From a virus: a stretch of DNA of 34,918 nucleotides. Numbering within the stretch: the first letter of the stretch is position 1; each line of letters starts with the position of its first letter. Shown piece by piece: positions 1-34,918 of this stretch. The translations under genes were made by a program, and so were the position numbers. The DNA is taken from IMG/VR virus record IMGVR_UViG_3300018024_000015, positions 1 through 34,918 of that record; one strand, 5' to 3'. The notes below the pieces were generated by a model, which was given only the letters and a program-made list of their open reading frames with translations, ran no database searches and was not told the origin of the DNA.

Positions 1-243
1 AACCCAAGCCTTGATAAGTTTTACGACAAATTCAAATATCAGGCCCTTGTTAAGGTAGGTCCACAGACCATCTTGAGGACCCGGCCCATCTTCCAGAATT
101 GGAGCTTTAAAGTCAGCCTCACCTATGACCCTACGGTTATTGATGAGCGCACACTGATTTCCATCGCAGAAGATGCTGGCCGGCTTGTGGGCCTCTGCGA
201 TAACCGGCCTCGTATGGGACGGTTTATGGTAGAGAGGGCCTAA
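1..243 (+). CDS. Conserved phage protein, C-terminal part (5' truncated by window edge)
   Basis: Frame 1 is open from the first base to TAA at 241-243, giving 80 residues of the C-terminus. The piece contains RTRPIFQNW and ends with GLCDNRPRMGRFMVER. This resembles a conserved but uncharacterised protein I associate with early/recombination clusters of tailed phages, where the end reads like GLGDxRPRFGRF. I cannot assign a function. It is followed immediately by a 5-nt periodic G-rich spacer rather than by another gene. The call rests on the open frame running into the window, phage-like composition and the conserved-looking C-terminal motif. Confidence 0.7.
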   Translation, partial: NPSLDKFYDKFKYQALVKVGPQTILRTRPIFQNWSFKVSLTYDPTVIDERTLISIAEDAGRLVGLCDNRPRMGRFMVERA

Positions 244-245
244 TA

Positions 246-358
246 TTAGGGTCTGGTCGGCTACGGGGGGCCGGGCCCGATGAGGTTAGGCAGGGTCTGG
301 CAAGGTATGTCCGGGCGAGGCTACGCGGGCTCTGGTCTGGTGGGCTACGGTAGGGGTT
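246..358 (+). repeat. Degenerate G-rich pentanucleotide repeat array 1
   Basis: The whole spacer after the stop codon at 243 reads in 5-base units, all in one phase, with consensus roughly YNNGG: ttagg, gtctg, gtcgg, ctacg, ggggg, ccggg, then tgagg, ttagg, caggg, tctgg, caagg and so on to taggg at 351-355. About 15 of 22 units end in GG. The array stops just before the ribosome binding site (CAGGAGG) of the next gene. A second array of the same style follows that gene. It is not a protein-coding repeat in any obvious frame. Confidence 0.75.
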
Positions 359-377
359 CTTTTTCACAGGAGGATTT

Positions 378-884
378 ATGAGCGATGTAATTAAACTTTA
401 TCCTGGATGGAAGGAAGCAGCGGAGCAAATCGCCAAAAAAGTGAAGGCTGAGGGATATGAAATCATCCTTACATGGGAAGAACTTTATGATCTCATGGAT
501 ATTAAGGTTCCCGAAACGGCCACAAAGGAAAAATGGAAGGAGCACGAATTTGAGGTTTTGCAAAACATGGAAAACCTGAAAAAGTTGCTCCTGCGGGAAT
601 ACAACCTCCATCTGGAGAATATCAGGGGTGTGGGCTATCAGGTACTTCATCCAAACGATCAGGTTCGGATAGCTCCTGATAAGCAGCTTGAGAAGGCCCT
701 GGCCCATGTAGAAAAGGCCAGAGAAATCCTTACTAATGTGAACCAAGAGGCCCTTTCCTTTGATGGTCAACAGCATCAGATGCGGGGATTGGAGAAGGTA
801 GGTTTCTATAAAGCTGTCATGGGGAAGGGGAAGAAGATTATCGGCCCCAGCGAAGGCGGCCCATTAAGTCTTCCCGAGAAATGA
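378..884 (+). CDS. Conserved phage protein with winged-helix-like segment
   Basis: A 168-residue protein started by ATG 378, about 6 nt after CACAGGAGG. Charged and mainly helical. The segment LENIRGVGYQVLHP near residue 80 looks like the wing and final strand of an OmpR-type winged helix (RGVGY is a hallmark there), followed by HPNDQVRIA. The rest predicts as amphipathic helices. This may therefore be a small DNA-binding protein of the early operon, but only the RGVGY element supports that and I do not recognise a named family. It sits between the two pentanucleotide arrays. A minus-strand open frame over the same bases is a shadow. Confidence 0.7.
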   Translation: MSDVIKLYPGWKEAAEQIAKKVKAEGYEIILTWEELYDLMDIKVPETATKEKWKEHEFEVLQNMENLKKLLLREYNLHLENIRGVGYQVLHPNDQVRIAPDKQLEKALAHVEKAREILTNVNQEALSFDGQQHQMRGLEKVGFYKAVMGKGKKIIGPSEGGPLSLPEK

Positions 885-885
885 T

Positions 886-985
886 TACGGTACGGTTGGG
901 TGGGGTAGAGTAGTATTGGGTGGGGTAGAGTAGTATAGGGCGGGGTATGGCAGTATTTGGCGGGTTATGGTGCGGTTGGCTAAGC
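886..985 (+). repeat. Degenerate G-rich pentanucleotide repeat array 2 with 20-bp perfect tandem
   Basis: Directly after the stop at 884 the sequence again runs in 5-base units in the same phase: tacgg tacgg ttggg tgggg tagag tagta, repeated, then taggg cgggg tatgg and so on. The 20-mer TTGGGTGGGGTAGAGTAGTA occurs twice head to tail (896-915 and 916-935). Four GGG/GGGG runs (GGGTGGGG twice) could form a G-quadruplex in the + strand or its RNA. An open frame beginning at ATG 947 inside the array is an artefact; the true gene start is 1034. Confidence 0.8.
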
Positions 986-986
986 A

Positions 987-1011
987 GGGGGCCCGGGGCT
1001 TCCTGGCCCCC
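987..1011 (+). other. GC-rich stem-loop before small Cys protein gene
   Basis: GGGGGCC (987-993) pairs perfectly with GGCCCCC (1005-1011) around an 11-nt loop. It lies between pentanucleotide array 2 and the AAGGAGG of the gene at 1034. There is no clean T-run after it (CTATCTTATCT), so it is more likely an RNA-processing or translation-shielding hairpin than an efficient terminator. Confidence 0.45.
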
Positions 1012-1033
1012 TATCTTATCTAAGGAGGATTAC

Positions 1034-1207
1034 ATGAAACTATGCCCATTTAAATTCAACTTGGAGAATAAGGGGTGCGAAAAGGAAAAGTGCTCCTTAT
1101 ATATGGTGCATCCTAAGAGCGAATCAAATCACTGCGCCATCTTTTTCATCGCCATTTGTTTTTCTTATTTTGCTGATCATGGTTTCCCGATGAGGGAAGG
1201 AGGCTAA
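1034..1207 (+). CDS. Small cysteine-containing phage protein (57 aa)
   Basis: ATG 1034 follows TAAGGAGGATTAC, a strong ribosome binding site; the in-frame ATG 947 lies in repeat DNA and has none. The 57-residue product starts MKLCPFKF and has four Cys, at CPF, GCEKEKC and CAI. The pattern CP-x-n-C-x4-C-x-LY-x-n-CAI recalls small predicted zinc-binding proteins of phage early regions. Metal binding is inferred from Cys spacing only. The C-terminal half (AIFFIAICFSYFA) is hydrophobic and could also be a membrane segment. Confidence 0.6.
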   Translation: MKLCPFKFNLENKGCEKEKCSLYMVHPKSESNHCAIFFIAICFSYFADHGFPMREGG

Positions 1208-1212
1208 TCACC

Positions 1213-1329
1213 ATGGGGAAAGGTCCCCCCTTTGTCGGCCCGGATATGGCCCCGGCAGCGGCTAAAGAGGCTTACGAAGCTATATTGGCACTAGTTCAAA
1301 TAACCCACTCAAGGAGGATCACCGCATGA
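1213..1329 (+). CDS. Short coupled ORF upstream of bacterioferritin (38 aa)
   Basis: ATG 1213 is preceded by GGGAAGGAGGCT, a strong Shine-Dalgarno, and the frame ends in TGA at 1327-1329, overlapping the bacterioferritin ATG by four bases (ATGA). The product (MGKGPPFVGPDMAP...) has no recognisable domain. The ribosome binding site and overlap suggest it is translated and couples translation into the bacterioferritin gene. It may equally be a leader peptide without independent function. Confidence 0.45.
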   Translation: MGKGPPFVGPDMAPAAAKEAYEAILALVQITHSRRITA

Positions 1330-1799
1330 AAGCAAACCCCAAGATCATCGACATCCTTAACGCCCGGCTGTCAGAAGAACTGACCGCCATTAACCAATAT
1401 ATCGTCCACGCCGAAATGTGCGGCAACTGGCGATACGAGCGTCTCCAGGATGCTATCCGCAAACGGGCCATCATGGAGATGAAGCACGCCGAGAAGATCA
1501 TCGAGCGCATCCTGTTCCTGGAGGGGGCCCCGACCGTCAGCAAACTCAACCAGATTTCCATCGGGCTTGAGGTGCCGATGATGCTCCAGCTCGACCATGC
1601 GGCCGAGATCCTGGCCATCCAGAATTACAACGCCAGCATTTTCCAGGCCAGGCAGTTGGGGGACAACGCCACGGCGGCGCTCTTCGAGTGCATCCTGGCC
1701 GACGAGGAATCCCATATCGACTGGATCGAGGCGCAACAGAACCAAATCGCCCAGGTGGGGGTGCAGATCTACCTTGAAGAGCAGATCAAGGAAAGCTGA
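1326..1799 (+). CDS. bfr: Bacterioferritin, complete ferroxidase centre and heme Met
   Basis: A 157-residue protein, the usual bacterioferritin length, colinear with E. coli Bfr from start to end. Bacterioferritins form 24-subunit cages that oxidise Fe(II) and store the mineral, with heme bound between subunit pairs. All di-iron ligands are at the expected positions: Glu18, Glu51, His54, Glu94, Glu127 and His130. Tyr25 and the heme ligand Met52 (motif EMKHAEKIIERILFLEG) are also present, as is the C-terminal DEESHIDWIE helix. ATG 1326 follows CAAGGAGG. It lies in the phage early block, ATGA-coupled to a 38-aa ORF, between a small Cys protein and an SMC-like ATPase. The GC-rich coding style differs somewhat from the gene at 378, suggesting acquisition from a host. 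The gene appears intact and functional. Confidence 0.95.
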   Translation: MKANPKIIDILNARLSEELTAINQYIVHAEMCGNWRYERLQDAIRKRAIMEMKHAEKIIERILFLEGAPTVSKLNQISIGLEVPMMLQLDHAAEILAIQNYNASIFQARQLGDNATAALFECILADEESHIDWIEAQQNQIAQVGVQIYLEEQIKES

Positions 1800-1824
1800 G
1801 TCGGGCCCAGGCATTTAATGAACT

Positions 1825-1903
1825 TTCGCGCTGAGGGGCGGGGGTGCGACGGTCTGAGACGGCACCTATGGGGAAGTTGCCCAGGCCCGCCCCAAGGCGC
1901 GAA
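1825..1903 (+). ncRNA. Candidate structured RNA: three-way junction between bfr and a small ORF
   Basis: Nested complementary segments define a compact fold. Outer stem 1825-1831/1897-1903 (TTCGCGC/GCGCGAA) has 7 bp; a 3x3 internal loop (TGA/AAG) follows; stem 1835-1842/1886-1893 (GGGGCGGG/CCCGCCCC) has 8 bp. The enclosed region forms two arms: GGTGC/GCACC (1843-1847/1862-1866) topped by GTC-TGA-GAC, and TGGG/CCCA (1869-1872/1880-1883). There is no T-run on either side, so it is not a standard terminator. It lies 15 nt upstream of a short ORF with its own start site, so a cis-regulatory or processed RNA role is possible. No known riboswitch family is matched. Confidence 0.45.
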
Positions 1904-1918
1904 CTATCGAGGTAAGCC

Positions 1919-2059
1919 ATGACAAAAACAGAAGCGGATCGCAATGCTCGTCTTGTGGTTTTTGGCTGTGATTTAGCGAGTAAGATTTTAAAGGGGCGTA
2001 GCCCAATGGTTCAAGACTGTCCCAATGGCGGGCAGCCTATCCCGGAAAACTGGAGGTAA
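1919..2059 (+). CDS. Small unknown protein (46 aa)
   Basis: ATG 1919 follows GAGGTAAGCC; the frame stops with TAA at 2057-2059, two bases before the next ATG at 2062. The 46-residue product begins MTKTEADRNARLVVFGCD, is polar and ends PIPENWR. Its stop overlaps the ribosome binding site (TGGAGGTAAAC) of the next gene, a typical phage arrangement. No family is recognised. It is downstream of the candidate structured RNA at 1825-1903, which could affect its translation. Confidence 0.5.
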   Translation: MTKTEADRNARLVVFGCDLASKILKGRSPMVQDCPNGGQPIPENWR

Positions 2060-2061
2060 AC

Positions 2062-2247
2062 ATGGTCACCCGGATCATAGCATTTGTATCGCTTTTTGTG
2101 ATTGGCTTAACGCTCACCATTTTGGTGATGATCTATGGCTGGGGGCTTGAGCCTAAATCTTGGTGGTGGATCATTGGCGGCGGGATAGCCGGGCGCATTT
2201 TATTGGGCATTTTGGAGATCATTACTAAACAGGAGGGCAAATCTTGA
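2062..2247 (+). CDS. Small membrane protein, two predicted TM segments (61 aa)
   Basis: ATG 2062 sits behind TGGAGGTAAAC. The 61-residue product has two hydrophobic stretches, about residues 4-27 (IIAFVSLFVIGLTLTILVMI region) and 34-53 (WWWIIGGGIAGRILLGILEI), and a short charged tail. It probably lies in the host inner membrane. The last codon overlaps the TTG start of the ATPase gene (TTGA), so the two are translationally coupled. Function unknown; a holin-like or exclusion role cannot be argued from sequence alone. Confidence 0.6.
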   Translation: MVTRIIAFVSLFVIGLTLTILVMIYGWGLEPKSWWWIIGGGIAGRILLGILEIITKQEGKS

Positions 2248-4055
2248 AAATCAACAAGCTGAAAATCTCTAATTTTCTAGGGCTGGAGCATCTGGAAATG
2301 GATTTATCCAATGCTCCTCTGCACCTGATCGTTGGCGAGAATGAGCAGGGTAAGAGTTCAATCAAGGATGCGATTGCCTATGGGTTGACAGGGGAAGCGC
2401 GTGGATTCAAAACCCACAATTCCCAGGCATCGCTGATTCGCGAAGGGGCTAAGTTTGCAGAGGTAATTATCGAAACCCCTCATGGAACTATCCAGCGAAG
2501 GAAAACCCCCAAAAGCCCTGCAACTTCGGCTGGTCCAATTCCGGATGACCGAATGATGGCCAGCATAGTTTCTGACCCCTTGATATTTTTGTCTCTACCA
2601 GATGATTCGCGGCGTGAGGTGCTTTTCAGGATGCTTCCCGGGCTCAATCCGACGCCGGCTCAGATCAGGGATCGTTTAATGATCTTTGTTCCCGCAAGCA
2701 AACCGAGCGAAGCGCATCCCCCGACCATGAAGCTGATTGAGGAGCTGGCCAAGCTGGCGGCTGATAAAGGTTTTTCGGACGCGGCCGATGAGGCCATAAT
2801 CCGGCGTCGCCTTGCCAAGCAGCGTATGGCTGATGTTCCTGGAGCCCCTGACCCTACCTTTAAAACCTTCAACCTTCCGGATATCAAGGAAGCCGAGGTG
2901 GAGGCCGGGATCGCTACCCTCAAGACCGAGCGTGACGCCCTCCTGCAGAAGCGGGGGGAGATTCATGCCAAATGCAGCGCCCAGGTCCCGGCTTTGCCTC
3001 TGGGGCTGGACTTGCCGGCTGTCGAGCAAAAGCTGGCCGAGGTCTGCAAATTGGGAGAACAGATCGAACTTCCCGACCCTGGCGAAATAAAGGAATGGGA
3101 GGACGCCCTTACGACTAATCGCCCCATTCTAACCGAGCTGGCCGAAAAGGTGGATGCCCTGGAAGTTGGGAAAGCCCCCAGGTTTTACCCGAAGATTTGC
3201 CCTACCTTCAATGATCTGGGACTCGAATGTCCAAACGCTGACATCATGGGTTTCAAGGGGCGTGAAGCCCCTGACCCTGAGAAGGCCAAGAAGCTAAATG
3301 GCGATCTGCAGGAGCAAAGGGAAGAAGTAACCCGGCTGGAAGCAGGGCTTAATAAAGCCCAGGTCAAGAAAGCCGCCTATGAGAAATACACCTCCATGCG
3401 GCAGGTCCTGTCCGACCGGATCGTTTACCTCAAGGAAGTGGCCGAACTGGATCAGCAAACCAAGGCCCTGGATGAACGGATGCAGAATGGCCGGGATCTC
3501 CTGGAGGCGCTCAAGACTTACCAGCGCCTAAATAAAGAGGGCGCGGCTGCCCGGGCCCAGTCTGCCGCGGCCGAGAAGGAGGCGCAGCTTTACGACTCCC
3601 TGGCCAAGGCACTGGCCCCGGATGGCATCCCAAGTAAGCTGATCGCAGAGGCCCTTGACCCAATCAATAAATTGCTAATGTTTGCTTCGGGGTATCTATT
3701 CCCGGAGTATTTAAGTGAACCCCTCAGGTTAACCAAAGACCTGGAAATTTACCGGGGAATAATTCCCTATGCCCTTCTATCAAAATCCGCCAGATATAGA
3801 ACGGGCATCTGTTTCCAATACGCCCTTGCAAGACTTGCCGGGGCCAGGCTTCTCCTCATCGATGAAGCCGATGTGCTTGATCCCCCGAATCGGAGCCAGC
3901 TAGTAAGTTTTTTCCTGGCCATTCGCCAGGATTTTGATTCGATTCTTTGCTTCGGAACGAGCGACCACGCCGACCCTTCACCCCTTCCAGATATAATCGT
4001 CTGGTGGATGGAGAATGGGCAAGTAAGTAAATTAACGGTGCCGAAAGCAGCATAA
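2244..4055 (+). CDS. SbcC/Rad50-like SMC-family ATPase
   Basis: 603 residues, TTG start overlapping the upstream stop, behind AGGAGGGC. The N-terminus reads like Rad50/SbcC/RecF proteins (KISNFLGLEH), with Walker A GENEQGKSS at residues 31-39. Coiled-coil helices occupy roughly 170-480. Near the C-terminus are a signature-like segment (LLSKSARYRTGI, about 509-520) and Walker B LLLIDEADVLD (about 536-546). This is the layout of ATPases that hold or process DNA ends. Between the coils is a pair of CP dipeptides nine to ten residues apart (about 318-328) where Rad50 has its CxxC zinc hook. No SbcD/Mre11 nuclease gene is adjacent. It probably assists phage recombination or DNA-end handling; the partner is unknown. 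Confidence 0.85.
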   Translation: MKINKLKISNFLGLEHLEMDLSNAPLHLIVGENEQGKSSIKDAIAYGLTGEARGFKTHNSQASLIREGAKFAEVIIETPHGTIQRRKTPKSPATSAGPIPDDRMMASIVSDPLIFLSLPDDSRREVLFRMLPGLNPTPAQIRDRLMIFVPASKPSEAHPPTMKLIEELAKLAADKGFSDAADEAIIRRRLAKQRMADVPGAPDPTFKTFNLPDIKEAEVEAGIATLKTERDALLQKRGEIHAKCSAQVPALPLGLDLPAVEQKLAEVCKLGEQIELPDPGEIKEWEDALTTNRPILTELAEKVDALEVGKAPRFYPKICPTFNDLGLECPNADIMGFKGREAPDPEKAKKLNGDLQEQREEVTRLEAGLNKAQVKKAAYEKYTSMRQVLSDRIVYLKEVAELDQQTKALDERMQNGRDLLEALKTYQRLNKEGAAARAQSAAAEKEAQLYDSLAKALAPDGIPSKLIAEALDPINKLLMFASGYLFPEYLSEPLRLTKDLEIYRGIIPYALLSKSARYRTGICFQYALARLAGARLLLIDEADVLDPPNRSQLVSFFLAIRQDFDSILCFGTSDHADPSPLPDIIVWWMENGQVSKLTVPKAA

Positions 4056-4266
4056 TTCTTGACTTGCCCGGGTTTTTATGGCAGGATGAATAATGAATGA
4101 AGCACAAATTAATCGAGCCGCCAGGGTGTGAGAAGCATCCTGGCGGCCCTGACCATAACCCAACCTTGGAGGAGGTTCGGCCATGGCTGACAGCCATCTT
4201 ACCACAAAGGTCTCATAGTACCGATACGGATGGGGGGAATCCCCCAATTTAATCTTCCCCCGCGCC

Positions 4267-4291
4267 CCCCCGGCTCGGGGGTCTTTTTTTT
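4267..4291 (+). terminator. Rho-independent terminator after the SMC-like gene
   Basis: CCCCCG (4267-4272) pairs with CGGGGG (4276-4281) around a GCT loop and is followed by TCTTTTTTTT (4282-4291). It ends + strand transcription ahead of the converging minus-strand gene, separating the early block from the structural block. Confidence 0.8.
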
Positions 4292-4328
4292 GCCCTTTTT
4301 CAACCATTTTCACCTCCACAGGACCATT

Positions 4329-4352
4329 TTGATGAAATGCACTATTCATCAA
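4329..4352. promoter_or_regulatory. Palindrome TTGATGAA-N8-TTCATCAA
   Basis: A perfect 8-bp inverted repeat with an 8-nt spacer in an AT-rich part of the intergenic region. Spacing of half-sites is compatible with a dimeric regulator site or a hairpin. No T-run follows. Its partner protein is unknown. Confidence 0.35.
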
Positions 4353-4435
4353 CATTTCCCGGCTTTACCTAAGCCCCGTCACGGCCCGATCGCGCACTAA
4401 CCTAACTAATACCATTAACCCTGCCGTCCTTTGAC

Positions 4436-5074
4436 CTAAATTTCCATTGTCCCCTTGCCAATATTACATTCCCGACAGGATGTTATCAGGTTCTTTTCCT
4501 CGAATGTTCCTCCATTGTTTCTTGGCTTGATAGGATCAACATTTAAAACAACTGCCGGATCTTTCCGGGGACTTCGGCCGCAATATTGACAGGTAAAGCC
4601 ATCCCGAAGAAGTATCTTAAATCTCAATCTCAGGCCCGCTGTTTGATTTTCAAGGTGCATTAAGCATTTTTCTATATCCTCCATATTATCATCTGGTCTA
4701 TAAGGAACACCGAGCCTCATGAGGGCTAACTTTAGATGGCATAAAGTTGTTGGACCGATCCCTTTATATTTGGTCAACGTATATTTGCGGAAATCGGCAA
4801 GCTCTTCTATATGGAGCAACTGGATTAAATTGCGAATCGCGCCGCGGCAGTCGCCTACCAGATAAAGTAACTTCTGCAAGTCGCCATCCAAATTAGCCAT
4901 TCCTTTCCTTTCCCGCCATTTTTCTTTTTCCACTTCTGGAATAAGATGGTCAAGAGCGTGCTGGATGATTTGCATTGCCCTTGAGAAAGAAATTCCCTTG
5001 ATCTTCCCGATTTCTCGATAAGTTTTTTTATCAACATAGCGTAATTTAATAAACTCCAGATCCCTTTCATTCAT
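4436..5074 (-). CDS. Sigma-region-4-like HTH, HhH/alpha-CTD-like and degenerate HNH protein
   Basis: 212 residues, the only gene on the minus strand. Residues about 5-45 (FIKLRYVDKKTYREIGKIKG) match a sigma70 region-4-type helix-turn-helix. Residues about 85-122 (LTKYKGIGPTTLCHLKLAL) look like the helix-hairpin-helix fold of the RNA polymerase alpha C-terminal domain. Residues about 150-212 form an HNH zinc-finger module with both CxxC pairs (CQYC, CREC) and the late Asn, but the expected DH is DP (NVDPIKPR). I confirmed this on the DNA (GATCCT). Loss of that His predicts weak or no nuclease activity. DNA binding or transcription control is therefore more likely than homing. It has its own promoter, a leader of about 27 nt and an AGGAGG site 9 nt before ATG. 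Confidence 0.75.
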   Translation of the reverse strand: MNERDLEFIKLRYVDKKTYREIGKIKGISFSRAMQIIQHALDHLIPEVEKEKWRERKGMANLDGDLQKLLYLVGDCRGAIRNLIQLLHIEELADFRKYTLTKYKGIGPTTLCHLKLALMRLGVPYRPDDNMEDIEKCLMHLENQTAGLRLRFKILLRDGFTCQYCGRSPRKDPAVVLNVDPIKPRNNGGTFEEKNLITSCRECNIGKGTMEI

Positions 5075-5094
5075 GTGAAACCTCCTTTTCCTAA

Positions 5095-5124
5095 TGTGAA
5101 TAGGTCAATATTACCTACTTCACA
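5095..5124. promoter_or_regulatory. Operator-like palindrome over the minus-strand -10 and start site
   Basis: TGTGAATAGGT (5095-5105) and ACCTACTTCACA (5113-5124) form an interrupted inverted repeat: TGTGAA/TTCACA arms plus TAGGT/ACCTA arms, out of register by one base, around CAATATT. It covers the -10 box and the expected start of the minus-strand transcript. Another TGTGAA lies at 5074-5079, next to the start codon. A bound repressor, perhaps the encoded HTH protein itself, would shut the promoter. Confidence 0.6.
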
Positions 5125-5136
5125 AATAGCTGTCAA
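5108..5136 (-). promoter_or_regulatory. Consensus sigma70 promoter for the minus-strand gene
   Basis: On the minus strand TTGACA (complement of 5131-5136) is followed after exactly 17 nt by TAATAT (complement of 5108-5113). Transcription would start near 5101 and reach ATG 5074 after a short leader containing AGGAGG. This is the best promoter match I found in the window. Confidence 0.85.
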
Positions 5137-5231
5137 GCACAATCAAACATCTGGATAATATTCATAAATCACCGATGGCCTACAAATATCCCTTTAACTC
5201 CGGATTATCATTTTGAAAAATCCCTTGCATA

Positions 5232-7394
5232 ATGAGGTCCATGCCAGGCCTCCTTTCGAGAGGACTTAATCGCGCACGTCAGATGTTCGGTCTTGAGGGG
5301 CTGGGATCACCATTCTCAGCCCCTTACCTGCGTCAAATGGGCGGCGCGGGTGGCGTGGTTGTTAACCCCGCGGCTACCCAAGCATTCATTACCCCGCCCA
5401 CGCTTCTTGCTTCCCTCGGTTTGGGAGTCACCAAGCCTTATTCCCAGAACATCTGGGTTTACGCCTGTGTCAACGCCATCGCTGATAACATCGCCGCGGT
5501 CCCCCTCAACTTCTTTACTGGCACGGCCGAACAAAAAAAGCCTTTCTCCGATGATAGCCTGGTCAATTTCAGTAATTCCCCTAACCCCTATATGTCACTC
5601 TCCGACCTGACCAAGGCCATACTTACCTGGCTAGGGTTGCAGGGTGAAGCCTTTTGTATCCTGGACCGCGATAACCCCCGGGAATTCCCGAAGGAGGTCT
5701 GGTGTTTTGATCCGGGCCGATTCAAGGAAGTTTCGGATAAAAAGACCGGGTTGATCATAGGCTGGATTTACAACCGTCAGACTACGCGGATCACCTTGGA
5801 ACCCTATGAAGTGCTGTTTATCCGTTATTTCAATCCCTATAACGACATCAGGGGTCTAAGCCCTCTGGCGGCCGGCCAGAAGAGCGTTGACCAGGACTCC
5901 TACGCGGCTGAATACAACATGAGATTTTTCCAGAATTCCGCCAGCCCCGGTGGAGTGCTGCAGACCAAAGACAATATTTCCGAGGAAGATTATCACCGCA
6001 TTCGTGACCAATGGAATGCCAAGCATCAGGGGCTTACCAAGGCTTTTACCATCGCGGTTCTTGAGGGCGGCCTGGAATATAAACCGATAGGCTATACCCA
6101 AAAGGAATCGGATTATCTCGGCGGCCGCAAGCTAAACCGGGAAGAGATCCTGGCCTGCTACAATGTGCCTCCGGAGGCAATCGGGCTGGAGCCACTGCGT
6201 TCCCGTTCCCTGAATGCCAACAGCGATACCCCCCGCAAAATCTTTTGGGAGAGCTGTTTACTCCCCAAAATGACCCTCCTGGAATATTGCTTCTGGAGCC
6301 AGATATTTTCCCAGCTCACCGGCCCGAGGATCTGGGCTGAATTTGATCGTAAATCCATCGCTGCCCTGCAGGATGACTTCAATACCCAGCTTGACCGAGC
6401 CACCAAGCTCTTTGCCATGGGATATTCGAAGGCGGCCATTAATGATCGCCTTGACCTTGGTATGCCCCCCATGGCGGATGATAATGTCGGATACCTGCCT
6501 GTCAACATGATCCCTACTGCCGAGGCTGGAAAGAAGCCCGCAGTTCCTGCTCCCGAAGAAGGCAAAAGCATCACCCAGGTTATTTTCCCGCCATCGCTGC
6601 AAATAACCGGTCCCGGCCCGGAGATCATAGCCCGGCGCAAGCTGGCCCGGCGCACCTCCTGGCAGCAATACAATCAGCTCCAGACCACCTTCGAGCGAAA
6701 GTTCCAGCCGCGCATGAAGCGGTATTTTTATGACCAGCGCAAGGAGCAGCTCCGGCTCGTCGAGCAAAATTGGGGCAAATTCATCCGGCTGGTCCGGGCC
6801 TCTGACGACCAGGTGGATGACCTCCTTTTCGACCTGGAGGCATGGAACGCCAACCTTAAGAAAATCTCCTGGCAATTCTATCAGACCGTGGGCGCCGAAG
6901 CCGGGAAGGGTATCATGCTTGAGCTCGGGGCCGATCCTGCGTCATTCATCCTGGCCGATACCCCGGCCATCGAAGTGCTCAAAACCAAGCTGATCAAGGT
7001 GGTGGCCATTAACGACATCACCAGGGAAAAACTCCGTGACACCTTGATGGAAGGCATGGGCAAGCTGGAAACAGTAGCCGAGCTCCAGGACCGGGTGCGC
7101 GAGGTCTATAACTTCTCCGAATCCCGGTCACTGACCATCGCCCGGACGGAAACCGGCCAGGCAGCCACACCGGCCCGAGATGCGGCCATGAAGATGCTGG
7201 GGGTCGAGCGCCAGGAATGGACCACGGCCGGCGACGACAAGGTGCGGGAGATCCACGCCGAGATGGACGGTGAGATCGTGGACCTGGGGGATGCTTTCAG
7301 CAACGGGCTTCTTTATCCGTGCGATCCGAGCGGTGATGCGGATGAGGTTATCAACTGTAGGTGCTGTGCGGCTCCCGTAGTGGAGAAAGACTGA
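5232..7394 (+). CDS. Portal protein fused to Mu F/SPP1 gp7-like head morphogenesis domain
   Basis: 720 residues. Residues about 60-440 are an HK97-family portal (WVYACVNAIADNIAAVPL; later the RKLNREEILACYNVPPEAIG element), which forms the dodecameric DNA gateway of the head. After a Pro/Ala linker, residues about 490-720 carry the phage Mu F/SPP1 gp7 minor-head domain, with the diagnostic IARTETGQA, DDKVREIHAEMDGE and C-terminal INCRC elements. These two are normally separate adjacent genes. ATG 5232 lacks a clear ribosome site; ATG 5241 (MPGLLSRGLNRARQM), behind GAGG, reads more like a usual portal start, so the true start may be nine bases later. No terminase gene precedes it. Confidence 0.92.
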   Translation: MRSMPGLLSRGLNRARQMFGLEGLGSPFSAPYLRQMGGAGGVVVNPAATQAFITPPTLLASLGLGVTKPYSQNIWVYACVNAIADNIAAVPLNFFTGTAEQKKPFSDDSLVNFSNSPNPYMSLSDLTKAILTWLGLQGEAFCILDRDNPREFPKEVWCFDPGRFKEVSDKKTGLIIGWIYNRQTTRITLEPYEVLFIRYFNPYNDIRGLSPLAAGQKSVDQDSYAAEYNMRFFQNSASPGGVLQTKDNISEEDYHRIRDQWNAKHQGLTKAFTIAVLEGGLEYKPIGYTQKESDYLGGRKLNREEILACYNVPPEAIGLEPLRSRSLNANSDTPRKIFWESCLLPKMTLLEYCFWSQIFSQLTGPRIWAEFDRKSIAALQDDFNTQLDRATKLFAMGYSKAAINDRLDLGMPPMADDNVGYLPVNMIPTAEAGKKPAVPAPEEGKSITQVIFPPSLQITGPGPEIIARRKLARRTSWQQYNQLQTTFERKFQPRMKRYFYDQRKEQLRLVEQNWGKFIRLVRASDDQVDDLLFDLEAWNANLKKISWQFYQTVGAEAGKGIMLELGADPASFILADTPAIEVLKTKLIKVVAINDITREKLRDTLMEGMGKLETVAELQDRVREVYNFSESRSLTIARTETGQAATPARDAAMKMLGVERQEWTTAGDDKVREIHAEMDGEIVDLGDAFSNGLLYPCDPSGDADEVINCRCCAAPVVEKD

Positions 7395-7418
7395 TGGAAG
7401 CTGATTAAGGAGACCCCG

Positions 7419-7688
7419 TTGGCTACACAGGTCCAGCCACGAATCGGTATCCAGATCAGCCCGGACATACTGGCCATGATCTTTCGGGCCGGGGCGGTCA
7501 TCAAGACAAAAAACGGCTATGAGATCGAGCTGGCGGAAGGCGGGATACCGGACGATTATTTGCTGCAAAAATATGGCATCGACCCGGAAACAAAACAGGG
7601 AATTTTTATTTTCGGCCCCCGGGGATCAACCGGCCCAGTGAAATGGCAGTCCCCGGTTTATCAGAAGACAAAAAAGGAGGAAAGCTGA
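7419..7688 (+). CDS. Small head-region protein of unknown function (89 aa)
   Basis: TTG start at 7419 behind AAGGAGACCCCG; the stop (TGA 7686-7688) overlaps the protease ATG by one base. The protein (MATQVQPRIGIQISPDIL...) is a small mixed alpha/beta chain with no motif I recognise, ending in a Lys/Glu-rich tail. Its place between portal and protease, and the tight coupling, suggest a head assembly or regulatory role. Confidence 0.6.
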   Translation: MATQVQPRIGIQISPDILAMIFRAGAVIKTKNGYEIELAEGGIPDDYLLQKYGIDPETKQGIFIFGPRGSTGPVKWQSPVYQKTKKEES

Positions 7689-9616
7689 TGGACCCTAAAA
7701 ATATGGTGCGCCAGGTTTTTGATTTCCAGATAAAGGAGGTCGGGCCTTCCCAGGATCGGGTCCTGGAATTCATTGGGTCCACCAGCGATGTTGACCGTTA
7801 TGGCGATATCATCGATGTGGAAGGCTGGGACCTCAAAAACTATCTGAAAAACCCGGTCTTCCTCTGGGCGCATAATTATCAGCATCCGCCGATCGGCAAA
7901 GCCCTCAGTGTCAAGAAAGCCGACGGTGCCCTTACCTTTCGAATCCAATTCCCCACTCCGGAGGAATTTCCGTTTGCCGATACCATTTATAAGCTCTACC
8001 TGGGCGGCTATCTCAAGGCCACCAGTGTCGGGTTTGGCGGCCTCGATTCGGAAGGGATCTACGGCGAGCCCCAGGGTGACAGCGGCTGGCGCCCTTATCT
8101 CGGCACTCATTACCACAAACAGGAGCTTTACGAGCTGAGTGCGGTGCCGGTCCCGGCCAACCCCAATGCCCTGCAAATGGCGGTGAAAAAGGGGATTCTC
8201 TCCGCGGAACAGGTAAAGACTTTTCCTTCCCAATCATCTTTTGTGGGCCCGCTTTGCGCCGGGTGCGGTAAGCCCTGGGAAGAAAAGGAGTGCGGCCCCC
8301 ACCATGCCAAGATCTTTGCGGAGATCCAGGCCGGCACTACCGGGATCAGCGACGAGGCAAAGCCTGAGGAAAAGGGCGTGATCCCTTATAAAGCATACCC
8401 CAAAGAAGACGAGGATGCCGCCTGGGACGGCCCGGCCCAGGTCAAAGCCGCCGATGTTGTAACCCTCAAACTCATTTGCACCTGGTTCGACTCCGAGAAG
8501 CCGGACATCAAGGGCTCTTATAAACTGCCGCATCACCTGGCCGAAAACAAGCATGTCGTCTGGAAAGGGGTCAGCGCGGCCATGGCGGCGTTGCTGGGTG
8601 CCCGGGGCGGCGTCGATGTGCCGGATGGTGACCGCAAGGGGATCTATAACCATCTGGCCAAGCATTATAAGCAGTTCGATAAGGATGTGCCCGAATTCAA
8701 GGATTACACGGCGGTCGAGCTGCGGCTGATCGAACCGGAAGAAATCGACAAGCTGCTGGAAGCCAAACCGATGTATCCCTTGGGGTTAGCTCCCATTGAG
8801 GCTGCCTCACGCGCCATAATCCAAATGGCTTTCAAGCAAGCGGCCGGCGCCGATGCCTGCGCCTCTTGCCCGGAGCAAGAGGGCTGCTGTTGCACTACCT
8901 GCGCGAATAACCAGGCGGGGGTCTGCTGCTGCGATTCCTGTGACAAGAAGGGAACCTGCGAATGTTGCCCTGGTGAGGGTGCCTGCGATACCTGCCTCTG
9001 CAAGGTCTCAGGTGCTGTCACCTGCGACGGCTGCGATCTTTCGGAAACCTGCGTCTGCAATTCCTGTGACCAGGCGCCATCCTGCCATTGCGGTCCTTGC
9101 AGCCCTACCACCCCACCGCAAAGAGCGGCTGGCAACCTGAAAACTGCCTGTCCGGAAAAATGCGTCAAGTGCCCCTTTACCAACACCTGCTCCTGCAAGG
9201 GCTGCGATTTGATGGATGCCTGCCATTGTTCCCCCTGCACCCCGAATCCGCAGAAATCGGCTTGCGGGATCTGCAAGGGCGGGAACTACCAGGCCAAGGC
9301 TGGGGGCACCTGTCCGGGAAAGGTCGGGAAACTCCCCGTTAAGACCAAGACCGGGGCCGTCCTGAGCGCCAAGAACAAAGAGCATCTTGAAAAATGCGTG
9401 GGGCACATGAAAGATGCCATGGACCGCTGCCAAAAGGTCCTGGATGCTGCCACCCCCGCTGATGATGACGATAGCAAAAGCTATTACCGCGTGGCGTTGA
9501 ACCCCGGCGAAGAGCCTCATGGGGTGAAACCAGCCGATGCGACGAAAGAAGCGGTAGAGATGGAAAAGATTCGGCAACTAACCGAAAAACTGCATTCAAC
9601 GCTATTCAAAAAATAA
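7688..9616 (+). CDS. HK97-type prohead protease with 35-cysteine repeat insertion
   Basis: ATG 7688 follows AAAGGAGGAAAGCTG; the longer frame from 7643 lacks such a site. Of 642 residues, about 1-175 form the S78/U35 prohead protease, with His in FLWAHNYQHPP (61-65), Ser in KATSVGF (about 113) and Glu in ELYELSAVPVPANP (about 148), as expected for the catalytic His/Ser/Glu. It should cleave the capsid delta domain during maturation. Residues about 235-345 hold a second domain (YKLPHHLAENK, ARGGVDVPD) often found fused to these proteases. Residues about 390-531 are exceptional: 35 Cys in some 140 residues, in units like CxCxxCDxxxxCxCxxC. The tail (about 555-642) is helical and scaffold-like. 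The Cys region could bind metal or form disulfides; I know no precedent in a capsid protease. Confidence 0.9.
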   Translation: MDPKNMVRQVFDFQIKEVGPSQDRVLEFIGSTSDVDRYGDIIDVEGWDLKNYLKNPVFLWAHNYQHPPIGKALSVKKADGALTFRIQFPTPEEFPFADTIYKLYLGGYLKATSVGFGGLDSEGIYGEPQGDSGWRPYLGTHYHKQELYELSAVPVPANPNALQMAVKKGILSAEQVKTFPSQSSFVGPLCAGCGKPWEEKECGPHHAKIFAEIQAGTTGISDEAKPEEKGVIPYKAYPKEDEDAAWDGPAQVKAADVVTLKLICTWFDSEKPDIKGSYKLPHHLAENKHVVWKGVSAAMAALLGARGGVDVPDGDRKGIYNHLAKHYKQFDKDVPEFKDYTAVELRLIEPEEIDKLLEAKPMYPLGLAPIEAASRAIIQMAFKQAAGADACASCPEQEGCCCTTCANNQAGVCCCDSCDKKGTCECCPGEGACDTCLCKVSGAVTCDGCDLSETCVCNSCDQAPSCHCGPCSPTTPPQRAAGNLKTACPEKCVKCPFTNTCSCKGCDLMDACHCSPCTPNPQKSACGICKGGNYQAKAGGTCPGKVGKLPVKTKTGAVLSAKNKEHLEKCVGHMKDAMDRCQKVLDAATPADDDDSKSYYRVALNPGEEPHGVKPADATKEAVEMEKIRQLTEKLHSTLFKK

Positions 9617-9630
9617 GAGGAACCCTACCT

Positions 9631-10905
9631 ATGGATAAAATTGAGCAATTGCTTGCGGCCATTCAGGGCAAGCTAGACGAGACGGTGAATGGGTCGGATG
9701 GTAAGCCCATCACTATCCTGGAAGCCTTCAAGATGTTTCCCGAACTCCAGGAAAACTTCGCTGACCTGAAGAAGCGGTTGGAAGCCATGGAAACCATGGC
9801 TAAAGAGCGCAAATGGGCCAACATCCCCGGCGTGGAACACGGCACGGGAAAAAACCAGTTCTCCCTCTGCCGGGCCATGTTTGCCATCCAAACCAACGAT
9901 TGGAAGGACGCTGGCTATGAAAAGGAGGTTTTCCAGGCAACCAGCCTGAAGGCCATGGGGTACAGCGCTGACACCCTGGGCGGCTATCTGGTCCCGGCCC
10001 AGGCCATCCCGGAGCTCATCGAGTTCCTGCGTGCCGTGCCGATCTGCATGAAACTCGGGGCCACGGTCATCCCCGACCTGATGGGCTCCCCGGTTCTTAT
10101 GCCGAAACAGACCGCGGGGGCCACGATCGCCTGGGTGGGTGAAAACATTACCGTCACCCCCAGCGACCTGGCCTTCGGGCAGGTGCAACTCACCCCCAAG
10201 AAAGCCATGGCCCTGGCCCAGGTTTCCAACAGCCTGATCCGCATGGCTCTCCCGGCGGCGGAGGGCGTAATCACCAACGATCTGGGGCTCCAATTAGCCC
10301 TGGCGGTGGACATCGCCGCCCTGCGCGGCCCCGGCGCCGCCAATCAGCCCCTGGGTATCGCCAACAGCCCGAATATTGGCACCTATGCATTGGGGGGCGT
10401 CAATGACGGGGTTCTGCTCCAAAACCTCGATTTTAAGGATGACATGGAGTATGTTCTGGCGGCCGCCAATGCCCTGCGCGGCAAACTGGGCTTCGCCTTT
10501 AACCCGATTGTCCGGCGGAACCTCAAGAAGATCAAGGTGCCGCAGTTCACCGGCGACGCCGGCGTACAGCCCCTGGTGGAATGGTTTGCAGCCCTAGCCA
10601 TCGGCGGGGCCGGTTTCATGAGCGATGCAGCTCTGGAGGCGGCTCTGGGGTATCCCTTCGAGGTCACCACGCAGATCCCCACCAACCTGGTATCGGGCAG
10701 TTACAGCAACTGCACCGAGATTTATTTCGGTAACTGGGCGGAGTTGCTCATAGGTATTTGGGCCGGCCTGCGGATCATGGTTTCGGATGTGGCCGGCACC
10801 GCCTTCGCCAGCGACCAGACCTGGCTGCGCATCATCATGGAGGTGGATACGGCGCTGCGGCACGACCAGTCTTTCTGCTACTGCAGCAATGTGAGGGCCT
10901 CCTAA
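9631..10905 (+). CDS. HK97-family major capsid protein
   Basis: 424 residues, directly after the protease. The N-terminal ~105 residues are charged and helical with coiled-coil character (LEAMETMAKERKW), matching the delta/scaffold domain removed by the protease. The rest shows the HK97 fold pattern: TLGGYLVPAQAIPELIE, TIAWVGENITVTPSDLAFGQ, a RGPGAANQPLGI segment and a C-terminal DTALRHDQSFCY strand. It polymerises into the icosahedral shell. RBS is GAGGAACCC before ATG 9631. A GC hairpin follows the gene. The exact delta-domain cleavage site cannot be read from sequence alone. Confidence 0.92.
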   Translation: MDKIEQLLAAIQGKLDETVNGSDGKPITILEAFKMFPELQENFADLKKRLEAMETMAKERKWANIPGVEHGTGKNQFSLCRAMFAIQTNDWKDAGYEKEVFQATSLKAMGYSADTLGGYLVPAQAIPELIEFLRAVPICMKLGATVIPDLMGSPVLMPKQTAGATIAWVGENITVTPSDLAFGQVQLTPKKAMALAQVSNSLIRMALPAAEGVITNDLGLQLALAVDIAALRGPGAANQPLGIANSPNIGTYALGGVNDGVLLQNLDFKDDMEYVLAAANALRGKLGFAFNPIVRRNLKKIKVPQFTGDAGVQPLVEWFAALAIGGAGFMSDAALEAALGYPFEVTTQIPTNLVSGSYSNCTEIYFGNWAELLIGIWAGLRIMVSDVAGTAFASDQTWLRIIMEVDTALRHDQSFCYCSNVRAS

Positions 10906-10923
10906 TCCGGAAACAACCTATCA

Positions 10924-10943
10924 GGGGCGGGAGGGCCCGCCCC
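10924..10943 (+). other. Strong hairpin after major capsid gene
   Basis: GGGGCGGG (10924-10931) pairs with CCCGCCCC (10936-10943) around AGGG. The arms are identical to those of the inner stem at 1835-1893. There is no T-run, so a transcript-stabilising or partial-attenuation role just downstream of the capsid gene is likelier than full termination; the next RBS (AAAGGAGGG) follows about 8 nt later. Confidence 0.6.
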
Positions 10944-10966
10944 AACCTCTAAAGGAGGGTCTGTCA

Positions 10967-11389
10967 ATGCAGCAAAATTTTAGCACCTATAACTATTTGG
11001 AGCATGTTTTCGATGCGCAGTCCGTGCCCGGATCCCCCACAACCTTGACTTCAAACCCTATCGATTGCAAGGGGAGGGAAATCGGGGCTGTGTGCCTGAA
11101 TGTGGGCGCCATGGTGGCCGGCGGCACCATCGACGGTCATATAGAGGAAAGCGCGGACGGCGTCACCTCCTGGAGTCCTGTCGCCCTGGCCGTCTTCCCC
11201 CAGATTCTTGCGGCTAGTGGCGCCAGCAAAACCTATGTGGGCGGGCTGCTCCTGCGGAACCGCCTGCGCTTTCTCCGGGTGGTCTTGACCGTGACGACCT
11301 CCGCGGCTCTACTCAGTGCCGACTTTTTCAAGTCCTACGGGAAAGAGCGGCCGGCTACGCCCACCGAGACCGTGGCGTTCGAGGTCTAA
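10967..11389 (+). CDS. Predicted beta-rich virion protein (possible capsid decoration)
   Basis: 140 residues, RBS AAAGGAGGG, immediately after the capsid gene. The sequence is beta-rich with the pattern GHIEESADGVTSW and LLLRNRLRFLRVVLTVTTSAA, seen in small phage proteins of the type that present a jelly-roll or Ig-like sandwich. Position next to the capsid gene suggests a decoration or head-stabilising protein. That is inferred from context; no named family is certain. Confidence 0.6.
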   Translation: MQQNFSTYNYLEHVFDAQSVPGSPTTLTSNPIDCKGREIGAVCLNVGAMVAGGTIDGHIEESADGVTSWSPVALAVFPQILAASGASKTYVGGLLLRNRLRFLRVVLTVTTSAALLSADFFKSYGKERPATPTETVAFEV

Positions 11390-11400
11390 GGCCGGTTCTT

Positions 11401-11631
11401 ATGGCACTCTATCGGGTTCGGTTCGATCACACACTTCACCTCGGCCCCGGGCAGACCCTGGGGCCGGGGGATGTTTTCGAGCCTACCCCCGAGGTCCTGG
11501 CCAGCCAGGGCCATAAATTGGAATTGGCGGGGGAATGCGACCCTGTAACCGTCAAGACAGGCATGGGATTTACCGAAGATGTCAAGGGGGGCTATCTGGT
11601 GCCGCCTCAGCGGTTCGGAAGGAAGAGGTGA
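11401..11631 (+). CDS. Small beta-domain protein, paralogous to the N-terminus of the next protein
   Basis: 76 residues from ATG 11401. Residues 1-45 (YRVRFDHTLHLGPG...PGDVFEPTPEVL...KLELAGE) align with residues 1-44 of the following glycosyltransferase (YRVRVGFVVHEGP...PGQIFQPTLATL...KLELVEK). The rest contains EDVKGGYLVPPQRF, similar to the capsid element GGYLVPAQ. It looks like a stand-alone copy of a small strand-turn-strand module common near phage capsid genes. Function unknown; the RBS is weak. Confidence 0.55.
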   Translation: MALYRVRFDHTLHLGPGQTLGPGDVFEPTPEVLASQGHKLELAGECDPVTVKTGMGFTEDVKGGYLVPPQRFGRKR

Positions 11632-11633
11632 CC

Positions 11634-13835
11634 ATGGCCTACCGGGTTCGCGTTGGGTTTGTAGTCCATGAAGGCCCCAGGGTTTATTACCCGGGGCAGA
11701 TCTTCCAGCCTACTCTTGCGACTCTGGAAAACCAGAGCTGGAAGCTGGAGCTAGTGGAGAAGGCGCCTATGCGGCCTGATTTCAGAGACGGGGCCTGGCG
11801 GGGTCGTCGCTGTTTCATCCTGGGCGGCGGCCCCAGCCTGGCCGACTTCGATTTTGACCGGCTCCGGGGGGAACTGGTGATCGGTATCAACCGGGCTTTT
11901 GAGAAGTTCGACCCGGAGATAATCTTTTCAATCGACAGCCGCCTCTACACCTGGCTGCAAAAAGGAATGCTGGGGCCGGGCCCAACCCAGAAATTCAAAG
12001 ACTCCACGGCGCTCAAGGTTTGGCCGGAGGAAATAGGGTTCGTCTTCGGTCGGGAGGTCCAGACGGTCCCCAGGATCATCGGGCGTGGCCTCGGCAAATC
12101 CATCCGGGAAGGGATTTTTACCGGCTCCAATTCCGGGTTCGCCGCCCTTAACCTGGCCATCTGCCTGGAGGCCAACCCGATTTATCTATTGGGGTTCGAC
12201 CTCCATACAGTGGGCCAGTGGCAGAAATGGTTCCATGAGGGCTACCCGTCAAAGCAGAGGGATCATATTTATAACGACTTCCGGGCTGATTTTGAAGCGA
12301 TGGCCCTAGCCATCAAGGCCAAAGGGGTGCGGGTGGTCAACCTTAATCGCGGGTCTTCCCTGAAATGCTTTGACTTCGGGGAGGCGCCGCTTCCTTTATC
12401 TTGTGTAAAGCAAGAGACGGAATCCTTTACACAACCGGATTTGTTGTTAAAAGACTTTACACAAACTCCGGACAAGGTGACGGTGATCACCCCGACCGGC
12501 GACCGCCCCGAGGCCCTGGCCTTGCTCCGGCGCTGGATCGGCAACCAGACCAGGCAACCGGACCAATGGCTCATCATCGACGACGGTAAGACCCCGATAA
12601 TCCCGGCAGACTTCCCCAGCGCCATGGTTATCCGGCGTGAGCCCCAGGCAGACGATCCCCCTTGCACCCTGGGTAAAAATTTAGAAGCCGCCCTGCCTCA
12701 TATCGCCCATGAGAAGATCCTGGTTATGGAGGACGATGATTGGTATAGCCGGGACTACATTAAGACCATGGCGGCCCTCCTGGACAGCCACGCGCTGGTA
12801 GGAATCTGGGGCACAAAATGCTACCATCCCGGCCTGCCCGGGTTTCGAGAAATGGGTCGCAATGATCATGCTTCCTTTTCTCAAACCGGCTTTCGCCGGT
12901 CGATGATCCCAGCCCTGATCAAATCCATCCCCGGCGATTGCTCCGTGGACCTGCGACTCTGGTGGGAGCATGGCAAGGGAAAGGGTTATCTGATCCCCGG
13001 GGCCAACAAGAAGCTCCACGTCGCCATGAAAGGGATGCCTGGCCGCGGCGGGGCGGGTTGCGCCCATGACCCCAAGCTCCATACGCTTGATCCGAATTTC
13101 AGCAAACTTAGAGAGTGGTGCGGTGATCCTAAGACCTACCAAAAATTTGCCCCTAAAAACCTGATCGTTATCTACACCGCCATAGCCGGCGCCGGCCGGG
13201 ATCACCTGGTGGACCCGGTCCCGGCCCCCGGGGTCGATTACGTCTGTTTCACCGACCAGCCCTTTGAAAGCAAGGTCTGGGAGATCCGGCCCTTTACCTG
13301 GACACACCCTACCGAGGCGGTCCGGACCGCCAAGCACCCCAAGGTCCTTCCCCATGAATACTTCCCGGACCACGAAATCAGCATCTGGGTTGATGGCAAT
13401 ATCATCCCAGGCCCTGAAGCTGCGGAGATCGCCAAGCAGTATCTCGGCAATGGCCATGCCCTGGCCATGCACCGGCACCCCCGGCGCTCCTGCATCTATA
13501 AGGAAGCCGCGATAGTCTTCGGGGAAGACAAGGACCATGCCGACCTGATCCATAAAACCACCGGGCGCCTCAAGAAAATAGGAGTCCCGGCCAACGCCGG
13601 CCTTTATGAGTGCGGGATACTATTCAGAAAACATAATGACCCCAAGGTTATTAAAGCCATGCAGTTGTGGTGGAATGAATTAAATATCGGGACCCAATCG
13701 GATCAGATTGCCTTTGCCGGTATCTTATGGAAAACCGGACTCCCGGCCACGGTTATAGATACGAACCTCAGACAAAACCCTCATTTCCAGTTTGAGCCCC
13801 ATGCAGAGATTTATTGGGGGAAGCTATGCAAGTAA
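11634..13835 (+). CDS. Multidomain glycosyltransferase: DUF115-like + GT2 + DUF616/TOD1-like
   Basis: ATG 11634 follows GAAGAGGTGACC; the frame extends upstream to 11535 without a better start. In 733 residues: 1-44 small beta module; about 60-255 a DUF115/MptE-like or sialyltransferase-like Rossmann domain (FILGGGPSLADFDFD, GINRAF, TGSNSGFAALNLA, IYLLGFDL); about 280-480 a family 2 GT-A domain (VTVITPTGDRPEAL, IIDDG, VMEDDDWYSRDY); about 508-733 a DUF616/TOD1-like GT-A domain (IVIYTAIAGAG, WVDGNIIPG, LAMHRHPRRSCIYKEA). Such enzymes transfer sugars from nucleotide donors using an acidic metal-binding motif, here EDDD and DGN. It is cytoplasmic (no signal peptide). Targets may be virion or exported proteins downstream; this is inference. 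Confidence 0.8.
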   Translation: MAYRVRVGFVVHEGPRVYYPGQIFQPTLATLENQSWKLELVEKAPMRPDFRDGAWRGRRCFILGGGPSLADFDFDRLRGELVIGINRAFEKFDPEIIFSIDSRLYTWLQKGMLGPGPTQKFKDSTALKVWPEEIGFVFGREVQTVPRIIGRGLGKSIREGIFTGSNSGFAALNLAICLEANPIYLLGFDLHTVGQWQKWFHEGYPSKQRDHIYNDFRADFEAMALAIKAKGVRVVNLNRGSSLKCFDFGEAPLPLSCVKQETESFTQPDLLLKDFTQTPDKVTVITPTGDRPEALALLRRWIGNQTRQPDQWLIIDDGKTPIIPADFPSAMVIRREPQADDPPCTLGKNLEAALPHIAHEKILVMEDDDWYSRDYIKTMAALLDSHALVGIWGTKCYHPGLPGFREMGRNDHASFSQTGFRRSMIPALIKSIPGDCSVDLRLWWEHGKGKGYLIPGANKKLHVAMKGMPGRGGAGCAHDPKLHTLDPNFSKLREWCGDPKTYQKFAPKNLIVIYTAIAGAGRDHLVDPVPAPGVDYVCFTDQPFESKVWEIRPFTWTHPTEAVRTAKHPKVLPHEYFPDHEISIWVDGNIIPGPEAAEIAKQYLGNGHALAMHRHPRRSCIYKEAAIVFGEDKDHADLIHKTTGRLKKIGVPANAGLYECGILFRKHNDPKVIKAMQLWWNELNIGTQSDQIAFAGILWKTGLPATVIDTNLRQNPHFQFEPHAEIYWGKLCK

Positions 13836-15709
13836 CTTATTTAATCCTTACCTGGAACCGAAAAGATGCCCTTAAAAGGCACCTGGATCTGTTATTGGAG
13901 CAGACCTACCCGGAGCCTTTTGAGGTCATTGTATGTGTTGATGGTTCTACGGATGGAACCCAGGTAATGCTTTCCCGGCTCAAGGAGATCCCTAAATATT
14001 CTCTAAAATGGTTCGATACCGTCAACACCGACAAGAACACCGCGGCGCAGGCCAGGAACATGGGGATTAAAAATGCCTCCGGCGAAATTCTTATCATGGT
14101 GGACGATGATTGCCTGCCCCATAAGCAGCTCATCGAGTCGTATTTGAAGGAGTTTAACCCCCAGGAAGTCCAGGTGGGCTACAAATCGGACCTCGAATCC
14201 TACCTGGGCATGTCCCTCCCGGTTCCCATTGAACCAGGGCTCATGACTACCTGGATGAAGGGGAAAATAAACGGTGATTTCAATTATTTCCAAACAGGGA
14301 ATGTCTGCATGTCGATCATCGCCGCCCGGACTCCGGCCAAGGATGGCAGCATCGGGTTTGACGAGCGGTTTGTTGGTTACGGCCATGAGGATACCGAATT
14401 GGGCCGGCGCCTGGCCTCTGCTGTTCGTAATTTTCGTTTCAACCCTGATGCTGTGACCTGGCACATGCACCCGGGATCGGCGCCCCAGCAGGACCCGGAA
14501 TTGAAGAAGACCCAGGCGGTTCAAAGCAATGCCAGGTTACAGCAAATTTTAGAGGAGCCGTTCCCTTACCCGATAACCATGAGGGAGCCAAGTATTAAGG
14601 TCGGCCTCTTCACCTCCAGACCGGCCCAAGGATATTTTTATACCTTGCTTAATCAATTAGGAAAGGCTGGGGTTCCCTTTGAAGTTGGCGAGATGCAGGG
14701 GGAGTCCTTTTGGGCGGCTCGGGGCAAATGGCATCGAGAATTCCTATCCCGGAATACCGGGAAGGTTTGTATCCTCGATGCTTGGGATACAACTTTTTGG
14801 GGAACCAAGGAGGAATTAGAACGTAAAATTAACGCCCCGATTATTTTCTCTGCGGAACGTAATTGTTGGCCTCCTCCCAGCAGGCCTGAAGATTACCCGA
14901 AATGTAAAACCCCCTGGAGATTCGTCAATGGTGGTGGATTCGGCGGCGATGCGAAGGAGTTATTGCGGCTCCTGTCCTTCGATCAGACATCGCCCGCGGG
15001 AGATCAATACAATTACGTGAAATCTTATTTGTCTGGAATCGGAGTATTAGATAGCCGGTGCCGAATTTGGCACAATCTTTATGCCGGAGAACACGGGGAA
15101 CTTGTGGCCTATAATGGCCGATGGAAAAATACCATTACTGGGGAAATACCCTGTTTTATCCATGGCAATGGTGGGAGTTGGAAATATTGGCCTGATATTT
15201 TTCCAGAAACCCCTGTCCGAATTGCCGAGAAAATTGAGGGCTGGATGAGTCATATCGAACTCTCATGGCTTTCTGAAATCGCGCAGAAAATGCGGATAAT
15301 TTTTGAGATTGGCAGTTACCGTGGCCGGAGCACTTATGCTCTGTGCTCAGCCTGCCCGGGCAAAGTTTATGCCGTTGATCAATTCCAATTCGGGGACCCT
15401 GAAATTTACGAATCCTTTCTTAAAAATATGGCCAATTTTCAAAACTTGACCGTTCTCAAGATGAAAAGCCTAGAAGCGGCAGTTAATGGGAAAATGCCCG
15501 CGATGGCGGACATGATTTTTCTTGATGCGGACCACGATTACGAACCTTTTAAAGCAGACATCAAAGCATGGCTCCCCAGGGCCAGGAAGATAATTTGCGG
15601 CCATGATTACGGGCCGGCTCACCCTGGGGTCATGCAGGCGGTAAAGGAGGTTTTCGGTGATAGCTTCGGGGTGTGCGAGACGATCTGGTATGTCGAACTC
15701 AGCCGCTGA
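13826..15709 (+). CDS. Multidomain enzyme: GT2 + PLOD-like glycosyltransferase + SAM methyltransferase
   Basis: ATG 13826, behind TGGGGGAAGCT, overlaps the previous stop by 10 nt; a TTG at 13814 is possible but less likely. In 627 residues: 1-230 a family 2 transferase (LILTWNRKDALKRHLDLLL, VCVDGSTDGT, VDDDC, then GYGHEDTELGRR typical of the GT2/GT27 C-terminal helix); about 258-460 a domain resembling the glycosyltransferase part of procollagen lysyl hydroxylases (ILDAWDTTFWG, FSAERNCWPPP, RFVNGGGFGG, GDQYNYV); about 488-627 a class I methyltransferase (FEIGSYRGRSTYAL, AVDQF, MIFLDADHDYE, GHDYGPAHPGV). Together with its neighbour it could build and methylate a glycan on a protein acceptor. 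Confidence 0.8.
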   Translation: MQVTYLILTWNRKDALKRHLDLLLEQTYPEPFEVIVCVDGSTDGTQVMLSRLKEIPKYSLKWFDTVNTDKNTAAQARNMGIKNASGEILIMVDDDCLPHKQLIESYLKEFNPQEVQVGYKSDLESYLGMSLPVPIEPGLMTTWMKGKINGDFNYFQTGNVCMSIIAARTPAKDGSIGFDERFVGYGHEDTELGRRLASAVRNFRFNPDAVTWHMHPGSAPQQDPELKKTQAVQSNARLQQILEEPFPYPITMREPSIKVGLFTSRPAQGYFYTLLNQLGKAGVPFEVGEMQGESFWAARGKWHREFLSRNTGKVCILDAWDTTFWGTKEELERKINAPIIFSAERNCWPPPSRPEDYPKCKTPWRFVNGGGFGGDAKELLRLLSFDQTSPAGDQYNYVKSYLSGIGVLDSRCRIWHNLYAGEHGELVAYNGRWKNTITGEIPCFIHGNGGSWKYWPDIFPETPVRIAEKIEGWMSHIELSWLSEIAQKMRIIFEIGSYRGRSTYALCSACPGKVYAVDQFQFGDPEIYESFLKNMANFQNLTVLKMKSLEAAVNGKMPAMADMIFLDADHDYEPFKADIKAWLPRARKIICGHDYGPAHPGVMQAVKEVFGDSFGVCETIWYVELSR

Positions 15710-15857
15710 TCAGCCGGAAGGGAAGCTCAAGAAGACCTGGCGGCAATACCGGGACCGGGATGAGGCGGTCCAGAATCTCACTCAGGACCGGGGTAGGGCG
15801 GTTGAGGGAGCCCCGCATGACCGGATGATCCGGAAAGAAGGAGCGGTGACGAAATGA
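15690..15857 (+). CDS. Small charged ORF coupled to exported LamG-like gene (55 aa)
   Basis: From ATG 15690, inside the end of the methyltransferase frame, to TGA 15855-15857, overlapping the next ATG by four bases. The product (MSNSAADQPEGKLKKTWRQY...) is highly charged with no hydrophobic segment. The start has no clear ribosome site, so translation would depend on coupling. Function unknown. Confidence 0.35.
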   Translation: MSNSAADQPEGKLKKTWRQYRDRDEAVQNLTQDRGRAVEGAPHDRMIRKEGAVTK

Positions 15858-16720
15858 TCAGGAAACTCAAATTCGCTATCATCCTTTTTGCCCTGGCTTT
15901 CCTCTGCCTGGCTTCAACAGGCTGGGCCGATAATAGCGGATTAGGGTTATCGACAAGCCTATCATTAGTGGAACAGGGTGGGGCCATCTCCAATCCCCTC
16001 TGGCCCTTCCCCGACATTCCCCTCCCGCCCTTCCTCTGGCGCCCCGACCTCACAGGGGATTACCGCAATGTGGGGAGCGATGGGGCGGCTTTGGATCTAT
16101 CACCGGCTCCTGACAACCCTTATCATCCTCAAGGTTATGCACCACCACTTGGCTCTTTCAGTAATGGGTGGGTAATCAGTAATCCTTCCCAAGATTCTAA
16201 TCCTCCAGGTGAAAGTAGTGTCGTTATCGTACCATATAATCCCGATGTTTCCTATTTGGGATCACTTTTCTCAATGGTGTTTAAAGTTAAATTTGGTGCG
16301 GGAGGTAACTCATGTGTGCTAGGATTTTCTGGCAGTAGCCTAGCAGATATTTGGAGAGTGTACTATAACAATTATGATTTTCCGCTTGAAGCTGATTTTA
16401 TAAGTGGTGATAATGTTTTAGATAAACAAGGAATTATATTATTAGAAGCCGAGGTAGAATATATAATTGTAGTCACATTTAATAGTGGAGTTTTTCATTT
16501 TTATATAAACGGCGTCGAAGATACTATTATTGAGGGCGGTGCATCAGAAGGAACCTTGACTTCAATGCCTGATACAGGAGACGGGGTTTGTATAGGAGAT
16601 GATAGTTTTTATCCAAATGAATCATCACCCGATGGCACAATTTTTAAGGCGGTAGCCGTCCACAAAGGCATCGCCTACACCCCGGCGCAGGCGGCGGAGA
16701 TTACTGCGGGGTTGCAATAG
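15854..16720 (+). CDS. Exported LamG/concanavalin-like protein
   Basis: 288 residues; RBS AAGGAGCGG before ATG 15854. Residues 1-25 form a clear Sec signal peptide (K-rich start, IILFALAFLCLA core, GWA cleavage end). The remainder resembles a LamG/concanavalin-A-like jelly roll: VFHFYINGVEDTI and the closing strand-helix FKAVAVHKGIAYTPAQAAEI. These folds usually bind glycans or act as spacer modules in appendages. The middle (about 16,200-16,630) is far more AT-rich than both ends of the gene, a sign of module exchange. It opens a series of exported proteins downstream of two glycosyltransferases. It probably acts in the periplasm or on the host surface, or on virions. Confidence 0.7.
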   Translation: MIRKLKFAIILFALAFLCLASTGWADNSGLGLSTSLSLVEQGGAISNPLWPFPDIPLPPFLWRPDLTGDYRNVGSDGAALDLSPAPDNPYHPQGYAPPLGSFSNGWVISNPSQDSNPPGESSVVIVPYNPDVSYLGSLFSMVFKVKFGAGGNSCVLGFSGSSLADIWRVYYNNYDFPLEADFISGDNVLDKQGIILLEAEVEYIIVVTFNSGVFHFYINGVEDTIIEGGASEGTLTSMPDTGDGVCIGDDSFYPNESSPDGTIFKAVAVHKGIAYTPAQAAEITAGLQ

Positions 16721-16751
16721 GTTTAACCAATTAACTAATAAGGAGAAGTTT

Positions 16752-17162
16752 ATGAAGAAAATCCTCTGCATATCAATCTTCTCGCTATTTCTCATCGCAG
16801 CTTTAGCCTCATCTTCCCTGGCAGCCAATAGCACTTCGATATCATCTGACGGCAGCAAGGTCAGCATAATCCTGGACGGCTCTACCGATTGGAACGGAGC
16901 CACGGACGGCCAGATGCCCCGGGGCCGGGGACTCATTGCGATCAAGTTTTTCCCCAGCGCAGCCAATGATGTCTTAGTGGTGCGGGATGGATCAGCGACA
17001 GGGCCGGAAATATTCCATGGCAAAGATGTCCCGGGTGGCGGTCTTGCTGACGGAACTTTTGGCGGCCTGGTTAGTTACCCCTATATCAAGGCCAGCGATC
17101 TCACCTTGGGGACCGCGGCTAATGCCCGGGTGATTATGCTTTTTTCCCCTATCCCCCGGTAA
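16752..17162 (+). CDS. Exported small protein of unknown function (136 aa)
   Basis: RBS AAGGAGAAG before ATG 16752. Residues 1-24 are a signal peptide (MKKILCISIFSLFLIAALAS, SLA|AN). The mature part is beta-rich (SISSDGSKVSIILDGSTDWN, LIAIKFFPSAANDVLVVRDG, ANARVIMLFSPIPR). The mature domain resembles small phage virion-like beta proteins (the DVLVVRDG...GPEIFHGKD stretch), here with a signal peptide in front. I do not recognise a family. Confidence 0.6.
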   Translation: MKKILCISIFSLFLIAALASSSLAANSTSISSDGSKVSIILDGSTDWNGATDGQMPRGRGLIAIKFFPSAANDVLVVRDGSATGPEIFHGKDVPGGGLADGTFGGLVSYPYIKASDLTLGTAANARVIMLFSPIPR

Positions 17163-17187
17163 AAGGCTGGAAGAATTAAAGGAAAAT

Positions 17188-17511
17188 ATGATGAGCATCT
17201 TATCCTGGATCGGGAATCAACTGGGTAAGGTTTTCAATCCGAAAAAGGTAATCCTGGGTAAAGGCACCTATCCAGTGCGCCTCCCAAATGGAGAAATAGG
17301 CACCGTCACGGTTATCCCGGTCAAGGCCTCCCAACTACCCCAACCGAAGCCGGGGAGCAACCTGGAGCCCCAGGTTTCAGACCGAATGGAGGAAGCCCCC
17401 GGGCAATGGGCAATCGTTTTCAATGAAGATCTGCCCCCGGAAAAGGCTTCCGAGGCTATTAGCTGGGAAATGGACCAGATCACCGCGGGAACGACATGGG
17501 ATAAAAACTAA
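17188..17511 (+). CDS. Unknown protein (107 aa)
   Basis: RBS AAAGGAAAAT before ATG 17188 (ATG 17191 also possible). The N-terminus is mildly amphipathic (ILSWIGNQLGKVFNPKK), then a small beta segment (YPVRLPNGEIGTVTVIPV) and a Pro-rich linker before a helical acidic tail. No signal peptide. It lies within the exported cluster; function unknown. Confidence 0.55.
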   Translation: MMSILSWIGNQLGKVFNPKKVILGKGTYPVRLPNGEIGTVTVIPVKASQLPQPKPGSNLEPQVSDRMEEAPGQWAIVFNEDLPPEKASEAISWEMDQITAGTTWDKN

Positions 17512-17536
17512 CCCGGAAAGAAGGAGCCATTACCAA

Positions 17537-17749
17537 ATGACCAGAAAAATCTTTCATGGCCTGATTTACTTAGGTAAGGCTTACCTGATGCTAGTGGGCC
17601 TTCTGGTCACCTTGATGGTGGGCCGCCAGCTTTACCTTGACCACTATGGCAGTAATATCCCGATGGTCCGGGCGCAGCTCAATCTTGTGCTCCCCCCTTT
17701 GACCTTTACCAATAAGCCTAAACAAACTCAGCAAGGAGGACGGCAATGA
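17537..17749 (+). CDS. Single-pass membrane protein (70 aa)
   Basis: ATG 17537 follows AGAAGGAGCCATTACC; longer in-frame starts lie within the previous gene. A hydrophobic segment at about residues 14-30 (YLMLVGLLVTLMVGRQLYL) follows a basic N-terminus, and the rest is a short exterior tail. The stop overlaps the next ATG (ATGA). Function unknown; may anchor or assist the exported cluster. Confidence 0.5.
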   Translation: MTRKIFHGLIYLGKAYLMLVGLLVTLMVGRQLYLDHYGSNIPMVRAQLNLVLPPLTFTNKPKQTQQGGRQ

Positions 17750-18204
17750 ACAGAAAATGGCAGATTTGCTTATTGGCAGTAGCCCTAGCCCTGGCCCTGG
17801 TAGTTTCCAGCTACGCCACCAGCTTCACCATGTCCACCACCCAGCGCCACGCCTGCGGGGCCACCATCGCCACTAACATCAGCTCGGGCCATCTCCGCAT
17901 CTATTCGGGGACTGATCCGGGCGTCCTCAACGCCGTCACCGGGACCCTCCTGGTGGACTGGACGCTCAATGCCACCAACACGGATACCGGCGGGGTCACG
18001 ACCTTGGGGGCGGTGACCAACGTGAACGCCTCCGGCACCAATACTGCGGCCTATTTCCGGATCACCGAGTCGGATGGGACGACCGCCCTGTTTGATGGAG
18101 ATTGCAGCGCTACCTCTGGCAGCTTGACACTTAACACGCTCAGCATCGTCTCAGGCGGCCCCTGCTCCCTGAGCGGCACGATCACGGTGCCCATAGGTAG
18201 CTGA
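17746..18204 (+). CDS. Exported phage-type beta protein (152 aa)
   Basis: RBS AAGGAGGACGGC before ATG 17746. Residues 1-24 are a signal peptide (MNRKWQICLLAVALALALVV, SYA). The mature domain (HLRIYSGTDPG, GTLLVDWTLNA, NTAAYFRITESDGTTALFDG) matches a beta-sandwich pattern common in tailed-phage structural regions, where it normally has no signal peptide. Two Cys flank the C-terminal strands and could form a disulfide in the periplasm. It overlaps the upstream gene by 4 nt. Confidence 0.65.
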   Translation: MNRKWQICLLAVALALALVVSSYATSFTMSTTQRHACGATIATNISSGHLRIYSGTDPGVLNAVTGTLLVDWTLNATNTDTGGVTTLGAVTNVNASGTNTAAYFRITESDGTTALFDGDCSATSGSLTLNTLSIVSGGPCSLSGTITVPIGS

Positions 18205-18205
18205 T

Positions 18206-18310
18206 ATGGATAGTATAAGACACGTTTTAGGTTTGTTCCTCGGGGGCATGGCTGCCGGAATATTCTTTTGTAGCTATGTCTTGAAACACGGGCAGAGGAA
18301 GGCTAAATGA
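18206..18310 (+). CDS. Tiny membrane ORF coupled to the repeat protein (34 aa)
   Basis: ATG 18206 with ATAGGTAG just upstream; ends in TGA 18308-18310, overlapping the next ATG by four bases. The 34 residues contain one hydrophobic stretch (VLGLFLGGMAAGIFFCSYVL) and a basic C-terminus. Coupling and codon pattern favour it being real; no function is known. Confidence 0.45.
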   Translation: MDSIRHVLGLFLGGMAAGIFFCSYVLKHGQRKAK

Positions 18311-20304
18311 GCCGTCTCCTCAAGATACTCGCCGTGCTGGTCCTGGGGCTGGCCCTGGTGGTCACTGGTCTGCCCCAGGCCCGGGCGGCAATCACCTGGC
18401 CTAGCACAGCAACTGCGCCTACTCATTGGTGGCCTTTCGACCAGAGTCAGGGCTTATCTGACTATGGGTCAATAGGCGGCCTGACTCTCTCGCAAGGGGG
18501 GGTAGGATCTCCTTTAAGTTGGCTACCTAATGGTATTCATCTTCCTACCAATACCTATGCCGGGTGTGCTTCAAACACAGACTTATGTGATCTTGGAGCC
18601 ACTTTTTCTATATTGTTTGAGTGGGTTTGCATTAATGATTGGAGTATTCTTGGTTGTGCGGCACCTGATGTCCACACAACCGGATGGTATGCAGGCGAAC
18701 TTGGAGCCGGTGAAAATCTATATCTGAAAACGTATAATCCTTCCGGCACACTAAATAGTGTCGGTGTTGGTAGTGGGCTTAACAATGGTGTTATGAATCA
18801 AGCGATTCTGGTTCATTCAGGGGGGAAATCTACTCTATATATAAACGGAGGCGTAGCCTTAGCAGCAACATCACAGGCCGATCCTCTTGCTATCATTGGT
18901 CTATTTACAATAAATGGTGCCGGAGATGTTTATGGATCAAGAACCATTACCGTTAGACAAGTTGCCATTCTTAAAGGGACGGCCTGGAGTCAGAGTGATG
19001 TATCGAATATTTGGGTTGCCTTTAATGGCTACCCGGCCACCCTTTCGGGCAGCCTTACCCAGGTATCGACATCCCTGTCCGGAAGCTCCATCGTGTCTAC
19101 CCTGTCCGGGGCCTTGGCCCAGATCACAGGGGCATTCACGGGGAACCATGGCATTGGCGCAACCATTTCCGGAACCTTGACCCTATTTTCGGCATCCCTA
19201 TCTGGAAGCTCTGTGACATCCACCCTATCTGGTGCCTTAACTCAAGTGTCCGCCTCATTATCAAGTGCCGTGGTTGATTTCACCGGCGCACTTTCAGGGT
19301 CCCTGGTCCAAGTTTCATCCGCCCTGAGCGGGTCGTCGCTGGTATCTACCCTGTCCGGGGCGTTAGCGCAGGTGACGGGGGCGTTCATCGGGGAGCATGG
19401 GGTGTTAGCCACGGTAGGGGGAATGTTGACGCAGGTATTCGCCACCCTGACTGGTGATCATGGGGTGGCAGGAGCCATATCGGGGACCTTGGCCCAAGTG
19501 TCAGCGTCCTTGAACAGTTCTTCTCTGGTGGCTGCCCTCTCAAGTGTGCTATCGCAGGCCACTGCCTCACTGTCCGGTTCTGTGGTCAATTTTGTGGGCA
19601 GCTTGGGGGCCGGCATAACCCAGGTCTCAGCCTCCCTTTCAGGGAGCGAGCTGGTGGCAACCCTGGCCGGGGCACTATCTCAGGTAACGGCTGCCATCTC
19701 AGGGACCATAAGCCAGATACAGGCGATAACGGCGGCCCTCACTGGCACCATGACCCAGGTATCGGCGGCCTTCAACAGCTCATCACTGATCGGCTCACTC
19801 TCCGGCAGGCTATCCCAGGTCACCGCCTCACTTTCGGTCAGTATTATCGACTATACCGTTTCCCTAACCGGGACCTTGAGCCAGGCCACCGCCTCGCTGA
19901 CGGGGGCGCATGGCATCGGCGGGACCCTTGCCGGAGTGGTTTCAAAGATCTCCTCTGCTTTAAATGGGTCATCGCTGGCAACTACCTTGAACGGGATACT
20001 CAGCCAGGTTGATGCCTCATTATCCGGGGCGCACGGAATCGGGGGAACCTTATCGGCATGGACAAATCAGGCAACCGCCATTCTCTCCTGCGGTCATGGG
20101 GTGGCGGCTGCCTTAAATGGAACCGTGGATCAAATCACTTCGGCATTATCAGTCGGTATTTTCCGGCGACTGCTCACTTATCTTTATGTGCTGCTCATTG
20201 AACCAGAAAACCGCCAGCTCACGGTCCCGATGGAAAACCGGGTGCTACCCCTGGCATTTGAAAACCGGACCCTAATAGTGCCATCCGCAAAGGGAAGCCA
20301 ATGA
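18307..20304 (+). CDS. Exported LamG-like protein with 18 tandem ~21-residue repeats
   Basis: 665 residues. 1-28 is a signal peptide (LKILAVLVLGLALVVTGL, ARA). About 30-238 is LamG/concanavalin-like (THWWPFDQS, STLYINGGVALA, VRQVAILKGTAWSQSDV). About 240-617 consists of some 18 repeats with consensus TLSGxLxQVxASLSGxHGIGG, rich in Ser, Thr, Gly and Ala and with regular hydrophobic spacing, suggesting a rod-like beta or coiled fibre. The C-terminus carries two copies of an ENR(x)L-x-V-P motif (PENRQLTVPMENRVLPLAFENRT region) that I associate with small phage structural proteins. The repeats offer many Ser/Thr acceptors for the glycosyltransferases encoded upstream. The likely role is an exported fibre or surface coat protein. 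Confidence 0.75.
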   Translation: MSRLLKILAVLVLGLALVVTGLPQARAAITWPSTATAPTHWWPFDQSQGLSDYGSIGGLTLSQGGVGSPLSWLPNGIHLPTNTYAGCASNTDLCDLGATFSILFEWVCINDWSILGCAAPDVHTTGWYAGELGAGENLYLKTYNPSGTLNSVGVGSGLNNGVMNQAILVHSGGKSTLYINGGVALAATSQADPLAIIGLFTINGAGDVYGSRTITVRQVAILKGTAWSQSDVSNIWVAFNGYPATLSGSLTQVSTSLSGSSIVSTLSGALAQITGAFTGNHGIGATISGTLTLFSASLSGSSVTSTLSGALTQVSASLSSAVVDFTGALSGSLVQVSSALSGSSLVSTLSGALAQVTGAFIGEHGVLATVGGMLTQVFATLTGDHGVAGAISGTLAQVSASLNSSSLVAALSSVLSQATASLSGSVVNFVGSLGAGITQVSASLSGSELVATLAGALSQVTAAISGTISQIQAITAALTGTMTQVSAAFNSSSLIGSLSGRLSQVTASLSVSIIDYTVSLTGTLSQATASLTGAHGIGGTLAGVVSKISSALNGSSLATTLNGILSQVDASLSGAHGIGGTLSAWTNQATAILSCGHGVAAALNGTVDQITSALSVGIFRRLLTYLYVLLIEPENRQLTVPMENRVLPLAFENRTLIVPSAKGSQ

Positions 20305-20627
20305 AACGGTCAAGGCAGTCAATATTTCTGGTCCTGGCGGCAATATTCATCATGACGGCGGTAGCCAACACCGTTCAGGGTGCAACCGGCTTCACTTATT
20401 CCGATGGCTGGTATGCCCCCAGCAAGGACGCCGCCGCGGTTCTGGATTATTCAATCGACTGGAGCCAATGGCTGGCCGGTGATACCATCGCCGCCAGCTC
20501 CTGGACCTGCGACCAGGGGATAACCGGGGTTCCGGTCAGCGGCCCGGACACGACTAAAACTTCCATCTGGCTTTCCGGAGGTACGATGGGGCAGACCTAT
20601 AAGATCTCCAATAGCATAATACAGTAG
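20301..20627 (+). CDS. Exported small phage-domain protein (108 aa)
   Basis: ATG 20301 overlaps the previous stop (ATGA). 1-27 is a signal peptide (basic MKRSRQ, IFLVLAAIFIMTAVA, VQG). The mature domain (VLDYSIDWSQWLAGDTI, SIWLSGGTMGQTYKIS) is a pattern typical of small beta-sandwich proteins near phage head-tail connectors, normally cytoplasmic. It is the last of the signal-peptide run before the connector gene. Function unknown. Confidence 0.65.
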   Translation: MKRSRQSIFLVLAAIFIMTAVANTVQGATGFTYSDGWYAPSKDAAAVLDYSIDWSQWLAGDTIAASSWTCDQGITGVPVSGPDTTKTSIWLSGGTMGQTYKISNSIIQ

Positions 20628-20671
20628 GCGGCCGCATCGATGTAATAAATTTTAAGATCAAGGTGAGGTAA

Positions 20672-21304
20672 ATGGACCTTACTACCCTTGCAAGCGTGAA
20701 AGCATCTCCCTGGCTGGCCGATATGGTCTTAGGGGATTGGCAGGACACCTGGGACACTATGATCGGCTACCTGATCACGGCCCGGTCCCGGGATGCCGAG
20801 CGCTACTGCAACCGTGAATTCGAGAAGAAGCAGGTAATCGAATATCACGACGGCGGCGGGAAGTTCCTGTTTCTCAAGCGCACCCCCATCAATTCCCTGG
20901 TGGATATCAAATGGTCCCTTTTTTACGATTGGACCGAGAATTACCTGGAGATCGATGCTCAAACCCCCATGGTCGGCTTCAATGCTACCATCGGGTCAGT
21001 AATCCTCATCGGCGGGATCGACTGGTATACCGGGATCAAAACCATCCAGGTGACCTACATCGGCGGATACGATCTCCTGACCACGGCTCCCAGTGCCCCG
21101 CCCATCCCGCCTTATATGCCTCTACCGGAAGACCTGGAGGCAGCTATCGCCCAGCAGGTCGCCTATGATTTCAGGCGGCGGAAGGACCTGGGGCTTATCT
21201 CAGTAACGATGATTGATGGGAGCATCCAGAAGAAGAGTACTGACAAATGGCTGCCGGATGTCGAGCTGGTTCTTAAAAAATACCGGCATCGCTTCTTTGG
21301 GTAA
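20672..21304 (+). CDS. Head-tail connector (gp6-like adaptor)
   Basis: 210 residues; RBS AAGGTGAGGTA before ATG 20672. The N-terminal helices (LITARSRDAERYCNREFE), the loop motif FLKRTPINSLVDI and the beta region (IQVTYIGGYD...PLPEDLEAAIAQQVAYDFRRR) are typical of HK97 gp6/SPP1 gp15-type connector proteins, which stack under the portal and gate the DNA exit. The gene resumes the canonical morphogenesis order after the accessory insertion. Confidence 0.8.
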   Translation: MDLTTLASVKASPWLADMVLGDWQDTWDTMIGYLITARSRDAERYCNREFEKKQVIEYHDGGGKFLFLKRTPINSLVDIKWSLFYDWTENYLEIDAQTPMVGFNATIGSVILIGGIDWYTGIKTIQVTYIGGYDLLTTAPSAPPIPPYMPLPEDLEAAIAQQVAYDFRRRKDLGLISVTMIDGSIQKKSTDKWLPDVELVLKKYRHRFFG

Positions 21305-21317
21305 GGAGGCAAAGGTC

Positions 21318-21845
21318 ATGCAAAAATACGAAAGGATCGTCGCCTTCCCGGGGCTCGTAAATGTCGGGATAGTCTCATTTTACCCAGACCATGAGGCCCT
21401 ATGTGCCGATTCCCGTTCTCTGAGTATGACCATGGGCGCCAATATCCTGCGGGCCGCAGCACCTCAATCTTATGAGATGCTGGCGAAGATGGGGATCAAG
21501 ACCACTCTAAATCTGCAGATGGCCAGCGAAAAGCAGAAGGATGATACGGTAGGCATAAAAGAAATCTGGGTGCCTTTGTCGGTCTATCAATCCATTCCCC
21601 CCGCGAAATTTAACAGCATCATAAAAGTCACTCAGGACCCGGCCAATTATCCTCTCCTCATTCATTGTTTGGCTGGCCATGACCGGACCGGGGTAGTCTG
21701 CGCGGCCCGGCGCATGGCGGTGGACGGCTGGGCCTGGTTCGAGGCCATCGAGGAGATGGATCATTTTGGCTACAACATTCTGACCGTCCCCCTGATGCTC
21801 TCGCTCAAGGATTGGGCCAAGGACAAGGGGATCACGGTAACCTGA
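21318..21845 (+). CDS. Tyrosine/dual-specificity phosphatase-like protein
   Basis: ATG 21318 follows TAAGGAGGCAAAGGTC; an upstream in-frame ATG at 21213 overlaps the connector. In 175 residues, the P-loop HCLAGHDRTG (about 116-125) matches HCxxGxxR(T/S) of protein tyrosine phosphatases, whose Cys attacks phosphate and whose Arg binds it. The preceding part (LAKMGIKTTLNLQM, WVPLSVYQSIPP) fits an atypical dual-specificity fold. A candidate general acid is not obvious. Substrates could be phosphoproteins, phosphoinositide-like or sugar phosphates; none can be chosen. It is unusual within connector genes and may be a cargo gene acting on the host. Confidence 0.8.
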   Translation: MQKYERIVAFPGLVNVGIVSFYPDHEALCADSRSLSMTMGANILRAAAPQSYEMLAKMGIKTTLNLQMASEKQKDDTVGIKEIWVPLSVYQSIPPAKFNSIIKVTQDPANYPLLIHCLAGHDRTGVVCAARRMAVDGWAWFEAIEEMDHFGYNILTVPLMLSLKDWAKDKGITVT

Positions 21846-21859
21846 TAAAGGAGGGATTT

Positions 21860-22084
21860 ATGAAATTCAAACCTTGGGAGAAAGAAGTACTGCCGGAACC
21901 GCTTCTAGACGAATTGACCATGACTTGCACATGCCGCGGCTGTAGTTGCCAGGCTTGCAATGGCCTTCTATGGGTGACACTCCGGGAAGCCATCAAGTGG
22001 GACATGATCACGAAGAAGCAGGCCCTGGCAAAAGTCGAAAATTACAAAAAGGAAAAGGCTGAAAAAGAAGTAGCCCATGGCTGA
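21860..22084 (+). CDS. Small Cys-cluster protein (74 aa)
   Basis: ATG 21860 follows AAAGGAGGGATTT; the 21812 start lies in the phosphatase. The first half contains TCTCRGCSCQACNG, four Cys spaced CxCxxCxCxxC, similar to the units in the prohead protease insert (TCSCKGC). The C-terminal half is a charged helix (KALAKVENYKKEKAEKE region). Overlaps the next gene by 8 nt. Metal binding is plausible. Function unknown. Confidence 0.55.
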   Translation: MKFKPWEKEVLPEPLLDELTMTCTCRGCSCQACNGLLWVTLREAIKWDMITKKQALAKVENYKKEKAEKEVAHG

Positions 22085-22706
22085 CCTGATTGAAAAAATC
22101 CAGGCGAAAGGTGCCGGCCTCCAGGCCAAGGCGGTGGAGATCGTCAAGAAATACTCTACCGTCCTCTGGCGATCAGTCCTAGATAAAGTGAGTGCTGGCA
22201 CTTCTTCTGATACCCTCAGCCGGCGCACTGGCAGTTTGGCTCGGAGCATTCAAAACTTTATCCCTGAAATTAGCGAGGGCACTGTTACTGGGGGAGTAAT
22301 CGTTAGCGAAAAATATGCCATTGCTCATTTTGGCCCGAGAGGTTCGGAATATCCTATTGTCGCCAAAAAACAATTTCTCACCATCCCGACCGATTTTGTC
22401 AAAACAGCAGCCGGAGTAGCAAAAGGACAGATGGAGGGGGGGCCACCCTGGACATTCCTGGGGATGCCAACTTTTATTTCAAAGGGCGTGATCTTCGGCA
22501 AATTGGAAGGTGGCCTTCAATCTTCCGAGGGTGTGCGACAGCGCAGAGCTGCCGGGGAAAAAATGAGTAAGGATCAGATTATCCCTTTATTCATTTTGAA
22601 ATCTTCGGTAATGATCCCCCGCCGAATTGACATGCAGCAGGATGTCCTTGATCCGATAAGGCCTCAATTCGTGGCGGATTGCCAGACCATGGTGAGTGAT
22701 AAATGA
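22077..22706 (+). CDS. HK97 gp10-like neck/minor structural protein
   Basis: 209 residues starting at ATG 22077 within the end of the previous frame. The N-terminal helix (KAVEIVKKYSTVLWRSVLDK), RRTGSLARSIQNF and the strands VSEKYAIAHFGPRGSEYPI...FLTIP are characteristic of HK97 gp10-type proteins, which sit at the head-tail junction. The order connector, gp10-like, tail terminator, tail tube fits. The C-terminal part contains an extra segment (EGVRQRRAAGEK). Confidence 0.75.
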   Translation: MADLIEKIQAKGAGLQAKAVEIVKKYSTVLWRSVLDKVSAGTSSDTLSRRTGSLARSIQNFIPEISEGTVTGGVIVSEKYAIAHFGPRGSEYPIVAKKQFLTIPTDFVKTAAGVAKGQMEGGPPWTFLGMPTFISKGVIFGKLEGGLQSSEGVRQRRAAGEKMSKDQIIPLFILKSSVMIPRRIDMQQDVLDPIRPQFVADCQTMVSDK

Positions 22707-23173
22707 CCGGCCCGACGATGGCGACTACGGTTAAGGACCAACTCATGAACGCCGTGCTGGGGGCCCTGAGCACCATCGCGACCTTCAAAAAGGTGGACCG
22801 GCTTAAGACCTGGCCTCTCAACCTTGACGCGGTTCCTCTGCCGGCAGCCTTCTTTTTCGAGAGCGGCGAAGATACCACCTGGCACAAGGGCGGGCTGGCC
22901 GCCCAGGTGCAGCTCAAGCTCACATTCTGGCTTTTTATTCAGCTATCACCGGCCGGCCCGGTAGGTTTTTATCCATTGGCCGATGACCTCCAGGGCCAAC
23001 TTCATAACCTCATCGTGAGCCTGGTTAAGCCGGGGGCTCCAGGGGCCAATTTTTACGTTCTCGACTCGGAATCAACCCGGGATGACATCCCTAACGACGA
23101 GTTGGGGGTCCGGACGATTACCATGAGTCTCAAATTTATGCACGCGTGGGGGAACGCCTATGCCACTTTATGA
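22703..23173 (+). CDS. Tail terminator / minor tail protein-like
   Basis: 156 residues; ATG 22703 overlaps the previous stop (ATGA). Features are an N-terminal helix (LMNAVLGALSTI), the pattern LPAAFFFESGED, a beta strand QLKLTFWLFI and a helix with LADDLQGQLHNLIV, then a final strand ITMSLKFMHAWG. This fits lambda gpU-like tail terminators by order and pattern. Role by position between the neck and tail tube genes; sequence match is modest. Confidence 0.6.
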   Translation: MTGPTMATTVKDQLMNAVLGALSTIATFKKVDRLKTWPLNLDAVPLPAAFFFESGEDTTWHKGGLAAQVQLKLTFWLFIQLSPAGPVGFYPLADDLQGQLHNLIVSLVKPGAPGANFYVLDSESTRDDIPNDELGVRTITMSLKFMHAWGNAYATL

Positions 23174-23192
23174 GATTCCAAAGGAGAAGCCC

Positions 23193-23429
23193 ATGAAAGA
23201 TACGCCAGAAGAACAAAAAGACCACCAGGACGAGGAAGCGGCCCTGGAGCAGGCTTTTGAGAAGACAGTCGCACCCCTCATAACCAGCCATGAGCAGGTC
23301 CGGGCCGCCGAGATCATCGAGGCCTGGTTCAAGTCGAACTTTACTAACAATTGGTGTAGTCAAAACACTGAGATTTATAACAGGCTTTATACCGCCAAGT
23401 TGGATCTCTTGAACCGCTTCAAAAGCTAA
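23193..23429 (+). CDS. Small acidic helical protein (78 aa)
   Basis: ATG 23193 has AAAGGAGAAGCC upstream; ATG 23160 would start inside the terminator gene. The product (MKDTPEEQKDHQDEEAALEQ...) is acidic and helical, with a C-terminal WFKSNFTNNW...RLYTAKLDLL. No family is recognised. It stands between tail terminator and tail tube genes; a chaperone or regulatory role is possible. Confidence 0.55.
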   Translation: MKDTPEEQKDHQDEEAALEQAFEKTVAPLITSHEQVRAAEIIEAWFKSNFTNNWCSQNTEIYNRLYTAKLDLLNRFKS

Positions 23430-23461
23430 AGCGCAAAAATAAAAAAGGAGGAACGAGCACT

Positions 23462-24244
23462 ATGCAGACCCCAGGACAGTTTGGATTTGGCTCCGGAAGC
23501 CTCTGGGCCATCCCTACCATAAGCATGGCCGGCGCCCCCATCACTACCCCCACCCCGATCCCCTTTGGCGGGCTCCAGGAAGGGACGGTTGAGTTTTCCG
23601 GCAACATCAAAGAGCTTTTCGGCATGAATCAATTTGCCCTCATAGCTTTGCCTGGCCAAAAAAAGATCACCGGCAAGGCTAAGGCCGGGGTTATCTCGGC
23701 GGAGATGCTCAATATCTTTTTCGGGGAGACTCCGACGGTCGGCCAAATCCTGATCGCCAAGCAGGAGGCCGCGACCATCCCCAGCTCGGGCGGACCTCAC
23801 ACCGTCGCCAACGGCACCACGTTCACCGTTGACCTGGGAGTAAGCTGGGGGCCCACCGACCCCAACAATCCCATGATGCCCCTGAAATGTGTGGCCGGGC
23901 CGACCCCGGCAACCGGGCAGTATTCCGTGGGAGCGGGCGGGGAATACACCTTCGCTGCCGCCGACGTGGGAAAGAGCGTTCTGATCAGTTATTCCTACAC
24001 CACTGCCGCCGCCCCGGGAGCGGTGATCCCGATCCTCAATCACCCTCTCGGAACCGGCCTGTTCTTCATGGTGGTGCTCAATATGCTGGTGGTGGGCAAG
24101 AGCTTGACCCTGGTACTCAATCAGTGCGTCAGCAACAAGCTCAGCATGGGTACGAAGCTGGAAGATTTCGAGGTCCCGGAGATGGACTTCCAGGCCATGG
24201 ACCCCGGCACCGGGATAATCGGGAGTTACAGCTTCAATAACTAA
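23462..24244 (+). CDS. Major tail tube protein
   Basis: 260 residues with a strong RBS (AAAGGAGGAACGAGC). The N-terminal part (PIPFGGLQEGTVEFSGNIKELFGMNQFAL, GQKKITGKAKAG; quoted in pieces) is typical of siphovirus tail tube proteins, and the middle (GVSWGPTDP...AADVGKSVLISYSYT) has an Ig-like or all-beta insert. Its place just before the gpG/gpGT pair and tape measure confirms the role. It polymerises around the tape measure to make the tail tube. A 324-residue minus-strand frame over it is a shadow. Confidence 0.8.
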   Translation: MQTPGQFGFGSGSLWAIPTISMAGAPITTPTPIPFGGLQEGTVEFSGNIKELFGMNQFALIALPGQKKITGKAKAGVISAEMLNIFFGETPTVGQILIAKQEAATIPSSGGPHTVANGTTFTVDLGVSWGPTDPNNPMMPLKCVAGPTPATGQYSVGAGGEYTFAAADVGKSVLISYSYTTAAAPGAVIPILNHPLGTGLFFMVVLNMLVVGKSLTLVLNQCVSNKLSMGTKLEDFEVPEMDFQAMDPGTGIIGSYSFNN

Positions 24245-24256
24245 AGAGGGGGATTT

Positions 24257-24565
24257 ATGCTGAAAGGCGAAAAGATCAAGGTGGGCGGTGAGGAGATGGT
24301 CCTCCCGCCCCTTAACCTGGATGATGTCGAGGCCTATTGGGCCGAACTCCTTGACGGCTCCCTGGCCAAAAACCCGAAGGGCATTGCTGCGATCTTTCAT
24401 GCGGCCCTGGTGCGGAATTACCCGGCCCTCACTATTGAGGAATTCAAAAAGAAAATGAGCCCCGGGGAATTAATGATGCAGATCCCCATCCTGATGAAGC
24501 AGAGCGGGTTTCTGGTGGGGGAACCGGGAAAGGGGAGCAAGTCGAGCCAGACTGGCAGTGGCTAA
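24257..24565 (+). CDS. Tail assembly chaperone gpG-like
   Basis: 102 residues, RBS AAAGAGGGGGATTT, between tail tube and tape measure genes. The chain is alpha-helical (LPPLNLDDVEAYWAELLDG, IAAIFHAALVRNYPALTIEE). In lambda-like phages this protein and a frameshifted longer form coat the tape measure during tail assembly. A GGGAAAG slippery site near its 3' end (24526-24532) would yield the longer form. Confidence 0.85.
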   Translation: MLKGEKIKVGGEEMVLPPLNLDDVEAYWAELLDGSLAKNPKGIAAIFHAALVRNYPALTIEEFKKKMSPGELMMQIPILMKQSGFLVGEPGKGSKSSQTGSG

Positions 24566-24858
24566 GAGCGCATATTGCCACCATCACCGGCTGGACCTGG
24601 GATTACATCGGTCAAAACCTGTCGCTCCCCCAGGTTGCGGGTTTAATGAAATATTGGCAGGAGAACCCACCCCTGCGCCTGATGATTAATCACTTCCTCG
24701 GGGTTAAGGGCACCCGCGGCACCACGGCTTCACCGCCCCCGAAAAATACCGGGGATATCACCGGGATGCTTGGCGGTGCCGGCGTATGGCAGGTGAGCGA
24801 AAGCATACTTGACCGACTGATGGCCCCTTACCTCGACAAAAAGGGCGGGAATGGCTGA
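24257..24858 (+). CDS. gpGT-like tail assembly chaperone, -1 frameshift product
   Basis: Join of 24257-24532 and 24532-24858: 92 residues of gpG followed by 108 residues in the -1 frame, about 200 in all. The T part starts GEQVEPDWQWLRAHIATITG and continues with WTWDYIGQNLSLPQVAGLMKYW, a pattern I know from tail chaperone T domains. It has no proper independent start in the frame; an ATG at 24646 lacks an appropriate ribosome site. Ends 8 nt inside the tape measure gene. Expected to be made at a few percent of gpG and to recruit the tube protein to the tape measure. Confidence 0.88.
24526..24532 (+). promoter_or_regulatory. Programmed -1 ribosomal frameshift site GGGAAAG
   Basis: In the gpG frame the codons are CCG GGA AAG, so the heptamer reads G|GGA|AAG, an exact X XXY YYZ slippery site and the same heptamer used in phage lambda G/T. 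After a -1 slip, reading continues from 24532 (GGG GAG CAA GTC...) into the open frame that ends at 24858. Confidence 0.92.
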
Positions 24859-27436
24859 CTCGGACCAGATAAGCGGCAAGATCGTTATTGAAATGGCTCA
24901 AGCGCAAGAGGCGCTCAACCGGATAACTGCGACCCTCCAGCAGACCAAAGAGACGATGCAGAACGGCTTCCGCCAGATGCAAAGTCAATCCCAGCAAAGC
25001 TCCCAACAGATCAAGTCCGATGTCGATAAGATGAGCACCGGGATTGTCAGCTCAATAAAGGATATGCACGGTCAGGTCACCGGGGCCTTTTCTTCCCTCA
25101 CCGCCACCATCGGCAAAATCGGCACGGTCTTTCTGGGGCTTGGTGCAATCTTCGCAGGCGGTGCCATTTTTAAGGGTGCAGTTGACACCTTTGTAAACAT
25201 GAATATGCAGGCCAAGCAGATGGCCGTCACCATGGGGATGACGATTCCCAATGCCAGTGCCCTCCTGGAATCCTTTAAACGAGTCGGGATTGAGGGGGAA
25301 AGCGCCACCGGCATGATGGTCCGCATGACCCGGCAGCTCAAAACTAATGAGGCACAATTTAACGCAAACGGGATTGTGACACGGGATGCTGGGGGCCATC
25401 TATTGAGCATGAATGAGATCATGTTCAATTCGATAGACCGGCTCAAGGAAATGCAGGCGGGCACTGAGCGCAACCTGCTGGCTACCACCATCTTCGGCCG
25501 CTCGGTTCAGGGGATGCCAGGCCTTCTTCGCATGTCTGCAGCCGCGGTTGCCGAAATGAAGGATCACCTGGCAAAGTTGGGGCTCACTCTGGACGATGTT
25601 TCAGTGGCCAAGGCAATTAAATTCAAGGAGGGGATGCATGATGTGGGGCTGGTCTTCGATGCCGTCAAATATAAAATCGGGGAAGCCCTGATCCCCACTT
25701 TAATGCGCCTCTCTGCCATGTTTTCTAAATTTGGGCCAGACGCCGTCGGAGCCATAGCCAAGGTTCTTAATGCCTTTGCCGATTTTGTGGGTCAGGCGAC
25801 GGTTGCGGCCAGCAATATCCGGGATGCCTTCGCCTTTGCCTGGGATCAGATGAAGATCGGGGCGCAGACGGCTTCCAATGTCATGAAGGCCACAATCCAG
25901 GGTAACTTTTCGGATGCGGCGGCGGCGGCGGCGGCCGGATATGCCGCCATGAAGAAAAGCTCCGAGGATTGGGCGGCCCAGGCGGTCCGGGATGCCAATG
26001 AGGTGCGCTTTGCCATCTCCAGCGCCATGGCAGCCAAGCCCGGGATGCCCAAGGGCATGGCGTTCATGGGGGGCGAAGTCGAGCATCCCGAGAAGGCTCC
26101 TGAGACAGGGGGCGCTGCCTTTGTTTCCAAGGAAAAGGGCGGCGGCGGCAAAGATACCCAGGTGGCAGATTGGGAAAAGCAGCTCGAAGAACTCAAGGCG
26201 CATGACCGGGCTTTCATGGATGAGGAAGGAGCCATGGTCAAAGCCTTCTGGGCTGAGCACCTGGCCACCGGGGAAACCGCTACCAAGGCTGAGGAAGACT
26301 CCCTGCAGGCTAAGGTGAAGGCGGGGGCGACCGCCAGGCTCGAAGCAGAGAAAGGGTTCTGGACCGAGAGGCTTTCCGAGGCCGGGGCCGGCACCGATGC
26401 CTACGCCCAGGTCGAGAAGAAGATCTTTGAACTGGAGCAAAAGATCAACAAGGATCGCCTGGCCAGCGAGACAGACTTAATCAAGTCGAAGATCGCTGCT
26501 AACCAGGAATTTATTAAAGCCCAGGAAGCCTCTATTACCCAGCAAATGAAATTGGATCAGGTCGCTCTTAAATCCCAGGAGGAGGGCCTGAAACGCCAGC
26601 AGAAAATGAAGGAGATTACCGACGTTGAAGAATTAACTCGATACCGGGCCCTATTGGCTCAAGAACAAGCGGAAGAAGAAAAAAAGGCAGAGCAGGCGGT
26701 AGCCTTATATGCAAAAGATGCCGTTAAATATAAGGAATATTGCGATAAATTAGTTCTCCTGAAAAGGGAAAACGCCCTCAAGCTCCAGCAGCTCGACGAT
26801 CAGATAGCCGAAAAAAGCCAGACTGACTGGAGTAAGTTGACGAATAGCATGGGTAGCTCATTCAAGAGTGTCGTAGATTCCCTGATGGGCGGGGGCAAGA
26901 ACATGCAGAGCGTCCTCCAAGGGGTCTTCAAGAACATCCTGAACGCCTTCATGGAGATGATCGAGCAGATGATCTCCCAGCTTGCCATCTTCAAGAGCAT
27001 GATGGCAGGGTTAGGTGGCCTCTTTGGCGGTGGCGGTGGCGGAGGGGCTGCCGAAATTGGGGAAGCTGCCATAAGCGCTGTAACATCCTTTCTCGGCTTC
27101 GAGCATGGCGGCATCGTCCCCTCGGCGGCCGGGGGCTGGGATCTGCCATCCGCCGCTGGCGGCTGGGATCTGCCATCCGCCGCTGGCGGCTGGAATGTTG
27201 CCGGGGCTACCCTGGCCCTGCTCCATCCGCGGGAGATGGTGCTTCCGGCCGACCTGGCCGGCGGCGTCCGGGATATGGTGGACCAGGGTGGTGGGGGTGG
27301 CGGCGATACCCATGTTCATTTCCACGTCAATACCATCGATCAGCGGGGAGTGGCGGGCTTCCTAAAGGATAATCACCGGCACATCATAAATTCAATCAAT
27401 ACTGGACGGCGCCAGGGCGGGAGAACTACTGGATGA
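24851..27436 (+). CDS. Tape measure protein
   Basis: 861 residues. The N-terminus is Gln-rich helical (LQQTKETMQNGFRQMQSQSQ), then a hydrophobic segment (residues about 83-112, VFLGLGAIFAGGAIF) and long helical stretches with coiled-coil character between about 430 and 650. The C-terminal part has Gly-rich sequence (GGLFGGGGGGGAAEIG), tandem 9-residue repeats PSAAGGWDL, and LHPREMVLPADLAGGVRDM typical of tape measure C-termini. Length suggests a tail of around 130 nm if 1.5 angstrom per residue holds. It fixes tail length and helps DNA pass the membrane. Confidence 0.92.
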   Translation: MADSDQISGKIVIEMAQAQEALNRITATLQQTKETMQNGFRQMQSQSQQSSQQIKSDVDKMSTGIVSSIKDMHGQVTGAFSSLTATIGKIGTVFLGLGAIFAGGAIFKGAVDTFVNMNMQAKQMAVTMGMTIPNASALLESFKRVGIEGESATGMMVRMTRQLKTNEAQFNANGIVTRDAGGHLLSMNEIMFNSIDRLKEMQAGTERNLLATTIFGRSVQGMPGLLRMSAAAVAEMKDHLAKLGLTLDDVSVAKAIKFKEGMHDVGLVFDAVKYKIGEALIPTLMRLSAMFSKFGPDAVGAIAKVLNAFADFVGQATVAASNIRDAFAFAWDQMKIGAQTASNVMKATIQGNFSDAAAAAAAGYAAMKKSSEDWAAQAVRDANEVRFAISSAMAAKPGMPKGMAFMGGEVEHPEKAPETGGAAFVSKEKGGGGKDTQVADWEKQLEELKAHDRAFMDEEGAMVKAFWAEHLATGETATKAEEDSLQAKVKAGATARLEAEKGFWTERLSEAGAGTDAYAQVEKKIFELEQKINKDRLASETDLIKSKIAANQEFIKAQEASITQQMKLDQVALKSQEEGLKRQQKMKEITDVEELTRYRALLAQEQAEEEKKAEQAVALYAKDAVKYKEYCDKLVLLKRENALKLQQLDDQIAEKSQTDWSKLTNSMGSSFKSVVDSLMGGGKNMQSVLQGVFKNILNAFMEMIEQMISQLAIFKSMMAGLGGLFGGGGGGGAAEIGEAAISAVTSFLGFEHGGIVPSAAGGWDLPSAAGGWDLPSAAGGWNVAGATLALLHPREMVLPADLAGGVRDMVDQGGGGGGDTHVHFHVNTIDQRGVAGFLKDNHRHIINSINTGRRQGGRTTG
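27121..27192 (+). repeat. 27-bp tandem repeat inside the tape measure gene
   Basis: About 2.7 copies of a 27-bp unit containing GGCTGGGATCTGCCATCC encode (P)SAAGGWDL three times, the last diverging to AAGGWNVAG. The two central copies are identical or nearly so at the DNA level, pointing to recent slippage duplication in frame. Confidence 0.8.
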
Positions 27437-28059
27437 GCGATATCATCTTCCCAAATCTCCCCGGGATGACCTTCCCGGTAATCAAACAGCCCACTTTCTC
27501 GACCATCCAGCAAGAGTCGGTGAGCGGGCTCAAAAAGAATATCGCCAACTGGCTTTACCCGCGCTGGGAGATCACCATTCCCTATTCATGTTTGCGGGAT
27601 AATATGAATTTCGCTGGCGTTTATTACAACGAGCTTCAAACATTGATCGGTCTTTTCATGGCCTGCCGCGGGCGCTTTGACACCTTCCTGTTCGATGATC
27701 CCGACGATAATTTTATCTCCGGCCAGGAGCTGGGGGTCGGGGATGGGAATACCACCGCCTTTCAAATGATTCGCTCCTGGGGTGGTTTTGTCGAGCCGGT
27801 TTTCAATATCAAGAGCCTCCCGGCCCCGATCATCTATCTTAACGGCGTGGCCCAGGATCCCTCGACTTATTCCATCGCCATGACCGCCTCGGGACTATTG
27901 ACTTTCGGTGCGCCTCCGGCCAGGGGCTTTGTGATCACCGCGGACTTCGGCTATTACTGGCGGTGCCTTTTCCAGGAAGATTTGAGCGAGATCCAGAAAT
28001 TCATGAAAAACATCTGGGAGCATAAGGGCATCAAGATCGAGACGGTGAAAGGATCGTGA
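27433..28059 (+). CDS. DUF2460 / GTA gp12-like distal tail protein
   Basis: 208 residues starting at ATG 27433 in an ATGA overlap. Characteristic elements: IIFPNLPGMTFPVIKQPTFS, ESVSGLKKNIANW, LIGLFMACRGRFDTFLFDDP, GVGDGNTTAFQM and GFVITADFGYYWRCLF. This family (TIGR02217) is the distal tail protein of Rhodobacter GTA-like tails, linking the tube to the hub. The next two genes continue the GTA tail-tip order. Confidence 0.88.
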   Translation: MSDIIFPNLPGMTFPVIKQPTFSTIQQESVSGLKKNIANWLYPRWEITIPYSCLRDNMNFAGVYYNELQTLIGLFMACRGRFDTFLFDDPDDNFISGQELGVGDGNTTAFQMIRSWGGFVEPVFNIKSLPAPIIYLNGVAQDPSTYSIAMTASGLLTFGAPPARGFVITADFGYYWRCLFQEDLSEIQKFMKNIWEHKGIKIETVKGS

Positions 28060-29021
28060 AAACTCAGGGCGTCACTTCCGGCCTGGCCGCATTATTACAG
28101 AGCACCGAGCCGGTCTTCTGTTTCGACCTTTATACTTTCACCCTCGGCGGCGGCGCCGCGCTTCAGGGGAGTCCCTTGCCGGAGGGCGGCCAGGTTCTGC
28201 GTTTTACTACTGCCGACATCCCCCTCACCATCGCTGGCCAGGAATATCAAACCGGGATCCTCTGGGATCACAGTAAGATTGAATTAAAACTCGGCATGGA
28301 GTCCGATACCCTCCAGGTCAATGCTTACGCCACCCCTGCCGACCTGGTTAATGGCATCCCCTTCCATCAATTCTTACGCCAGGGCGGCTTGGACAATGCC
28401 TATCTGCTGTTGCAACGAGCCTTCTATCCGGTCCCGGGCGGCTGGTTTGTTGACGGCTGGTTTACCCCTCCAGGATGGTTTCAGGCAGGTCAAATCCTTG
28501 GGGAGCCAGCCGGCGTCATCAGGCTTTTTTCAGGCGTGGTTACCGAGGTGGTCACTGGCGGTCTGACGGCCCAGATCAAGATAGACAGCCATCTTTACAC
28601 CTTAGATATTAAGCTCCCCCGGAATCTTTACCAGCGCCTCTGCAATCACGCCCTCTATGGTCAGGGATGTGGTCTGAACCGGGCTAATTACCAAGTGGTC
28701 GGCCAAGTGCAATCCGGAAGCACGCTCTTTCAGCTAAACGTGAGCCTATCCGGGAGCGGGGTCTATCCTGATGGATATTTTAGCCTTGGGGTGCTGCAAT
28801 TCACCTCCGGGGACCTTGAGGGGACCATCGCCGGCATCCAAACCCATGCGGGTTCGGCCTTCACCTTGACACCTCCCCTCCTGTCTGCTCCGGCACCTGG
28901 GGATACTTTCAGGGCATGGCCCGGCTGTGACCGAGCACTCAGCACATGCACGAACAAATATAATAACCAGGCCAGATTCCGGGGATTTCCCTGGGTTCCC
29001 GTGCCCGAAACTGCCACTTAG
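28056..29021 (+). CDS. DUF2163 / GTA gp13-like tail hub protein with Cys ligands
   Basis: 321 residues; GTG start 28056 overlaps the previous stop. The N-terminus (GLAALLQSTEPVFCFDLYTF, LRFTTADIPLTIAGQEY) and C-terminus (AWPGCDRALSTCTNKYNN, RGFPWVPVPE) match the TIGR02218/DUF2163 tail hub family. Cys residues in LCNHALYGQGCGL and GCDRALSTC have the four-Cys spacing seen in lambda gpL/GTA hub proteins, where they hold an iron-sulfur cluster. It joins distal tail protein and tip. Confidence 0.88.
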   Translation: MKTQGVTSGLAALLQSTEPVFCFDLYTFTLGGGAALQGSPLPEGGQVLRFTTADIPLTIAGQEYQTGILWDHSKIELKLGMESDTLQVNAYATPADLVNGIPFHQFLRQGGLDNAYLLLQRAFYPVPGGWFVDGWFTPPGWFQAGQILGEPAGVIRLFSGVVTEVVTGGLTAQIKIDSHLYTLDIKLPRNLYQRLCNHALYGQGCGLNRANYQVVGQVQSGSTLFQLNVSLSGSGVYPDGYFSLGVLQFTSGDLEGTIAGIQTHAGSAFTLTPPLLSAPAPGDTFRAWPGCDRALSTCTNKYNNQARFRGFPWVPVPETAT

Positions 29022-29029
29022 GTAATGAA

Positions 29030-29503
29030 ATGAATAACTTAGCTGATTTCGAATCAGCCCAGCGCCAGGCGGTCATCAGCGAAGCTGAATCCTGGATCGG
29101 CACGCCCTTTCATCACCAGGGGCGGGTCAAGGGGCGCCGGGGCGGTGTCGATTGCGCCATGCTGCTTCTGGAAGTCTTCCGGGGGGCCGGGGTCATCACG
29201 GATGATCGGACCATCCCCTACTATTCCCAGCAATGGCACCTGCACCGCTCCGATGAGAAGTATCTGGAGATGATCCTGGCCTTTGGCGCCCGGGAGATCA
29301 CCACGCCCCAGCCAGGTGACCTTGCGATCTGGAAGGTTGGCCGGGCCTTTTCCCACGGAGCCATCGTGGTCCTTTGGCCCGAGATCATCCATGCCGTCGT
29401 GGATCCGATAAATGCCTGCGTCCGGGACAATGCCCTGAGATCAACCCTGAACCTTACCAAATACCCGGTGAAGTTCTTTACTCCCTGGAGGAAAGCTGAA
29501 TGA
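29030..29503 (+). CDS. NlpC/P60 tail peptidase (GTA gp14-like)
   Basis: 157 residues. Catalytic Cys in GGVDCAMLLLEVF (about residue 43), His in FSHGAIVVLWPE (about 110) and a further His in IIHAVVDP (about 122) fit the NlpC/P60 Cys-His-His/polar triad. The N-terminal AESWIGTPFHHQGRVKG is typical. As in GTAs and lambda gpK it should cut peptidoglycan cross-bridge peptides locally during DNA entry. ATG 29030 has GGTAATGAA upstream. The stop overlaps the next gene (ATGA). Confidence 0.88.
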   Translation: MNNLADFESAQRQAVISEAESWIGTPFHHQGRVKGRRGGVDCAMLLLEVFRGAGVITDDRTIPYYSQQWHLHRSDEKYLEMILAFGAREITTPQPGDLAIWKVGRAFSHGAIVVLWPEIIHAVVDPINACVRDNALRSTLNLTKYPVKFFTPWRKAE

Positions 29504-30147
29504 AAACCCTGCGATTGATCGTCCTCTTGCTTCTGGTCCTGGCGCTCCCTGCCCAGGCCGGCCAGTGGACCGGCAATGGCTACTTCTATAAGCCCAGCAT
29601 GGGGGCCTCGGGACCTACGGAATGGGCCAAGTTCAATCAGGGCCTTGATCAGGCCGACGCCAAGCTGGCCTCCATCCAGTCCCAGATCACGCCGACGGCA
29701 CCCCTCACCTATGACCCCACTTCCGGGGTGCTGGCAATCACAGGTGAAACCTTTCCTGTGAGCGGTCTGATTGCTGGCACTACCGATATACAAACTTTTA
29801 CCAATAAACGGATCACCAAGCGGGTGCAAACCTTTACCGCCGATTCGACCTCGATCACGCCAAATGGAGATTCCTACGATGCTGGCCGTCTTCTTATGCC
29901 TGCGGCTACCGCTGGCACCCTGACAGTCAATAATCCCTCGGGAACCCCCACCGATTTCCAGAAATATGAATTAGCCCTCACAACTACAAATGCTCAGACC
30001 ATTTCATGGGGGAATGCCTATGTGGCCGGGGCCACACCCCTTCCTGCAGTTACGGTGGCAGGTCAAGAGGTGCGCTGCGGATTTGATTATGATTTCGTAA
30101 AAAGCACATGGAAACTTGTAGCTGTCGCTGGAGGGTTTGCACAATGA
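29500..30147 (+). CDS. Exported tail-appendage-like protein (215 aa)
   Basis: ATG 29500 overlaps the peptidase stop. Residues 1-20 are a signal peptide (LRLIVLLLLVLALPAQA). The mature chain contains TYDPTSGVLAITGE and a C-terminal module (TFTADSTSITPNGDSYD, GTLTVNNPSGTPTDFQKYEL, GFDYDFVKSTWKLVAVAGG) common at the ends of phage tail fibres or appendages. The combination with a Sec signal is odd for a virion component. RBS GGAGGAAAG. Confidence 0.7.
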   Translation: MKTLRLIVLLLLVLALPAQAGQWTGNGYFYKPSMGASGPTEWAKFNQGLDQADAKLASIQSQITPTAPLTYDPTSGVLAITGETFPVSGLIAGTTDIQTFTNKRITKRVQTFTADSTSITPNGDSYDAGRLLMPAATAGTLTVNNPSGTPTDFQKYELALTTTNAQTISWGNAYVAGATPLPAVTVAGQEVRCGFDYDFVKSTWKLVAVAGGFAQ

Positions 30148-31682
30148 GAAAGTTCAAACTCTCCCTCATCTGGTTTGTCCTTGCCTTCGCGTGCCTGACA
30201 GGTCTGGTCTATCCAGTATTTGCAGCAAATAACTTTGGCAGCGATCCATCCTGCAAGGCCCTCTGGCGTTTCGAGTCAGCGGCCTTGGATGTGGATTCTA
30301 TTGGCACAAATACCCTCACGCTGGTTGGTGCCCCTATTGCCGATGCTGTTAATTTTGAGGAAGGGGCAGCCTCGATCCTTCTCGATGGTGCTACCCAATA
30401 CGCCTATATCCCAGACGCCAGCCTATCCGCAGGATTTCCGCTAAATAGCGGTGACACCGCTAAACTTGCCACTTTTACCTTCCGGTTCCGGCCGGAATCG
30501 CCAACAGCAAGTGACCGGGTTGTTATTGGTAAATGGGAAAATAATAATTTTAGTTTTGTGTTTGATGTAACCGGCCTATCTCTTTCAATTGGATGGGCCA
30601 CCAGTAATACTGCTGCTGATTGGAATTGGGGAAGTATATTTACATTTACATTAAATCATTGGTATAGGATTGCTGTAATTATTGATGGGGCAACCAATAA
30701 AACCTGCACAATTATAATTTATGATGTAACAGCAGGTACCTATACTTATTTAACCCATACCTATTCAAGTGCTTTAAATGTCAGCACTGCCGCCTTTGCT
30801 ATCGGGGCAACTGCCGACCCTGGTGCTTATTTTAGTGGCAATATTGATGAGGTTGTGGCCTTTAACCGGAAGCTGAATCTCGTTGAAATCGAAAGCATCT
30901 TCAATCAGATTTATACCGGCCCTTATGCCCCAGCATCCCCTGGCAATGTTTTCACAGGCGACAACCGCTTCCAAGCCAGATGGAGGTTTGAGGCTGGGGC
31001 TTTGACGACTGATTCAAGCCCTGCTGCTGGCGGTAATGGAACCAATACTCTTACTTTACAAGGTTCGCCAAATCCTGTGCTCGACTCCTTTGGGATTATG
31101 GAAGGATCAGACGCTGCATATTTGGCCGCCGATCATTCTTATTTTAAAATATCTGATAGCAATCTTTCTGCTGGTTTTCCATGGATAAGTTCTGGTGCCA
31201 ACAAGAAAGGAACGGTGTGTGGTTGGGTTATTGTTTCAGCACGAGGGGCCAGTTTTGATTCGGGTTTATGGGCGAAGAAAGTTACTGATAATTTTACTGG
31301 GGGTATTTCTGCCTATATTGCCCGTACAGCCCCAAATCATCTATTCGTAGTTTCTGATACAACAGTATATGATACTGGAATCGCCTTTCTACTTTTCGGT
31401 ATATATCATGTTGCTTTTGTTATAGATAACACTAATAATACTCTCCATGTGAGAGTTTATAGTGTAGCGAGCGGTATTGCGACTAATTACGATACGAGTA
31501 TAGTGGCCTTTGGATTAGGGAGCGGCAGTTTTTGGTTAGGATCGGATAACTCCAACTCCTGTATTGGCAGCTGGCTCGATGAGTTCGTAGTGGCTAATGC
31601 GCTGCTTTCTGATGCTGAGATAGATGCTATTCGGGAGCAGGCTTTCCCGCTGGGTGCAGGAAATTATTTTTTCATCTTTTAA
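30144..31682 (+). CDS. Exported protein with two LamG/concanavalin-like domains (512 aa)
   Basis: ATG 30144 overlaps the previous stop; the longer 30108 frame lies in that gene. Residues 1-28 form a signal peptide (FKLSLIWFVLAFACLTGL, VFA). Two similar jelly-roll halves follow: about 35-265 (LWRFESAALDVDS, ILLDGATQYAYIPD, GNIDEVVAFNRKLNLVEIES) and about 285-505 (ARWRFEAGALTTDSS, LAADHSYFKISD, SWLDEFVVANALLSDAEIDA). The repeat of LWRFE...DS, DxSLSAGFP and the DE-V final strand shows internal duplication. Glycan binding is plausible. Codons in 30,520-30,780 and 31,120-31,600 are AT-rich compared with flanks. Confidence 0.75.
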   Translation: MRKFKLSLIWFVLAFACLTGLVYPVFAANNFGSDPSCKALWRFESAALDVDSIGTNTLTLVGAPIADAVNFEEGAASILLDGATQYAYIPDASLSAGFPLNSGDTAKLATFTFRFRPESPTASDRVVIGKWENNNFSFVFDVTGLSLSIGWATSNTAADWNWGSIFTFTLNHWYRIAVIIDGATNKTCTIIIYDVTAGTYTYLTHTYSSALNVSTAAFAIGATADPGAYFSGNIDEVVAFNRKLNLVEIESIFNQIYTGPYAPASPGNVFTGDNRFQARWRFEAGALTTDSSPAAGGNGTNTLTLQGSPNPVLDSFGIMEGSDAAYLAADHSYFKISDSNLSAGFPWISSGANKKGTVCGWVIVSARGASFDSGLWAKKVTDNFTGGISAYIARTAPNHLFVVSDTTVYDTGIAFLLFGIYHVAFVIDNTNNTLHVRVYSVASGIATNYDTSIVAFGLGSGSFWLGSDNSNSCIGSWLDEFVVANALLSDAEIDAIREQAFPLGAGNYFFIF

Positions 31683-31694
31683 TGAGAGCGCGTA

Positions 31695-31787
31695 ATGTCC
31701 GGCTTGATGGGCAACAAATCCGCCGGCACCAGCGGGCGCACGGCGCTGGAGGGCCTGGTGATCCATAAATTAAAGGAGCAACTTTAA
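31695..31787 (+). pseudogene. Truncated duplicate of the tail-tip gene 5' end
   Basis: The 30-residue frame MSGLMGNKSAGTSGRTAL... matches the first 17 codons of the tail-tip gene at 34589 (VSGLMGEKSRGTSGRTA) at 14 of 17 positions, then diverges and stops. The 17-mer GGCACCAGCGGGCGCAC is identical in both (31725-31741 and 34619-34635). It sits where the tail-tip gene would be expected, straight after the appendage genes, so it appears to be a left-over or regenerated end from an insertion or rearrangement. Stop/start overlap (TAATG) with the next ORF. Confidence 0.75.
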
Positions 31788-31840
31788 TGCCTAGCCCCGA
31801 AGGGCAGGCCTGTCCCAAGCAAAAGGCGGTGATAAGGTGA
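31787..31840 (+). CDS. Very short coupled ORF (17 aa)
   Basis: ATG 31787 follows AAAGGAGCAACTTTA, a strong RBS, and its TGA (31838-31840) overlaps the GTG start at 31837. The product MPSPEGQACPKQKAVIR is too short for a domain call. It may serve only to couple translation into the next gene. Confidence 0.3.
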   Translation: MPSPEGQACPKQKAVIR

Positions 31841-32127
31841 CACAGAATACCCAATGGTTAGAGCGAACGCTCCTCTATGCGGCAGGAGTAGTCATCCTGA
31901 CCCTGCTGGGCTTCGGCTTCAGCAACCTCACGGGGAGCCTGTCGGACATAAAGCAGGGCCAGTCAGCCCAGACCAATCATTTCGACCAGGTGAATCAGGG
32001 GTTGGACACCCGGATACGATCGGTAGAGAATGGTCAAGCGGCGGTCATGGCCAGGCTTGACGACACTAAGGCCAGGCTTGACGCCTGGAACGCACGATAC
32101 TTCCCGGCAAAGAAGGAAAAGAAATAA
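31837..32127 (+). CDS. Membrane-anchored coiled-coil protein (96 aa)
   Basis: GTG start 31837, overlapped by a 17-codon ORF. One N-terminal TM (about 11-33, LLYAAGVVILTLLGFGF) is followed by a charged helical coil (IRSVENGQAAVMARLDDTKARLDAW). The layout resembles XhlA-type or other holin-associated membrane proteins, but I cannot assign it. It is coupled to the next gene, a tail-anchored coiled-coil protein; the pair may form a membrane complex in the lysis cassette. Confidence 0.6.
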   Translation: MTQNTQWLERTLLYAAGVVILTLLGFGFSNLTGSLSDIKQGQSAQTNHFDQVNQGLDTRIRSVENGQAAVMARLDDTKARLDAWNARYFPAKKEKK

Positions 32128-32579
32128 TGACTCCAACCGAAGAAAAGCGGAATTTTACCAAGGCCGATGGCGTTAGCCAGAAGGAGTATTTTGAGGCTAT
32201 CCTGGGAGCTATGGATAAAGCATTTGATGCCCGCATAGAATCTATGCAGATGGCGGTGAATTTAGCGAAACAGGACATGGAACGCCGCATGGATGGTTTC
32301 CCTAATCAGTTTGTGAAGAAAGGGGAAACGGATGTTGCCATTACCCAATTAGCTTCCGATATGAAAACCCTTAATGAAATTAAAAATACTTATTTATCCA
32401 GGACCGAATTTGATATGGCGCATACCCGGCTTAATGATGATGTGAGAAGCCTTCAGGATGCCAAAAATCAAATGGAGGGCAAGGCTTCACAGAACTCAAT
32501 GGTGTTGGCCATTGCTGTTAGCTCAGTAAGTTTTATCATGGCGCTTATAGGTTTGATGTTGAGGTTTTTAAGGGTTTAG
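32127..32579 (+). CDS. Tail-anchored coiled-coil membrane protein (150 aa)
   Basis: ATG 32127 directly follows the AAAGAAAAGAAATA end of the previous gene (TAATG overlap). Residues 1-118 are charged helices (EYFEAILGAMDKAFDARIES, RMDGFPNQFVKKGET), and one TM lies at about 123-146 (VLAIAVSSVSFIMALIGLML) with a basic end. I have an impression of similar tail-anchored proteins close to phage lysis genes; an accessory holin or sensor is possible. Confidence 0.6.
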   Translation: MTPTEEKRNFTKADGVSQKEYFEAILGAMDKAFDARIESMQMAVNLAKQDMERRMDGFPNQFVKKGETDVAITQLASDMKTLNEIKNTYLSRTEFDMAHTRLNDDVRSLQDAKNQMEGKASQNSMVLAIAVSSVSFIMALIGLMLRFLRV

Positions 32580-32592
32580 GGGAGGGGGTAAC

Positions 32593-32679
32593 ATGAACCA
32601 CCTTGGATGGACGTTATGGCTAAGGAAATCGGAGTCGAGGAATCCGATGAGCACCAATAAATTTAAGGTGGTGCAGTAG
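32593..32679 (+). CDS. Tiny ORF flanked by an inverted repeat (28 aa)
   Basis: ATG 32593 with GGAGGGGGTAAC in front; TAG at 32677-32679. The 28-residue product (MNHLGWTLWLRKSESRNPMS...) has no recognisable domain. ACCACCTT (32597-32604) and AAGGTGGT (32665-32672) are perfect inverted repeats within the frame, able to fold the ORF into a large hairpin between the coiled-coil gene and the PLD-family gene. It may be a leader or simply a structured spacer. Confidence 0.35.
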   Translation: MNHLGWTLWLRKSESRNPMSTNKFKVVQ

Positions 32680-32703
32680 TAAAAAACTATTAAGGAGGTC
32701 ACC

Positions 32704-33240
32704 ATGTTAAGTTGGGATTCCCTGGATAATTTCAAAAAAGCCGGATTCCTGAGCGGCTACCCAACCAACCTGAAAAGGTTTTTTGCCCCCGAGGATGACG
32801 TTCATGGGGCCTTGGCCGCTGTCGTAAAATCAGCAAAACTTTCGATAGCCTGCGCCATGTTCGGCTGGGATGATGATGAAATTGACGAGCTTTTCCGCGA
32901 GGCCCTGATTAATGAGGGGCTCCCGGTGCAACTGGCCCTTGATAAAACCCAGGCTGCAGGGAAACACGAAAGGGAGATCCTGGCAAAGTGGCCGGTTCAT
33001 ATAATCGGTAATAATGTGGTAATCGGCCAGAGCAGCAAGCACGCCATCAGCCACCTCAAGCTCTTTGTAATTGACGGTATCTATACGGTTGGCGGGAGCA
33101 CGAACCTTTCGGACTCTGGGGAGAAGAAACAAAATAACGAGCTGATCGTTTTCCGTGATCCGGTTTATGCGGCAGAGACCCGGGCCAAAATTGACCTGGT
33201 ACATGATGAAATGGCTCGCCAAATGTCCGGGAAGAAGTGA
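32704..33240 (+). CDS. Phospholipase D-family protein, single HKD motif
   Basis: 178 residues; RBS TAAGGAGGTCACC. The catalytic HxKxxxxD motif is HLKLFVIDG (about residues 119-126), followed by GGSTNLSDSGEKKQNNE as in Nuc/PLD-like nucleases that work as homodimers with one motif per chain. The N-terminal half shows the family strand/helix pattern (AKLSIACAMFGWDDDEIDEL). Without a signal peptide it acts in the cytoplasm or after membrane breach. Substrate could be DNA or phospholipid. It lies within the lysis-region cassette. Confidence 0.8.
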   Translation: MLSWDSLDNFKKAGFLSGYPTNLKRFFAPEDDVHGALAAVVKSAKLSIACAMFGWDDDEIDELFREALINEGLPVQLALDKTQAAGKHEREILAKWPVHIIGNNVVIGQSSKHAISHLKLFVIDGIYTVGGSTNLSDSGEKKQNNELIVFRDPVYAAETRAKIDLVHDEMARQMSGKK

Positions 33241-33361
33241 CCTATTTTTTTCTTGCAAACTCAAGCAAAAAGCTATACCGTGGCTCCAGACAGGAGCTTG
33301 GTTTAAACCTCATGACGCGGGGCCCTCGGCCAACCGCAAAAAACTAAAGGGGGTATCAGGT

Positions 33362-33802
33362 ATGAAAAGATTCACTTTGATCCGTACAATTTTGGCAGTT
33401 TTGGTGATCCTGGTCATGTGCCTGCCCATGGCGGGCTGCGGCGGCACAATTTCATCCTGGTTTAATACCGCGGTGACCCAGCTTTGCAACCCGACCGCGG
33501 CCCAGAAGGCCGATGCCCAGACCATCCTTAATGCCGCCAATGGCGTGGCGGCTGCTTTCGCGGCAAGTGGCAACCCCGTGGCCATAGCGATTGCGGCTGG
33601 CCTCCCGGCTGCTGAGGCTGTCTTCACGGACATAGTTAACGGTGCCTGCACGGATTATGCCAAAATCGAACAGGCATACAATAGCATCCAGGCCGCTAAT
33701 ACTGCGGCGGCGGCCTCAACCCCTGAAACGAAGGCTCTATCAGGAATTGCGAAGCCTTTCGTGCTGCCTCCTTTGGGCCATTTCATCCCGGGGAAGCAAT
33801 AG
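33362..33802 (+). CDS. Phage lipoprotein (146 aa)
   Basis: ATG 33362 follows AAAGGGGGTATCAGGT; upstream in-frame starts overlap the PLD gene. The signal peptide ends in a lipobox, LPMAGC (Cys about residue 21), so the mature protein is predicted to be lipidated and anchored to the membrane. The rest is Ala-rich and helical (TILNAANGVAAAFAASGNPV, AIAIAAGLPAAEAVF) with two further Cys (LCNPT, GACTDY). Function unknown; phage lipoproteins often block superinfection or aid lysis. Confidence 0.7.
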   Translation: MKRFTLIRTILAVLVILVMCLPMAGCGGTISSWFNTAVTQLCNPTAAQKADAQTILNAANGVAAAFAASGNPVAIAIAAGLPAAEAVFTDIVNGACTDYAKIEQAYNSIQAANTAAAASTPETKALSGIAKPFVLPPLGHFIPGKQ

Positions 33803-33837
33803 CGGCGCCTGCCTGGGGAACCGGAGCCGATGATAAA

Positions 33838-33861
33838 GGGCCAGGGCAGATGTCCTGGCCC
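33838..33861 (+). other. Hairpin GGGCCAGG/CCTGGCCC
   Basis: A perfect 8-bp stem with an 8-nt loop between the lipoprotein gene and the holin-like gene. No T-run follows. It overlaps the start of a short ORF at 33850, so it may hide that start or stabilise the transcript. Confidence 0.4.
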
Positions 33862-33954
33862 ATCCCTGCCCCAACTCGGAATGGCCAGCAGGCATTTGAT
33901 GACCCCTGGTTATCGAGCGATTATTATTTTCTGATCACTATCCGGAGGTTTTGA
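33850..33954 (+). CDS. Short coupled ORF upstream of holin-like gene (34 aa)
   Basis: ATG 33850 to TGA 33952-33954, overlapping the next ATG (TGATG). Product MSWPIPAPTRNGQQAFDDPW... is rich in aromatic residues with no domain. The ribosome site is poor (AAAGGGCCAGGGC) and lies in a hairpin. The overlap is its main support. A different frame from 33830 (34 aa) is equally open but not coupled. Confidence 0.3.
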   Translation: MSWPIPAPTRNGQQAFDDPWLSSDYYFLITIRRF

Positions 33955-34106
33955 TGCGAACCCTGATTCTTCTATTTGTCCTATTCTGGGAGATGGTCAA
34001 AAACTATAAATGGCTCTGGCTCCTTCTGCTCCTAATAGTCTGCTCCGGGGCGATTTCTTTTTATGTCTTAATCCTTTTGCTAAATCTGATCAGGGGAATC
34101 ATCTGA
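33954..34106 (+). CDS. Small hydrophobic protein, holin-like (50 aa)
   Basis: ATG 33954 has TCCGGAGGTTT upstream. The 50 residues are mostly hydrophobic: LILLFVLFW near the start, a basic turn (KNYK) and WLWLLLLLIV...SFYVLILLLNLI as a long membrane segment. Ends three bases before the i-spanin-like gene. Position directly before the spanin pair supports a holin or holin-accessory role; size and topology agree but do not prove it. Confidence 0.6.
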   Translation: MRTLILLFVLFWEMVKNYKWLWLLLLLIVCSGAISFYVLILLLNLIRGII

Positions 34107-34108
34107 CC

Positions 34109-34402
34109 ATGAAAGAAATCCTAATCAAATTTATTTTATTGGTTGCCAGTTGGTTCGGCTACGGTAAAGAAGTTGCGGCCGCGGAGGCTTACCAAGCCGA
34201 AGGCCAGCGAGAGGACGCCGAGGCCATCGAGCATAAAGTGGCTGAGATTCAAGAAACCGAAACCCGGATCCGGGCCCAGGAGGAAAAGGACCATGAAAAG
34301 GTGGCTAATGCTTCCGATCCTGGTAGTGCTGCTATCGACTTGCTCAGGTCAGATGGCATCATTACCCCCGACCCAGAAAATGACCCAGGAACAGATAAGT
34401 AA
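34109..34402 (+). CDS. Inner-membrane spanin-like protein (Rz-like)
   Basis: ATG 34109 is two bases after the previous stop; the 34010 frame start is inside that gene. 97 residues: an N-terminal hydrophobic segment (ILIKFILLVASWFGYG) followed by a long charged coiled coil (EGQREDAEAIEHKVAEIQET, RIRAQEEKDHEKV). This layout, with a lipoprotein gene nested in its 3' half in the -1/+2 frame, is the hallmark of Rz/Rz1 spanin pairs that fuse inner and outer membranes at the end of lysis. Confidence 0.7.
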   Translation: MKEILIKFILLVASWFGYGKEVAAAEAYQAEGQREDAEAIEHKVAEIQETETRIRAQEEKDHEKVANASDPGSAAIDLLRSDGIITPDPENDPGTDK

Positions 34403-34577
34403 AACTCATTTGACACGGCCTGAGGTCCATTTATCCGAGGCAGATGCTAAGAATCTGGAAAGAATTATAAAGACCCTTCCTAAGGCTGATGCCCAGGTTG
34501 TCACAAACGTCTTGGAAGCCCTGCATGACCTCCATTTACAATCAAACGCTGTATATGAGGATTACCTAAAAAGGTAA
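34293..34577 (+). CDS. Outer-membrane spanin-like lipoprotein (Rz1-like)
   Basis: ATG 34293 follows CCAGGAGGAAAAGG, an ideal ribosome site, and lies 110 nt inside the preceding spanin gene in another frame. 94 residues: signal sequence with lipobox LLSTC (Cys about residue 17), then a Pro/Gln-containing stretch and helical C-terminus (DAKNLERIIKTLPKADAQVV). It is predicted to be lipidated, sorted to the outer membrane and paired with the inner spanin. Longer than typical Rz1. Confidence 0.75.
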   Translation: MKRWLMLPILVVLLSTCSGQMASLPPTQKMTQEQISKTHLTRPEVHLSEADAKNLERIIKTLPKADAQVVTNVLEALHDLHLQSNAVYEDYLKR

Positions 34578-34588
34578 AGGGGCGCGCT

Positions 34589-34918
34589 GTGTCCGGATTA
34601 ATGGGGGAAAAAAGCCGTGGCACCAGCGGGCGCACCGCGGCTAAGATCAGCACCCTCCAGGCCTCCTACCGGGTAAACACTTCGATCGAAGGCCTGTGCA
34701 TCCCCATCCTCTACGGGCGCAACCGGCTCCAACCCAACATCTTCTTCGCCTGGTCCTGGGTTCCACAGGGCAACTGGACGGAACCTCCGGGCCAGGGCGG
34801 TAAAGGCGGACTCTTCGGCACACCTAAGCAAGGTGGAAGTATCCAATATACCTACAGCATGTGGATGTTACTTGGCCTTTGCGAAGGGCCACTCCTCGCC
34901 ATCGGGCGCCTCTGGCAA
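34589..34918 (+). CDS. Tail tip protein, N-terminal part (3' truncated by window edge)
   Basis: GTG 34589 with AAAGGGGCGCGCT upstream; 110 codons are open to the window end. After a variable start (SGLMGEKSRGTSGRTA) the sequence YRVNTSIEGLCIPILYGRNR, WSWVPQG, YTYSMWMLLGLCEGPLLAIG and RLW matches the N-terminal part of large phage tail-tip/host-specificity proteins of the GTA/lambda J type. It completes the tip order DUF2460, DUF2163, NlpC/P60, tip, interrupted here by about 5 kb of appendage and lysis genes. Confidence 0.8.
   Translation, partial: MSGLMGEKSRGTSGRTAAKISTLQASYRVNTSIEGLCIPILYGRNRLQPNIFFAWSWVPQGNWTEPPGQGGKGGLFGTPKQGGSIQYTYSMWMLLGLCEGPLLAIGRLWQ

What the first reader, a model, noticed from the sequence alone, without database searches (positions are those of the whole stretch)
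8857..9280. 35-cysteine repetitive insert in a prohead protease
About 140 residues carry 35 Cys in CxCxxCDxxxxCxCxxC-like units between protease and scaffold-like tail. Clusters of this density are usual in metal-binding or disulfide-rich proteins, not in capsid proteases. With bacterioferritin and the small Cys protein at 21860 it hints that this phage handles metal, perhaps storing zinc, iron or iron-sulfur clusters in the prohead or sensing redox before protease activation.
Basis: partly seen in the sequence, partly recalled or inferred. Interest (0 to 1): 0.8.

Follow-up and report, generated by a model that had tools for sequence, protein, structure and literature searches.

The report
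Metallothionein-like module in prohead protease
A phage enzyme that trims the inside of the newly built virus shell carries a conserved stretch packed with 35 cysteines, built like a metal-binding metallothionein; this is an optional add-on that we found described on no such enzyme before, and what it does is still untested.

Summary
The prohead protease (7688-9616, +) carries exactly 35 Cys in 139 residues (391-529; nt 8858-9274) with an 11-residue Cys period. A second virus (L277-L279, three near-identical contigs; capsid protein 69% identical) has a homologous array: 34 of 35 Cys are conserved against 45 of 95 other residues, at saturated synonymous divergence, and the one lost Cys is matched by one gained nearby. 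This rules out an assembly error, a frame error or a fresh repeat expansion. The array is an optional module: no other related protease examined has it, neither viral relatives, siblings by capsid phylogeny (L280-L285, L297) nor prophages in the probable host class. It lies in a predicted disordered stretch between a folded domain and C-terminal scaffold-like helices. Relatives place other short Cys modules (zinc ribbons, a 10-Cys cluster) in nearby linkers. Composition (25% Cys, one aromatic, CxC/CxxC/CC) is metallothionein-like; no ferredoxin motif occurs. Best reading: a Zn/Cu-thiolate module carried into the prohead by the protease. Metal binding is likely but untested; its role is open. 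The bacterioferritin and the small Cys protein look like unrelated acquisitions, so the phage-wide metal-handling story is not supported.

The parts
7688..9616 (+). prohead protease gene carrying the Cys array (642 aa, stop included)
   Evidence: phrog_80 head maturation protease, E 1.2e-20; TIGR01543 8e-6, below cut-off; fold match to T4 gp21, 5jbl, E 4.5e-4; lies between portal and major capsid genes
7694..8212 (+). S78/HK97-type protease domain (residues 3-175); near-invariant H62, S113, L147, E149, S151, P156
8255..8305 (+). small C-x2-C-x8-C-x2-HH motif (residues 190-206), zinc-knuckle-like, absent in L278
   Evidence: metal binding is inference
8366..8722 (+). 'KHYKQF' domain (residues 227-345), folded (pLDDT about 97), mobile between head proteases, no Pfam family
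8858..9100 (+). Cys array block 1 (residues 391-471, 24 Cys)
9101..9148 (+). Pro/Thr-containing linker between blocks (SPTTPPQRAAGNLKTA)
9149..9274 (+). Cys array block 2 (residues 488-529, 11 Cys; also 11 Cys in L278)
9311..9313 (+). Cys542, just outside the array, conserved in L278
9353..9616 (+). C-terminal scaffold-like tail with GAVLSAKNK motif (predicted helices 561-588 and 618-641), shared by relatives without the array
5232..7394 (+). portal protein fused to a Mu gpF-like domain (context)
9631..10905 (+). major capsid protein, HK97 fold family (context)

Best explanation
The insert is a metallothionein-like metal-thiolate module, most likely binding about 11-13 Zn(II) (or Cu(I)) per copy in two lobes of 24 and 11 Cys. 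It was gained by an ancestor of this phage and L278 in the flexible connector between the folded part of the prohead protease and its scaffold-like C-terminal helices. Being part of the protease, it should be carried into the prohead in many copies. There the metal would fold an otherwise disordered connector into compact lobes that space or stiffen the internal core, until the protease digests the scaffold and itself. Shown: the module, its conservation, its optional nature, its position and its predicted disorder without metal. Inferred: metal binding (about 75-80% likely) and entry into the prohead (from known prohead protease biology). Speculative: the structural role.
For: 35 Cys of 139 residues, 1 aromatic, 2 His, 8 CxC, 12 CxxC and 5 CC. 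34 of 35 Cys are kept in L278 against 45 of 95 other residues (Fisher P 3e-8), dN 0.30 and dS about 2.5; Cys488 is lost and Cys496 gained, so both have 35. The coding + frame shows by far the strongest synonymous excess. AlphaFold gives confident domains at 20-170 and 230-345, pLDDT about 40 with no stable fold at 386-558, then helices. Other relatives have recognisable metal-site modules in the linkers of the same proteases: six CxCxxC...HC...CPKC zinc ribbons, and in L056-L058 a 10-Cys cluster right after the same domain of an S49-type head protease. The capsid tree puts window and L278 as sisters (94/95), L280 next (100/100), which fits one gain.
Against: No metallothionein model matches the array and no solved relative exists. 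Metal binding is inferred from composition only. AlphaFold cannot model metal clusters. The array is missing from the nearest other relative (L280) and from all prophages read, so it is not needed for head assembly in general. Only two distinct viruses carry it.
Confidence: 0.55

Rival explanations
1. Thiol redox switch: the array is reduced in the cell and oxidises to disulfides on lysis or stress, gating protease activity or locking the core.
For: Dense Cys with CC and CxxC pairs; conservation of Cys but not of neighbours.
Against: The cytosol where proheads assemble is normally reducing. High CxC content and near absence of hydrophobic core residues (8.6% VLIMFWY) suit metal clusters better than disulfide folds. 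Relatives keep the protease without any such insert.
Confidence: 0.13
2. Metallothionein cargo: the prohead protease serves as a vehicle, the array is cut free during maturation and stays in the head, or is ejected with DNA, buffering metal or oxidants in the virion or the new host cell.
For: The array lies between flexible stretches next to the protease's own domain. [quoted passage not shown]
Against: No cleavage site is known here. In T4, scaffold fragments and propeptides leave the capsid (PMC5694885), so the array may be cleared too.
Confidence: 0.14
3. Iron or Fe-S handling together with the bacterioferritin gene.
For: A genuine bacterioferritin is encoded at 1326-1796 (TIGR00754, above cut-off).
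Against: No C-x2-C-x2-C-x3-C motif in the array. Ferritin is absent from 13 related viruses (none of these bears the array) and is close to host-class chromosomal genes.
Confidence: 0.05
4. No function: a repeat expansion, sequencing or frame error that happens to code for Cys.
For: DNA-level internal repeats exist; one antisense frame is open.
Against: Repeats are mostly 63-75% identical and so old. A second virus keeps 34 of 35 Cys at saturated dS, seen in three assemblies.
Confidence: 0.03

Closest known systems
HK97-type prohead proteases (Peptidase S78, PF04586; TIGR01543) and T4 gp21
   Same: Protease domain, gene order portal-protease-capsid, near-invariant His/Ser/Glu positions, fold match to T4 gp21
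   Different: Carries a further folded domain of about 120 aa and a 35-Cys array before the scaffold-like tail; the Pfam score is just below its cut-off (19.5 against 21 bits)
Metallothioneins (bacterial SmtA/PflQ2MT; animal two-domain MTs)
   Same: About 25% Cys, almost no aromatics, CxC/CxxC/CC, two lobes with a linker
   Different: Part of a 642-aa enzyme, not a small free protein; few His (bacterial MTs use His); no match to any MT profile; longer (35 Cys)
Zinc-ribbon inserts in related head proteases (L019, L020, L033, L055, L063, L065)
   Same: Cys modules inserted in the linkers of the same protease family
   Different: One C-x-C-x2-C...H-C...C-x2-C ribbon, on the other side of the KHYKQF domain; not homologous to the array
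S49-type head protease with 10-Cys cluster (L056-L058)
   Same: Dense Cys cluster directly after the same KHYKQF domain in a head protease
   Different: S49 not S78 protease, only 10 Cys in the cluster, not returned by a scan with the array alignment

Membership tests
Metallothionein | High Cys (15-35%) with CxC, CxxC, CC pattern | tested here: met
   35/139 Cys, 8 CxC, 12 CxxC, 5 CC
Metallothionein | Few or no aromatic residues | tested here: met
   1 of 139
Metallothionein | Small, stand-alone protein | tested here: not met
   embedded in a 642-aa protease
Metallothionein | Sequence match to a described MT family | tested here: not met
   no Pfam family for the array alone at E up to 5, no PDB relative
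Metallothionein | Binds several d10 metal ions in thiolate clusters | not testable with these tools
   needs ICP-MS, native MS, CD
Peptidase S78 / HK97 prohead protease | Homology to the protease domain | tested here: met
   phrog_80 E 1.2e-20; Pfam S78 E 0.0012, just under the curated cut-off; T4 gp21 fold
Peptidase S78 / HK97 prohead protease | Conserved catalytic His and Ser | tested here: met
   H62, S113, E149 at least 90% conserved in an alignment of 55 sequences; catalytic assignment is inference
Peptidase S78 / HK97 prohead protease | Lies between portal and major capsid genes | tested here: met
Bacterial-type [4Fe-4S] ferredoxin | C-x2-C-x2-C-x3-C motif | tested here: not met
   no such spacing in the array
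Zinc ribbon | two CxxC-type knuckles 10-25 residues apart in a folded domain | tested here: not met
   array is repetitive at period 11, predicted disordered

The most novel reading that the evidence does not exclude
The phage uses its prohead protease as a delivery vehicle for a metallothionein: the 35-Cys metal-loaded module is loaded into the prohead, cut free, retained, and injected with the DNA to control Zn/Cu or oxidants at the start of infection.
Probability: 0.1. Interest if true: 0.85.

Novelty: new variant of a known kind. Interest (0 to 1): 0.6.

Why it matters
Prohead proteases are thought of as transient tools that digest the scaffold and vanish. A large conserved metallothionein-like array on one of them suggests metal-dependent folding in prohead assembly, or metal cargo in the head; neither was found in the paper library searched here. 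It also shows that the linkers of these proteases are hot spots for swapping Cys/metal modules, which can be tested with one recombinant fragment and one virion proteome.

Tried and rejected
Generic Cys-spacing DNA scans of viral contigs gave mainly low-complexity or antisense frames. A scan with the array alone found nothing; the route that worked was the capsid protein. Targeted array scans returned only L277-L279. No array relative in phages (one hit, E 0.2), plasmids, PDB, Pfam, 395 genomes of the phylum of L063 or 29 of the likely host class (three weak hits, E about 0.04). Searches had no positive control, so their empty answers are weak. AlphaFold with two sequences was useless (pLDDT 32). 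Iron/Fe-S link rejected on motif and context. A paper search for 'cysteine-rich' with 'prohead protease' found none; subscription journals are missing from that library.

Full report
OBSERVATION. The window is a whole IMG/VR record of 34,918 bases. The gene at 7688-9616 (+) encodes 642 residues. It has 42 Cys, 35 of them in residues 391-529. Other window proteins have 1.06% Cys; the excess has P of about 2e-37. The Cys follow an 11-residue period (17 pairs at lag 11, shuffled mean 7.9, 0 of 5000 as high). The unit is C-x2-C-(D)-x4-C-x, arranged as 24 Cys, a 16-residue Pro/Thr-containing linker, then 11 Cys.

ARCHITECTURE. Residues 3-175 are a head maturation protease (phrog_80, E 1.2e-20; TIGR01543 and Pfam S78 weakly; fold of T4 gp21), with H62, S113 and E149 nearly invariant in an alignment of 55 sequences. 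Residues 227-345 form a second domain, called here KHYKQF after its motif. It has no Pfam family. It also occurs in other head proteases, in an unassigned gene of Methanocaldococcus fervens tailed virus 1, and as most of a small protein in a Moorella phage. AlphaFold with 55 sequences gives pLDDT over 90 for the protease core, about 97 for KHYKQF, about 40 without stable structure at 386-558, then two helices at 561-588 and 618-641. The helical tail with the GAVLSAKNK motif is shared with proteases that have no array.

CONSERVATION. A search with the capsid protein found L277, L278 and L279, near-identical contigs from three assemblies, 69% identical in capsid protein; these may be re-assemblies of related samples, so they count as one virus. 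Their protease has a homologous array. Of 35 window Cys, 34 align with Cys; Cys488 is Pro in L278 while Pro496 is Cys, so both arrays hold 35. Only 45 of 95 other aligned residues are identical. dS is saturated (about 2.5) and dN is 0.30. The array is therefore old, coding and under selection for Cys. Internal DNA repeats are mostly only 63-75% identical.

DISTRIBUTION. A survey of 77 related protease ORFs found the array only in L277-L279. By capsid phylogeny the window and L278 are sisters (94/95) and L280 is next (100/100). L280 lacks both the KHYKQF domain and the array; L284 and L297 have the domain alone; L281, L283 and L285 have neither. Prophage relatives lie in 9 of 29 genomes of one bacterial class, against 19 of 395 drawn from its whole phylum, which suggests the host class; none of those read has the array. 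One gain, or an earlier gain and a loss in L280, explains this. Other Cys modules occur in the linkers of these proteases: six zinc ribbons, Cys pairs after the domain in L327, and a 10-Cys cluster after KHYKQF in S49-type proteases L056-L058. The linkers thus repeatedly take up Cys modules.

MECHANISM. The array has metallothionein-like composition: 25% Cys, one aromatic, two His, CxC, CxxC and CC, few hydrophobics. Metallothioneins bind Zn and Cu through Cys and His in clusters (PMC10612145); at roughly 2.7-3 Cys per Zn, 35 Cys would hold about 11-13 Zn (inference). Prohead proteases act inside the prohead (established phage biology); in T4 the cleaved core fragments leave the capsid (PMC5694885). 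I therefore favour a transient, metal-folded module in the prohead interior. Metal binding is likely; the role within the head is a guess. Retained or ejected cargo is the most interesting alternative not excluded.

The metal idea survives for the insert itself. The link with bacterioferritin and the small Cys protein does not: ferritin is absent from 13 relatives (none of these bears the array, and L278 is too short to test) and resembles chromosomal genes of the probable host class at 65-66%. The small protein (CTCRGCSCQAC) is missing at the same place in L278. No ferredoxin spacing exists.

LIMITS. Only two distinct viruses carry the array. No metagenome scan was available. The genome searches had no positive control for the array. 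No biochemical test was possible.

Noticed in passing
L204:411-3233 (-): A 941-aa phage tail protein (phrog_3558, E 4.5e-79) holds its own dense Cys array (57 Cys in the ORF, 27 in 60 residues) between repeated segments: an independent case of a Cys array in a phage structural protein.
   Followed up: partly
L198:3-1409 (+), L223:7224-8060 (+): Another phage protein with 50-59 Cys in CC/CxC/CxxC runs; function unknown.
   Followed up: no
window 1326-1796: A full bacterioferritin gene in a phage record; best matches 65-66% in two genomes of the probable host class, without the neighbouring phage genes.
   Followed up: partly
window 21857-22081: Small protein with CTCRGCSCQAC (5 Cys in 11 residues), no phage match; lies with a tyrosine-phosphatase-like gene (21213-21845) in a stretch absent from L278.
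   Followed up: partly
window 8366-8722 and relatives L002-L065: KHYKQF domain: a well-folded, widely shuffled domain of head proteases (S78 and S49) and of phages of Thermus, Moorella and Methanocaldococcus, without any Pfam family.
   Followed up: partly
BFVD A0A6J5RFH1 and A0A6J5N5R9: Predicted viral proteins of 622 and 679 aa named Dps or Ferritin/DPS match this protease model by fold; they may be prohead protease-ferritin fusions, which would be another metal module on such proteases. Not verified by sequence.
   Followed up: no
L285:2-1894 (+): The portal/Mu gpF-like ORF of this relative seems to be interrupted by an in-frame insert with intein-like features (starts after ...EVINC, ends ...VCRNCRC).
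   Followed up: no

Follow-up and report, generated by a model that had tools for sequence, protein, structure and literature searches.

The adsorption protein pIII of filamentous phages is a receptor-binding virion protein whose precursor bears a Sec signal. For tailed phages, assembly is taken to occur entirely within the cytoplasm. In vitro, fibres of phage T4 and tailspikes of phage P22 can be joined to particles, and Llp of phage T5 is an exported receptor blocker. The gIII signal peptide is named in PMC9402515. Among tailed phages, the structure of Agrobacterium phage 7-7-1 has the protein gp014 surrounding the tail fibres (PMC12796354), and Gp77 (PF23148) is the fibre-tail adaptor of the Ralstonia podophage GP4 (PDB 8jou). 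Furthermore, capsids and tail tubes of mycobacteriophages carry glycosylation according to Freeman 2023 as cited in PMC12619734. The open-access papers searched contained no precedent for a tail fibre with a Sec signal.

The stretch of DNA analysed here (the window) is a full IMG/VR entry, 34.9 kb of linear phage DNA; its genes are named by their start coordinates (Table 1), and the records and loci compared with it, fragmentary contigs among them, carry L numbers. We propose that adhesins of this phage are exported through Sec and joined to the particles at or after lysis, a reading to which we assign an even chance; the addition of export signals, as judged by comparison with relatives, is well supported. 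The locus is like filamentous phages in that adsorption-type virion proteins have a Sec signal (predicted here). It is unlike them in that pIII is membrane-held and the particles are extruded, whereas here a lytic tailed phage with heads and tails made in the cytoplasm would export fibres that are unanchored: on inspection a C-terminal membrane anchor is absent from the exported fibres, and head, portal and tail genes are present.

Table 1. Features of the window that bear on the exported fibre-class proteins (Sec signals as called by the rule given in the text)
Feature	Coordinates	Strand	Basis and remarks
Portal	5232		Gene order
Prohead protease	7643-9616		
Major capsid protein (MCP), HK97 family	9631..10905	+	PF05065 E 4e-35; left border of slot
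Small head-region protein	10967..11389	+	phrog_5707; slot-conserved in several relatives, matches in L002, L028, L050, L053
Small head-region protein	11401..11631	+	Homologues in L022, L050, L057
Glycosyltransferase 1, separate cassette	11634..13835	+	TOD1/MUCI70 E 7e-12; weaker MptE-like and GT2 matches; sialyltransferase-like PHROG
Glycosyltransferase 2, separate cassette	13826..15709	+	GT2, PLOD-GT and Methyltransf_24
Exported protein (predicted)	15854..16720	+	Sec signal 15854-15928; weak LamG-like domain (E 0.02)
Exported protein (predicted), family unassigned	16752..17162	+	Sec signal 16752-16823
Small single-pass membrane protein	17537..17749	+	Always immediately upstream of 17746
Virion garland-type protein	17746..18204	+	phrog_3758 (7-7-1 gp12/gp14, Milano 127); added Sec signal 17746-17817
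Repeat fibre	18307..20304	+	Repeats of about 20 aa, ENRxLxVP-type repeats at end; Sec signal 18307-18387
Gp77 fibre-tail adaptor family	20301..20669	+	PF23148 E 1e-20; PDB 8jou_D; added Sec signal 20301-20381
Head-tail connector	20672..21304	+	phrog_442 E 5e-14; PF05135 weak; right border of slot
Tail-fibre protein	29500..30147	+	NKRITKRV-type C-terminal domain; Sec signal 29500-29559; directly after NlpC/P60 tail gene
Double LamG-type lectin protein, fibre position	30144..31682	+	PF13385 E 8e-16; Sec signal 30144-30224

Rightward of the connector follow a tyrosine/dual-specificity phosphatase gene (21318-21845), further head-tail completion and tail genes, a tape measure gene, DUF2460 and a hub protein, and then NlpC/P60, the two fibre-position genes 29500 and 30144 and lysis-like genes. 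Since relatives identified by their MCP reside, besides IMG/VR contigs, in metagenome-assembled genomes labelled Deltaproteobacteria and Syntrophales, the hosts are probably Deltaproteobacteria (Syntrophales). Several further genes were noted in passing. Close to the contig's left end lies a gene for a ferritin-like protein (1326-1799; PF00210 E 1e-30), and a gene at 4436-5074, on the minus strand with its neighbours on the other strand, encodes a fusion of Sigma-70 region 4 and an HNH endonuclease. The prohead protease has a highly Cys-rich CxxC insertion at 8780-9330 (42 Cys in the whole protein), which it has in common with L003 only (39 Cys), other relatives having 0-9 Cys.

An interruption of the head gene order by some 9 kb was part of the original prediction and is real: MCP and connector are 9.8 kb apart in the window as against 0.30-0.80 kb (305-803 bp) in nine relatives. 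The gap measures 3.6-8.0 kb in L005, L008, L009 and L028, which have other cassettes at the same place, and the slot between capsid and connector is thus an insertion hotspot. In L028 it holds both glycosyltransferases, with the connector next; in L005 and L009 two long proteins lacking signal peptides come after the transferases, and L008 has different transferase-like genes.

To call signal peptides we used a home-made rule, which asks for a positive n-region, a hydrophobic core and an A-x-A-type site. Calibrated on E. coli proteins, the rule flagged five of six known exported proteins, none of 27 cytosolic ones and two of five multi-pass membrane proteins; its background was 8 of 391 open reading frames in the relatives and, among 54 annotated coding sequences of phages, 2. 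Seven genes of the window have n-, h- and c-regions and an AxA-type site (15854, 16752, 17746, 18307, 20301, 29500 and 30144). The five signals originally predicted between capsid and connector are textbook cases and all called by the rule, but the exported set is not confined to that interval, the last two genes lying outside it. All recognised fibre- or lectin-like genes of the window bear a signal. Across three phages, signals were found in 12 of 16 fibre-class proteins as against none of 31 core virion proteins (Fisher p 3e-8, with the two classes assigned by hand after inspection of the data).

The exported genes would encode adhesive parts of the virion: its fibres, the adaptor between fibre and tail, a protein of the garland type and tips that resemble lectins. 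The protein encoded by 20301 matches the Gp77 adaptor over the domain (74 bits against PF23148 at a curated cut-off of 27), as do Gp77 copies in L036, L037 and L072. Its reading frame is shifted near 20,620, so that the open frame stops at 20627, whereas the C-terminal strand of the family is encoded in a different frame that reaches about 20,669, shortly ahead of the connector; this may be an assembly error or a real mutation, and the copies in L036, L037 and L072 are intact. In Microcystis phage Mae-JY28, too, the Gp77 gene lies directly after a repeat fibre, and this gene pair matches the architecture of 18307, with its ENRxLxVP end and its overlap with the Gp77 gene, without a signal there.

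The protein encoded by 17746 aligns along nearly its whole length with gp014/gp012 of phage 7-7-1 and with Milano 127. It matches the phrog_3758 family, annotated as virion structural, at E 8e-16, and hhalign against the 7-7-1/Milano virion family, which includes the solved tail-fibre chain 9rkv_A, that is the garland protein gp014, gave a probability of 98.5% (E 3e-15, columns 40-151 of 152). A scan of genome contigs with a profile from the 17746 alignment found nothing, matches to 17746 in the phylum search were weak and distant and were not counted as relatives, and an AlphaFold model with a mean pLDDT of 44 was left out of the reasoning. The adjoining 17537 encodes 70 residues with a strongly conserved tail (IPMVRAQLNLVLPP) that match no known family and are 72-76% identical to the copies in L036 and L037.

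The fibre domain of 29500 is that of Mycobacterium phage Tonenili and Methylophilaceae phage P19250A, and a homologue of 922 residues with its own signal follows holin-like and endolysin-like genes in the L140 phage (L145:10622-13390). For 15854 and 16752 a tblastn search against phages yielded no match, and both are without a virion relative of known function; a homologue of 16752 with its own signal is present in the L037 phage (L074:3483-3887, 67%). The lectin-like character originally ascribed to the exported set holds in strength for 30144, outside the interval, and is weak for 15854 within it. Overlaps of the ATGA type are present, as predicted, at 15854, 17746 and 20301. The cysteine content of the exported set, looked at with a need for disulfides in mind, is nothing unusual.

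Cleavable Sec signals appear to have been added ahead of fibre-class proteins that are otherwise complete. Known relatives begin where the mature part begins in the window proteins. Thus, known Gp77 members and the copy in L064 start at the domain and have no signal peptide, in contrast to 20301; L064, the one Gp77 copy found in a search of the phylum, belongs to a prophage of Deltaproteobacteria whose capsid is related. Likewise, 17746 differs from gp014/gp012 of 7-7-1 by an additional Sec signal of 24 residues and by the small membrane protein next to it. The four diverged Gp77 genes (window, L036, L037 and L072) all keep their signals, which are 20-38% identical as compared to 52-67% for the mature domains, and this retention despite divergence points to selection for a signal. 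In the tail region of the L005 record, a close relative, three signal-bearing fibre-type genes occur: a protein starting with SKISALP, one that resembles a beta-helix tailspike in sequence, and a tail fibre with a collar domain that is present without a signal in the L037 phage (71% over 149 residues). The L085 and L117 fibres match the tail-collar (PF07484) and Mtd_N (PF18454) families above the curated cut-offs and, unlike the usual members, have a signal peptide ahead of the usual N-terminus; their cultivated homologues (MED4-184, Qui) begin where these two fibres are predicted to be cleaved. L117 is a separate, prophage-like Desulfobacterota locus in which a Mtd_N/collar fibre with a signal is followed by lysis-like genes.

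The hydrophobic N-termini might also serve purposes other than export, staying in place to anchor the protein in a membrane or the tail, or being cut off by a protease of the phage while particles assemble. Hydrophobic N-termini do occur in phage proteins, the anchoring regions of fibres are N-terminal, and export is predicted here from sequence. Yet n-, h- and c-regions with AxA-type sites are present in seven of seven cases, and the known relatives do without an anchor extension. A family of tail fibres with a conserved SQN start speaks further against anchoring or trimming. In IMG/VR this fibre was found at 13 loci, two of them duplicates that were removed to leave 11. In seven distinct contigs the protein starts with Met directly before SQNxLxVPDGTG (M-SQNxLVVPDG), and in L131, L140, L142 and L143 a signal ends in AxA (SLS in one) directly before SQN, with three kinds of signal peptide among them. 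The predicted cut falls exactly before SQN, at the N-terminus of the signal-less homologues, and signal-peptidase cleavage or Met removal would therefore yield an identical mature N-terminus. Mapping of the signal label on a small tree of the SQN fibres indicated about two switches, with rough support. Cleavage to the normal N-terminus is thus predicted directly in the SQN fibres and by homology for the window proteins, and we consider anchoring or trimming to be quite improbable.

The original prediction had seen in the insert a system of surface glycoproteins made by the adjacent transferases and displayed on infected or lysogenic cells. Its two multidomain glycosyltransferases were confirmed by the domain matches of 11634 and 13826, as was the Ser/Thr richness of exported proteins (25-28% in 17746 and 18307). 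These residues, the PLOD-type glycosyltransferase domain and the adjacency of the two gene sets in the window would all suit such a system. It fails because each gene set occurs without the other: homologues of 17537, 17746, 18307 and 20301 are found together in L036 and in the L037 phage (also L038-L040) with neither transferase present, and the transferases occur without the exported set at the same slot in L028, L005 and L009. PF00535 (GT2) is absent from the L036 and L037 records, while the same search was positive in 14 of 14 control genomes. A separation of this kind had been named beforehand as speaking against a transferase and acceptor system, and it was found in both directions. Moreover, signal-bearing fibres lie far from the insert or without a transferase nearby (29500, 30144, L085 and L140), and the exported proteins belong to the virion fibre class, being homologues of fibre, adaptor and garland proteins rather than surface glycoproteins. 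A glycoprotein system is thus very improbable, and judged by gene content the exported genes are independent of the transferases. What stood of that proposal was the exported, adhesive look of the proteins, and its suggestion of virions decorated on release comes near to the explanation favoured here.

The transferases are present at the same slot in L005, L006, L009 and L028 and form a separate cassette in the same hotspot, which would act on something else. We give even odds to the reading that its targets are the capsid or a different virion protein, or else glycans of the host envelope, in either case independently of the exported proteins. L028 has the transferases alone at the slot, and 11634 opens with a copy (11634-11760) of the head-region domain 11401-11631 (local alignment score 80), which suggests an enzyme held close to the head, as would suit glycosylation of the capsid. 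The mycobacteriophages, as described in the paper cited above, likewise offer glycosylated capsids and tail tubes in a tailed phage with its own glycosyltransferases. Here the exported genes are unlinked to the transferases, and the MptE/sialyltransferase-like domain could equally work on envelope sugars.

For the exported set, the weightiest alternative is that the proteins work at the cell surface, for instance in receptor blocking, in which the fibres would act on the infected cell, bind the cell's own receptors from outside and prevent re-adsorption by progeny or superinfecting phages. Exported adhesins would reach such receptors, and T5 Llp sets a precedent. Since 17537 always lies beside 17746, a role in the cell envelope could be meant, with the membrane protein anchoring exported proteins, and in the L037 phage fibres without a signal could serve the virion. 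On the other hand, a fibre-tail adaptor and a garland protein make sense only as particle parts, and with no signal-less fibre-like gene recognised in the window the virion would be left without a fibre. For these reasons the virion role is favoured, and receptor blocking is regarded as unlikely.

Under the favoured explanation, late joining of exported fibres, the fibre proteins would be made late, alongside the structural genes, and be translocated by Sec. Cleavage at the AxA site would remove the signal, and the mature proteins would then remain beyond the cytoplasm, in which the capsid-tail particles are assembled. When membrane and wall are opened, the fibres would join the particles, and the virions would be completed at or after lysis. 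If this is true, exported fibres would constitute a second, extracytoplasmic assembly step in tailed phages, fibres may be oxidised or shared, with phenotypic mixing among co-released virions, and virion completion may be linked to receptor blocking. As paired fibres exist in both forms, signal-bearing and signal-less, the question lends itself to a direct test. For annotators it is a warning that phage proteins labelled 'secreted' and encoded next to structural genes may belong to the virion and not be morons.

More generally, some tailed phages, probably of Deltaproteobacteria, may finish their particles outside the cytoplasm. Their fibres and adaptors would leave through Sec, undergo maturation in the periplasm or beyond it and be attached to heads and tails only once the cell opens, the signals having been added to several unrelated fibre families and more than once; we place this wider claim slightly below even chances. 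Export would not be obligatory in the L037 phage, because other fibres there are signal-less. Nor do signals on Mtd_N fibres appear to be general in the phylum, since one signal-bearing fibre (L121/L117) was found among the seven matches sampled; three matches from the control phylum were left unscored. The rate of signals among collar matches in Desulfobacterota was dropped as support, phage fibres being mixed there with short chromosomal collar proteins.

Exported tail-collar proteins are apparently also made outside phages, because Desulfobacterota chromosomes encode collar-domain proteins with Sec signals (L088, L091-L094, L107, L108 and L111), some of them in tandem. In the cultivated Rhodococcus phage Madraxi, gp3 (L045:1301-2092), annotated as a minor tail protein, bears a signal and is encoded beside Gp77; it was rejected as a fibre and looks like a secreted trypsin-like protease.
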